Shown here piece by piece: positions 1-64,000 of a stretch of 64,000 nucleotides of DNA. The stretch covers positions 1 to 64,000 of the forward strand of contig JAMXDE010000015.1 in the NCBI GenBank assembly GCA_026770025.1, read 5' to 3'. Position numbers and translations under genes: made by a program. Position 1 is the stretch's first letter. Every line of letters starts with the position of its first letter. The notes under the pieces are model-generated. The model ran no database searches, had not been told where the DNA came from, and saw only the letters and a program-made list of their open reading frames with translations. Source of the DNA: Craspedostauros australis (lineage: Eukaryota > Bacillariophyta > Bacillariophyceae > Mastogloiales > Achnanthaceae).

Positions 1-1389
1 TTCCAAAACCGCTGCCGCACAGTGTTTACGATCGGTTGATGCACCAAACCGTTCACGTGTGAAGAAAGCATTCACCCATTACTTCAAGTAAGCTCGGCAC
101 TAGACTACGTTCGAGCATCGTGGATCCGCCGCCGCTAGTCACCTTGCTTCATGCATCAGATGATGACAGCATTCTGACTCTGAGCTTGTGAGCCAGCTCG
201 ACTGTCTTTCCTGTACCGCTGCCGCGAGAAGAGAGAAGACACGGACTACGCTGGTGTGTGCAGATTTGTCATTTTGGGGTGACATGAACTCTTGGGGGGA
301 TTTAGATTCGTGCCCATGTGTCGGAAACTTGCAACGGCGAGTACAATATACTCTTCTCCTCCCACCACACTGATGCTCCGAAGAGAATGCTTTGTGTGTT
401 CGGTTCGAGCGTTTGAAGAGCTTCTCCAGCTGCTTGTACCGATTGCGGAGATCCACGTTTTGGGTTCATCGAGTCCACCGAGGACCTTGATCCAAAGTTC
501 CATGCGTATGTGCGTTGCCTCATTGCAACGTTGTAGAGCCATTGGGCCAGGAAGTTGTTTTTCCAGATTGGCGGGGCCTCCTACTATCTACGCATACGTC
601 CCCCTGTTGCCCCCCCCACACGATCCGACCAGCGCCCCGTTTTCCACCATAGCGATGACATCACTTTCGGAAAGGTCATCGTTCTGTTGAGCCAATCAAC
701 CTCCCATGCTCTCCGCTTCTCGTCTGTTAGTTCCGCATGTTGAATCATTCACCATCGTCTCATGATGACGCTTTACGTCGGGCTTCGGCAACGTCGTCAA
801 GAATCTTCATGATGCGTTCGTCCGTCATCCTTGAGGGTCCAGACGCGGTAGTGCTGACGACAGAATCGCAGATCGTCTCAACGAGCGGCCGCGTTACCAC
901 CGAGATCGCAGGCCTGACCGGGGAACTTCCAGCCATATCAAAGCGAGGGCGCAAGCGTGATTTCTGGCTTTGGTGTAGGAGTACGTGCGGGCTTGACTCG
1001 TTACGCTCAATCTGGTATTGCGATTGGTGCTGCTGTGTGGCTGAAGCTTGGGTAGGGCAGAGATAGTGCGGTGCTGCTAAGTACTGGGTGGGGTGGAGTT
1101 GATGGTGATGGTGATCGGTGATGGTGTCAGCGCTTTTGTGCGATCGTACGGTTGTGGCACAGCAGATCGATGATTGGGTTGTGTGCCCTGTGATGGTGTC
1201 GCAAGCCCAGTCAAATGGGGGTCCGCTGCTGTTGTGTGTGGGATGTTTGTGGCGTCAAGATCACAGCAACATGGCGGCCCTTCGTTCTGACGCTTTCGTT
1301 GTGATTCGGAAACGTCTGGCGCCCGAAGTCTGCGTGCGTGGTTTTGGCTCGATTGACGACGTCACGTTTGGCAAAACTCCTGCACTTTG
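1..1389. other. Unassigned region, no gene recognised
   Basis: Short open frames overlap on both strands and none carries a motif I recognise. On the minus strand around 640-960 two short peptides have a protein-like composition (one contains TDERIMKILDDVAEARRK, another TDEKRRAWEVDWLNRTM), but they lie in different frames and are too short to call a gene. Around 1085-1125 there is GGTGAT-rich low-complexity sequence. This could be decayed repeat or intergenic DNA. Confidence 0.4.
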
Positions 1390-3562
1390 CTCGACATGAC
1401 AGAATTCTCGGAGGCGGAAATTCACGAACCAGCCCTTTTGAAGTGCCGATTTTCCACCAAACCAGCCTGTTTTGTGTTGCTTACCGACTCAAAACCGTCA
1501 AAATGTCCATGCGACATCTCATGGACACAGAGATTTGCGTCGGCTCGTAAGGCTAGTATATAAATATAGACTTCCAATACCACACACGAAAAGTACAAGC
1601 CACAGCATATTTATTTGTTATACTCGTAACAATATGCCATTAATTTTTCCACAAGAATGAATAGCATCTTATGAAGGGAATCCATGCCTGTTTAGTCATA
1701 GATAAGCACATCATCCGTTCTGTTTGCTCCAAGTGCTTGCTTGTGGATCGTATTCAGACGAAACCTTCATTGGGAAAGATAGCAAATACTACATTCTAAC
1801 AAGATCGGCGCATTGCAGTGGCATTCCAATCGGAAAAATAACCAACTTGCGAGTGTCTATAATCTGTCTGGAAGAGATGCTGGTATCAAATCTGTGAATA
1901 TTGTAATACTGTGCGATACGCATCGTGCTGTAGTCTTCTGCATATCTACGCATTTGGCAGGCCGTTTTGAGAGATTCGATCAGCTGCACCACTCCAAACA
2001 CACTCAAGGACTACAGCCATGGAGTTTGAAGTCTTGTATCCGTCTGGAAGCGATCCTATTCTGCAGGTATGAATATCACACAGTACTGAACGGTACGCAC
2101 CAAGCTGTACAGTGTTCTGAGCATACGTGTATAGAAACATGTCGATCATATTTCAATACAATACTTCGATGGCTCACAACACACTCCACAGAGTGCAGAT
2201 TTATTGTTTGATGCCGTACAGGCGTCAACAAGGCATATCGGCATGCGCCCAGGTGATTCACATGTCACGGCGCTGCCAAGTGCCACTGGACATCAGCATC
2301 TGTAGAATTACATCTTTCCAAACAGGTCTTGGTCTTTCAACTCCATGGTCATCGCCTTTTGGAGTCTGCTTGGAGTAGCCTCACTGGTCGCATCTCTCAA
2401 CACGGCTGGCCGGATGCATAGATATGCGGAATACTGTACAGTGCGATGCGAACTGCACACTCCCGGCCCCGCGTTAGTGCTGGTGAATATCAGCATCTGC
2501 ACATATCGATCATTTCCGTACAGATCTAGGACCCCAAACTCCAGGATCGTACTCTTTGGAATTTGTGCTTGGAGTGGAAAAAAGCGTTGGATTGGTATGT
2601 GATCGAAATTTTTCTGCGTACATGTGCTCAGAACATCGTATAGCTGGACTGTGCAACGATTCAGTGCTGCATGATATTCCACATTTGCAGATTTCGATCC
2701 CTTCCTGGCGGATCCATGACTCCAAACTCCATGTTCGGATTCTATGTGGCCACGCTTGGAGTGGTGTGGTTGGTCGGATCTCTCAAAACAGCCTGTGGAA
2801 TGCATAGATACTTGGAATAGAGTACAGCATCATGTGTGCCCGCACAGTATCACAAGATCCGTAGATTTGGATACCAGCACTTCTTCAAGAAGGATCCAGA
2901 TCCTCCCAAGCCACTCCCGTGCCCATTGAAGCGCCGTCGCAATGATGGGGTTGGTAGAATTTTAAATGTTGGATCTTTCATATGAAGGTTTGGGTAAAGC
3001 TCTGCACACCGCACACAGTCACTGTGCGGTATCACATGATGTGATCGCGTATAATCTGCAACACCTTCTAGCTGGATCCAGTCACTTGCAAGCTGGATTT
3101 ATACCCATGGGAATGCCCTCGATGCGCCGATCTTGTTAGAATGTAGTATTTTATCCTTTTCAATGAAGGTTTGGTCAGAATACGATCCACAACGCAAAGA
3201 GGTGGAGCAAACAGGTGGATTATGCACATACCAACAAACTAAAGTAGTAATTATCCCTTAATTTGATGTTATATATTCTTATGGGCTATTTACATGCATT
3301 CTATGGCATTCATGACAAACATATATGACGTTGGCTTGTACTTTTCCTGTGTGGTGTAGTTAGTCTATATTTACATACTAACCTTCCAAGTCGCTGGGAA
3401 ACCTCTGTGTCCATAAGATGTCGTATGGACATCTGGACGTTTTGAGCCACTAAATGGACGTTTTGAGCCACTAAATAGTGTCAAAACAGGCTGGTTGGTG
3501 GAAATCGGCACTTCAAAAGGGCTGGTTCGTGAATTTCCTCGAATTCTCGTGTTCGACACGTT
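1390..3562. mobile_element. Long inverted-repeat (foldback-like) DNA element, non-autonomous
   Basis: The left arm, from about 1390, reappears reverse-complemented in the right arm ending about 3562. Matching blocks include the outer segment 1400-1480 (AATTCACGAACCAGCCCTTT) against 3480-3540, 1570-1620 against 3330-3370 (GAAAAGTACAAGCCA), and 1735-1825 against 3110-3200 (TACTACATTCTAACAAGATC). Diverged copies of a unit of roughly 200 bp lie further in, in both orientations (about 1970-2165 against 2600-2790, and another near 2360-2440). No transposase or other long coding frame is visible, so if it is a transposon it needs proteins made elsewhere. The exact ends and the target duplication are unclear. 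Alternatives are a FoldBack- or MULE-like derivative, or an inverted local duplication. Confidence 0.6.
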
Positions 3563-4279
3563 CGTGGCCAGCGCTCATTCTCTCGTATCGACGGACAGGC
3601 GCGAACAGGTTATTGGCGCCGACCACTTGGATTCTGACGATCTCCATTGATTCGCACAATGTTGTCGTACGAGCTCGTGTCGCGTAGACGAAAACACGAT
3701 TGGCAGTACACGTTTGGGACCACGCAATTTGCTCGCGGTTTGATTCCCTCCGACACGTCAATCAACAAAAACACAAAACTTCGATTTCATCGTCTCCTCA
3801 CTGCACCCTCATCCGCTTCCGTAGCGGTGGACGATGGACGGGGACATACATGTTCCCGCTCTTTCTCAAGTTCACCTTCGTGTTCATGTTCCTGTCCTCT
3901 CTGCAAAACACGATACTATCTGCATACGGGAGCACCAATACCAAGTGCGATTCCATTGAGTATGATACCATGCATAATTGTTGTTGACTGCTTTGTCATC
4001 ATGAATGTAATCATTTCTCCATCAACCCCTTGTGGTGGCGACATGACGAGGAGGACACTGCCGTCGTGAGCAATCAATCATCTCCAAGGCACTGCCCACC
4101 CATGCACCGCACCATCTGACGAGCACTGAGCTTTTGGTAATGTTGACAGCGCTGCAGACTGCAAAATGGACTCCATCGCAATCTGCGACAGAGCAAACGC
4201 CACCGAGAAGACCAACGCAAAGACCAATGCCAACAGCCACACTCGTATGTACAGAGCAAACAAGTTAGACAGGCACACA
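3563..4279. other. Unassigned region left of copia A
   Basis: Several short frames overlap here on both strands (for example 3647-4069 plus and 4022-4299 minus), none with a recognisable domain. This is the left flank of copia A. The last bases before its LTR read ACACA and do not match the ATCCG that follows its other LTR. Confidence 0.35.
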
Positions 4280-5066
4280 TGTTGGCAAGTTCCGCTCACG
4301 GTAACCTACGATCGTGGAAGATGGTGTTGGTTGATAGTCGTCTGTTTGCTATTTCATTACTTGGCTACTCCGATCCTCTCAGTGCACGCCCGTTCTCTTG
4401 CCCGATGCTCTCGGCGCTTCAATCTGTTTCGTAGATTCGGTCTCCGACTATGAGTCGGTACGCGAGATACTCTCTCGCTCTTCTCTCTTTACTCTCAACA
4501 TCGTGTATTTGCACTACACGATACTCCGTGTTCGATGCGTACTCCGCATTCAACACTCCGTTCGTTCAGTACTGGCTCCTACTCCATGAGTACTCGCCAT
4601 TTGAAGTTCACCTTCAGTATCCATGATGCTGATGCCCTTCGGTCATCGAATCTTTGCCTCCTGCTCTGAGTTGGAGACAGATGTCGACGTGGTGACACGA
4701 TGACATCCTGTCGACGTCAGTAGGCGTCCTTCTGCTCTCCAGATGTCATGTTCCATTGGTGATGCAGTGGTCTGTCAGATGATATTGTCATCTGAGGTTT
4801 AGTTGGGAAGTACCTCGAGATTCTCTTGGTACCATTGATGGATGGACGGACGATCTTCTAATTCTCTCAGAAATCGTCATTTGCAAATTTCCTCCAGAAA
4901 TCTTGCCCCTTTTTATGTGTTCCATTTCCACTGTAATTCTGACGAATCACAGTATACTATTGACACGAATGTAGTTATACCGTCCAAGTGCGTATGAGAG
5001 AATAGCGGGTGAACGATGCACATATACACGTACATCTCGACATATACTCACATGTACATCTCGACA
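4280..5066 (-). repeat. Downstream LTR of copia A
   Basis: The reverse complement begins TGTCGAGATGTACATG and ends GAACTTGCCAACA, giving TG...CA termini. By eye this copy matches the LTR of copia D (60842-61641) more closely than its own partner at 29550-30353; for example, the TTCCGCTCACGGTAACC stretch next to the LTR end is shared with D only. Confidence 0.88.
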
Positions 5067-5086
5067 CCCTTCCTGTGTGCATTCGG

Positions 5087-8000
5087 TCATTCGAATGTTC
5101 TCGATGTGTCAAGGTACGACTTCTCATGTTCACGTTGCAAGTCGGCCTTGATGTTCTTAGTGAATCCGTCGCTTGTGTTTTGCTCGGATTTGACGAAAAT
5201 GATTTCGATGGTTTTGTTGATTACCATGTTCCTCACGTAGTGATGGCGCACGTCGATGTGCCGCGATCGTTGGGATGTTGATGTGTTCTTGGCGATGAAG
5301 ATCGCTCCGATGTTGTCCACACGGACCTTGATCGGTGTCTTCACTGGGACGCCCACACTTTCGAGTAGCTGCACAACGAAGAAGATTTCCTTTGCCGCTT
5401 TGGAAAGGGCAACGTATTCTGCTTCAGATGAGCTGAGTGTGACGGCCTTCTGTGCCTTGGATCGCCAAAGGGTTGGTACCTTGCACAGGTATAGGATGAA
5501 TCCCCCTACGCTGATTCTCGTGTTCTTGTCTCCTGCGTATTCGCTATCGCAGAAGAGCTCCATGTCCCAGCCGTCATCGTCTGGACGCGCTGGATGGATC
5601 TTCAATCCATAGTCCTTTGTATCGATCACATACTTGATGATCCGATACATCTCCTTCATGGCGGCCTTCGTTGGCCCGATCAATACCTTGGAGAGTTCCC
5701 TCACAGGGTTCGCGATGTCTGGTCGCGAGTGCTTGATGAGGAAGAGTAGCATACCGACGCCTCGGCGGTATTCGGCATGTTCTTCCGGTCCGACCTTCTG
5801 TAGTCCGTTATCTTCGGATGGTCGTACGATGATTTGACCCGGGGTTCCGGTGTCGCGTAACGCTGCATCTTCTCAACCTTGGTTCCGAATTCTTCGATGA
5901 GATGTCGGATGAGGTGTGGTTGACGCAATGTCGCTCTAGTCTTGTCGTGGTTCAACTCGATGTTGCAGCTGAGGTAGTCTCCGAGTCCGCGCTCGATTGT
6001 CACCTTGAACTTGCTGCCTTGGATGTCTTTCAGGAATGTCTCCAGTGCCTTGGAGTCTCCGCAGCAGAAGCAATCGTCCATGTAGATGGCCACGATCATG
6101 CTTCCTTCGTTCGTCTTCCTGTAGAACAGGCACGGGTCTGCTGCGCTCTGTTCGAAGTTGATATTCTTGAGGGTCGATACAACATCTTGAACCATTGCCT
6201 GGCGCTCTGCACAAGTCCGTAGATTGGCTTGTGTAGGGTCAGGGCTTCGTCTGGTTGATGATCCATCCCATTGGGACAGTTCATGTAGATCTCCTCGTCG
6301 AGGTCTCCGTGTAGGAATGCCGTTACGACATCGACGAGTGCGCAGTCCATCTTCTTGATCAGCATGATCACCATCATGACCCGATAGGTCACGTCATGGA
6401 TGACAGGTGAGTAATGCTCTTGGAAGTCCACTCCTGCGACTTGTGAATAGCTACATGCAACGAGCCGCGCTCGATGTGTGCCGTCACACTTCAGCTTGAA
6501 GACCCATTTGCACTTGCAGCATCTGCGGCCGCGTGGATGGCGTCTCGTTTGATCTTGCTGTACACCTTGCGTGTATCCATGGAGTCGAACTCCTTCTTGA
6601 TGGCTGCTCGATATCCCTTTCGATGGATGGGATCTGGATGATTGAAGGCTCCATCGAATGTCGTTGGTTCGATGTGCTTATCTGGTTCTTTGTTCTGGTC
6701 CTGCATCGACAGTCCGATGTCGATCGCTGGTGATTCGGTAATGATTGCATTCATTCCGTACAGTCCTGTTGCGCTATAGTGAGTGATCTCGATCTCTCCT
6801 TCATCCGTGATTTCTTCGTCATCTGTGGTTTCGTTGTTGGAGTCGTCGGTCACCTCGTCGTTGAGTTCATCACTATCTTCATTGGATGATGACTTGTTCT
6901 CATATCCTTCTTTCTTTCGACCTCGTTCGTTGAAGTCTGCGAGCTCACACAGAGCTCTGGGAATGCTCTTCCCTGTAGTTGATTTGGGATTAGCTTCTCC
7001 CTTCCTGCCTCGTGCTTCGTGACGTCGGATCCTCTCCTTTCTAGCTATGTCACGCTTGCTTGGTTTACTTGGTGGAGGTCTGGATGGTGTGTCATGTGTA
7101 GACCTTGCCGGTGTGTTCGGAGGAGTGACGCCTGTGTCATCGTCGGCTTGGTCGCCGGATGATGTGATCTCGTCATCCTCATGATTGGATTCACTCCGAT
7201 CTTCCTCGTTGTCATGGACTAGTTGAGTCACTACTCCATCGTCCTCATTATCCTCATCGTCGCTGTCTGATAGGATGTGATACCTGTTGCTGTCAGCGAA
7301 AGATACTCTCTTTGCATCTGATGTTTGACGCGTTGCCGTCTTTGGCGTTGCTCCCTTCCGTCCGATGGTTGTGAAGCCGTCTGCGTCCGTTGTTCCTGCT
7401 TCGTTGGATATGTTCGGTGCTGGTGCCCAGCCACGGAACTGTCCGTATGATTGGTTGAGCCACTTGATGTCGCGTGAGCAGATCAATGACTTGGTTGATG
7501 GTCTGTACATGTTGTAGACCCCTGATGCGTGTTGGTGTGCATAGCCGATGAACACCATCTCTTCTCCTCTATTCTTGAGCTTGGCGGTAATCCCGCTGTA
7601 GGTAGTCTTCACAACACCCACCTCTCCAAATGTGCGGAGTGCATCCGCGTATGGTGGATCGCTGCCGAAGAATTGGCGGTATGGTGACTCCTTCTGGTTC
7701 TTTGCTACGGTGATGTTGGCGATGGCGGTGGCAGTGCTCGCAGCTGCTGCCCACAGGCCATGTCTATACTCTTCGTCGAGTTGTGCTCCATTGAGCATGG
7801 AGCGGATCTTGGTGTAGAGGTACGCGAACTTCCGTTCTACTCTACCGTTCTGTTGCGGCGTGTTTGATGCCGTGAATTCGAATTTCACGTTCAGTCCTGC
7901 ATCGATGAGAATATCCTGCGTAGATTTGTTCTCTCCGCTGTTGTCTCCTCAGAAGATGATCTGTTGGTCACCTGTCTGTGACTTGATCGTTTGGATGAAT

Positions 8001-8947
8001 CGTTTGATGTACCCTGATTGATCACTTTTGTTCTTGAGAAAGAAACTCCAGCAGTGATCTGTGCAGTCGTCCACGATCAGGGTCCAGTAGCGTTTATCTT
8101 CAAAGCTTATGTGTTTAGTGTAACTAATGTCAATGAAGAGACGTTCGCCGCGGCGAGTCGCTCTCGGAATGGTTGCCTTCGGGATGTTCTTCACTCTTGC
8201 GTTCGCGACCGCGCAGTCGCGACATACCGGCATCTCGCCGATGATCTTCCATCCGTATTGGGCGGCTGTTCGCTTCATGGTCTCGAGTGGCGCGTGGCCG
8301 AGCATTCGATGCAAGTTCACTGCGCTGATCTCCTTGGATGGATTCTTGATGATGGCTGTGGAAGCCTTGTCATCGTCCGTTGGCATGATGGGATGCATCT
8401 GCACTCCCGTGATGAATCCGTTGGATGTGGGAAAGACTCGATCGAACACGATCTTCGTTCCGGATCCGTTGATGATGTCCATCAGAATGCCGTTGCTACC
8501 AAGTTGGTAACCGTTCTACAGAGCCTTGTTCGTGGAGAAAAGGTTCACCGCCATTTTCGGTGTGTACTTCACATCATCAAGCCGGATGATGTGGCCAGTG
8601 TTGTTTCGTTGCTTGACCTTCAAGCGAATGGATCCCATTTTGGGAGAGTCCAGCTTCGTGCTGTCTCCCACTTGGACGAAGGACTTGACGTGCCGCACGT
8701 TGAAGAGAGCGGCGTCTGAATTGACGATGTGACACGAAGCTCCACTGTCGGCGAGCCAGGTGTCCTTGTTGACCTTGTCCTTGTGTCTGGTGCTTAGCTC
8801 GTGGAGCTGCTCCGTGGCTGCCGCAGCTATCTCGTCGTTGAAGCTGCCGTCGTCTTCATCTTCGTGAACTCCATCTTCGTTGTATGGATTATGGTAGTCC
8901 TCATCATCCATGTCGTCGCTTAGTAGTTCAGCGAAGTGCGCTGGCAC
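5087..8947 (-). pseudogene. Copia A pol region (protease, integrase, RT, RNase H), fossil
   Basis: These are parts of a copia pol read on the minus strand. The protease motif LADSGASCHIVNSD lies near 8720-8770. The GAG-pre-integrase zinc-binding segment (HRMLGHAPLETMKR and CRDCAVA) is near 8200-8330 and the integrase core (FIDISYTKH, then TPQQNGRVERKFA) is near 7830-8160. The RT core (DVVTAFLHGDLDEEIYMNCP, and YMDDCFCCGD) is at about 6050-6350. RNase H (FCDSEYAGDKNTRISVGG, TLSSSEAEYVALS and VDNIGAIFIAKN) is at about 5170-5560. The segment between integrase and RT is acidic and rich in Ser and Asp. The region is broken. Wording and order match copia E, so the two families are related. Confidence 0.85.
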
Positions 8948-10534
8948 TGTGCTGTTCCGATGTGATCCTGTGACTGGATCGAATGTGTTACTCGTGGTCG
9001 CTCACGCAGTAACACATGCATGCATCCTCCCAGGATATAATGCAGATCCGTCTCTGGGATCGTTTCTGTGTCTTCTGCTTCACTCATGGCCTCTTCAATG
9101 TCGCTATCGTTGGCCTCGTTGCCCATCTCAGCTCCGTCGCCGTATGGACCGATCAGGTCATTCGCGTTGAAGCAGCATTCGTAGCTCACTTCGCGTCTTG
9201 GATCCACCTCGTGGATGATGGGCTCCTCGCTGAGCCACTCCGGAACGATCTCATCGTCCTCCACTTCGTCGTCACTCCTGACGTACTCGAAGTTATCGAA
9301 GAAGGAGTCTTCGATGTAGTTGTCGGACACCAACATGCAGAGCGGCATGTCCTTTGAAGAGAGTACCATCTCGTGCCCGCTCATGTCGTGTCCTTCCGTT
9401 GCCGCGTTGGCTTGTTCGTCGGTCTTCTTCTTTTCGTTGAACTTCTTCTTTCGGCACTCCGCCTCGCGATGTCCGAAGATGCCGCAGTAGTTGCACTTCC
9501 CGTTGAAGCCGCTTCCCTTGTTGCGATTGTTGTTGCGCTTCCCGTTCATCTTGTTGTTGTTGTTGTTTTTCTTGTTGTTCGATTTCTTGCGTTCTGGGCA
9601 ATCGGCGGATCTGTGACCATACACACCACAGTTGTGACAGGTCCCCTTGAAGTTACCGGTGCTCGTGAAGCCGGTGTCGTTGCTCTTCGTGTTGCTGTCT
9701 TGGAAGTCGTCGACGTACGCTTTGCCTCCTTGGTGAGTGGCGTATGCAGTGCGGAGTACTCCTCTGACTGCGTTGATGGTAACCAGTTCCGGATTGAACG
9801 TGAGTTGGTGTTGGAAGTTCACGATGTGAGTTCTGTACTCGCTGCTCACCGTGCTGAGGATCTGCATGATCATTTCCTCGTCCGTGATCTCGTATTTGAC
9901 ATCGTGGAGACGCGATCGTAGACCCTCGAGTCGCGTGATGTAGATGTCTGGGTCCGTGTCTCTCTTCATCTTTTCGTTGTTGAATTGGCGCTTGAGCTTG
10001 ATCTTCGTCGCTGCATCGGATGGACGAAACTTCTCCGCGAGAACGTTCCACGCTACGTGTGGATCTCCTTCGGGGTAGTCGTCGGAGACGCACTGGTTGA
10101 TGTACTGGATGGCCTGCTTGCCTTTTCCTTTCTCTACATCCATCATGAGGATCAGATCGCTGAAGCAGTCGCATCCCAGCTCGTAGATTTCCTCCATCGC
10201 TTCCTTGGCAACGTCGGTCGCTGCCGCGATTTCACTCACTGTTGGCACCTTGGTCTTCCCCAACATCACGTCTCTCGTCTTCTGTGCACGAGCGTATGCC
10301 TTCGCTTGGGACTCCCATGCGCTGTAGTCTTCCTGTTCACCACTGAACATCGGCGCCTTGATGCGTCGTTTGTTCATGTTGGCTGATGTCGCCATGTTGA
10401 GTTGTTGTTTCGTTGTTGGTGCGCTCGCGCCCTTGATTTCCGTTTGTTTCTGTGTTGTCACTTTTTCGATTTTCGCTTGTTGTTGCGCGGAGATTGTTTT
10501 CGTCACAAATTCTCCTCCTGGTGGTGTCTCACTT
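8920..10534 (-). pseudogene. Copia A gag, main part (CCHC knuckles), fossil
   Basis: The region encodes a copia-type Gag resembling the UBN2/gag-polypeptide family (KAPMFSGEQEDYSAWESQAKAY). Two zinc knuckles of form C-X2-C-X4-H-X4-C follow, CHNCGVYGHRSADC and CNYCGIFGHREAEC, with Asn/Lys-rich linkers between and an acidic tail after them. In the related copia D the tail carries an extra module missing here. The N-terminal part of this Gag lies at 29197-29467, because copia B inserted between the two. Gag normally forms the cytoplasmic virus-like particle and binds the element RNA through the knuckles. Confidence 0.85.
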
Positions 10535-11066
10535 TAATAGAGCCCAAACGTAATGGCTGTTGTCTTGTTGGCTGTTCTTTAGCTGTTGGCTGTAGAGGCT
10601 TGACTGGCAAGCGGGTCCGAACGAGAGTCTTCTGTTCCACAAGTAGTCAATTGAGAATACTGGTAGATGGTGAAGAAACGTGCGGATTATGAGATTAGTG
10701 CTATGGTTCTTCTCTTCGAGGGGAATCTCCTGTGGTGTCCTGTATGACAATGCGTGTGGGTTGTGTAGCCCAAGTACCGTGGGTCGAGATCCGTCGTCTG
10801 GGTTCTGTGAGAGACAATGGGCGATGATGCTCGTTGTTGTGGCTTTGGTTCCGTGCGTCGGCGTTTTGGCGATGGTGGGTGTCAGAAACTTGGTTATCGG
10901 AACCCCATTGGTCCCCTGACACGAATTCCGAAGATCCGCTTCAAGGTTCTGGATCTGTCTCCAAACGTGGGGTTCGGCGAAGTGTCCATTCGACCTACTG
11001 GAATGCTGACGAGTCGGATGATTCGTAGTCTCTCTCGCTAAGGTGGTTACTAGTTTAGCTCTATTA
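10535..11066 (-). repeat. Downstream LTR of copia B (532 bp)
   Basis: The termini are TAATAGAGC and GCTCTATTA. The sequence repeats at 21839-22259 and continues at 29080-29196 with one base different by eye. The left flank CACTT is the target duplication. Confidence 0.9.
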
Positions 11067-11164
11067 CTCCCCTTCATCTCACGTTGAAACGTGAGTTGAC
11101 TGAAAGCAAGAAAGCTAATCGTAGTGTGGTTTGTTCCGCCGCCCAAGATGGCGGCGAGCGGGCT

Positions 11165-14100
11165 TCATTCGGGCTGTTCGTTGTTGACGTTGTAGCCGCG
11201 GCCTTGGAGGCGGATGGTGTGCATGAGTTCCAATGCCTTGTTCAACGAGGAGGTGATGCTGACCTGTTGAACCTGGTTGATGTGGTCAAACCCTCCGCGG
11301 AAAAGGATGTCGGCGAGAGCTTGGATGACCGGGGAAGTCCTGTTGTCGTTTTGGAGGGCGGCCCTGATTTGGGCGGTGGGGTCATGAGGCATCCGGAACA
11401 TGGATGGTTGCATCGTCGCCGGTCCATGGTTGCTGGACATGATGTACCCAGATCGAAGACGTCGGGGCGACGGGTATGCGATCGCTGGTCGGGGCTCCGT
11501 TCGGGCCCTCTTGTTAGCGTTGCTGGTCTCCGGAGTGTTGGGTGTCGATGGCAGGGGATGGTTCAAGACGGGGAAACTGCGGGTGTTGGCGTTCGCATCC
11601 TCATTGTGGTTCGCAGGTGCCGGGTACGCGGTTGCTATCGGCACGTCATCATCGGTTGGCCCCTCCGGTGGTGTAGGGACCTCTGGTTGCTCATCCTGGG
11701 TTGTGGGAGGCATCGGCTCTGCTGCATCGGGAGGATTCTCCGCGGCCGTGGTGGGAGCTCCTTTCGCGTTGATGGTCCCACTCGTGGTTTTCTTGGCGGA
11801 CCTGACCTGTTTGATCGTCTTGATTCTTGACATTCCCGAGGAAACGGTTGAATCCTCAGATTCATCGAAGAGCCCCTTTCTCTTGGGGCGGTTGTTTTGC
11901 TTGCTGCTGGCTCCAGAGGAGGGTCGTCGCGATGCTTGGTTCCGGTTGATTGAGTTGCCTTCTGGTCGGTAGATGGACCCAGAATCGTCACTGTCGCCGG
12001 GCTCTGGGACGGACGCACTGTCCACGGAATGGTCGGTTGGGATCACGGGCTTTGGTCGTACCTTGTCGGTGTACCCTTGTCCATCTCGCGTGGCTGTCAA
12101 GATTTTGGACGCCGGTGATGGTCGTGAGGATCGTCTGATGGGGGGTCTGGGATGGCTGATTACCGCTCCATTTGCGATCTCTGCTTCCACGTCAATCACG
12201 CCTTCTGAGCCCTGCGATTCTTGATCTCCATCGCGGTACGCCTCTGATTCAGATTCCTGATGGCTGGCTTCTTCTGCGGTCATCTTTTCATCGAAGTATC
12301 CGTCAGGGATCTCATCCAGGAACCTGCCTTCTGGTGTCTCTCCCACTTCGAGACTGGGGCGGGTGTCTTCGAGGGATGGTATTCCGTCGACCATGTCATC
12401 CTCATCGGTAGGGGGAAAAGGCTCGTTCGCGAGTGCTTTCTTCTCTCGTACAAGGTTGATGGCGAGGGTGTCGCTTTGTTTTCGGACCATTCGTGCCTTC
12501 CTTGCGTGTGCGAGGATGATTGGGATCCGGTTCTTCCTCACCTTGAAAAAGTGGCATATGGATGGCTTCCGCATGGTTGCGCGGAACTCGTCGGGTGGTT
12601 CGCCCCATGCGCCGTCCTGGGCGGGGTAGAAGCACTGGCCATCGGCTATGGCGATGCTGAGGACCTCGGTGGTTTGGAGGTTGTTATCCAGGTATTCAGA
12701 GAGGGTGAGGGGGTAGATGGATTGTTTCTCTACGTGGGAAATACGGCCGGCTGGTGTGTTATCGTTTCCCTTCGTGCAGAAGATTCGGACTCTGCGGCCA
12801 CTGTATCCGACGACGATTCCTTGGAAGGGTCCCTTCTTTCCTGCGGGATATAGCACCCTGGATCCGGGGACGGGGCATTGAATGCCGTCGTAGAACGGGG
12901 TGTACTTTGGGAATGTCATCTTGCGTGTCCTCGTCTGGAATGGGGAGAGGTTGTGTCTGGGGCCCTGGTTGTGGCGGCTCCGTTTTTGTGGTGAAAGCAT
13001 GTTCATGTCGCGGAATGCAATAGAGGGTGCGGTCGCGTTCCGTGCCAGGTCTTCTTGGAGGTCAGCAATCAACATGTCACACCTGTACGTTTCGTGCTCA
13101 GGTGTGACGAAAACCCGAGGTGCCAGGCCCGTGTGGAAGGAAGTTTCACAGTTACCTTCTGTGATGGCTGGCATGGTGGCTCCAGGTGGTGGTTTCCGGA
13201 ACTTGGTCGATGTGGCGACGTGTGATTGGTTCCTTGGCATGATGGGTCCTGTCTCCAGCATGTCTCTTGGGTAGTAGAGGACGTCGCTTCCACATGAGGG
13301 GTTGATGCTCGAGAATGTGCTGAATTCGTCGGTGAGGGCTGATGGTGGTGTGTCGCCACGCCGGATCAAGAATTTGTCGGTTGGCGCGCCAGCTGGCTCG
13401 TGGTTCTGATTCGTGGTACGGTTGTCGGTCATGTCGTATACGACACTGGAATTCCGCGTCTGTTGGCGGTTGGGCGAGGCCGGTGTGCTCTTGGTGCGCT
13501 TGATGGTTCTGGGTGATTTCCTTTGTGCCATTTCGAGGGGGTTCGGTTTTCGTTGGGTTCTGGTTAGCCGAAGGGTTTTTGATGTCGGGCTGTATTTCAT
13601 GGAGGTCTGTTGGTACCTTGCCATGTTCACGCTCATAGTGTGTTCTTCCTTCGGTGGTGATGGTTCTTGCGTCTCCGTGGCCATTATATCGGGATCATCG
13701 TCTGCTCTGGTCATCCTGCTCTTTGTTATGGCTTGTGATATGGTTTCGCTGTGGTATCCGGACTCATGGATTGAGTTCCGGAATATCGTTCTCGACGTGA
13801 TGTGGTGGAATGGTGTTTTGGAAAGGGGCTTGGTGAGTATGTCGGCGATGTTGTCGACTGACGCAATGTGGGCGAACACGATGATTCCAGCGGCGATGCA
13901 TTCCCGGATTTGGTGAAAGGCCAATGAGCAGTGTTTCTTCTTCAGCGTTGAGGATGGAACCGTAGTATTGAGTACCACCGCTTTGTTGTCTCCGAGCATG
14001 ATTGCGGGTCCGTCGATGGGGACTCCGAGGTCTCTCAGCATGTAGCGCAGACCTGTGACCGCCTCGGTAGCTATCCTGGCGGCTACCAATTCGGATCCGT

Positions 14101-17100
14101 AGGTGGATGTCTCCACTGTGTTCTGTCGCTTGCAGATGGTTTTGACGATGGTGTTGTTGATCAGTAGAACCACGCCCGTCATTGATTTCCGTGTGACCTG
14201 GTCATGGCCATGGTCGGCGTCCACGTAACACGTGATTTGAACCGGTTTCCCTTTTGGTGTTGGTACTGATACGGGGTTGACCTCTGATGCGGTGGGGTAG
14301 GATTCTCTCCAATGGCTTGAGAGGGTGGTGTCGATGTTCGTGTGGTCCACTGGGTTGGGGTCGCAGAGGATGGCTCCCCTTTCTCGACCTTTGAGGTATC
14401 CAATGATACGTTGGATGGTCAAGAGGTGTCCTTCCCTTGGTGCCATGGCGAACCGTGCCATCGTCGTCGTGGCGTATTGGATGTCCAGCCTCCCGAGGGT
14501 CACGACCCAATTGAGGCAACCCAGTATCGATCGGTAGGTCCTGGCGTCTTCAGCGCTTGTGAAGTCCGAGGTGTCGCTTTCTGGGTGGCAGGCCTCTACC
14601 ATGGGGGTGGATGCCTTCGGGATTGTCTTCCCTACTAGTTGCTCCACTCGTTTGATGACGTTTCCGATATACGTCTGGGCCAAGAGTCCGATGTTGACTC
14701 CCCTGTCCTTCCAGTTCTTGGGAAGGTCGACGATGTTCCCGCCAAGGTAGTATTCTGGGTCACCGCATTGCTTCATGGTGTACCGTTTCTTGAGGTCGTC
14801 GATGATTGGGATGGGGTCCTTACTGAAGACCAGTACGTCATCCACGTATGTGGTGATCATCTCGTAGTGGTCGTCGGCTTCTCGGGTGTAGATGTCATTG
14901 TCGGCCTTGGAGGGTAGGAATCCCATGGTTCGGAGGGTGTCCGCGAAGTGTTCGTGAAACCTCGCACTTGATGTCCTCAGGCCGTAGAGTCCCTTTTGGA
15001 TGATGAGGGGTTTGCCTTCGAGGTTACCAAATTCAGGGCCTGCTCGGATGTAGCATTTCTCGAGGGTGTCGGCGTATAGGAACGCGTTCCCTACGTCGCC
15101 GGCGTATGCTCTCAGTCCGTTGGCTGCTGCGATGGCGAAGGCGATTCGGATGGTGTCTGATGCTACCACCCCTGAGTATACGTCTTCGGTTGGTGGGGAT
15201 GTCTTGTTCCCGTTTGCCACCAGTCTTGCCTTTCGACGTAGGTCGAACTTCACGTCGTAGACGATGTGGTATGGGATCTTGGTGTACCCATCGAGTGCTT
15301 CGTTCGGTCTTGGTTGTCTGAAGGTCCCCAACCGTTTGATCTGGTCCAGTTCCTTGTTGATGGCTTTGCTCCAGAGTCCGTTTCCGTTGAGCCTGTCGAT
15401 AGCCATGGCGTGTTTCAGGCTGTTGGGTACCAGGGTGCCGAACTTGTACTTGTTTCCTGGGCGGTGGTTTGCCAGTTTGGTGGCTAGCATTGATCGCATG
15501 TGCTGGTTCCTTGCTCTGTGGAGTTCCACCCATTCGAACCCTTTCTGGTCCTGTAGGCGGTTCTGCTCGGTGTATTCGATGATGATGTCTGGCTGTTGGG
15601 CCCTTAGGTCTCCCATCCTGCACCATGATCGCATTCCGTTCATCCATAGGATCTCTAGGATTGCTTCGGTGGTCCCGTCCTCTCGTGTCTCGTGGTGGTG
15701 ACGAGTGATTCCCTTTGCCTTCCAGTTGAGGTTCCTTCCATCGAGGATGAAGTTGTCTCTTTCGGTGTACTGGTCACATTGGGCCAGGTATGCGAGTTGG
15801 TTGACTTCTGTTGCCGTGAGGTTGCAGGCAAAGGAGATGGATGTCGTGTCCCATGGGATGTTCGTGTTGCACCCTGGTGGGTTCTGCCTCGGGTTCCCTG
15901 GATGGTTTGTTAGGGTGGGTACCCTTTGCGGTGGCGCGGTGTTCACGCCTGTCGTGACTGGATCCGCTGCGATGGTCTGGATTATGGATCTGATCGTTCC
16001 ATGGACGATGTTCTTCCATGGGATGCCTTTCTTGGTACCTGTTGACAAAACAGATCGTTTGTTTTGCTTGGTCCTCTTATTCCCTCCCCTTTCTTCGGGG
16101 CCGTCATCCATGCGTTGGTATGATGGTGGTCCCGACGAACATGGAAGGTACGAAGATCCTGGGTCAGAGTCTCCCCTGTCTGGCGTATCGCGGTTCGTTC
16201 GCGGTTTGTTTTTCTCGGTGGCACGCGTCGTGGGCGTCTTCGCTGTCCGTTTGGTTAGCGTTTGGGATCGGGTGACGGGTCCTGTGTTCCGTGCCTCCCC
16301 TGAATCAGGGATCCCGGTGGGTCGCGTTGGTTTGTCGGTCTTGTTCTCCCATGCCCGCGGGTGTGTCGTCTTGGCAGTCGCTGCATACCCTCTTTTAGGT
16401 GGGATCTTGGTCTTCCATCCTTGTGGGGTACCGGACAGTTCCAGTGGGGTCCGTGTGCTGGGGTTGTCCGCCTCGGGGTCCATGTCTTGGTCGAAGGTGA
16501 CACGCCTGTTGTTGTTTATACCCTTCCTGAAGGGGCGGACCACGCTTCGTACCAGTACACGTCGGGATTCGTCATCCAGCACGTGGTAGGTGAGGAAATC
16601 CCCATGGGACTCTGCCACGCCGAGCCAGTATCCTGACTTCTCCTTCGAGTTCGGGAAGGTAGCGTTGGGGTCATGGTACAAGACCTTCTCGTAGAATTGG
16701 AAAGTCAAGAGCGCAGAGATGTCGACGGTCTCTCCGTGTCGTACGGTGTATGGGATTGCGTATCGTAGGGACGGGTCTGATGTGTGGTTGTGCACGTAGC
16801 ACATGTATCGGAAAGCGTGGAACCATGCTTTTGGTGGTGCCCCTGTCCGATCAATGAGTGTCGTGACACATCGCTTCATGTACAGGATGGCGTTGTGCTC
16901 GGCCGGGTTCTGTTGCTGATTGTGCGGTTCTGTCAGCCTTGATTTGATGTGGAGGTCCCTAAGAAGCTTGAGGACCTTCTCTCCGGTCTGTTCCTTCGCG
17001 TTGTCGCTGTGGAAGGCCCATGGTGCTCCCTCTGTCCTGATGAAATCCTGGAAGGCGACGAAAACTCCTTCTTTCTTCTTCAGGCCATATGCGTTGATCA

Positions 17101-18202
17101 TGTGGGAGGATGTCCCGTAGAAGATTTGTGCCATGGAGTATCCGTCTCCAAAAGACTTGACGTTGGAGAATATGGTGTCCGTCGCCACGATCTCCCGGAT
17201 TCGTTGTCGTCGCATCCACTCGAATCTGGACTTCTTGTGCCTTCGCATAGGGTAAGTGATCACTGCCCGCATGAGTTGTGTGGTTCTGGCAAGGGTCTGT
17301 TTGATCACGTGCGTGGGCAGGTACCCGAGGTACGGTCGGATCTTGTGAAGATCGATGGACTTCCATTTGGCTCGGAAAGGGAACCCTTGGTGGCTGTACT
17401 CGGTCATAGCTTCCGCAGGGTGTCGGTCCATGGTGTCCATGGGATTGTCCTTTCCCGGATCATCGATCCCGACGGGGTTCTCGCATTTGGTGTGCCCATG
17501 GTATTCAGGTGCGCTTCGTGGGTCTCCTCGGAGGGTGTCAGCGCGCGTTGCCTTGGTCACGCCGATTTCGTTGGGGATGCGAAATGTTTCCCGATTGCTC
17601 TGGAACGCCGGTTCGGATCCTACCGAGTGTAAGGATGAGACGACGCTGTCTGCCTCGTCATCCGGATCTGATACCTTTGTCGATGGAACGTTGGTTGACT
17701 CGGTGTATCCCTTTTGGTCCGTTCCTACCGCGTTAGCCTCGCGATCGATGCCCAGCTCCCTGTATAGGTGGTCGATGTCTCCCGCGGAGAGATTGTCCAC
17801 CATGTCGAAAAGGGTGCCTTGGATCGAGATGGCAGTGTCGGTAGCCGATTTCGCGAATGTTACCGTGTCAATTGCATGTGTCATTCCGATGAGCTCCTCG
17901 AGACTTAGAGTATCAAGGAATGCGTCCACCTTGGGGTACTCCTCGTGTACACGGTTGGGCTCTCCTGCGGCGTGCTCGACTGGGTGACGGGCGTTGGGTT
18001 CCATGGGTTCTCGTCCTTCCATGGGATCATCCGGGATACCGTCCTTGGTCTGGCGTGTCCCGGGTTCCATGGGATCCTTCGATGCGTTGTGGGCGCTTGA
18101 ATCCATCGCTCCAGCGTCATGCGGTGCATCAGGTTGGTCATTCCAGTCGACTACCTTGTCTCCTCCGATTGGGTCCCTGGTAAGGAAGCAACCCATGGGC
18201 AC
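11165..18202 (-). CDS. Copia B pol: integrase, RT, RNase H and a long C-terminal extension
   Basis: This is an open frame of about 2345 residues. The integrase core spans roughly residues 330-440 (ATDTIFSN, then HSDNAKEQ, then NPAEHNAI, fitting D, D, E with 35 residues before the Glu). RT spans about 950-1150, with GDVGNAFLYAD and TYVDDVLVFSKD near 1118. RNase H is about 1320-1455, from CYVDADHGHDQ to ADILTKPLSK. In most copia elements the protein ends here, but this frame runs on for some 885 residues with basic, Pro/Thr-rich and acidic stretches and one compact-looking block near 12500-12950 (GSRVLYPAGKKGPFQGIVVGYSGRR). I do not recognise that extension. The first codon in the frame is GTG and an ATG follows at 18196, so the natural start is uncertain. 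Confidence 0.85.
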   Translation of the reverse strand: MPMGCFLTRDPIGGDKVVDWNDQPDAPHDAGAMDSSAHNASKDPMEPGTRQTKDGIPDDPMEGREPMEPNARHPVEHAAGEPNRVHEEYPKVDAFLDTLSLEELIGMTHAIDTVTFAKSATDTAISIQGTLFDMVDNLSAGDIDHLYRELGIDREANAVGTDQKGYTESTNVPSTKVSDPDDEADSVVSSLHSVGSEPAFQSNRETFRIPNEIGVTKATRADTLRGDPRSAPEYHGHTKCENPVGIDDPGKDNPMDTMDRHPAEAMTEYSHQGFPFRAKWKSIDLHKIRPYLGYLPTHVIKQTLARTTQLMRAVITYPMRRHKKSRFEWMRRQRIREIVATDTIFSNVKSFGDGYSMAQIFYGTSSHMINAYGLKKKEGVFVAFQDFIRTEGAPWAFHSDNAKEQTGEKVLKLLRDLHIKSRLTEPHNQQQNPAEHNAILYMKRCVTTLIDRTGAPPKAWFHAFRYMCYVHNHTSDPSLRYAIPYTVRHGETVDISALLTFQFYEKVLYHDPNATFPNSKEKSGYWLGVAESHGDFLTYHVLDDESRRVLVRSVVRPFRKGINNNRRVTFDQDMDPEADNPSTRTPLELSGTPQGWKTKIPPKRGYAATAKTTHPRAWENKTDKPTRPTGIPDSGEARNTGPVTRSQTLTKRTAKTPTTRATEKNKPRTNRDTPDRGDSDPGSSYLPCSSGPPSYQRMDDGPEERGGNKRTKQNKRSVLSTGTKKGIPWKNIVHGTIRSIIQTIAADPVTTGVNTAPPQRVPTLTNHPGNPRQNPPGCNTNIPWDTTSISFACNLTATEVNQLAYLAQCDQYTERDNFILDGRNLNWKAKGITRHHHETREDGTTEAILEILWMNGMRSWCRMGDLRAQQPDIIIEYTEQNRLQDQKGFEWVELHRARNQHMRSMLATKLANHRPGNKYKFGTLVPNSLKHAMAIDRLNGNGLWSKAINKELDQIKRLGTFRQPRPNEALDGYTKIPYHIVYDVKFDLRRKARLVANGNKTSPPTEDVYSGVVASDTIRIAFAIAAANGLRAYAGDVGNAFLYADTLEKCYIRAGPEFGNLEGKPLIIQKGLYGLRTSSARFHEHFADTLRTMGFLPSKADNDIYTREADDHYEMITTYVDDVLVFSKDPIPIIDDLKKRYTMKQCGDPEYYLGGNIVDLPKNWKDRGVNIGLLAQTYIGNVIKRVEQLVGKTIPKASTPMVEACHPESDTSDFTSAEDARTYRSILGCLNWVVTLGRLDIQYATTTMARFAMAPREGHLLTIQRIIGYLKGRERGAILCDPNPVDHTNIDTTLSSHWRESYPTASEVNPVSVPTPKGKPVQITCYVDADHGHDQVTRKSMTGVVLLINNTIVKTICKRQNTVETSTYGSELVAARIATEAVTGLRYMLRDLGVPIDGPAIMLGDNKAVVLNTTVPSSTLKKKHCSLAFHQIRECIAAGIIVFAHIASVDNIADILTKPLSKTPFHHITSRTIFRNSIHESGYHSETISQAITKSRMTRADDDPDIMATETQEPSPPKEEHTMSVNMARYQQTSMKYSPTSKTLRLTRTQRKPNPLEMAQRKSPRTIKRTKSTPASPNRQQTRNSSVVYDMTDNRTTNQNHEPAGAPTDKFLIRRGDTPPSALTDEFSTFSSINPSCGSDVLYYPRDMLETGPIMPRNQSHVATSTKFRKPPPGATMPAITEGNCETSFHTGLAPRVFVTPEHETYRCDMLIADLQEDLARNATAPSIAFRDMNMLSPQKRSRHNQGPRHNLSPFQTRTRKMTFPKYTPFYDGIQCPVPGSRVLYPAGKKGPFQGIVVGYSGRRVRIFCTKGNDNTPAGRISHVEKQSIYPLTLSEYLDNNLQTTEVLSIAIADGQCFYPAQDGAWGEPPDEFRATMRKPSICHFFKVRKNRIPIILAHARKARMVRKQSDTLAINLVREKKALANEPFPPTDEDDMVDGIPSLEDTRPSLEVGETPEGRFLDEIPDGYFDEKMTAEEASHQESESEAYRDGDQESQGSEGVIDVEAEIANGAVISHPRPPIRRSSRPSPASKILTATRDGQGYTDKVRPKPVIPTDHSVDSASVPEPGDSDDSGSIYRPEGNSINRNQASRRPSSGASSKQNNRPKRKGLFDESEDSTVSSGMSRIKTIKQVRSAKKTTSGTINAKGAPTTAAENPPDAAEPMPPTTQDEQPEVPTPPEGPTDDDVPIATAYPAPANHNEDANANTRSFPVLNHPLPSTPNTPETSNANKRARTEPRPAIAYPSPRRLRSGYIMSSNHGPATMQPSMFRMPHDPTAQIRAALQNDNRTSPVIQALADILFRGGFDHINQVQQVSITSSLNKALELMHTIRLQGRGYNVNNEQPE

Positions 18203-18286
18203 GTTGCATATGTGTCCTCCTTGGTGATCTGAAGGGTTCCATCCTTGCTTTGGGGTGATGTCATAGGTGGGCAGATCCTCATCGTC

Positions 18287-21200
18287 CTACATGATGGGAA
18301 AGACGTCGAACGTCATCAGCGCGTCTCGCATCTCCAAGTTGATCGTCGTGTCTTCGTTAGGCATTAGGCATTGTCGGCCTGTGCCTGGTGTCGAAAACGA
18401 TGCCCGGTGTTCCGACGAAACCGTATCGAGGACGGCTCCACTGGCTCGAATTTGGTGGTCGGAGAGCAGCGTCACCCGACTGTCGACGTTCAGAGCGGCT
18501 TCGTAGATCCGGAGGATCACTTCGTTGCCTTCCCTGGTCCTGGCCTTGATACTTGCGTCTACCACCGCGAGGTTGTTCTTCCTCATCGTGCTGGCCACGG
18601 CACCGACGATGTTGTACGTCCGATGCGGGTAGATGTAGTCGATCTTCCATACCCGGTCCTTGTTCCCGATAACGCAGCATTGTGCGCCTCCGTCGCATAC
18701 CGCGTATGTTTGCGGAGAGAAGGTCGCCAGGTTGATCAGCTGTTCGGGTACTGATTGGCGTTGTTTGGATTCTGGTGGGTCGATGGGGCTTGTGGTGTCA
18801 GATGAATCACTCATCGTGATCATCTTCACGAGCCGGTCGTTGCCGTTCTCCTCGTGTCCTCCATAATCGACCAGGAACTTGGCAAGCTCCGAAGCGTCTA
18901 TCGAGGATAGATCCGATCCATTCTCGTCCTGGGAATCGGTTCCCTCGGTGGATCCTGTGGTGTACCTGGCCAGGTTCGCGTGGGTGACACCTCCATACTG
19001 CTTGTGTGGCTTGGTTTCCTCCCCTTTGTCTGGGGGCTTCACGCTGGCAGGTGGTTGGTTGTCATCCTGCTCCTTCTTGCCCTCGACGCGGGTGAATCCG
19101 GATCCGTTCCGGTCGTTGTTGCGGCGGGCCCAGCGGAGGGAGCTGCGGAGTTTCATGATCACTCGGCGGACCTTTTCGGGTAGTCCATCGAATACTTCTT
19201 GTGAGATGAAGGTGGGATCCTCCTGTAGTTTCTTCGAGATGGCATTGATGACCATCTCGGTGTTGGATTCACCTTGATCTTGGTTGGTTTCGGCGGTTGC
19301 CTTGAAGATCCTGCGTTTGCCGGACCTTGATCCCCGCTGGTTGTTGGCTACCGCATTGTCCCTGGCGGACTCGGAGATGAGGTACATGCAGGTGGCTCCC
19401 ATCGACTGCATGTCCGGGCTTCGCTCGATGCTCCGGACCATGGTGCGAACGTTGATGTCGTCGCAACCGATGAGGTGGTTAAGGAGCGTGCGGCGTTGTT
19501 GCGCGTCGGAGACTTGTTGATCCGGGTTGGTCGCCAGGAAATTCACGTTCGCGAATGTATCCTGGATTTCCTTCACGTAGGATCCCAGGTCCTGTCTGCT
19601 GGGATTGAAGTCGTGTACCCTCTTCATCAGAGAGTCGACCTCCATTCCTCGGATCCAGTCGTTATCGTAGGTATTGAGGAGTTCATTCCAGAATAGGATA
19701 CCGTCCTCGGTGAGGAGTCCTCTGGTGGCGAGTCCATGTGCTGGGCCGCCGGCGAAGACGGAGTATAGTCCCGCGAATAGGGTCCTGACGTCGCTCGCGA
19801 CCTGTTCTGGCGAGGTGGTTGTTGGCACTCCTGTCACTGGGTCAATGTGGTCCTTGATCGCGTGGATTCCTTGGGAATGGTATCGGTGCCGAAACTGGTC
19901 GTTGATCAGGTATGCCATGTCGTTTCCAAGGAGGTGGGCATGGATTTGGTGTTTCACCACTTGGAAGGATGCTGCATCGCTCGTGAATTTGACGGAGTCA
20001 GGGATGGGGCGTCGCTTCGTTAGTTTGGCCTGGGCGACTGGTGGTTCGCTGCGGGTGGATCCTCGATGGGGTGTATACCCGGGTTCGTGGTGCCCGTGTG
20101 GGGTGTTCGGGCCCATGTTGCGAGGGTCATGTCTTCCGAAACCTCCATTGGGATCGGTTGGGCGGTACCCATACGCGGGTGGTCGTGGTGGATACCCGGG
20201 GTGAGGGGGTCCAACAGGGGTGAAGGCTCCTTGCGGCATTGGAAAACCTCCGGCTCCATGGGGGAAATGGCCCATGGGGATAGGGATTCCAATGGGCGGG
20301 AATCCTCCTGGGTGGGTTCCGTGGTACATCGGAATCGGTGGGCCATGAGGGAGTTGGTTTCCCAGGTTAGGGGGATACCCATACGGATTACCGTTGTTGT
20401 GTCCATGGTTAATTGGCGGTCCATGGTTGTCACGGTGCAGGCGGTTTGTCCCATGGTTCGCGGGTGGGTTGCCGGCAGGGTTTCGGTTCACGGGTTCGTG
20501 CCCGTTGTCGTCTCGATAGTTACTCATGCCGTGTGAGGCTGGTGTATCCGCGGAACCGTGGTAGGAATGCGGGTTCCGATCGTGGGGTGGGCGGTTCCCG
20601 TCGTTCTCTGGGTAGTTCATCCGGGGTGCGTTGGTACCTCCTGGGCCTCCGGCGGTCGTTTCGGGGGCGAAGGTTACTACCTTGGCGCCGGTTGGGTTGC
20701 GGTTGTAGTCGCCGATCGTCGCGGGGTCTACGTTGGGGAAGAGTCGGTTCCGTCCTGTGGGGCCGCGGTTTTCGGGTACGTCTACGGTATCGTCGTTACC
20801 AGGGTGTTGGTCGTAGTCGGTGCCTGGTTCTGTACCTTCGTTGGGCGGGGTGGTACCGCGGGTGTCGATGATCACTGGTGACGTGTTTTGTGATCCTTGC
20901 TTGGCGATGCTGGAGAGTTGGGTTTCGTTCTGGAAGTTGGGTGGGGTACGGTGCGGTGTGTTCCCACCAAGCATGAGGGAGAGCCCAGATGGGGTTCCTC
21001 CTTGGTGGCTGTCGTTGTCGCGTCCGGTTCTATGGGTAGATGCTTCTGACCCAGATGAGATGCTGGTCGCGGATGCGTTGGAGAGTGCCTTCTTGTGTTC
21101 CCCGATGGCATTCAACCAAGCTTGGTTGTGGTGGCGTTTGCCGCATCGTTCGGAACGGTTGAAGTCTGCCATGGCTTTGGCGGTGGTGTCCGTGTCGGTG

Positions 21201-21793
21201 AACATCGCGTCAAGGGTGGATTCGAGAGTGGATTCCTCTTCAACTTCGATGGATCTGATCCATTCTCCGATGTGGTAGATGAGGAGTCCTGTCTCGTAGT
21301 TCCTTGCAACGTCGTCCGGGTGCTTGAGGTTGAACATGATTAATGCCGGGTTCATGTCGGTGGCTTCTTCATGGATGGTGATCAGCAGTTGGGAGATGGT
21401 CTTCTCTTCTGCGAGGGTCTTGGCTGGAAAGAGATCAAAGATCATGGCGGTTTCGATGCTGATCCGGAACTCTTGCTTGAGTTCCGTGAACGCGTTCCAG
21501 GTAGTCTTGTGGACGTGGCGCACGATTTCGGCTTCGTTGGTTCTTTCCTTTCGATTCCATGCATCCACGATGATGGGGTGTCGGAAGGTGACCTCGATGA
21601 AGTCGACTCCGATGTCCACGAAGGAGAGCGAAGACGGCCCAGTCGTGGGGTAGCCTGGCGTACCATCAAGGATGGCAGAGAGGCTTGGGTCCTTCGGGTC
21701 CGCGGGGACGGTCTCGAAGGCTAGGGTCCTGTCTCCTGGGCTCCTCTTGGGAGGTGGCCGGTTGGAGAGTTGGAGGCGGTTGGTGACGGTCAT
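18287..21793 (-). CDS. Copia B gag-protease ORF
   Basis: This open frame of about 1168 residues begins with ATG shortly inside the upstream LTR. The middle is very rich in Gly, Pro, His and Asn (around 20000-20700). A folded Gag-like region follows (RPIPDSVKFTSDAASFQVVKHQIHAHLLG, about 19300-20000). The C-terminal part contains an aspartic protease-like motif AVCDGGAQCCVIGNKDRV near 18660-18720. No CCHC zinc knuckle is visible, unlike the Gag of A and D. The pol frame starts a short distance beyond the end of this one. Confidence 0.8.
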   Translation of the reverse strand: MTVTNRLQLSNRPPPKRSPGDRTLAFETVPADPKDPSLSAILDGTPGYPTTGPSSLSFVDIGVDFIEVTFRHPIIVDAWNRKERTNEAEIVRHVHKTTWNAFTELKQEFRISIETAMIFDLFPAKTLAEEKTISQLLITIHEEATDMNPALIMFNLKHPDDVARNYETGLLIYHIGEWIRSIEVEEESTLESTLDAMFTDTDTTAKAMADFNRSERCGKRHHNQAWLNAIGEHKKALSNASATSISSGSEASTHRTGRDNDSHQGGTPSGLSLMLGGNTPHRTPPNFQNETQLSSIAKQGSQNTSPVIIDTRGTTPPNEGTEPGTDYDQHPGNDDTVDVPENRGPTGRNRLFPNVDPATIGDYNRNPTGAKVVTFAPETTAGGPGGTNAPRMNYPENDGNRPPHDRNPHSYHGSADTPASHGMSNYRDDNGHEPVNRNPAGNPPANHGTNRLHRDNHGPPINHGHNNGNPYGYPPNLGNQLPHGPPIPMYHGTHPGGFPPIGIPIPMGHFPHGAGGFPMPQGAFTPVGPPHPGYPPRPPAYGYRPTDPNGGFGRHDPRNMGPNTPHGHHEPGYTPHRGSTRSEPPVAQAKLTKRRPIPDSVKFTSDAASFQVVKHQIHAHLLGNDMAYLINDQFRHRYHSQGIHAIKDHIDPVTGVPTTTSPEQVASDVRTLFAGLYSVFAGGPAHGLATRGLLTEDGILFWNELLNTYDNDWIRGMEVDSLMKRVHDFNPSRQDLGSYVKEIQDTFANVNFLATNPDQQVSDAQQRRTLLNHLIGCDDINVRTMVRSIERSPDMQSMGATCMYLISESARDNAVANNQRGSRSGKRRIFKATAETNQDQGESNTEMVINAISKKLQEDPTFISQEVFDGLPEKVRRVIMKLRSSLRWARRNNDRNGSGFTRVEGKKEQDDNQPPASVKPPDKGEETKPHKQYGGVTHANLARYTTGSTEGTDSQDENGSDLSSIDASELAKFLVDYGGHEENGNDRLVKMITMSDSSDTTSPIDPPESKQRQSVPEQLINLATFSPQTYAVCDGGAQCCVIGNKDRVWKIDYIYPHRTYNIVGAVASTMRKNNLAVVDASIKARTREGNEVILRIYEAALNVDSRVTLLSDHQIRASGAVLDTVSSEHRASFSTPGTGRQCLMPNEDTTINLEMRDALMTFDVFPIM

Positions 21794-21838
21794 CTTGCAG
21801 AGGTCTAAGAGCTTGACAATCTTTTGCGACTGTTAATC

Positions 21839-22259
21839 TAATAGAGCCCAAACGTAATGGCTGTTGTCTTGTTGGCTGTTCTTTAGCTGTTGGCTGTAGA
21901 GGCTTGACTGGCAAGCGGGTCCGAACGAGAGTCTTCTGTTCCACAAGTAGTCAATTGAGAATACTGGTAGATGGTGAAGAAACGTGCGGATTATGAGATT
22001 AGTGCTATGGTTCTTCTCTTCGAGGGGAATCTCCTGTGGTGTCCTGTATGACAATGCGTGTGGGTTGTGTAGCCCAAGTACCGTGGGTCAAGATCCGTCG
22101 TCTGGGTTCTGTGAGAGACAATGGGCGATGATGCTCGTTGTTGTGGCTTTGGTTCCGTGCGTCGGCGTTTTGGCGATGGTGGGTGTCAGAAACTTGGTTA
22201 TCGGAACCCCATTGGTCCCCTGACACGAATTCCGAAGATCCGCTTCAAGGTTCTGGATC
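21839..22259 (-). repeat. Upstream LTR of copia B, first part
   Basis: It matches 10535-10955 with one difference by eye. It stops at TGGATC, where copia C is inserted, and resumes at 29080 on the other side of C. Confidence 0.88.
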
Positions 22260-23177
22260 TGTCAGGAATCGGGTGTTATGAAACACGTGATTGCCGCACC
22301 TCCCAGAAGTATTTGGGGTCAAGTGTTGTGAAACACTAAATTACCGCACCTCCCGCTGTGACATTATGAGCATCAAAATGTGAGGTACATGATGAGGCGA
22401 AGGCTGTCCTGAGACGAATGGCGAATGACAAGTGTGGATCGGATGATGACGACTGTGAAGGATAATGCAATCATCCAATGCACGATTGCATGTCACACGG
22501 GGCTGCAATGATGCATTCGTGACCATCATCAGGTACAAGCGAATACAGCCCTCATGTAATGACGGACAAAGAACCGAGGAGTTGGAATATCCCATTACCA
22601 CGAAGTACAAAAAGGACCGTGAGAGAACTCTCCGGTGATAATGGATGAAGCTGGTAACGAACCGGCGAAAGGAATGTGATAAGGGATGGCTGCCTCAACA
22701 CGAGAAATCGTGTGAGAATGTGATCAGGGATGGATGCCTCAACACGAGAAATCGTGTGAGAAATCGTGAGAACAACGGTTCAACCGTGAGAACAGTTGTG
22801 TCTCTTGTGTTTTGTGAAAACACGAAGATGATGATCCGACTGAGTGAAACGAGTCGGTAACGCCTGTGAATCAATGATGTCTATGCTGACAAAACTATTG
22901 GTAGAGGGCAGGAGATGGAATATCTGAGATGCATGATGAGATGCACCAATACTGCAAGATGAGATGTACATGGAGTACATGCTGCATGACATGATGAAGC
23001 AGGAGGACAGCACTGCATGAGCAAGGGCAAGACTGTGTGCTACTGTGGATTATGTATGCTTTGGCAAATGGAATTGAAAGTGATGAAGATGTTGTACTCA
23101 CAGTTCCAACAATGCAATAACATGAATAGGTAACCAGATACTACTACTAGAGACTGGGGTACCCCGGATTTCCAACA
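22260..23177 (+). repeat. Upstream LTR of copia C (918 bp)
   Basis: It begins TGTCAGGAATCGGGTG and ends GGATTTCCAACA. Near the start two related blocks repeat about 60 bp apart, each with a GTGTT...AACAC inverted pair followed by TTGCCGCACCTCCC or TACCGCACCTCCC. Between 22690 and 22860 there is a cluster of short hairpins, described among the findings. A CGTTTCGAAACG palindrome follows the LTR directly at 23178. Confidence 0.92.
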
Positions 23178-26100
23178 CGTTTCGAAACGTTTATGATTGA
23201 AATCCAACGTTTCCACCACCACCAACACTAGCCAACATCACCATCATCGACATGACCACCATCTACACTCAAGACCATCGCGAGTAATGATCCCCTGTGT
23301 GAAGAGAGAGGAGAGCAAGCCGCTCTGCAGCATGATGCTCCTTGCCAATGGATGCCAAGATCGGCATGGTAACCCCCACACGAACGACGATGTCAAGACG
23401 ATGATGATGATCGAATCGAGCACCACCGCGAGTCCACCAGCAGAGTGGAGACCGCAGCTGAGGCAAGTACAGACACTACATGTATTGCTGGAAGCAAGGA
23501 GGCGCTCGGAACACGCGCATTGGAAGAACTGTCCATGGTCATGGGACCATGAAGTCAAGGAAGGCATGGAGACCTTCACGGCTGTGTTGGAGTACGAGAG
23601 CAAGCTGTACGCAAGAAGAGATTCGGACACAGCAGACCACGCTCTCGGATGCATCAGATTCAGCAGACTGCGCCATGAGGGCGAGATAGCTGAAGGAGCT
23701 CAACGAGATGCAATTGAGGAAGCAATGAGAGCTTCCTACCTACCCTGCAAGAATGGAGCTGCCTCATCAGCATTCGGTCAATATGGAAGCCGAGATGGAC
23801 GAGGAGCAACACGGATCGCTGATGCCGAACGTCTGTGCGCATGGCGCGCGACGCAATCGAGCACGAGCATGCAGGCAGGGATGATAAGGTGAAGAGAGAT
23901 CAAGATCTACGCAGGAATGGGCATGGAGCAGCAACGGAAAGCATCGAGATGATCACATGGCATTGATTATCATCGTGTGATACAGGCTCGAGTGCTGGCT
24001 GCGATTCCTACTGTGAGATGATCGAGAAGGTAAGAGTGCAATCTGCCAGCCATGAATTGGCGACAACAACGAGAACAGCAACACAGGAAGTGTGTGCTTC
24101 GACGAGAAGGGAAAGCGCTGGAACAAGCTGGACGGGAGGTCCTTCTGCGCTTCGATCCCAGGCTTAATACGAATGACGAGGAACAAGAGGTGTCCTCGCC
24201 ATCGGAGAAGACGATGATTTCAGACACCCGCAGAGCTATGAGCCTCATCTACGACCGCCACCGTATCAAACACGGTTATAAGTGCGCACGAGGCAACGGC
24301 AGTGAGAGAGTGAGATAGATAGATGACACTGACAGCGGATCGGTCGGTTCAGGAGCAGACGTCCTAACCGCGATGCCCACAACAGCAAGATGAAGGAAGC
24401 TTGGTCGGCCAAGGTCGCGACAGACGGGATGGACGGGATGGATGACATCGCTCTCATCACAAACGACGAGCCGATGCCCATGCCCATCAACGAAAATGTG
24501 GTCGGCATCAAAAATATGACCAACACGAAATTCGTGGCCATCACCGAAATCGCGAACAACGACCAAAAATGTGACCATCAGAAACCACACGATGATGCGC
24601 GACGACAACGCGATCACGAACAACATGGCACTCGTAACAATCAACAATGATGGGGTTTCCGACTTCGACAGCGGAACACCAGCCAATAACTACGAGTGGA
24701 CCAGGGAGGAGATAGCCGAGTACACTCCAGGAGTGTATGGCTACTACGGGTCTACGAACGATCACGATGGAGTTGATCAACAGACAACCCTTTTCATCCG
24801 AGAATGAAGAGGAAGATGGCAACGCCAACTACAACCAAGGCGAAACGAGTGATGAGGAGCACAAAGGACTGCATATGGATGCAGGTTCGATCTGCCTCTT
24901 GGTTCGATACTCGTTGAGCAGCATGACGTCTGCCACCGATGTGCGCGTCGAGCTTTCGATGATCTGCTACGATGCGATCGACGAATTCGAGAGTCGACTG
25001 CGCAGATGAGTGCACCCACGCGGGTTGCACTACATGATGCATGAGATTGGCGTGCGGAGCGCACTCGACGTGGCTCGCAACGTGTACGCAATCAACGACA
25101 TGCTAGAGAACAGCAACTTCACTTCTGATCCAACAGACGCTGATTGGATACAGGAGTCGCATGCAAGCGGTATGGACCGCACGAGTGAACCTGGTGATGA
25201 CCAGGATCCTACTCACGATGAACGTGACATGGATGGATACGTCATGTGAGCAATTCGAGAGTATTGAGAATGCCAGCAGGTCAGTACTGACAGACCTGGG
25301 AGATGACGACTCTACTTCAGGGAAGAGTACCCCAGATAGAAGAGTGACTTGGGAGCGACGTGCGGATACCATCCGAAGCATGGAGACCGACGATGCTGAT
25401 CAGAGCAGAAGAGCCGGAGACGATACAGATACAGAAGACGCTGCTCGAGGGCAAGATGACTTGCTCCCTACCCAAGGGGAAAATGAATCGTACGATGACG
25501 ACGACGATGAATCCGGAAGGGACGATGAGACGGGACGAGACGATTTGGCCGAGAACGCACCAAATACGGTCCCAATCGCAGAACCTGTCGTGCACATGCC
25601 GAGGATGCTGAGTGCTCTCAAGGGATACTACGATATGCCCATTCCGAAGGAGGAGCGAGAACTTGGATCAAGTGAAGAATCAGAATCAGAGAATGATGAG
25701 GGGTATGAGACCACTCGAGAGATGACTACCACACTACCGGCGACAGGAGGACCCAACTTTCACACAGACGGGTCAACATTCAACAGAGATATCGCAGGCA
25801 TGACGATTGACACCACTCATGAGAAGATGAGCCTGGGTGACTTCATCGCCGCGAACCAAGCATTGAACTACATACAGAACGAAGAGGGATCCGAGCAACC
25901 AAATGTCGCAATGATGCTGGATCCAACCACAATTGACGAATGAAGGGGTCATGTGGATCCCGAGAAGAGCAGTGAATGGCGGGAGGCCATGATGGTACGG
26001 TTCAGTGATATAGCCATAGCATGAGCATGGCAGATGATCAAGAAGAACCGGATGCCGAATGATCGGCGAGATACTACGAGCACAGATATGAGATCGGTGT

Positions 26101-28161
26101 GCGATGACAATGAGATCGATGAGAGAGAGACACGAATCTGGAAAGGATACAGCTATGAGAGCGCGAGCCATGAACGGCGGATTCCAGATACAGTGAGCCA
26201 AGACGCATCGATATACGATCAATGAGAGAGACGCGGGCATGTCGGATGAAGAATCGAATGACAGAGCCGGAAGGGAGGAACCTCAGATGAATGGAGGATG
26301 AATGGCAGGATGCCACCAACCACTCCCATGACGAAGAAGCTGCAGCATGATGAATCGATGCTATCCAGAAGAGGATGAAGGTGATCGACAGCGTGGTTGC
26401 AAGGCAACACGACGACAGAGCTGGCAGCTGACCACAATATACCAATACCCAACGAGGGTGACAAACGAAGCATCAGAATCAGGAGACGACGATGGCTACG
26501 CAACTGCACAGGAGACGATGACCGCTCCAGTGGCAACAGACGGACCCAACTTCGAACAAGGCGGGTCAATCATCAACAAGGACGTCGCAGGCATGAGGAT
26601 CGATGCTATCCAATGAAGGATGAGAGTGATCGACTTCATCGCTGCAAGTCAGGATGTTGAGAGCGAACGCGACGGCGAGAGAGATTCGTGCACATCAACA
26701 CTGGAATGATGCCGAATATATATGCGCCTGAGGAATGCCAGGATCATGTGGATCCTGACGAGCAGAAGGGACGAAGTACGAGTGACTTGGAGATAAGCCG
26801 CTGAAGGCACGGACCTCGAGTACTATCCCACGAGACCAGTGGCAAGGATGCCACGGATGACACGCGGCTTGGCACCGCACAACAATGCGCCAGAACACCA
26901 CTCCAACTCAGATTCAAGCGGTGGAGGTGGTGAGTCAGCTGAGGAAGCAGAGAAGACCCCAGCAACTGTGAGAGAGGAAATGAGACGTCCGAGCATGCAT
27001 ACACGGCTATGATGCTGGACCCCACCACATCCGAAGAATGCTGGGACCATGCGGATCCAGCGAAACGAAGCGAAAGAAATGGCAGGAGGCCATCAACAAG
27101 GAGTTCTACGACATGGTCAGACGAGGAGTCTGGCAGAAGATCAAGAAGAGCGAGATGCCGAGGGATCGGCGGTGTGTGAAGACGAAGTGGGTCTTCAAGG
27201 AGAAGAGATCTACATGCAGTGTCCCAAGAGAAAGGAACACGAACCGGATGAATGCGTGCTGCTGAAGAAGACCATCTACGGGTCGGTGCAGAGCGCGAGG
27301 CAATGAAACGAGGAGCTTGCGAACACATTGACCAAGCTTGGCTCCTGGCAGAGCAAGGCGGATCCATGTCTGCTAATCCGGAATCGGGAAGGGAGCCTCG
27401 TCCTCATCAGGACGTGCGCCAACGATCGCCTGTGCATCGGAAGCACACGTGAGCTGAGGCAATCGGTGAAGAACATCAAGAGAGAGCGATTCGGAATCAA
27501 GATCGAGAATGGTCTCGAGGACTACTTGAATTGCCGCATCGGATCCAATGAGAGCAAGACCAACTGCTGGGTGAACCAGCCACTCATCATTCAACAGGAA
27601 CAACAAAGCTTCAAAGATACGGAACACCTGGCATACATGGCCGAGGGATCCAGAGGAACGACGAAGCACCCAAGGTCGATAAGGATCGACACAGCAGATA
27701 CCACAGCGGTGTGGGTATGCTGCTATACCTGGTGAAGCATTCGAGACCAGACGTCGCGAATGCCATCCGAGAACTGATGAAGGTGTTGGATGGGCCAACG
27801 ACCACAGCATTGAGAGATGCTGAGAGTGACGAAGCTCGTGTCGGACACGAGTATATGGATTGAGGATGGAGAGACCTGTGGATGTGATGGTTGACAACGT
27901 GAGAGCGATCTTCATCGCTATCAACCCATCGACATCAGCCAGGACGAGACACATCGACGAGCGCAATCACTTCATCAGAGAGCTGATTGCGAACAAGGAA
28001 GCGAGGGCTCGATTCGTGAAGTCAGAGGACAACATCTCTGACGGGTTCACGAAGAATACAAGAAAGGAGATCTACGATCGGCACAAGGGGAGCATCATTC
28101 AGCCCAGGTCAGCATTGGACTGAACAAGGTGGATGATATGGTCGGATCGGCAATGGAAGGG

Positions 28162-29079
28162 TGTCAGGAATCGGGTGTTATGAAACACGTGATTGCCGCA
28201 CCTCCCAGAAGTATTTGGGGTCAAGTGTTGTGAAACACTAAATTACCGCACCTCCCGCTGTGACATTATGAGCATCAAAATGTGAGGTACATGATGAGGC
28301 GAAGGCTGTCCTGAGACGAATGGCGAATGACAAGTGTGGATCGGATGATGACGACTGTGAAGGATAATGCAATCATCCAATGCACGATTGCATGTCACAC
28401 GGGGCTGCAATGATGCATTCGTGACCATCATCAGGTACAAGCGAATACAGCCCTCATGTAATGACGGACAAAGAACCGAGGAGTCGGAATATCCCATTAC
28501 CACGAAGTACAAAAAGGACCGTGAGAGAACTCTCCGGTGATAATGGATGAAGCTGGTAACGAACCGGCGAAAGGAATGTGATAAGGGATGGCTGCCTCAA
28601 CACGAGAAATCGTGTGAGAATGTGATCAGGGATGGATGCCTCAACACGAGAAATCGTGTGAGAAATCGTGAGAACAACGGTTCAACCGTGAGAACAGTTG
28701 TGTCTCTTGTGTTTTGTGAAAACACGAAGATGATGATCCGACTGAGTGAAACGAGTCGGTAACGCCTGTGAATCAATGATGTCTATGCTGACAAAACTAT
28801 TGGTAGAGGGCAGGAGATGGAATATCTGAGATGCATGATGAGATGCACCAATACTGCAAGATGAGATGTACATGGAGTACATGCTGCATGACATGATGAA
28901 GCAGGAGGACAGCACTGCATGAGCAAGGGCAAGACTGTGTGCTACTGTGGATTATGTATGCTTTGGCAAATGGAATTGAAAGTGATGAAGATGTTGTACT
29001 CACAGTTCCAACAATGCAATAACATGAATAGGTAACCAGATACTACTACTAGAGACTGGGGTACCCCGGATTTCCAACA
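28162..29079 (+). repeat. Downstream LTR of copia C (918 bp)
   Basis: It is identical to 22260-23177 apart from one base by eye. The purine-rich GCAATGGAAGGG directly before it is the likely plus-strand priming tract; the same tract precedes the LTR of copia E. Confidence 0.92.
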
Positions 29080-29196
29080 TGGATCTGTCTCCAAACGTGG
29101 GGTTCGGCGAAGTGTCCATTCGACCTACTGGAATGCTGACGAGTCGGATGATTCGTAGTCTCTCTCGCTAAGGTGGTTACTAGTTTAGCTCTATTA
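29080..29196 (-). repeat. Upstream LTR of copia B, second part
   Basis: It continues the LTR split by copia C and ends with GCTCTATTA. It matches 10950-11066. The CACTT after it is the target duplication of B within copia A. Confidence 0.88.
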
Positions 29197-29467
29197 CACT
29201 TTTCCCACTCTGTTTGGCTGTGCGAATGCTCTTCGTCACACCAGTCTCCTCTTGCTTGACCGCCTTGAGAATCCTCGTCTCCTCGCGGTGTAGTCTTGCA
29301 GACCGTTCCTCTTCGGTCTCGTCGATCGCGCTTGCGTCTGCGCCTGATAGGACAGTAGCCGCGGCTGCTTCCTTCTCTTGTCGTGGTGGAGTCTCACTCG
29401 CACCTTCTTCTCTCTTGATAGCCGGTTGGGACAGAGGGATGTCTCTCAATTCCTCTTCCTCGCTCAT
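29197..29467 (-). pseudogene. Copia A gag, N-terminal part, fossil
   Basis: The minus-strand ATG at 29467 opens MSEEEELRDIPLSQPAIK, nearly the same as the start of the copia D Gag at 61724. It is an acidic, Glu-rich leader with alternating basic residues. The rest of this Gag lies across the B/C insertion at 8920-10534. Between the ATG and the LTR lie about 80 bases of leader, beginning with the CGTTTATAAACG palindrome next to the LTR. Confidence 0.82.
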
Positions 29468-29549
29468 TCAGCTTGCTGCTCTTGAATGATGTTCGTCTTC
29501 CTCGTACGATCCGATCCGCGGGCTCGCCCTGATCTATCGTTTATAAACG

Positions 29550-30353
29550 TGTTGGCAATTTCCGTGCTTGGTAGCCTACGATCGTGGAGGGTGGTGTTGG
29601 TTGATAGTCGTCCGTTTGCTATTTCATTACGTTGGCACTCCGATCCTCTCGGTGTACGCCCGTTCTCTTGCCCGATGCTCTCGGTGCTTCAATCTGTTTT
29701 GTAGATTCGGTCTCCGACTATGAGTCGGTACGCGAGATGCTCTCTCGCTCCTCTCTGTATTCTCTCTCTCTCTCTGTCTCAACATCGTGTGCTTCGTGCT
29801 ACACAATACTACATGTTCGATGCGTACTCCGCATTCGACACTCTGTTCATTCAGTACTGGTTCATACTCCATGAGGACTCGCCATTTGAAGTTCATCTCC
29901 CGTATCCATGATCTTGATGCCCTTCGGTCATTCGGATCTTCGCTTCCTGCTCTGACTTGGAGACAGATGTCGACGTGGTGACATGATGACATCCTGTCAA
30001 TGTCAGTAGGCGTCCTTCTGCTCTCCAGATGTCACGTTCCATTGGTGATGCAGTGGTCTGTCAGATGATATCGTCATCTGAGGTTTAGTTGGGAAGTACC
30101 TCGAGATTCTCTTGGTACCATTGATGGATGGACGGACGATATTCCAATTCTCTCAGAAATCGTCATTTGCAAATTTCCTTCCAGAAATCTTGCCCCTTTT
30201 CGTGTGTTCCATTTCCGCTGTAATTCTGACGAATCACAGCGTACTATCGACACGAATGTAGTTATACCGTCCAAGTGCGTATGAGAGAATAACGGGTGAA
30301 CGATGCACATATACACGTACATCTCGACATATACTCACATGTACATCTCGACA
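29550..30353 (-). repeat. Upstream LTR of copia A (804 bp)
   Basis: It has TG...CA termini. It aligns along its whole length with 4280-5066 and with the D LTR, but with many differences, for example AATTTCCGTGCTTGGTAGCC where the other two share AAGTTCCGCTCACGGTAACC. The LINE begins at the very next base. Confidence 0.88.
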
Positions 30354-33300
30354 ATCCGAACCAAAGTACCAGGACCTGTGGGAAACCATCCGACGGCACA
30401 AGGTGGACATTGCACTCTTGACAGAGGTGGGCATCAACTGGAGCAAGGTGCCACGACACTGGCATCTGCATGAAACGGCACAGAAGAACATCCCTCAGTC
30501 GCGCACGGTTACATTGCACAACAAATTCAACTCCCCACGAGTGCGCCAGTGGGGAGGCACAGCCATCCTCATGCATGGCAACACCAGAGGCCGCGTGCTA
30601 TCTTCCTCTGTCGACACACACGGTTGGGGAAGGTGGGTCAGCGTGCTTCTCCAGGGCAAGGGCGGCATCAAGATTCGGGTGGTGTCGACGTACGTGGCCA
30701 ACAAGTCGGTCAAGACTCCAGGTATGGTGTACAACCAGCTGGCAGCCAACGCGGCGGCAGACGGCATCGACACGGACCCCATCAGCCTGCACATACAGGA
30801 ACTGCAACAGCAAGTGCACCTGTGGCATCAAGCAGGGGAAACCGTAATACTTGGTGGCGACATCAACATGGATGTGAGGTCATCAAGAATGGGTTCCATG
30901 CTCGCGGAGGAAGGGCTAGGAGAGGCAATGTCCACCCAACACCCGACACCGACGGCCACTCACATCCGCAATCGTGCTTGCACCCAAATCGACGGGATCT
31001 GGACCTCACGCGAGGCAACACCCTCACAATCAGGTGCCACCCCATTCGGAAGTTGGGACCATCGCATGGTGTGGGCCGACTTTCTTGCATCCCAACTCTT
31101 GGGTCAGCGCAGAACGTCGACCCAACCATTCCGGGGCCGCAGGCTTCAGCTCCAAAGCCCTGCAACCGTCAACCGCTATCTTGAAGAATATGCCAAAGCA
31201 GCAAAGCGACTCCGCCTGCTGGAGAGGGCCATGGCCTTGGAGCAATCCATCACAGCAGGACCACTCACCAAGAGCCAGCAAGCGGACATCGAAAGCATTG
31301 ATGAGGATCGCACCGAAGCTATGCTATGGGCCGAAAAGGGCTGCAGGAAAGTCCGCATGGGTAGGGTGCTGTACTTGCCGCTGGTTGCCAGAGTCCAGAA
31401 GGCTCACAAATTCTGGACGGAGTCCATCCGGCGCAGGCAAGGCCACCAGGTGAAAGGCTCTACCATCGACAGGCTGAAGAAGCAGTCCCAGCTCGGCCAT
31501 GTTCGCACGAAAGGCATGAGCATCGCTGCCATGACAACAGAACGCAACCGAGCGTGGAAGCAGCTGAAGAAAGAAAAGCGCATGGCTGCCGAGCACCGAG
31601 CGGACTTCTTACAATCCAATGCGGAGTACGTGAGTGACAGTGGGGGCGACCAGACGAAGCACAGGCGGCAGTTGGCCGAGCGCGAGGAGACAAGGGCGAA
31701 GTTCCGTCGCATCCGACATGCGCTGTCAGGGTCGGCACTTGACTCGCAAGTCGCCATGGTGATCCATGACGGTCCAGGCGGTGGCGGCCAGGTTCTCACG
31801 GAGCCTGAGGAAGTGGCCCGAGCGTGCTGCGAGACAAACATCGCCAAAAATCAGGCTGCATGGTCCTCTGAATTGTGTACAGGACGTCTCAGCCGCCGTG
31901 TGGGGAAATATGGAACATCCCTGGCTGCCGATGCAATCATCCAAGGCCTTGTTCCCACGCAAATTCAGAGGGGAACAGCGGAGCTGCTCCATGCGCTACG
32001 CCAGCCGTCGCAAACCACACCATGGTCCCAGCAAGACACGGCGATCACCACCGAAGAGCACGTGGAAGGATGGCGCAAGATCAAGGAGCGTACGTCGTCA
32101 GGTCCATCGGGCATTCATTTTGGCTGCTGGAAAGCAAATTCCAGGGACCCTCAGCTTGCGGCGATCGATGCCATCATGCGGTCTATTCCGTAACACACGG
32201 GCTACAGTCTGCTCAGATGGCAGCAGTGCACCGACGTCCAGCTTCGGAAGCAACCGGGCAACCTCGCCGTCACCAAGACGTGGACAATCGGTCTCATGGA
32301 AAGCGACTTCAACATGAACACCAGGCAATTGGGCTGCACAGCCCGCCGACACGCAGAGAGCAACGCCACTATCGCGGACGAGCAATACGGCAGCAGGCAG
32401 GCGCACACGGCCCAAGAGGTGCTTGTAAACATGTGCCTGACGTACGACATCATGAGGCTTACGGGGCGAGACGCAGCAGTGTGCTCCAACGACGCCAAAG
32501 GCTGTTACGACCGCATATCGCATCCGGCATTCGGGATGGCTCTCCGACGCCAAGGGGCACCTCGTCAGCCCATCGAAAGTGTTCTATGCACGTTCCAGCA
32601 CATTCGGCACAAAATCAGCATGTGGTCAGGCGTCTCAGCAGCCAGCTACTCCGGATCTCTCCTCCCCCGGCCAATCCAAGGACTCGTCCAGGGCCTGGGA
32701 GTGGCCCCCACAGGTTGGCTGCTGATCAGCTCGGCCCTCATCGACTGAATGCACGCCAAAGGGTTTGGGTTCCAATACGGCGAATCGAACAGACGTCCAC
32801 AACGGTTGGTCTGCTTCGCGTACGTGGATGACACCAATTTGGTTCACACGTTGCAATCCTCCGACGTGCCGTCCCAGTCCAGAGAGTTCCAGGCAGTGGT
32901 ATCTCAATGGGAAGCAATGCTGACTGCTTCCGGTGGATGTCTTGCTCCGGAAAAGAGCTTCTGGCAGCTGATCAAATTCAAGTGGGGCAACTGCAGATGG
33001 CAATATGACAAAAGTTGGAGGCTGCACGACATCCATATGCAAGGAGCAAGTGGTGAAGCCCAGGTGTTGCAGCATATGCCAGTGCACCAGGCCAGCAAAT
33101 ACCTGGGCATGATGATGCGGCGAGATGGAGGCCAACAGGAGCATGCGACGTATCTCCAAGGCAAAGCGGAGGCATGGGCGGCACACATCCGGACGTCACG
33201 CATCTCCAAACAGGACACTGAAGTTGCCCTCAAGGCAGTCCTATGGCCTGCGCTGGAGTACTCGTTGGCAGCCACCACTCTCACACACAGTCAGCGCGAA

Positions 33301-35857
33301 AGCATCATGTGGCCAGCACTCATGGTGGCTCTCCCCCACATGGGCATCGTTCGCACCATGGCGAGGCCTTATGTCCACGGCCCTCGTCAACTCAACGGGC
33401 CGGTTATCCCTCACTTGTACACCGTACAATGCAAAGCCCATCTTGCAATGATCTGGAGGCACTTCGGCGCAGCGACAACCACAGGTAAACTGCTCCGGGC
33501 GTCGCTCCTCCAACTCCAGCTATGGTCAGGCCTTTCCGAACAGCTTCAGCAGCAACAGCATCGGTGGCAGCGCTGGACCTCCGGTTAATGGTGGGCAAGC
33601 ACGTTCCAAATGATGACGAACTACAGATTGGTGCTGCACCACAGCTCGCCGTCGCTCGCAGCCCAGCGGGAGCAGGACGTGGCCATCATGGTAGCTTTCC
33701 TGGAACGGGGAGCCGGCGACGAGGACCTGCGCAAGGCGAACGCGGTGCGGGTGCATCTCCAGGCGTTCTGGATGTCCGACATATGTGACGCTGCCGGCGT
33801 CGGCATACACCCTGCAGTGACCCAGCACCGCCAGGCCCAACAGCTCCAAACCACCTACAACTGGCCCAAGGCGGTGGCACCTTCGCGTCAAGCATGGGCT
33901 GCCTGGGATAGCCTGGTCCGGACGGTCATTGTGGATGATAGGCTGGGAATGGTGCTGCGCAAGCCGCTCGGGCTATGGAAGAGTCGTCAAAGGTCTGCGA
34001 CATGGCAGGACTGCGACGGAGATGTGTGGAGACAGCGCCCCGGTGCGGCTCCCCAGCGCCTCGGCGGCCTGGAGTTTCGGTGCTGGCGCATTCGGGGCCA
34101 GTCGGTGCTGGATGTCAGCGAGCATCGCGGAACGAAGTCCGTTCACTCCATGGGAGCAGTGGTTCCGCAAGAAGACGCCCGCACCCTGCAGGCACACATT
34201 GCGCAGCTCGGCGGCCTGGCCACCAGCATGTTGCAGCAAGTGAGCATCCACGGATCGGTCCATGAGATCGCCGCCTCCATCGTACAGGCGACGTGCGTGG
34301 CGTGCTGCGATGCGTCGGCTAAGGACCAACGAGGGACCACGGCTGTCATCATCCAAGACAGGCTGGTGCAGCCCATGGCAGGCATCATCGTCAGGTCCGA
34401 GGTGCCAGAAGGCTCACGTGTGATGGATTCCAACCGTGCCGAAACGGCAGGAGTGCTACTCACTATGCAGTTCCTGGACGCGTTCGCTAGGTGGTCAGGA
34501 GTTCGCGGATCCGCCGTCATCGCATGTGACAGCATGCAGGCCGTCCGAGCCAGTGAGCCCGTAGAGCTCCTTCAAGCGGAAGACAACCACTACAACCTCC
34601 GAAGTGAGATCCAGCGGCTATTGCGGCGGCCAGCGGTCAGCTATGAGGTCCGGCATGTCAAAGGCCACGCAGATTCGAGGCTAGGGCACAGCATCTCCGA
34701 CTGGGAAACGATGAATGTGGTGGCGGACCACGAAGCAGGCGCACAGTGGCAGGCGTTAGAGGAAGCCGGGACGTGGGGTGCAGTGCACGGCAATCCAATG
34801 TCAGCTGGATGGGCAGTGCGTGCCAGCGACCACTTCTTGTCGGAGGCCAGCTACCCCGCCATATCCAATGTAACGGCAGCGGCAAACCTGCGAGACAAGT
34901 GGCGGCACCGCTGGGGTTCAGCTGATCGGTGCCCGGTGGAATGGGTCCCGCTCCAGAAAGTGATGAGTCGCTGGAGTGGAGGCAAGCACCGCACCATTCT
35001 CAAGCTTGCATCCGGCAATGCGGCAACGGGTCGCAACATGTGCCGCCGATAGCAGACAGACAGACAGGAACGCCCGCCCCCGCTGTGGGAGAGTCAAGAC
35101 GAACCAGCATGTGATGCATTGCCCGAGCAAGGACAGCCAAGACCTGTGGGAGGCGTGCATACAGCGCATTCGGAAGGTCATCCAGCCGCCCACGGTACGA
35201 CGTGATGCTGCCCAGCTCCTGGTCAAGGCTTTGAGAGTGCTGAGACAAGGCGGTGCTCCTCCCCAAGGCATCAGGCGCTCTTCAACACAATCCATCGAGC
35301 GTGCACAGCACGGAGTAGGGTGGGACGGGCTCTTGTGGGGCGCATGGTCGATGGAATGGATCCAGCACAGTCCAAACCCGGAGCCATCCCGCCGCCGTGC
35401 ACGACAGGTGTTCTGGCAGGCGGAAGTCACACATGAGTTGTGGCACATGGCTCTCCAGCAGTGGTCAAGCCGCAATCGCACGCTGCACGAGGCGGGTGAG
35501 CAAAGCGCAATGTCCCAGCGCATGGTATCGTATTGCCATGCCCTGCTGGAGCTGCCCTCACAGTCCGTTCCCCGGCACCTTCGACAGTTGGCCAGGCACC
35601 TTCCGGAATCCGAGCCACGGAAGGCAGAGTGGCTGCTGGCCATGCTGCACGGCATGTCTCACATCCAAGCCACAGTTCCCCTGGTGCAGATGCAATGGCT
35701 GAGGCGCCGAGCGGCCAGCCGAGACGACACAGGTCTCCAGACGGTGGCACACGACCGTCCCCACGCCTCATCAAGCCGTACACCACTGCCGGCTGCTGCA
35801 CTGCCGATCAGTCCCTCTCATCCGCAGCCAAGGCATCTCCAACACGCACATACATGA
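30354..35857 (+). pseudogene. LINE ORF2: endonuclease-RT-RNase H, disrupted
   Basis: One frame (that of position 30403) runs from the LTR edge to 35052 but contains in-frame stops at 32191-32193 (TAA), 32746-32748 (TGA) and 33586-33588 (TAA). Homologous-looking protein then continues in the next frame to 35857, so a frameshift lies near 35000-35090. Endonuclease signs are DIALLTEVG near 30400, VILGGDINMDV near 30850 and SWDHRMVW near 31060. RT signs are TSSGPSGIHFG near 32095, SNDAKGCYDRI near 32490, IQGLVQGLGVAPTGW near 32680 and FAYVDDTNLVH near 32815. RNase H signs are CCDASAKDQRG near 34303, DSNRAETAGVLL near 34426, IACDSMQAV near 34519 and VRHVKGHAD near 34650. A Cys/His segment RCGRVKTNQHVMHC follows near 35080-35120. 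It is not functional as it stands. Confidence 0.85.
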
Positions 35858-35990
35858 AATACATGAAACACTACTATCCAGCACGGTGATCGCTGCTGAA
35901 CCAGTCCGTTCCCGCTACATGACGCATGTAGAACAAACGAGGCGGCTCAAAAGCGCCTTCGGCGCATAGCAAATAACTATAGTCAGTGTG
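30354..35990 (+). mobile_element. LINE (APE endonuclease, RT, RNase H), 5'-truncated at the edge of copia A
   Basis: This non-LTR retrotransposon is read on the plus strand. It starts in the middle of an AP-type endonuclease domain immediately after the LTR of copia A, so the N-terminus of ORF2 and any ORF1 are missing. The domain order is endonuclease, RT, RNase H and a C-terminal Cys/His segment. After the last open frame (ending 35857) there is a short 3' region with a hairpin (AAGCGCCTTCGGCGCAT region, about 35950-35970) and an ACAACAACAAC-like tail near 35985-35997, rather than a long poly(A). Because APE-class LINEs normally begin ORF2 with the endonuclease, perhaps 20-40 residues of that domain are absent. 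The clade is uncertain. The 3' end is approximate. Confidence 0.85.
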
Positions 35991-36010
35991 ATACAACAAC
36001 AACATCCAAA

Positions 36011-36107
36011 GAGGGAGGTGCAGTAATGTCGCATTTCATGACGCTCAATCTCTCGCACACATGAGAGTTGCGGCAATCCGGTGTTTCAGAACATCCGATT
36101 CCTGACA
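36011..36107 (-). repeat. LTR relic of the copia C/E family
   Basis: The reverse complement starts TGTCAGGAATCGGATGTTCT and continues with a near copy of the first ~90 bases of the C LTR, including ATTGCCGCA and GCACCTCCCT. Only the LTR start survives; the LINE 3' end lies on its truncated side. It is a fossil fragment. Confidence 0.65.
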
Positions 36108-36505
36108 GGTGGCATCGTTGGAGGGGTCGCCATCGCTGTCGCCATCGCCATCGTCGAACAGAGTTGCGCTGCATGGAGACAACAGAGAAGCGATGTTCGT
36201 TGTGTGTGTCATTGGTTGGCTGCACTACAGATGGCAGACAGATGAGTACCCGCCAAACGTGTCAAACAGTGCAAGTAACTACGAAAGACGTATTGGCCCG
36301 TTGTTTCGTGCCCTGGTCGGAGCTCTTGTTGTTTATTTGTGAGTGCTGTCCGAAGACGGCCCCCGACCAGTATTTGACTAATAGGATTAGTAGAGAAGTA
36401 AGAAGTAAGGAATTCTGTGAGAATTGTCAAAACGCGCCAACAACTCTTGAGTCCACCCGAAGCAACAAATCTTCGATTTTGCACATGAACCATCAACCAA
36501 CATCA

Positions 36506-36542
<37 letters not shown>

Positions 36543-38058
36543 TGAAATGGTATGACTGTGCTTGCATTGATGGAGATAGCAGCCAGCACTGAGACATTGC
36601 CCATCAAGCAACAAATCAACGAAGCAATGAAGTAATCAAGCAAGAGGCAGCAACGCAAAACGCTGCACGCCAACCAGAATCAACGAAGGCGACCATGGGA
36701 AGAGACGATGGAGATGACAATGCTGATGCTGATAACGAATGGCAAACGGTGACAAACAACGACCTCAAACATGTCACATCGCTCAGCAACAACAGAAAGG
36801 AAGATATCAAACCAACTGCTCTGGAGTAGAGGAGAGCTTGGGACATGGGCAATTGCAACGCCAACAACAGAACCAACACCAGGACCAACTGCAAAGGCAC
36901 AACGTGTCATGGCCCATGGTGCAGTCTGGATCCAAGTCATCAGTACCAGCATGCACGCACATAAACGCCCGATGCGTTGTCGGAAACGGAGATTCAGCCT
37001 ATGTTGGACGGGTGCATCCGCAAGATCGGATGCAGCAACTTTTCCCGAGACCTGCAGAGCCTGTTGTTCGGAGATGTTCCTCAGTTTGCACTGCATGCAC
37101 CACAACCAGCCACGCCTGTTCATACCGATGCGCAAAGCGATGCGTCGCAGCCACAAACCGCAAACAATGAGCCAGAGGCATGCTCTCATCGGATCCACAG
37201 ATCAAAGAAATCGCGTGCAATGGCGTCGGCAACTTCTCCCATTGCTCGTCATCTTTGTCGGCCATATTAACAACCAGGCAGCTGCTGGCATATGCTTGTG
37301 TCCTGCGTGACAACATGCATGAACTGCAGCACCAACAACAACAAGCTGACTGTCACAGTACGCTCCACTTCATCAAGTTGGATTCGAGCCCTTCCAGCCA
37401 GGCACGACCCCCGTTGGGTCCACCACCATTTCCCACGCAGCTCCTTCCACACCAACGAAACCAACGAACGCGGAAACCATCTGATCGGCAATGATGATCA
37501 CGATGATGACAGCGGTGACAGAATCATCTTCTTCATGTCGCATTGGCCAATGATGCTGCACAGCAACGTACCTTATGCCAACCGGGATCATCTGCAATTC
37601 ATGCACAAAAGACCATGCGTATCTCGCGGTTTAGCCAGACCGTGCTGCGAACGACACAGGAGTGCATGGAGCAGCATGCTGCATGGATCAGCAAAGGTGA
37701 TGGTGAAGGCATGCCGGACGCACCATTGAATGAATGGATCATTTATTGCTCAAGTTCCGTATACACAGTTTCTATCCTAATGACTATTCTCACGACTATT
37801 TTTATCAATCAACTCAATTCCGCCATGCGTTCGCTTCTCGAGGACTGCTGTGATGGTATGGTATGGTCTGGCACTTCACTCCTCTTCTTCAGCAGCGCTG
37901 TCCGCCTCAATCCCTTTGGATCAATTGGTGCTCATTGAGCGGACGAGGTGCGCGAGTGTCGCCCGATCCATGTATGAATCCACTTGTGCTGCACCCTTGT
38001 CCTCATCAATGACCTTGTACAACTCCATCATGGACATGTGGCTGTACTCATCATCACT
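36108..38058. other. Unassigned region between LTR relic and ANK/BTB gene
   Basis: A plus-strand frame at about 36108-36243 begins with a membrane-helix-like run, GGIVGGVAIAVAIAIV, followed by a short tail to a stop. It could be the last exon of a membrane protein cut by the LTR relic, but nothing else supports it. Around 36695-37270 several frames look protein-like (MGRDDGDDNADADNEWQTV from 36695, and MSETEIQPMLDGCIRKIG from 36977, in the same frame, with a stop between) plus a Gln-rich frame, without a recognisable domain. A (GA)n run lies at 36519-36542. The part after about 37750 is AT-rich and is likely the 3' flank of the next gene. Confidence 0.35.
36519..36542. repeat. (GA)n microsatellite
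   Basis: A simple AG/GA dinucleotide run follows a short CA run, in the unassigned region downstream of the LINE. Confidence 0.8.
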
Positions 38059-40977
38059 CTATGCTTCCCCACTGCAAAACACCTGGGTCTCCGTCATCAG
38101 TTGAATGTGTGGAATCAGTTTCTTGAAATCTGGATGAGTGAGCAGATTTTGTTCATATCCAACTGCCATTCTCATTGCTGCATCCTTCAACACCACGCAG
38201 TTGTGCTGATCAGCGAATATCAACACATCTATCATGGTGTCCTCTGTGAGATGCTTGCAGGCCAACTCCGCTTCAAGAACAAGCTTGAGTCGCCAGAAGC
38301 CGAACTTGTTGGCCACAAGGATCAGCTGTTGCAGATCGTCCTGTCCATTGAGGGTGGGAGTTGGTTGGTTTGCGTCACCGGTATTGGCATTGTCTTCATG
38401 AGTGCTGTTGTCGAAGGATATCTCACCTGTGTAGATGCATTGGAGGACGTGTTGGACGTGTTTTGGTTGAAGGTTGGGAAGAGGGATGGTCGTTTGGATG
38501 GGTTCAGTTCCATCTTGAGCACCATCGTGAGTGCATTGATGTTGGATTCCTTTGTTGATCAATGTCTGAATGGATGGAACAGTGACAACGAGGACTCCGG
38601 AGTTTGCCTTGATTGATTGTTGTTCGTCCCCATGTCCGCACAGGAAGGTAGTGTCTGCGATGGCCTTGGCACGAACAGCGGTGCAACGATCTTGGTCGAT
38701 GCTGATCTTGAAGTGTTGTTTCAGCTGCCGTTTCAGTTGTTCGCTCTCTCGTTGAGTTTTCGAGACCATGCCCTGCATTGCTTCCTTCTGCTGTTTCAAC
38801 TGCCGTTTCAGTTGTTCGTTCTCCTGGTCCTTTTGTTTCTTCTCTTGCCCCTTCCGTTCCAACTGCTGTTTCAGCTGTTCGTTCTCCCGTCGAGTTGTCG
38901 AGACCATGCCCTGCATTGCTTCCTTCTGCTGTTTTGGCTGTTGTTTTTACTGCCATTTCAGTTGTCCATTCTCTCGTTGACTTTTCGAGACCATGTCCTG
39001 CATTGCTTCCTTCTCATGTTTCGACTGCCATTTCAGTCGCTTGTTCTCCTGGTTCTTCTTGTTCTTCTCTTGCCCCTCCCATTCCAACTTTCGTTTCAGT
39101 TGTCCGCTCTCTCGTTGACTTTTCAAGAGCAAACGCCGAATTTCTTCCGTCTGCTGTCCCAACTCCAGCTTCAGTTGTTCGATCTCTCGCTGACTCTTCG
39201 AGAGCATGCCCTGCATTGCTTCCTTCTGCTGTTTCAACTGCCATTTCAGTTGCTTGTTCTCCTGCTCCTTCTTGTTCTTCTCTTGTCCCTCCCGTTCCAA
39301 CTGCCGTTTCAGTTGTTCGTTCTCTCGTTGACTCTTCGAGAGCATGCCCTGCATTTCTTCCTTCTGCTGTTTTAACTGCTGTTTCAGTTGCTTGTTCTCC
39401 TGGTCCTTCTCTTGTCCCTCCCGTTCCAACTGCTGTTTCAGTTGTTTGCTCTCTCCTTGACTTTTTGAGAGCATGTGCTGCATTTCTTCCTTCTGCTGTC
39501 TCAACTCCAGCTTCAGTTGTTCGTTCTCTCGCTGACTTTTTGAGAGCATGCCCTGCATTTCTTCCTTCTGTTGTGCCAACTGCCGCTTCAATTGCTCGCC
39601 CTCCTGCTTGTTCTCTTTCAACTGCTGCCGCAGTTGCGGGTTGCGGAGACTGAGACCAGTGATGATCGATCTCACCACATTGATTTGATCGTTTGTGCTG
39701 ATCACATCGAGAGGGGTTTTGTTGTCTTTGTTTTGAATGTCGATATCGGCATTGGCTGATGCGATGAGGTACTTGATGCACCCCAGCTGGTTGTTCATGC
39801 ATGCTTGATGAAGGGGAGTGGTACCGAACAAGTTTTGGAGGTTGACGTTGACCCCGCGTGATTCGATGAGGTACTTCACACACTCCAGCTGGCCTTTGTA
39901 GCATGCCGCATGAAGGGGAGTGGAACCATTGTTGTTTTTGCAGTTGGCGTCGGCCCCGCGTGATTCGATGAGGTACTTCATACACTCCAGATGGCCGTTG
40001 CAGCATGCCCCATGAAGGGGAGTGTTACCATCGTTGTCTTTGCAGTTGATGTTGGCCCTGCCTGATTCGATGAGGTACTTCATACACTCCAGATGATTGT
40101 TTATGCATGCCACATGAAGGGGAGTGAGACCATCTTTGTCTTTGCAGTTGATGTTGGCCCAGTCTGATTCGATGAGGTACTTCACACATTCCAGCTTGCT
40201 GGTAAGGCATGCCACATGAAGGGGAGTGAAGCCATTGTTGTTTTTGCAGTTGGTGTCAGCCCCACGTGATTCGATGAGGTACTTCACACACTCCAGGTGG
40301 CCTTTGCCGCATGCATTATGAAGGGGAGTGAGACCATCGTTGCCGTTGCAGTTGATGTCAGCCCCGCGTGATTCGATGAGGTACTTCACACATTCCAGCT
40401 GGCCATCTCGGCATGCGTAATGAAGGGGAGTGTCACCATTGTTGTCTTTGCAGGTGATGTCAGCCTCGTGTGATTCAATGAGGTACTTCACACATTCCAG
40501 CTGGCCGGCAACGCATGCCACATGAAGGGGAGTGAGACCATATTTGTCTTTGCAGTTGATGTTGGCCCCGCGTGATTCGATGAGGTACTTCACACACTCC
40601 AGATGGTTGCGTATGCATGCCAGATGAAGGGGAGTGAGACCATCTTTGTCTTTGCAGTTGATGTCAGCCCCACGTGATTCGATGAGGTACTTCACACATT
40701 CCAGCTGGCCCTTGAGGCATGCCTGATGAAGGGGAGTGAGACCAGTGTTGTTTTTGCAGTTGGTGTCAGCCCTCAATGATTCGATGAGGAACTTCACACA
40801 TTCCAGCTGGCCGTTTGTGCATGCCACATGGAGGCAAGTCCATCCCTTGCTGCCTGTAACCTTGTTGACATCAACTCCTTCATTCTGCGTCTGGTTCTGC
40901 GTCTTCCATTCCTGCAACACCGACAAGTCACCTGCCTGGGCAGCAGCAAAGAGATGTTCGTTCGTAACATTCGGCAT
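38059..40977 (-). pseudogene. Ankyrin-repeat/coiled-coil/BTB protein gene, split by an in-frame TAA
   Basis: This is the only host-like gene in the window, on the minus strand. I place the start at the ATG at 40977 (MPNVTNEHLFAAAQAGDLSVLQEW), preceded by AAA and typical of an ankyrin cap, although the frame is open to 41280. Twelve ankyrin units of 34 residues (102 bp), such as GLTPLHLACIRNHLECVKYL, fill residues about 41-440. A Gln/Lys/Glu coiled coil with repeating QLKQQKEEMQGMLSKSQREN units follows (about 445-750). A TAA at 38947-38949 ends the first frame after 676 residues. The same frame then continues to 38059 with more coiled coil and a BTB/POZ-like domain (ADTTFLCGHG, then LQPKHVQHVLQCIYTGEISF, then ANKFGFWRLKLVLEAELACKHL). 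BTB domains commonly recruit Cullin-3 or dimerise; ankyrins bind partner proteins. Options are a recent pseudogene, readthrough, a sequencing error or two separate genes. Confidence 0.75.
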
Positions 40978-41280
40978 TTTGAGAGGATGGTCGATGATTA
41001 CTGGACGATTGACGTTGGGCGATTGACGTTGGATTGGCTGTCGAGGAAGAGTGTAGTTCGAGTTACCTATGGCGGAGATATCGATGGTGGTGTCTTCAAT
41101 AGCTTGTATTCGTATGGGTATCATACACTGTGTGGTAACTCGATGTCTGTTGTTGATGTGCTCGGGTATGGGGTTGAGTGGTGTGCTTTGTTGTCTTGTT
41201 GTCTTGGAGGTTGCGGTATTGTTGGGATATCGCACCGTATTTCGGACATTATGCCGTATTGTCCGATTTTGAATACACAT

Positions 41281-44200
41281 TGATCGTACTTTAGTTAACA
41301 GTTGTGCGCATATCGGACATTGTGAAACAGCACGTTATCCAACGTTGGTCCTACATCATGTTCGTTTGTCCGTTCAATGAAAATCAGTTTTAGCCCAGAT
41401 TCCTGGTTTCGAACTGCTGACCAAAGTAGGATGTGTTTCATGATTTCCACCACAACATCAACAACACCATCATCATCCGATGTGTTGATTGATAGGAGTT
41501 CTCTGTGTGGCCAACCACATCATGTTTGAGGGAACGCACATCACCGCCACGCCAATGGTTGTGCAGAATGATGCTGTGCCAGAATCCATCGAACACAAGC
41601 AAATCAAGTGAAACACAAAACGTCATACAATCGGACCGTGGTTTTGCCGGACCAAAAATGTCTTGACACAACACAGAGGAAATGTCAAGTCAAACCGTAC
41701 CTGCACAATGCTTGTATGATGTTTGAGTGAACCGCACAACAGCCATTGCATCAGCGGTAGGGGGAATGTCACTGTGACCGCCACGGCGCCATCACCTGCG
41801 GAAGCGGAGTTGTCCACGTAAACAGGTGGCAACGACACCTGCGGACAGAACATACAGTGTGACTGAGGACCGCAAAGCACACAACAGTGATTGCGACGGA
41901 ACCAGCCTGCTGTCGTGTTCATCGCGGTGTCTCGTAAGATGACTGTCGTCCTACTGTTTCGCCAGAATACGAATGATCATGTCTAGAGTACAGCGTTGTT
42001 AGAGAGGGTGTTGCTCGCGGTTTCGCTCGCAGTCGTGCTGTACATGTAGTTGCCTGGTGATACATCTGTCTGGTAATCGATGTTGCTTGTGTGATGTTGC
42101 GGATGATAGATCTTGCGCGCATCCCCCTTTCTGGTATCGGTATGATAGCGCCCAGTTCGTTGACACGTGCGCAGTTCAGCCCTTCCTGGGCTGCCCCCGT
42201 TCCGCGCAAAAATGACATGCGCAAATCGTGATCGCCCACCACTGCAGACCTATGACTATTGACAGAAAACAATGCAAACTACCTGGTCGTAAAGATAAAG
42301 TACTTTTACTTCTGTTGGTTTGCCGTGACTGCTCTCGAATGTCAAACCGCAAGAGAATGCCAGTTTCTGCTCGACCTTGTGAGTGGCGAATCCTCCGCTG
42401 CGGTGATGGCGAGATGTGAATGATTAATTGTTGTGCTTGCTTGGTGTGGAACAGAACGGACATGTGTCACACAAGGACAGCTCGTTTGTTGCCATGAGGA
42501 TGATGGACGTCGTTGCTTCGTTGATGTTGTGTATGCAGGCATGTTTCCGCACAAGACAGACACAAGTGCGTTGTTGTGGCAAACAGTCACGTCGCTATGA
42601 GGTCCAGTCGACGTCGTACGACGTTGGTCGGACCAGCATGCACAGCAAGCTGATCAACATCCGACGTCAGTATGCAATCAGCTGACAAACATCATACATT
42701 GGTATGATGTATGTCTGACATGTGAATGACGTAATTGACAATTTTGCAAGGAGTAAGGCTAATCACACCAATTTAGACACCCCCTGTAGAGATAACTATA
42801 ATATTAATGGGAACAAAAGCGCCACTACGTGATAGGGGAGGCCTCCTTTGGTCATTCTATGTGTCTAGTTGCGAACTAATCATTCTGAGTGATCGCAGAG
42901 GGGGGTGGCAAGTTGCGCCTTCGAAACATGGAAAAACCCTGCCGCCGCAATGTCATACTTTACGGTAACATTGGTCTTACATTGGTCAAACATTGATCGG
43001 ACATCAGATGACGTAGGTTGGTTGTTGAGATGACATGATCCGACGGAGGTACGACTTTGGTCGGATGTTGCAACGACATCGTCTTCCCCACGCAGGGTGT
43101 TGGAAAGGCGCGGCACACTGACATTCCACGCGTCCAAGAAACACGAAGTAGCAGACAGCCATTCTCCAACAACGCGTGCATGAACTTGACACTGGCTCGA
43201 TGGTAACGGACAGAAGTGGTGGTCGCTGTACGAACTGGTGTCGGCAAAGAATGACCGTCTTTCTGTACATTGACGTACGAAGTTGGAATTTTGTTCGCAG
43301 ATGCACGACTACGAGACATTTGTCATGGTCACAACAGGTGCTTGTGGCAACACTTATTTCCATTGCGTGTATCTCCGCTACCATCAATGCCCACACATAA
43401 TGACCATCAGCAAGGAACAAATTATGTGACGAACATGTTTGTTCGGCACTACAACGCGGTGCGCTTGTTTTGCCTGTTACGTGTGATTTGGTGCGTGTTA
43501 GCAACAAGACCTGTTCAGACGCCCTTTCTCATGTGGTCGTGTAATCATGCAATCTCACATCGGCAATGTCGAAGCCACAGGGAATCTACGAACATGTAGT
43601 GTGCCTGTGAATCGGTGACTTCCGCGAACTGTTGCGACCACAGCCAGCTATTATACGCGACAAAAGGGGTATCGGGATAGAGAGGAACCTGCTGTGCTTC
43701 GTGTATCTTGTGATTTGGAATACAATTCATCACCAGGCGATCGCATGCAGCAAGGGTATTGCATGTTTGTCACAACACCCTTTCTCCATTGTATGTAGTA
43801 TGGAGAGTCTGGTATCTCGTCCGCGCGGCAACAAAGAGAAAACGTGCAGAGAATATCCGTGACAAACATCCGATATGGCTCACTTGTCAAATGTCAGAGA
43901 GCGAATGCAGCACAAGTTGTTCCATATTTATAGTAGATTCAATACCATGATCAATGCTGACCGATCCGGGTGGTGCCTTACATGTCCAGCATTCGAAGAT
44001 AGAACTCTGATTGCAAACATCTTCAACGCTATCAATATCATGAATCGCATAGGTGTCTCGATTACTTGTTTCCGACGAATAGCCAACCTTAAAGCAGGCA
44101 TCTCACAATGACTGGCGTGCTTGTTGTTCCATTCAACGATGTCAATTGTTGGAAGAAGTGTGAATGTAGCAACGAGAAGGAGGCCATTGATGCTCTTTGC

Positions 44201-45385
44201 CATCAAGTATACTCTACAATAATCAGTTCAGGTGATTTTATGGTGGAGGAACATGCGATGGAAGTATGATCTTAACTTGGAACAGTGCAACCGAGTGTGT
44301 GCCTAAGTACGATGTGCACTATTGTGCCAATCAAACTCAGGACTGCGTTTTCAGAAGTCTAACTTTGTGTCTACTTTGGGTAGACTTTGGTCGTCTGTCG
44401 TGCATACGTCGGATTTTTGTGCGCACCGAAGTCTGCGGTGCGATTTCCAACAATACCGCAACCTCCTTGGTCTTCTCTTTGTGTTTGGCTCCCCTTGATC
44501 GCATCCCTGATTCCGATTTGGATCCTTCTCTTGATCGCACCCCTGGTTCTGGTTCGCATCCACCGGTTCCTATCCATTGCGAAAATGTACGTGGACAACA
44601 AGAAGAAAGAAGGAGGGACAACAGAGTTCTGTTGCGTGACATCGCTGAAAACGAGAATCTTCGACTGCTATGAGTAAAACCATCGAAGAAGATCAACGTC
44701 TGTTTGGACATCTGTTGAAGCACAACGAATGCGAGAGATCATTGACCGTGGCACACAACTGATTCGAAATGGTCGTTGCGTGTTGCCATTGGCCCAAAAG
44801 GTCATAGGCGCCTCTGTACATTCTGGGTGTGAGCTAGGATTCGGGCGTAGTTGGCGCGAATCGGTGGAGGATGCCTTGTGAATCTGCCGGCTTCGGGATA
44901 GCCGTGTGATGCAGTTCAAGAGAGGTGTACTGATTGAATAGATGTTACTGTAACAATGAGTAGAAGAGTGCTTTGTAGCTAATCCTTGTCTGTTTATTAT
45001 GTGTTAGCTTATATTGTTGGTAGGGTGAAGAAACGATGCCACACAACTTGGTGAGACCCTGCACTGATGTAGTTGGTTCAGTGCTTGAGGGTAGGCAATC
45101 ATTACAGTTCCTTGCTCTCCACACACATAGACACACTGCAGTGTAGGTCATGACACCTGATAGTGATGGTCATGAAGCTGTGGCTGTGGTTGGAGCTGAT
45201 TCTTGGATTCCATTGCTCAAGTTGAAGCAGATTGGATACACGCGTCAAAACCACAGCAATGGTGCAGTAGTCATTAGCGTGGAGGGAATCGAGGTGTATT
45301 GTAGTAAAAGGATCTGAGGAGCATATAGTTCCCAAGGTGAGGTGTGAGTCAGGTCGGTCATGATCGAGTCATGATGTACTCGTGA
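41281..45385. other. Unassigned intergenic region
   Basis: Only short overlapping frames are present, none with a recognised domain. A loose motif of the type TTGGTC(C/G)(T/G)ACAT recurs (near 41341, 42618, 42972-43010 and 43055), suggesting decayed repeat sequence. A frame at 44266-44673 contains a small internal repeat (LDRIPDSD then LDRTPGSG) but overlaps an equally long frame on the other strand and is not convincing. AT-rich DNA lies at 42740-42850. The right part, from about 44950, is the flank of copia F. Confidence 0.35.
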
Positions 45386-45390
45386 ATGGA

Positions 45391-45933
45391 AGTTAGTATT
45401 CCGTGTCTTTTGCACGTTGTCAGGAGGATGGTTTGTCCTTCAACCGGTTTTGACGCCGTTTGATGTTGAGAACAAAGCTGTATCAGACGATGATGTAACT
45501 GTAGTAGACTTGGAAGTAAGCTGTGAAGATTGTTTCTGATTGCTTGTTTTATGTGTTAAGCTTACTATTGATAGGACGATCGAGTAAAAAGGTGGGGTTC
45601 GTGCTGTCGTACTTCAGCCGTTCTTTGTTGCGCAGCAGCATGCCGTGGTGATCCTGCACACATACAGTCTTCCAGTATCATCACTCGTAGAGCAGCAGCT
45701 GATCCATTCACATGGATATGCTTCAAGATGGGTGCTTGTTCGGCAGGGTGACGAGCTGGACAGGTGGCAGGGGTGCATGAGCTGGAGGGCGAGCAACGCA
45801 TGGATTGCAGTTCAACTACACATCGTGTGTGCGGTAGCCTTTCACCACAGTATCGGTCTTGGGTACCGAATACCGTGTACGCGGAATGGACAGTCAAGTC
45901 CCGAGTCAGTCCCAGAGCTAGTCTGTCCCAACT
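45391..45933 (-). repeat. Downstream LTR of copia F (543 bp)
   Basis: On the plus strand it begins AGTTAGTATTCCG and ends CTGTCCCAACT. It is repeated at 53937-54479. The left flank ATGGA is the target duplication. Confidence 0.9.
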
Positions 45934-47483
45934 CTCCCTCTCGGCGTAGTGCGAAGCATGTCCCCGGTGTAAAAACCTCCATCGTTCGATCAACAGTTCA
46001 CAATTTGTGGTGCCATCACCATCCCATGAGCATCCGTCGCAGGTGCTCGAATGCATCCCGCGCAAGGCCCTTGGTGAAGATGTCAGCGACCTGATGTGGT
46101 GTTGGTACGTGTAGGATTCGAATGAAGCCTTCCTTGACCCAGTGCCAGAAGAAGTGCCATTTGGTGAGAAAGTGTTTGGTTCGCGCCGTGACCTTGTGGT
46201 TTGTTGCCAGTGAGATGCACGCCTCGTTGTCTTCAAAAACGGTGCATTGGATGTTGGTTTGCAGCGGCTGGTTGAGGCTCGTTGATGCGTTCACTTCGTT
46301 GATGAGTTGTTGCATGGGGATGAGGGCGCGCATGGCAAGAGACAGGGTGGCGTATTCCGACTCCATTGTCGATAAGGCGATCTCCGTCTGCAGCTTCGAT
46401 TTCCACACGAGCGGGCAGCCACCGAGGATGATGACGTAGCCGGTACGTGAGCGTACTGCGTTGGGAGAATCGTCGGACTCGCGCTTGTACAGACCAGCAA
46501 AATCGGCATCGACATAGCATTCCAGGTTGAGTTGGCCCGTTGGTCGTACGATGGTGCCCATGGTGTTGGTGTGGCGGAGGTATCGCACGATCATCTTGAT
46601 GGCCTTTGCGTGCGGTTGGCGGGGATCGTTGCTGAATCGGGCCACTTGAGAGACGGCGAAGGCCAAGTCGGGGCGTGTGTTCGTAGTCAAGTAGAGCAGC
46701 ATGCCGACGATGGAGCGGTAGTTCCATGCTTCCTTCATTGGCGGTTGGTCGGTTGAGGCGCCGAGGGCGAGTTGTGTTGTTGGTGTCACATTTGGTTTGC
46801 AGTGCTGCATACCGGTGGCCTCGATGATCTTGTTGATTAACCCGGTCTGCTTGAGGTGGATGGTGTTGTTTTTGGGGTCTCGGTGCAGTGATATTCCCAG
46901 GAACTCCGTGAACGTGCCCTCTCGTGTGAGATCAAATCCGCGTTTGCGCATGGACTCGATGAATGCGTCTGCCTCTTCTTCCGTACGCGAAGCGATGCCG
47001 GCGTCGTCCACGTAGAGGACGATCATCATGCCGTCGCGCATGAACAGGCACTTCTCTTGGTCACACGCGTGAAACCCTTCCGCAAGGAGGGCGCGCACAA
47101 GATGCTGATACCATAGCTTGGGAGCTATAGTGAGACCATAAAGGCTTTTAATCAGCTTGAGGCACGTGTCAGGTCCATTCGTTGATCGGAAACCGCGAGG
47201 GAGGTGTAGGTAGACAGGTCGGTGGATGTCGGCTTGGACGAACGCGTTCGAAAAATCGATCGATGTCGTGACCCAGCGGAGCAAAATGGAAAGGATGAGA
47301 AAGACGCGGACGGACGACCATGCGACGACCGGAGCGTAGGTTTCTTCCGTTTCGGTCATCATATTGCCTCTGCAGCACCATCGGCCTTTATACTTCTTGA
47401 CCGTGCCGTCGGGCATTCGCTTGCGTCGGAATACCCATGTGCCCGGGAAGATGCGATCAGTGGTGGAGGATTTCGGCACCTCA

Positions 47484-47557
47484 TGTCAAATGCATCGATA
47501 ACCACTATGCTACTATGTGTACACATAGTAGCATAGTGGTTATCGATGCATTTGACA
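47484..47557. repeat. 74-bp perfect palindrome, left end of mini-element
   Basis: The sequence from 47484 to 47519 is the exact reverse complement of 47522-47557, with TA in the centre. An identical copy lies at 47771-47844. Confidence 0.92.
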
Positions 47558-47770
47558 AAAGTAAGAAACCAACCAAGTGTCTCTGGTTGGATGAATACTT
47601 CGGGAAGGACTGTGTACGTAGAGGGACGGGCCTGACTGCCTACGGGAGATGCCGGCTCCATCCTTGCCCTAATGCACAACATAGTAGCCTGGGCCCAAGC
47701 GGTATCCAAGCAATTTCCGGTCGTAGCTCGAGTGTGGACTCGAACCCAAAGACACTTGGTTTCTTACTTT

Positions 47771-47844
47771 TGTCAAATGCATCGATAACCACTATGCTAC
47801 TATGTGTACACATAGTAGCATAGTGGTTATCGATGCATTTGACA
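47771..47844. repeat. 74-bp perfect palindrome, right end of mini-element
   Basis: It is identical to 47484-47557. Its minus strand contains the tRNA-like A box TAGCATAGTGG followed by TTATCGATGCATTTGACAA. Confidence 0.92.
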
Positions 47845-50560
47845 CCTCAATCCACGTTCCTTTGTTGGTGAGATCGTGGATTTCCTTGTGTGCGGCGGCC
47901 ATCCATTCATTCTTGTTGTCGTCATTCATGGCCTCGCTGAAAGATAGAGTGTCGGGGTCAGCTTTCGACGCCTTGTAGCTGAAGTGCCGGTCCGTGATGT
48001 CGAGATCGCCGCCGCTGGTGAAGAAGCTGAGCAGGTCATATGTGATGAGGGCACTGTGGTTGTCGTTGTCGTCGTGCTCGACCGCTGCTGCCATTGCGTA
48101 GTGTTCGTCGGTTTCATCGTCATGCTGCGGTGGATGGTGGGCGTAGTGAGTTGATGCCGAAGCGTGCTGTTCGGCCGGTTCGAATTCGCTCGGTGGGGCC
48201 ATGATCATCGGTGGTACCTCTGGCGCGACTCCAAGTTGGATGTGTAAGTGGAGTATTCCGATCTCAAATCGCTCGTCATGCGTGATGAGATGCCACGCGA
48301 AGCCTGCTCGCCGCATGAAGTCCTGTACCCGTTCATCTTCGTCCGGTGATCGTAGACCGTTCTCCATGGCCGCAATGGCTCGCTCCAGAGTGTACCGCTG
48401 GCCTTGTGTTCTTGACGTGAACCCGAAGTACGAGACGGGGAGGTGATACTCACCTGTTTCGAGCATTTCGTCGATGGCGTCAACGAATCTGCGAATAGCG
48501 TAGTAGATGCACTGGCTCCTCGCGGCTTCCGTCGGGAATCGGAATTGCACCACATGATCAAAGTAGTGGCGGATGTGCCGAGTGATGTTGACGTGGTGTG
48601 GCCACAGGTGACCGATGTCGATGGGGTCCATTGTGTGGCCGGGGGATGAGTTGTCGTCCTCTGAGGACGAGTCGGACTGGTTGCTCATCATGAGGATGTG
48701 GTGTTCATGCGGAGTTGTTGTTCCATCGGCCGCTGCCTCCTCTTGTTCCCTGCGCATCTCGGCCCAGATCTCGAGCTGTCTTGCACGTAGCATCCGTTCC
48801 ATCTCGAGGTCGCCCTGCGCCCAATGCCGTTCGTCCTTTCGTAGCTCTTCGGTATCGATGGTTCTCAAATTTCGGAGCATGGATTCCGCGTCGCGGACCA
48901 GGACCTTGGCTTTTTGTGTTACCTGGTCGTCAGGGTGTTCTGTGAACTCCATTAGCGACTGGTGGCACTCCTGTAGGACCTTCTTCATGCTCTGCACCGC
49001 TTGGGTCCTGCTGGAGTTGCCTGTGTGTTGAGTTGTCACGTTGGCGCTAGCTTCGATGGGTAGCGTGTCTTCATCTGCCCACACAACTTTGCCCCCTAAC
49101 TTGTTGTAGGTGAGCCGTTCGACGGTTTTGCGTTCTCGTGGCTCTCGCTTGTTGATACGCTCCGAACGGCGAAGAGGAGGCGGCCTGGTTTGTTTGGTCT
49201 TGTCTCTTTTCGTTGGCGCGTGGATGGGTTCACGAGGTGGCGAAGCTGGAGGGGAATCACTTGTGATCGGCATGACACCACTTTCGTCGTCGTTTGTCGC
49301 TCCCTCTGTTGGTGGCAACAGGTTTGGCGAAGTTGTGACGACACGTTCTTTCGGCTCCTCACCTCCCTCTGTTGGTGGCACTGGTGGTGTGCGTGTGTGA
49401 TCTTCAACAGTATCCGCTGGTTGGGAGGTTGGTTGAGGTGGTTGCACTTGATCGACCGGTGTTGTGTCGTTGTTCATTTCCGGTTCCGACGGCTGCTCCA
49501 AAATGTGAGCTGGTGAATCTGTGTTGGTCAGAGTTCGCGTAGGTGCTTGTTGCGCGCCTGATGATGGCGGCGACATCGGCACATCGTTGTCATTGATGGA
49601 ATGAAATCGCCGGTGATCGTTTGCGTCTTCACGTTCGATATCTCTTTCTTCCATGGCGATGATGTCTTCGTCGTCGAAAGGAATCTGGTAGGTTGTATCG
49701 CCGAACATGTGGGTCCACTCGCTGGTGTTGTAGTCGGGAAGGTCGCTTGGGTTGGTTGCGATGGTTGCGAACCAATCATCAAAAACGACGTGAAATTGCG
49801 GGGTGATCGATCCTGTCCGTGGTGACAAGACCAGGGGGACTGTTGATGCGTGACGGGTGGAGAGGCCCATGTTGACGTACCGTTCTCCGCGTGGTTCCCA
49901 CCGTGGGATCTTGCGGCCATCGCCAAGAGCTTTGTTCAACACGTACACTGGGCTGCCCCACACATGAAGGTTGTGGAGTTGCTTCAGCGGAATGCGCGTA
50001 CGCGACAGGATGTCCATTGGTGTCAATCCGGTGGCTGCGTTGGGGACCCGATTGTGAATGTACGCTGCATGCACGACCGCCATGGGCCAATGCTGTGCGT
50101 CAAACATCGTCGGCCAGTGAATGCTCTGATGCATCATCATTGTGCGTGCCATGGAGATGATGGTACGGATGCTCCGCTCGGCCACTCCGTTGTGATGATG
50201 GGCACCGACTCCGGCGAAGCGATGCACTTGGTGGAAGCGCTCGAGGTGTTTGGTGTAGTCTGGAGATGTGAAGGTGGTGGCATTGTCCGACAGGTAGGAG
50301 CGCACCGGTACCCCCACATCACGACACATGGATTCGAATCGCGTCTTGGCTTCAAGTGTTGCGTGGGTTGTGAGGGATGCAACAGGTTCCACGTGAATGT
50401 ACCCTGATGCATGATCCACAAACATCGCTCCGCCCTTGTACATCTCCGAGGAGTCGGATTTTCCCCTTCCAGTGAATAGATGACCCAGCGTGTGTCCCAC
50501 GAAGTGGTCCACGGAAACCTGTTGGCCAGGGAAGAGATGATCAGTTTTAATCACACCCTG

Positions 50561-53500
50561 TCAGTCCTGTATTGCGTGCTGTGTTGTGCCTGGCGTAGGT
50601 CTGCGGTGTTGTTTGCCGAATTGGCATGCCGCACATAGCGGGCACTCCTGCACACGGGCGGCTGCTGTTTGCATTTTTCGTGATGCTTCGGTGTTGACGA
50701 GTGCACCTGATCGAAGTAGGAATTGCACGCGTCGGAAGGAGAGGTGCCCGAGTCGGTAGTGCCACTTGAGGAGTTCCTTTTGTGGTTGGCTCAGATTTTG
50801 GTTGTGTTGTGCCACGGAAGTGATGGTTGTTGTGAGCGCGGCTGGCACGTCGGAGAGGTCGCCTGTGCGGTAGGCACGTGATGTGGGAAGACGGTTTGCT
50901 TTCCAGTTGTGGGCGATGATAGATCCTCGTTCTTTGTTTCCTGGGATACCACTCAGCTTGATGTTGGTAGCTTCCACGATGATGTTCTCGCCCTTATATT
51001 CATGGAGGAGGCTTGTAGCGCTGATGAGTTTGACGGATGATCCTGGTACGTAGAAGGCCGGGAGACGCAAGGATCGTGGCTTGCCGAGGGTGTCGAGGAT
51101 CGACCACTCCACTGTGCCCTTCGTCTTGACCTTAGTGCGACGCAGGAACCCATTGAGGAAGGTCGGTGTTGTTGGTGCAGAGGTGGGGCCCACAAAATCG
51201 TTCATGTCGTTGGCAACACAGATGGAGGCACCGGTGTCCCACACTACATCGAAGGAGCCACCGCTTGGGATGACCTCTTCTACCTTGTGAGGCGCGGCGA
51301 AGGCATATTTACAACCGAGGATGGCCGTGAGGGTGTAATAGGCGTTGGCAAGTACGTTGGCGCTTGCGTGTTCACTTGGTCGTGCTTCGTTGCGTTGGTT
51401 GGGTGGACGAGCGGGACTGGGCGTATGCTTCGCGCGACAGGAGTTTTGGCTTGTACCTCTGCATCGGCGAACCCGTCGGGTTTTGTTTCGGTGGTTCGCA
51501 CGTGGAGCGTCGAATTTTGCGATGGTGGTGCGTTTGTCGTGGAGGAAGTGTTTGAAGTCGTCGTTGCCAAACACAGAGTCGTACAGACTGTTTGCTGGCA
51601 TGGCTGGATGATGGTAGAAGCGTTGGTGAGTTTTAAAACGCTTTCGTTGTTTCTTCTTCCAGACGTTGGTTGCATGGTTTGTTCGGGTCGAGGTGGGTTG
51701 GTAATGCCGTGGAACGCTGGTGTGGAGGGCGAATAGCACAATGGCTGTTGTCATCCACATCATGGTGCTCATCACGTACCAGCCGCACTCGATGCCGAGC
51801 ACGGCGATTTGCACTGAGCAAAGGGCGAGAAAGGATCCGGTCAAGATGTTGATGGTGTCGAAGGAGGTGAAGGCATCCCACACGGCTGTCCACCAGGCAT
51901 GTTCGCTCACGTGCGCTTCCGCGGACAGGCAGGTCCAGGCAGCGTGGTCGATTTCGAGCTGTGGGCTTTTGGGCTTTCGCTGGAAGTCGTCGATGTGGCC
52001 AGCTGTGCCGTGGGAGATGCGCCAGTGGCGGCACTTCGCACACCAATGAAAGGTCTTGTCGTTCATGAGCTTCTGTTGTGGTTCACCCTTCCTTGGGGGC
52101 GTTGTGATCCAGGGGTCCTTCTTTGGTTGTGCTCTCTTCGTGGTTGACTTGTTCTTGGCACCCTGTCGCTTGCCTCCTTTGTGCTGTTCCAGAAGACGGG
52201 CTTCCTTCGTAGTTGAGGTGTGGTTTGCGTGCATGCGAGGGGTGTTTCGATCACGAGAGTGCCTGTTGGCGTGCCAGGAGTTTCCCTGCAGCTCGTCGAG
52301 ATAGGCATCCTCAGCTACGCTGCAGATGTCCATCCAGGTGAGGTCCTCACGAAGCAGGTGAGGCTCCGCTCGCTCGTAGGTCTTGAGGGACTTGTCTTCG
52401 ATCAGTCGTCTGAGTCGATCGCTGATGTCGAGGATTCGATGACGGTATCGTTCTCCTGACGTGGTTCTTCCTCCTGCCATGAAGAAGTTGTCTGTCATGG
52501 TACGGAGAAGCGAGATTTCGAACTGATCGGCGTCTTGAAGTTCCTTGCACATGATGCGAAGAGCGTCAGCCATGGCTTGGATGTTCTCTCCTTGGAACTT
52601 CTGGGGCGTGGTCTTCCTGACCTTCTCTTGGAGCCGTGCGTACTTGTCCAGCGAGCTCGAGGTGATACTCTTGATGAGTTCGGTGAAGATCACGTTGAAG
52701 TCTTGTTGATACTTCGGCTTGATGCGGTTCATCAGGCGGTCTTCGAGGTCGGGGTCAAGGCTGTCGCGTAGGAATCGAGCGGCCGATGCGTTGTTCTGCT
52801 TGTCGTATCGATCCCACAAGTGGCGATAGAGGTCATGGTGGTCAGTGGCTTGGCTGATGGTGGTGCTGCCTGGGGCGTCAAGGACACACACCATCTCATT
52901 GGGGTGTTCGTTGCTCCTCATGTAGGTCATCGAGATGAGACCTGCGGTGGACATGTGGTCCTTGAGGAGGCGCAGCATGCGCTGGCGGTTATCCCTGATT
53001 CGGAAGCGAGGGCGAATGCCTTTCTCTCGCTCCGGTTGGTTCTTGGAGTCCGAGCCGTTGTGGAGGACGCGCTGCTGTTGGGAGCTGTCGTAGGACGTGG
53101 CTGCGTCTTCCGCAAGGCCCGTCCATTCGACGTTCGGTTTTCCTCCCGTCCATGGTACCCAGTGGCGACCAGCCTTGGTGAGGCCACCCATGATGGGCTT
53201 CTCTGGCTTGTCTTCGCTTTCGTACGCCACGTACGTGGTCTCGGGTCCGATGGGGTCCTCGTCGGCGGCAAAAGGGAAGTCACCCCCGGTGGATCCGGTT
53301 GGGTTGCCTACGTTCCCTCCGCGTCTTGCGGTTCCCTCGGTTTCACCAAGGTTCGGTTGGTCGTTGGCGTCCCCATCGTTGTCTTGGGCGGTTTCGCCCT
53401 CTCCTTGCCCGGCTGCCGTTTGGTCTCTTTGCTGAGCAGGGATGGGTGCAGCTCCTCGCGAGACTCGGGATTCGTTGAGGTCTCGAAGGGCTTGAGCGGC

Positions 53501-53581
53501 TTGTTGGTTGAGCCGCTCCACGAAAGCCTCCAGCCTGCGTTCTTCGCTGCTGATGCTCGTGTCTTCTCCTTGGACGCTCAT
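50561..53581 (-). CDS. Copia F gag-protease ORF with membrane-like segments
   Basis: This open frame of about 1006 residues begins at ATG 53581. The N-terminal half is hydrophilic Gag (QTFHD-like helical segments, then YDKQNNASAARFLRDSLD near 52760). A Cys/His cluster WCAKCRHWRISHGTAGH lies near 52000-52050. Two strongly hydrophobic stretches follow at about residues 575-597 (INILTGSFLALCSVQIAVLG) and 599-622 (WYVMSTMMWMTTAIVLFAL), and a weaker one near 747-766. The protease motif FDVVWDTGASICVAND is near residue 778. A GAG-pre-integrase segment with HYRLGHLSFRR and CPLCAACQFGKQH ends the frame. Membrane-like runs are unusual in a copia Gag. Confidence 0.8.
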   Translation of the reverse strand: MSVQGEDTSISSEERRLEAFVERLNQQAAQALRDLNESRVSRGAAPIPAQQRDQTAAGQGEGETAQDNDGDANDQPNLGETEGTARRGGNVGNPTGSTGGDFPFAADEDPIGPETTYVAYESEDKPEKPIMGGLTKAGRHWVPWTGGKPNVEWTGLAEDAATSYDSSQQQRVLHNGSDSKNQPEREKGIRPRFRIRDNRQRMLRLLKDHMSTAGLISMTYMRSNEHPNEMVCVLDAPGSTTISQATDHHDLYRHLWDRYDKQNNASAARFLRDSLDPDLEDRLMNRIKPKYQQDFNVIFTELIKSITSSSLDKYARLQEKVRKTTPQKFQGENIQAMADALRIMCKELQDADQFEISLLRTMTDNFFMAGGRTTSGERYRHRILDISDRLRRLIEDKSLKTYERAEPHLLREDLTWMDICSVAEDAYLDELQGNSWHANRHSRDRNTPRMHANHTSTTKEARLLEQHKGGKRQGAKNKSTTKRAQPKKDPWITTPPRKGEPQQKLMNDKTFHWCAKCRHWRISHGTAGHIDDFQRKPKSPQLEIDHAAWTCLSAEAHVSEHAWWTAVWDAFTSFDTINILTGSFLALCSVQIAVLGIECGWYVMSTMMWMTTAIVLFALHTSVPRHYQPTSTRTNHATNVWKKKQRKRFKTHQRFYHHPAMPANSLYDSVFGNDDFKHFLHDKRTTIAKFDAPRANHRNKTRRVRRCRGTSQNSCRAKHTPSPARPPNQRNEARPSEHASANVLANAYYTLTAILGCKYAFAAPHKVEEVIPSGGSFDVVWDTGASICVANDMNDFVGPTSAPTTPTFLNGFLRRTKVKTKGTVEWSILDTLGKPRSLRLPAFYVPGSSVKLISATSLLHEYKGENIIVEATNIKLSGIPGNKERGSIIAHNWKANRLPTSRAYRTGDLSDVPAALTTTITSVAQHNQNLSQPQKELLKWHYRLGHLSFRRVQFLLRSGALVNTEASRKMQTAAARVQECPLCAACQFGKQHRRPTPGTTQHAIQD

Positions 53582-53936
53582 GGTGAGGCGGCGGAGGTGT
53601 CGAAGTCGTTGGGCTTCGCTTGGTGTCGACGGTTGTCTCAGGCCTTGCTGCTCTTCCTCCCTTCGATGGCGAAGGTGTGCACGGAGGTCTTGGCAGGGGT
53701 GCTCTGGAGACGGACACCTGGTTTTGCAGGTGTTGGTTGGGTGCGCTTGCTTAGCAAGGGCTTGATTTGATGAGTTGCCTTCGGGCTAACTTCATAGATT
53801 GCTAGTCAGGATCGTTGGTCCTGAGAGGCTTGGAGCCTTTGGGCTCAGTGTCGTTGGACACAGCGGTCTGCGCGCTTGAGGAAGTCTCTTTGAGAGTGAG
53901 GAAGGTGGATGTAAGCGAGAACCACTCGCAGCTACC

Positions 53937-54479
53937 AGTTAGTATTCCGTGTCTTTTGCACGTTGTCAGGAGGATGGTTTGTCCTTCAACCGGTTTTGAC
54001 GCCGTTTGATGTTGAGAACAAAGCTGTATCAGACGATGATGTAACTGTAGTAGACTTGGAAGTAAGCTGTGAAGATTGTTTCTGATTGCTTGTTTTATGT
54101 GTTAAGCTTACTATTGATAGGACGATCGAGTAAAAAGGTGGGGTTCGTGCTGTCGTACTTCAGCCGTTCTTTGTTGCGCAGCAGCATGCCGTGGTGATCC
54201 TGCACACATACAGTCTTCCAGTATCATCACTCGTAGAGCAGCAGCTGATCCATTCACATGGATATGCTTCAAGATGGGTGCTTGTTCGGCAGGGTGACGA
54301 GCTGGACAGGTGGCAGGGGTGCATGAGCTGGAGGGCGAGCAACGCATGGATTGCAGTTCAACTACGCATCGTGTGTGCGGTAGCCTTTCATCACAGTATC
54401 GGTCTTGGGTACCGAATACCGTGTACGCGGAATGGACAGTCAAGTCCCGAGTCAGTCCCGGAGCTAGTCTGTCCCAACT
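53937..54479 (-). repeat. Upstream LTR of copia F (543 bp)
   Basis: It is the same length as 45391-45933 and differs at about three bases by eye (near 54366, 54391 and 54460). The right flank ATGGA is the target duplication. Confidence 0.9.
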
Positions 54480-55113
54480 ATGGAGGAGAGAAAGGAGGAG
54501 AACAGATTTGGTGGTCGATCAAGTTGGAAGATTTTGTGCCAAAACAAGAATTTCTCCCATCGGGGTTGATACCATGTTCAGTAATAGTCTGTCTCTCATT
54601 GAATCTCAACTGTGTGTGTATTTTCGCGCATGTGCTGGCATGGCTTTGATGACACCCACAGACTTGATCAGTGCTTTGACCAACATGCTCGGCAACCAAC
54701 CCTCCCATGAAGTCGAGTTCCGTGTTTCCAAAAGGGCATGCTGTGAATATCAGCACAAATCTGCATTGTGCTAAGTATGTTACTTTCATAGCCCCCACTA
54801 TCTATAAATTTCACTTGTGTTCGTTTCAGCAATCACAATGCCTGTAGCTCAATGGTAGAGTACCAGTAATTCTTGCTGAGGTTCCAGGTTCAAATCTTGG
54901 CATGGTACTTTGCTTTTGCTGTCCCCTTGTGATTTCTCGATAGTGCTCTTTCAATGAACGAAGAACATCTCAAGAACAATCCTCTTCTTCTTCATCTCTC
55001 ATGTTTGTTGCTGAGGTTGTGGAATGGCGAAGGTGTGGATTGGCAGACAAATGGCAAGGACCTTCAAATCATGCAGATGCTCCTGCAAATATTCATACTT
55101 ACACCTCCTCACC
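54480..55113. other. Unassigned region right of copia F, with a tRNA-like sequence
   Basis: Only short frames are present, with no recognised domain. It contains the tRNA-like stretch at 54838-54909 described separately. It ends at the A/D-family LTR relic. Confidence 0.4.
54838..54909 (+). ncRNA. tRNA-like sequence (tRNA relic or SINE head)
   Basis: TAGCTCAATGG (54845-54855) and GGTTCAAATCT (54887-54897) match tRNA A and B boxes at normal spacing. A D arm (GCTC/GAGT), a T arm (CCAGG-TTCAAAT-CTTGG) and four of five anticodon-stem pairs can form. However, position 33 is A rather than T and the acceptor stem pairs poorly, so a working tRNA is unlikely. If read as a tRNA the anticodon would be TTC. 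Confidence 0.4.
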
Positions 55114-55618
55114 TGTTGGCAAGTTCTGTGATTGGAAGCCTACGATCGTGGAAGATGGTGTTGGTTGATAGTCCTTCGATTGCTATTTCATTACCTGGCA
55201 CTCCAATCCTCTTGGTGTCCGTTCTCTTGCCTGATACTCTTGGCGCGTTTATCTGTTTCATAGGTTCAGTCTCCAACTATGAGTTGGTGTGCGAGATACT
55301 CTCTCGGTACTCTTCGTATTCTCTCTCTCAATATTGTGTGCTTGTGCTACGCAATACTCCGTGTTCGATGCATACTCCGCATTTGACACTCTGTTCATTC
55401 ACTACTGGTTCCTACTCCATGAGTACTTACCATTTGAACTTCACCTTCAGTAGCCATGATGTTGATCCTCTTCGGTCATCGGATCTTCGCCTCCTGCTCT
55501 GACTTGGAGACAGATGTCGACGTGGTGACATGATGACATCCTGTCGACGTCAGTAGGCGTCCTTCTGCTCTCCAGATGTCACATTCCATTGGTGATGCAG
55601 TAGTCTGTCAGATGATAT
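55114..55618 (-). repeat. LTR relic of the copia A/D family
   Basis: The stretch begins TGTTGGCAAGTTCTGTGATTGG and follows the A and D LTRs (CCTACGATCGTGGAAGATGG, GACAGATGTCGACGTGGTGA) until CAGATGATATC, where the match stops. It is a truncated, diverged fossil with no internal region attached. Confidence 0.8.
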
Positions 55619-55941
55619 CCATGGTGAATTTTTGGTGCCTTTGAAGGCACTTTCTCTAGCGGAGGTGCTTTTGAAAGCACTTTTCGGGCCTCTCAGGAGG
55701 GGTCCAAATGACAAAAAAACAGACCCCAACGCAAACATGACACCCCACTGCGTCAAAACAACACGGTTTTTGCTCCACGTGATACATACGGACGTTGCAT
55801 CCGCAAATATGCTTCTGGTTGCTGTGCATTACAGACTAGTGCCAAAATTGCACCACATGCACACACAGCACTTGATGTGAGCATGAATAATACACCAATA
55901 CCTCTCCTTCAACACTAGCTGATCTATACTTCTCCTTTGCA
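55619..55941. other. Short region with paired palindromes
   Basis: There is no gene. Two 16-bp palindromes, GTGCCTTTGAAGGCAC (55635-55650) and GTGCTTTTGAAAGCAC (55665-55680), lie exactly 30 bp apart. The rest is unremarkable up to the E LTR. Confidence 0.5.
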
Positions 55942-56731
55942 TGTTGGAAATCCGGGGTATAGATATAGTCTAATGCTTATTAAACTGTACCGTTTTAGAA
56001 CTGTGAGAACAACACACTCATTTCTCAAACCGTCGACTCGTTTGCCCATGATGATGCTGGTGGCCTCCTGTAGTTGCCCCCTCACAATCATCATTACAGA
56101 CTCTCTCCGTCATGCACATTTCATTGCTCATGTCAAGTGCATTTCATCATGCTTGCCTGTTGAGATAGCCGTCTACACTCCTGAGGTGCATGCATGCCGA
56201 TGCTTGATTCACTCTCTTCTCATCAGGCATCCATCACTCATTCAGTACACTCTTCCGTGTTGTTCACTCACTCTTCTCACATGTTCACCGACAATCACAC
56301 TTGCTCAGAACATGGAGTTCTGGCACGATCAGTCCAGTCCTTCGATGCTGTTCCAGTCCGCGCTTTGTTCTCCTTCGCTGGTTCTCTGTCGGTCACGTAA
56401 TCATGTTCTGGGTTCCGAGCGACTCAACCGTGATAGCGTTTTCGCATAGATGTTTCAAGTTAACCGGTCATCCCTCATGCTTGGAACACTTCGGTGTTCC
56501 AGTCTCCCTTTCACATCCATCGTTCGCCATGCCAGTTCGTCAATCCCCTCAAACCATGTCTCACGATTAGTCTGTCCGTCGTCCGTCATACTCTTGACAC
56601 ACAGAGGAGGAGGTCCACAATAGACTTGGGAGTGTGTCCGACTTTGTTAGATCGGTGAGTCTAATTTTGGTATTATGGGAGGTGCGGCAATCTAGGATAA
56701 TACGACATAGTCGCACCCTCGATTCCTGACA
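55942..56731 (-). repeat. Downstream LTR of copia E (790 bp)
   Basis: The minus strand begins TGTCAGGAATCGAGGG, includes ATTGCCGCACCTCCCAT, and ends CCCCGGATTTCCAACA. It is shorter than the C LTR and diverged from it in the middle. Confidence 0.85.
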
Positions 56732-56802
56732 CCCTTCCATTGTCGCATCGACATCATACCATAGACTCCACACTCCATCACTCTCTTGCACCACCATCCC
56801 TC

Positions 56803-59800
56803 TCACTCTTCTCGGTCCACTGCTGACCGAGGCTGGATGATATCTCCCTTGTGTCTGTCATAGATCTTCTTCTTCGTGTTCTTGGTGAAGCCGTCAGCGA
56901 TGTTGTCCTCTGAACGTACGAACCGGGCTCTAGCCTCTCTGTTCGCAATCAGCTCTTGGATGAAGTGATGTCGGATATCGATGTGTCTGGTTCTGGCCGA
57001 TGTGGATGGGTTGGAAGCGATGAAGATTGCTCCCACGTTGTCGACCATCACATCTGTTGGCCTGTGTACCTCCAACCCAATGTCACTCATCAATTGCGTC
57101 AGGAAGCGGATCTCCTTGCCTGCTTCCGACAGTGCAACGTACTCTGCCTCCGTTGAGCTCAGCGTCACGCTGCGTTGTGCCTTCGATCTCCAGATGATAG
57201 GCACTCCTTGTAGTAGGACGAGGTGTCCTCCCACACTGATGCGATTGTCCTTGTCACCGGCGAACTCGCTGTCGGTGTACACCACAATCTTCCATGCATC
57301 GTTCTCCAATGGACTCGGTCTCATCTTCAGACCGTACTCTCTCGTATCCGACACGAACTTCATGACTCTCAGCATTTCCTTGTATGCTGCGGCCGTTGGT
57401 CCATCCAACACCTTGGTCAGTTCTCGCACTGCATTGGCGATGTCGGGTCGTGAGTGTTTCACCAGGTACAACAGCATCCCCACTCCGCTTTGGTAGTTGC
57501 TGTGTCGCTGCTTGTCGACCTTTGGTGAGTCACTCTCTCTCTGGATGCCTTGTCCTGGCGTCCCTGGTGTTCCGTATCGTTGCAGCTTCATCACATTGTC
57601 CTTGAAAGTGTTGACAATGTTGTTGATGATGTGCGGTTGGTTCACCCAGCAATTGGTCTCGTTGTGGTTGAAGTTGATCTTGCAACTGAGATAGTCTTCG
57701 AGATCTTCCTCCACCTTGATACCGAATCGCTTTGCCTTGATGTCCCCCATGAGGTTCTTCAGCTCCTGTTCATCCCCGATGCACAGGCAGTTGTCGACGT
57801 AGGTTCCGATCAGTAGCATTCTCCCTTCCTGATTCCGAATCAGGAGGCATGGATCCACCTTGCTCTGTCTGAATCCCATTTCGATCAGGATATCGACCAG
57901 CTTCTTGTTCCACTGCCTGGCGCTCTGCACGAGCCCATAGATCGTCTTCTTGAGCAGCAAGCGTTCATCGGCCTCATGCCTCATGCCTTTCGGGCATTGC
58001 ATGTAGATCTCCTCTTCGAGATCCCCATGCAAGAACGCTGTCTCGAAGTCGATGATGATGCAGTCCATTCGAAGAAGCATCTTTATGGTTAGCATCACTC
58101 GGTAGGTGGCGTCGTGGATCACCGGTGCATGATGTGCTGAGAAGTCGACTCCTGCAATCTGGGAATACCCACATGCAACCAGTCGGGCGCGGAACACGCC
58201 GTTCCTCTTCTCCTTGAACACCCATTTGGTCTTCACGCATCGTCGATCGTCTGGCATCTCGCTCTTCTTGATCTTCTGCCATACTCCTCTTCTGGCCATG
58301 TCGGTGAATTCCTTGTTGATAGCTCCACGCCACTTCTCTCTCTTCTCAGGATTAGCATGATCCCAGCACTCCTCGAACGTCGTTGGATCCAACATCACAG
58401 CCGTGTTGGCTTGTTCGGACCACTCACCATTCCGTTCGTTCTCAACATCCTGACTCGCAGCAATGAAGTCGATAAGTCTCATCCTCCCTTGGGTAGTATC
58501 GATCATCATGCTGGCGACGTTCCTGTTGAACATCGACCCATCTGTATGGAAGCTGGGTCCTCCAGTAGCCGCGGGGACTATCATCGTCTCCTGCGCAGTG
58601 TCATAGCCATCCTCATCCCCTGATGCTGATGCTTCGCCTGCCTCCGATTCCGAATCTGATTCTGATTCTCGTTCCCTCTCCTCTTGGGGAATCGGAGAGT
58701 TTTTGTAGCCTGCCAGGCCACTCACCATCCTCGGTACGCGCGCCAATGGTCTCACGGGAGTGCGTGCAGTCGATCGCTCAACAGCCGAATCGATCCGCCC
58801 CGCACGGTCATTGTCCCTTCCGGTTTCATCGCCCTTATCATTGTTCGATGGTTCTTCCCCTTGGGCAGGTAGCAAGTCATCTTGCTCTTGAGCGGTGTCG
58901 TCTGTGTCTCTCATTGTGTGTCCAGCTCTTCCGCTCCTCTCTGCGATGCCGATCTTCGCCTTCCTCGCGATATTCGAGCTTCGCCCCCAAGTCACTCTCT
59001 TTCTCTGGAAAGCATCTCCAGTGTCAGAGTCGTCGTCTTCCAGATCATGTATCATCGATCTGTTGGCATTCTCAACACCCTTGAACTGCCCATACGACTG
59101 GTTCATCCATGTCACGTCTCGCGTGATTAGGATCCTTGCCGTTGCGAGGTTCATCATTCGGTATACACCGCTCGCATGTGATTGTCCGTATCCGACGAAC
59201 ATAGCAGGCTTGGACCGATCGTCGAGCTTCGCCTTGATCACTCGGCCGCCGATGAACACCATGCCAACCTCGCCGAACAAACGCAGTCCGTCCACGTATG
59301 TGGGTGTCTGCCCATTGAATAGTACGCAAGCCGGTTCTCTCGACTTCGTTCCAATGATGTTCTCAAGTTGCGTTGCTGTTCTTGCTGCTTCAGCCCATAG
59401 CTTTCCTCGTAGGTGCTTTGGTAGGTGGGTCTGATTGAGCATCGCCCTGACTTTTCCGTATAGCACAGCGAACTTTCGTTCCACGCGACCATTCTGCTGT
59501 GGAGTTGAAGCTGCCGTGTATTCGAACGTCGGGCCGAATCCCTCCTTGAGTAGCTGCGCCTCTGCGCTGTAGTTCTCGCCTGCGTTGTCACATCTGATAT
59601 TCTTGACAGTCATGTTCTGATTCGCCTTGAGCCATCTCAAGAGCGACATCATCTTCGATCCCACTTCACTCTTCTCTTTGATGAAGTAGCTCCAGCAGTA
59701 GTCGCTGTAGTCGTCAATGATCAGGAGCCAGAATTTTCCGCGACCAAAACTGTACGTCTGGACACTGGAGGTATCCATGAACAGCCGTTCGCCAACTCTG

Positions 59801-60837
59801 TTCGCCTTCGGCTGTGACATTTTCGACAAACACTTTTGTCGAGATTTGTCGATGGCGCAGTCCTCACATGGATTCATTCGTCCTATGACATTCCATCCGT
59901 ACCGCGCAGCAGTGCGCGAGATAGTGTAAGTGTCAACGTGGCCTAACATTTTATGGATTTGATTGATGTCGACCGCCTTGCCGGTGGACACACCAATGTT
60001 TGCCATCTCATGTTCGGCTGGGACCGCCACCATGTTCACGCCGGAAACGAATCCGCTGTGAGTCGCCATGATACGGTCGAAACGGATGCGCAGTCCGTTC
60101 TTCTCGAGAGCCATCACCACACCCTTGTTGCTGATGTCGAATATGCTTTCGAGTGCCTTCGTGATGCTCAGGAGATTGACCCAAAGCTTGGGAACAAACT
60201 TGACCGCCTTGAGGATGATGATGACCTCCGAGCCATCCTTCTGCATCACCTTCATGCGTTTGTCGCCCACCTTCGTTGCTTTGAGGTAACGTCCGCTTCC
60301 CACCTTCACTGCGAAGCTCGCGAGGCGCACGTTGGTCATGCCCTCGTCGCTGTTGGTGAGATGGCACGATGCTCCCGAGTCGCCAAGCCAGGTGTTTGCC
60401 TCGTGGCGATCTGGCGCGATGGTCTTCTTGCGTTCGCCTGCGTCATACATGTCGCCGATCACCATGGCTAGCTCATGCGCATGGTTGTATCCGTAGATGG
60501 GCAACTCGTCGAACATGTGCCCGTCGCGCACGCCGTTATCAGATGGATGGTGAATCCAGAGCAGGCGATCCGCGGCCATGGCGCTCATACGCGAGATCAG
60601 GTTCTTCGGGAGTGGCGGGAGACGATTCTCCTCAAGCAAATCGTTGATGTCGATTGCCTTGCTCGCCACGTCGTATGCTCCGATCACGCCGATGGTCATC
60701 AGCATGAAGTACACACTTCGCACCTCCATGCGGTTCTCGTCGATGCCTTGGTATGCCTCCATCGCGTCATAGCAGATGAGCGAGAGGTCGGAACGAACAT
60801 CATTCGCAGGCATCACGTTGGACAGCGAGCGTCTCAC
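56803..60837 (-). CDS. Copia E pol: protease, integrase, RT, RNase H
   Basis: This open frame of about 1344 residues enters from the D insertion point, so its true start is not in the window (the first listed codon is GTG). The protease motif WLGDSGASCHLTNSD is near residue 150. The GAG-pre-integrase part (HKMLGHVDTYTI, CEDCAID) is near 300. The integrase core runs about 340-480 (GERLFMDTSS, IRCDNAGENY, TPQQNGRVERKFA). After a Ser/Asp/Glu-rich linker, RT occupies about 850-1050 (IDFETAFLHGDLEEEIYMQCPKG). RNase H is about 1180-1330 (VVYTDSEFAGDKDNRISVGG, TLSSTEAEYVALS, VDNVGAIFIA). It would provide the enzymes for the C/E family and could be the source that moved C. Confidence 0.85.
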   Translation of the reverse strand: MRRSLSNVMPANDVRSDLSLICYDAMEAYQGIDENRMEVRSVYFMLMTIGVIGAYDVASKAIDINDLLEENRLPPLPKNLISRMSAMAADRLLWIHHPSDNGVRDGHMFDELPIYGYNHAHELAMVIGDMYDAGERKKTIAPDRHEANTWLGDSGASCHLTNSDEGMTNVRLASFAVKVGSGRYLKATKVGDKRMKVMQKDGSEVIIILKAVKFVPKLWVNLLSITKALESIFDISNKGVVMALEKNGLRIRFDRIMATHSGFVSGVNMVAVPAEHEMANIGVSTGKAVDINQIHKMLGHVDTYTISRTAARYGWNVIGRMNPCEDCAIDKSRQKCLSKMSQPKANRVGERLFMDTSSVQTYSFGRGKFWLLIIDDYSDYCWSYFIKEKSEVGSKMMSLLRWLKANQNMTVKNIRCDNAGENYSAEAQLLKEGFGPTFEYTAASTPQQNGRVERKFAVLYGKVRAMLNQTHLPKHLRGKLWAEAARTATQLENIIGTKSREPACVLFNGQTPTYVDGLRLFGEVGMVFIGGRVIKAKLDDRSKPAMFVGYGQSHASGVYRMMNLATARILITRDVTWMNQSYGQFKGVENANRSMIHDLEDDDSDTGDAFQRKRVTWGRSSNIARKAKIGIAERSGRAGHTMRDTDDTAQEQDDLLPAQGEEPSNNDKGDETGRDNDRAGRIDSAVERSTARTPVRPLARVPRMVSGLAGYKNSPIPQEERERESESDSESEAGEASASGDEDGYDTAQETMIVPAATGGPSFHTDGSMFNRNVASMMIDTTQGRMRLIDFIAASQDVENERNGEWSEQANTAVMLDPTTFEECWDHANPEKREKWRGAINKEFTDMARRGVWQKIKKSEMPDDRRCVKTKWVFKEKRNGVFRARLVACGYSQIAGVDFSAHHAPVIHDATYRVMLTIKMLLRMDCIIIDFETAFLHGDLEEEIYMQCPKGMRHEADERLLLKKTIYGLVQSARQWNKKLVDILIEMGFRQSKVDPCLLIRNQEGRMLLIGTYVDNCLCIGDEQELKNLMGDIKAKRFGIKVEEDLEDYLSCKINFNHNETNCWVNQPHIINNIVNTFKDNVMKLQRYGTPGTPGQGIQRESDSPKVDKQRHSNYQSGVGMLLYLVKHSRPDIANAVRELTKVLDGPTAAAYKEMLRVMKFVSDTREYGLKMRPSPLENDAWKIVVYTDSEFAGDKDNRISVGGHLVLLQGVPIIWRSKAQRSVTLSSTEAEYVALSEAGKEIRFLTQLMSDIGLEVHRPTDVMVDNVGAIFIASNPSTSARTRHIDIRHHFIQELIANREARARFVRSEDNIADGFTKNTKKKIYDRHKGDIIQPRSAVDREE

Positions 60838-60841
60838 TGCA

Positions 60842-61641
60842 TGTCGAGATGTACATGTGAGTATATGTCAAGATGTACGTGTATATGTGCATCGTTCACC
60901 CGTTATTCTCTCATACGCACTTGGACGGTATAACTACATTCGTGTCGATAGTATACTGTGATTCGTCAGAATTACAGGGGAAATGGAACACACGAAAAGG
61001 GGCAAGATTTCTGGAAGGAAATTTGCAAATGACGATTTCTGAGAGAATTGGAAGATCGTCCGTCCATCCATCAATGGTACCAAGAGAATCTCGAGGTACT
61101 TCCCAACTAAACCTCAGATGACGATATCATCTGACAGACCACTGCATCACCAATGGAACGTGACATCTGGAGAGCAGAAGGACACCTACTGACGTCGACA
61201 GGATGTCATCATGTCACCACGTCGACATCTGTCTCCAACTCAGAGCAGGAGGCAAAGATCCAATGACCGAAGGACATCAGCATCATGGATACAGAAGGTG
61301 AACTTCAAATGGCGAGTACTCATGGAGTAGGAGCCAGTACTGAATGAACGAAGTGTCGAATGCGGAGTACGTATCGAATACGGAGTATCGTGCGCGAGGA
61401 GCACACGATGTTGAGAGAGAGAGAGAGAGAATACAGAGAGGAGCGAGAGAGTATCTCGCGTACCGACTCATAGTCGGAGACTGAATCTACGAAACAGATT
61501 GAAGCACCGAGAGCATCGGGCAAGAGAACGGGCGTACACCAAGAGGATTGGAGTAGCCAAGTAATGAAATAGCAAACAGACGACTATCAACCAACACCAT
61601 CTTCCACGATCGTAGGTTACCGTGAGCGGAACTTGCCAACA
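60842..61641 (+). repeat. Upstream LTR of copia D (800 bp)
   Basis: It has TG...CA termini. It contains a (GA)n run near 61414-61430. It is closely similar to 4280-5066 and less so to 29550-30353. Confidence 0.88.
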
Positions 61642-61723
61642 CGTTTATAAACGATAGATCAGGGCGAGCCCGCGGATCGGATCGTGCGAGGAAGACGAAC
61701 ATCATTCAAGAGCAACAGGCTGA

Positions 61724-64000
61724 ATGAGCGAGGAAGAGGAATTGAGAGACATCCCTCTGTCCCAACTGGCTATCAAGCAAGAAGAAGGTGCGAGTGAGAC
61801 TCCACCACGAGAAGAGAAGGAAGCAGCCGCGGCTACTGTCCTATCAGGCGCAGACGCAAGCGCGATCGACGAGACCGAAGAAGAACGGTCTGCAAGACTA
61901 CATCGCGAGGAGGAGAGCATTCTCAAGGCGAGCAAGCAAGAGGAGACTGGTGTGACGAAGAGCATTCGCACAGCCAAACGAAGTGGTAAAAGTGAGACAC
62001 CACCAGGAGGAGAATTTGTGACGAAAACAATCTCCGCGCAACAACAGGCGAAAACCGAAAAAGTGACAACACAGAAACAGACAGAAATCAAGGGCGCGAG
62101 CGCACCAACAACGAAACAACGAATCAACATGGCGACATCAGCCAACGTGAACAAGCGACGCATCAAGGCGCCGATGTTCAGCGGTGAACAGGAAGACTAC
62201 AGCGCATGGGAGTCCCAAGCGAAGGCATACGCTCGTGCACAGAAGACGAGAGACGTGATGTTGGGCAAGACCAAGGTGCCAACAATGAGCGAGATCGCGG
62301 CAGCCGCTGGTGAAGCCAAGGAAGCGATGGAAGAGATCTACGAGCTGGGATGCGATTGCTTCAGCGATCTGATCCTCATGATGGATGCAGAGAAAGGAAA
62401 AGGCAAGCAGGCCATCCAGTACATCAACCAGTGCATCTCCGACGACTACCCCGAAGGAGACGCACACGCAGCGTGGAACGTTCTCGCGGAGAAGTTCCGA
62501 CCATCCGACGCGGTGACGAAGATCAAACTCAAGCGCCAATTCAACAACGAAAAGATGAAAAGAGACACGGACCCCGACATCTACATTACGCAACTCGAGA
62601 GTCTACGATCGCGTCTCCACGATGTCAAGTACGAAATCACGGACGAGGAAATGATCATGCAAATCCTCAGCACGGTGAGCAACGAGTACAGAACTCACAT
62701 CGTGAACTTCCAACACCAACTCACGTTCAATCCGGAACTGGTTACCATCAACACGATCAGAGGAGTGCTCCGTACTGCATACGCCACTCACAGAGGAGGC
62801 AAGGCATACGTCGACGACTTCCAAGACAGTAACACGAAGAGCAACGACACCGGCTTCACAAGCACCGGTAACTTCAAGGGTACTTGTCACAACTGTGGCG
62901 TGTATGGTCATAGATCCGCCGATTGTCCAGAACGCAAGAAATCGAACAACAAGAAAAACAACAACAACAAGATGAACGGAAAGCGCAACAAGGGAAGCGG
63001 CTTCAAGGGCAAATGCAACTACTGCGGCATCTTTGGACACCGCGAGGCAGAGTGCCGAAAGAAGAAGTTCAACGAGAACAAGAAGAACAACGAACAAGCC
63101 AACGCGGCTACGGAAGGACACGACAAGAGCGGGCACGAGATGGTGCTCTCAGCAAAGGACTTGCCGCTCTGCATGTTGGTGTCCGACGACTACATCGAAG
63201 ACTCCTTCTTCGATAACTTCGAATGCGTCGGAAGTGACGACGAAGTACAGGACGATGAGATCGTCCCGGAGTGGCTCAGCGAGGAGCCAATCATCCACGA
63301 GGTGGATCCAAGACGCGAGGTGAGCTACGAATGCTGCTTCAACGCGCACGACCTGATCGGTTCATACGGCGACGAAGCCGAGATGGACAGCGAGGCCATC
63401 GATAGTGACATCGAAGAGGCAATGAGCGAAGACGCCGACGAGAACGGCGCAGACGAAGACGCCGACGAGAACGGCGCAGACGAAGACGCCGACGATAATG
63501 GCGCAGATGAAGACGACGACGACACCATCAGTGACGGGGCGAACCGCGGCGAAGCGCCGCCGCCCGCAGCAATGCGAAACGAGAGAACGGGCATCTTCGA
63601 TGAAGAGGACAGCGACAAAGCTGAGAACCATACGAACGATGCATTCAACCCCTACGAGGTCGTCGTCTACCCAATTCGAATCCAATTCCCACCGGAGCCG
63701 AATCCCAGAAGAGTCGAAGACATCTACCGACTCCAGACCTTCCCGGAACCAACAATCACTGCAAAACGAATGCAGAAGCAGCTCATCTACGACGCGGTCC
63801 TAACAGCTGCATTGCCGATGTTCCCAGGGTTCGTGAACGAACCATTGCGATACATCTGGGTGAACATGGTAAGCACCATCCTATCGGATAACTTCAAGTC
63901 GATTGAAGAGATCCTCGCAAACGCAGCCATCCTCAACCGGCTACTGCAAGCAAACGAAGAGGATGAACTCTCTGAACTGGACTTGCACTACGTGCTCGGA
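61724..64000 (+). CDS. Copia D gag, open to the window end
   Basis: ATG at 61724 opens 759 codons without a stop to the window edge (MSEEEELRDIPLSQLAIK). The order is an acidic leader, a Gag core (KAPMFSGEQEDYSAWESQAKAYARA from about residue 148), and two C-X2-C-X4-H-X4-C knuckles, CHNCGVYGHRSADC near 62885-62925 and CNYCGIFGHREAEC near 63012-63053. An acidic region with a tandem repeat EDADENGAD follows (63428-63520). Next is a compact region of about 110 residues (YPIRIQFPPEPNPRR ... AAILNRLLQAN, about 63665-63950) that I cannot assign, and then DLHYVLG, which aligns again with the copia A Gag (DLHYILG). Confidence 0.83.
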   Translation, partial: MSEEEELRDIPLSQLAIKQEEGASETPPREEKEAAAATVLSGADASAIDETEEERSARLHREEESILKASKQEETGVTKSIRTAKRSGKSETPPGGEFVTKTISAQQQAKTEKVTTQKQTEIKGASAPTTKQRINMATSANVNKRRIKAPMFSGEQEDYSAWESQAKAYARAQKTRDVMLGKTKVPTMSEIAAAAGEAKEAMEEIYELGCDCFSDLILMMDAEKGKGKQAIQYINQCISDDYPEGDAHAAWNVLAEKFRPSDAVTKIKLKRQFNNEKMKRDTDPDIYITQLESLRSRLHDVKYEITDEEMIMQILSTVSNEYRTHIVNFQHQLTFNPELVTINTIRGVLRTAYATHRGGKAYVDDFQDSNTKSNDTGFTSTGNFKGTCHNCGVYGHRSADCPERKKSNNKKNNNNKMNGKRNKGSGFKGKCNYCGIFGHREAECRKKKFNENKKNNEQANAATEGHDKSGHEMVLSAKDLPLCMLVSDDYIEDSFFDNFECVGSDDEVQDDEIVPEWLSEEPIIHEVDPRREVSYECCFNAHDLIGSYGDEAEMDSEAIDSDIEEAMSEDADENGADEDADENGADEDADDNGADEDDDDTISDGANRGEAPPPAAMRNERTGIFDEEDSDKAENHTNDAFNPYEVVVYPIRIQFPPEPNPRRVEDIYRLQTFPEPTITAKRMQKQLIYDAVLTAALPMFPGFVNEPLRYIWVNMVSTILSDNFKSIEEILANAAILNRLLQANEEDELSELDLHYVLG
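63428..63520 (+). repeat. 27-bp coding tandem repeat in copia D gag
   Basis: The unit GAAGACGCCGACGAGAACGG plus CGCAGAC occurs three times (63428, 63455, 63482), with a partial fourth. It encodes EDADENGAD and extends the acidic tail. Confidence 0.88.

Follow-up and report, generated by a model that had tools for sequence, protein, structure and literature searches.

TRIMs driven by Pol III promoters have been grouped only recently, and the closest described kind, in the accessible text of the source, is Helenus (TRIMp3; Kojima 2024), which comprises TRIMs with tRNA-like LTRs and 5-bp target duplications in fungal and plant families (PMC10886601). Helenus elements are 311 to 1263 bp long, occur also as solo LTRs with duplications and are served by a helper in trans, while Cassandra and Ajax are described there as TRIMs whose Pol III promoter is derived from 5S rRNA (PMC10886601). 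The Helenus and Ajax families are held, in the same text, to use tRNA primers in their replication and to have a primer-binding site (PBS) and a polypurine tract (PPT) (PMC10886601). The accessible parts of two further papers deal with 2-LTR circles of retroviruses, in which integrase cleaves the palindromic LTR-LTR junction (PMC1180852, PMC1905944). Here we describe a small family of palindrome-ended elements, and we regard it as an evenly balanced proposition that they are non-autonomous TRIM-like retroelements with a tRNA-like Pol III promoter, palindromic LTR-like ends and an integrase supplied in trans.

The element under study occupies positions 47484-47844 of the window, that is, of the whole 64-kb stretch of DNA analysed, and is 361 bp long, with a left (47484-47557) and a right (47771-47844) terminal repeat of 74 bp around a 213-bp interior (47558-47770). 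The two repeats are identical to each other as direct repeats (74 nt, 100%) and each is also a perfect palindrome of two 37-nt arms with zero spacer, so that, as a sequence-only reading of this DNA had pointed out, the ends are direct and inverted repeats at once. The same reading had described a second inverted pair further in, and this was found as well: the inverted arms extend to 89 nt at 100% identity (47484-47572 and 47756-47844) by way of an inner repeat, AAAGTAAGAAACCAA, with its left arm at 47558-47572 on the plus strand and its right arm at 47756-47770 on the minus strand, and there is an additional inner pair of 24 nt (83%). The ends read TG..CA and are flanked on both sides by CCTCA (47479-47483 and 47845-47849), again in agreement with the earlier reading. 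Its claim that coding capacity is lacking also stands, as the longest ORF wholly inside this copy has 57 aa (47640-47813, minus strand) and longer ones enter only from the flanks. The interior holds, at 47679-47688, the 10-mer ACATAGTAGC, which also adjoins the axes of the palindromes and is possibly a trace of template switching.

Genome pattern scans, covering one assembly of 74.8 Mb in 90 contigs, placed the family at nine places on seven contigs (designated here by C numbers, C13 being the copy in the window). There are three full elements (C13, 361 bp; C41, 365 bp; C42, 285 bp), two solo 74-bp palindromes (on C21 and C26) and four solo relatives of 35-37 bp, of which C7 and C34 carry two each. 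A scan with the core pattern, allowing at most two mismatches, gave 17 matches, all within the nine family places, and its backward-pattern control gave none on the forward and one on the reverse strand. The two C34 loci are alike beyond the element (2730 identities, 52 mismatches and 506 gap columns in loci of 3035 bases) and were therefore counted once. Exact 5-bp target duplications flank six of the eight independent loci (CCTCA, CCTTT, CGAAG, GATCC, ATAAC and AGCAC); at 1/1024 per locus, the chance of at least six in eight is 2.4e-17, and among duplication lengths from 2 to 12, only 5 fits the six exact loci. The flanks of C42 (GGTGG/GGTAG) agree at four of five bases, and those of C34 (AAGAC/GCTGC) at one of five, i.e. 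there is no duplication. Exact duplications are present at four of the six solo places (C21, C26, C7a and C7b), C34a and C34b being the two without.

The site of insertion is also found empty. A copia paralogue at C13:268783-269377 (L093) carries the same site with a single CCTCA, and its flanks match those of the occupied site with one mismatch in the left 100 bases and none in the right 100; given such near-identical flanks around an empty site, the insertion must be recent. The family is mobile and the insertion at 47484-47844 is recent, and the expectation of a mobile, multi-copy element was borne out by the count of nine places. Perfect palindromes are a known form of assembly artefact, and palindromes of this kind are indeed present; an origin in a hairpin read, the danger named in the sequence-only reading, is nevertheless reduced to a practically nil probability by nine places on seven contigs, by variants and duplications that differ between these independent insertions, and by the empty site.

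The element lies inside a copia-type retrotransposon (45391-54479, minus strand), whose LTRs (45391-45933 and 53937-54479) differ at 3 of 543 positions and whose own target duplication is ATGGA. Among at least 120 protein matches listed for one copia protein of the window, three carry an organism name: two, with 56% and 53% identity, belong to Fragilaria crotonensis and the third to a metagenome-assembled bacterium. As F. crotonensis is a diatom and gives the closest of these named matches, the host is probably a diatom. The copia LTRs have AGTTAG and CCCAACT as their terminal sequences in place of TG..CA, and the suggestion that host copia machinery moves the element is unproven: the copia ends are of the type AGTT..AACT, and the pattern scans showed no longer element with the ends of the family. 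Pattern scans of the assembly found no longer element with the same ends, or with the end plus the inner start, although a partner sharing only some 6 end bases would escape them. The scan for the repeat end plus inner start returned the three full copies (six sites) and three sites at three mismatches, the backward control also giving three. A narrower end pattern, with a gap range too short for the 74-bp type, matched 14 times forward and 12 times reverse (control 0), in known 37-bp copies and in unrelated non-palindromic repeats. TGTCAA..TTGACA alone matched 252 times forward versus 67 for the backward control, and among the matches listed (C1-C4) most are non-palindromic by eye. Exact family patterns gave no match in viral contigs.

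Elsewhere in the window, 22260-29079 holds an LTR element with 918-bp LTRs (one difference), ends TGTCAGG..CCAACA and an apparent 6-bp duplication (TGGATC), and 38947-41280 encodes an ankyrin-repeat protein, with repeated DNA over 38714-40852. The ORFs at 30403-35857 possibly belong to a LINE-type element, the one at 30403-32193 having a weak endonuclease/exonuclease Pfam match (20.7 bits, under the 24.5 cut-off). A 25-bp perfect palindrome, TGTCAAACGAAA-G-TTTCGTTTGACA, has 22 genomic copies (among them those at L060 1484-1542 and in L065-L072) and is unrelated to the element; as a candidate sister family this palindrome, TGTCAAACGAAAGTTTCGTTTGACA, was rejected, the nine copies read of the 22 sitting in one longer conserved inverted repeat.

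Boxes A and B of a Pol III promoter had been predicted on the minus strand, and they were confirmed there. Box A, TAGCATAGTGG, lies at 47789-47799 inside the right palindrome, which is the 5' repeat in the Pol III sense, and begins 52 nt ahead of box B, GGGTTCGAGTCC, at 47736-47747 in the interior; the box B pattern GGTTCRANYCC occurs just once in the window, both strands counted. A second box-A-like TAGCATAGTGG is found in the far (3') palindrome, the left one, at 47502-47512 on the same strand (minus-strand element position 333). In C41 boxes A and B stand on one strand, 56 nt apart, and C42 has a box B variant, GGGTTCAAGTCC, and no full box A match. The tRNA similarity of the heads of C13, C41 and C42 scores 36, 33 and 29 on the promoter strand versus 25, 22 and 18 on the other, and first-order Markov resamples reached the head score in 0, 0 and 3 of 300 cases, respectively. 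The resampled maxima were 32, 32 and 30, which places the score of C41 just above the range and that of C42 within it; C13 thus has clear support for a tRNA-like promoter, C41 has support by a narrow margin, and for C42 the support is weaker. On the promoter strand, TTTT occurs once in each of the three full copies, at the junction between the interior and the 3' repeat (47557-47560 in the window, minus strand), where it is the predicted Pol III stop, and because the inner ends are inverted repeats the other strand has a mirror-image copy (47768-47771, plus strand).

For comparison we used 20 host tRNA hits (16 distinct), taken from 63 scored hits among 1610 first-look candidates. Among these 20 the best-aligning one is tRNA-Ile(AAT), its anticodon read by eye, rather than the tRNA-Val(GAC) head proposed at first, and the TTGACAA stretch, which had been taken for an anticodon loop, falls off the loop in this alignment. 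Nor are the terminal repeats on their own tRNA halves, as had been thought, since the tRNA-like sequence spans both palindrome and interior, with box A in the former and box B in the latter. Extrapolation over six unaligned nt puts nucleotide 1 of the tRNA at 47806, at a distance of 2 nt from the axis of the palindrome, and in the 37-bp type it falls on element base 1 (placed by eye). With ARAGORN in its bacterial setting, neither the window nor seven family loci gave a tRNA, and Rfam listed no tRNA match at E<=10 for 47300-48000; the element is not a tRNA gene. The 13 Rfam matches listed on the element, mostly to miRNA families on the palindromes, are below gathering scores and were rejected as reflecting the perfect hairpins. 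A tRNA-like head with boxes A and B would also be expected of a tRNA-derived SINE that a LINE mobilises by target-primed reverse transcription, and the ORF at 30403-32193 may encode a LINE-like endonuclease; however, duplications of a fixed 5 bp, TG..CA ends, terminal repeats, and the lack of a truncated copy among the three places that hold the interior make this origin very improbable.

The terminal repeats of each full element are both of one type, 74/74 in C13 and C41 and 37/37 in C42, and the interiors are 90-97% alike despite the different repeat types, so that the two repeats of an element seem to come from a single source. The ends of C42 are 37-bp near-palindromes on both sides (15-bp stem and 7-nt loop, by eye), yet its interior is shared with C13 (197 identities, 14 mismatches and 2 gap columns), and both ends must thus have changed type together. 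In the four elements of the 74-bp type, arm positions 12-14 read TCG in C13, TAA in C41 and C26, and CAG in C21, and these positions agree between both arms in all six palindromes, the sole arm mismatch being at position 2 in C26. Since both arms share a variant though the elements differ, the terminal repeats seem to be rebuilt from one template.

Repeat orientation is undefined in the 74-bp type, which is palindromic, and the inner ends are inverted. The two 37-mers of C42, on the other hand, differ at three positions when aligned as direct repeats versus six as inverted ones, which points to a repeat logic that is LTR-like rather than TIR-like, on this one decayed element. The better fit as direct repeats argues against a MITE-like DNA transposon with TGT..ACA ends and a DDE transposase, in which the 74- and 37-bp solos would be minimal copies with two ends and a captured tRNA or SINE fragment would account for the Pol III boxes, and so does the presence of one repeat type in each of the three full copies. 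The combination of TG..CA ends and 5-bp duplications is typical of LTR integrases, and this pattern likewise speaks against a MITE-like origin, as does the failure of the pattern scans of the assembly to find a longer or autonomous relative with these ends, save one sharing only about 6 end bases, which they would miss. On the side of such a transposon are the 89-nt perfect inverted ends, the solos with duplications of their own, which it explains with no recombination, and the lack of a recognised PBS or PPT; we consider it unlikely, if still a serious competitor.

The retroelement reading has to account for priming. The right arm of the inner inverted repeat (47756-47770) directly follows the 5' repeat when read in the Pol III sense, at the usual position of a PBS, and the first 24 interior bases have no match longer than 7 nt to the 20 host tRNAs (20 of the 63 scored hits compared). 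No PPT precedes the far repeat in either orientation, the stretch there being the pyrimidine-rich GGTTTCTTACTTT (GGCTTCTTACTTT on one side of C41). These two results weigh against a canonical Helenus element, in which PBS and PPT would have gone unrecognised, ordinary tRNA-primed replication and solo LTRs would account for the copies, and the palindromic LTR would be an accident kept by hairpin-mediated conversion. A canonical Helenus would readily give the tRNA-like promoter, the 5-bp duplications, the small size and the solo repeats with duplications, as these are described for the family; however, box B lies here in the interior, outside the LTR, and the words palindrom, hairpin, inverted and diatom do not occur in the main text of the Helenus paper (PMC10886601). 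We judge this explanation improbable.

The interior is predicted to fold as RNA with a z-score of -5.4, none of 200 shuffles being as good. The predicted RNA folds into a panhandle, which 0 of 200 shuffles equalled in each fold computed. Pairing is uninterrupted from the junction of interior and 3' repeat for 16, 11 and 16 nt in the three full copies, one repeat base counted, and the predicted 3' end of the RNA (..CTTACTTTT) is complementary to the stretch just past the half-repeat (AAAAGTAAG..). This suggests a possible replication cycle. With box A (5' palindrome) and box B (interior) as its promoter, Pol III would start near the palindrome axis and stop at TTTT, giving an RNA of roughly 250 nt (predicted at 47557-47807 on the minus strand, ~251 nt) that consists of one 37-nt half-repeat and the interior. 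The 3' end of this RNA could prime a reverse transcriptase supplied in trans, by which the half-repeat at the RNA 5' end would be copied, and mirror copies joined at the axis, via a circle or a dimer, would turn one half into full palindromes. This would account for both the perfect symmetry and the arms changing together. An LTR-type integrase, acting on TGTCAA..TTGACA ends, would then insert the product with a 5-bp duplication, and solo palindromes may stem from recombination between repeats, or a single repeat may integrate directly.

We offer, tentatively and as a proposal with a greater chance of being wrong than right, that every round of replication makes the repeats anew: the first ~37 nt of a tRNA-like Pol III transcript, which would start at the axis, would be copied by fold-back, with the 3' end of the RNA as primer at the PBS position, and all four arms would derive from this one half-repeat before insertion by an LTR integrase. 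That the element is transcribed, primes itself and is served by a helper enzyme is what we infer. Against the retroelement model, simple self-priming would predict inverted repeats, while C42 fits direct ones better, which would call for a further step. It also counts against the model that the other strand has TTTT at the mirror-image position, that the promoter match in C42 is weak and that C34 lacks a duplication. If the model is true, a much simpler RNA is enough to supply an LTR-type integrase, and the spread of 37-74-bp hairpins as minimal mobile units is explained; it predicts a transcript with its 5' end at the palindrome centre.

Among known systems, Tf1 of fission yeast is a self-primed LTR retrotransposon, in which the RNA 5' end is the primer and pairs at the PBS position. 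The element described here would similarly carry its primer within its own RNA, at the 3' end instead of the 5' end. MITEs and fold-back DNA transposons have inverted ends, no coding capacity and small size; they differ from this family, in which the C42 repeats look direct, the promoter is tRNA-like and both repeats change together. In retroviral 2-LTR circles, the palindrome is the junction of two ends, and each whole repeat is palindromic here; the cutting of a circular palindrome by integrase, in the accessible parts of the papers cited above, is nevertheless what the model would require at its circle step, and we regard it as a lead. Word searches of open-licence literature, over titles and the starts of abstracts, showed among the matches listed no mobile element with such palindromic LTRs and no diatom Pol III TRIM. 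Cassandra and Ajax share with the element the LTR-borne Pol III promoter of a TRIM, theirs being 5S rRNA-derived and the one here tRNA-like, and their description in the accessible text includes no palindromic LTR (PMC10886601).

The comparison with Helenus, again as far as its accessible description goes, is the closest one. Helenus and the present family have in common two terminal repeats, small size (361, 365 and 285 bp here), no coding capacity (judged here by the 57-aa longest ORF of the window copy), a tRNA-like Pol III promoter, 5-bp duplications (here exact at six of eight loci, with one at 4/5 and one at 1/5), and solo repeats with duplications (here C21, C26, C7a and C7b). As for Helenus, a helper in trans is proposed for the present family. 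The sequence-only reading had suggested a new class of tRNA-derived mobile element; mobility and the tRNA-like promoter stand, whereas the claim to a new class goes too far, given Helenus in 2024 (PMC10886601). As described, Helenus has boxes A and B within the LTR, and here half of this arrangement is seen, with box A in the repeat and box B in the interior. Helenus also has a PBS beside the 5' LTR, where the element shows no match above 7 nt to the 20 host tRNAs, and a PPT before the 3' LTR, which the element lacks. Features of this family that go beyond the Helenus description are the 74-bp perfect palindromes or 37-bp near-palindromes, the inverted inner ends, the self-complementary primer position and the probable diatom host. 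Because two defining features, LTR-borne boxes A and B and the PPT, differ in this way, membership in Helenus is not established; the closest known kind would be Helenus (TRIMp3) all the same, and the element probably works like a TRIMp3 variant.
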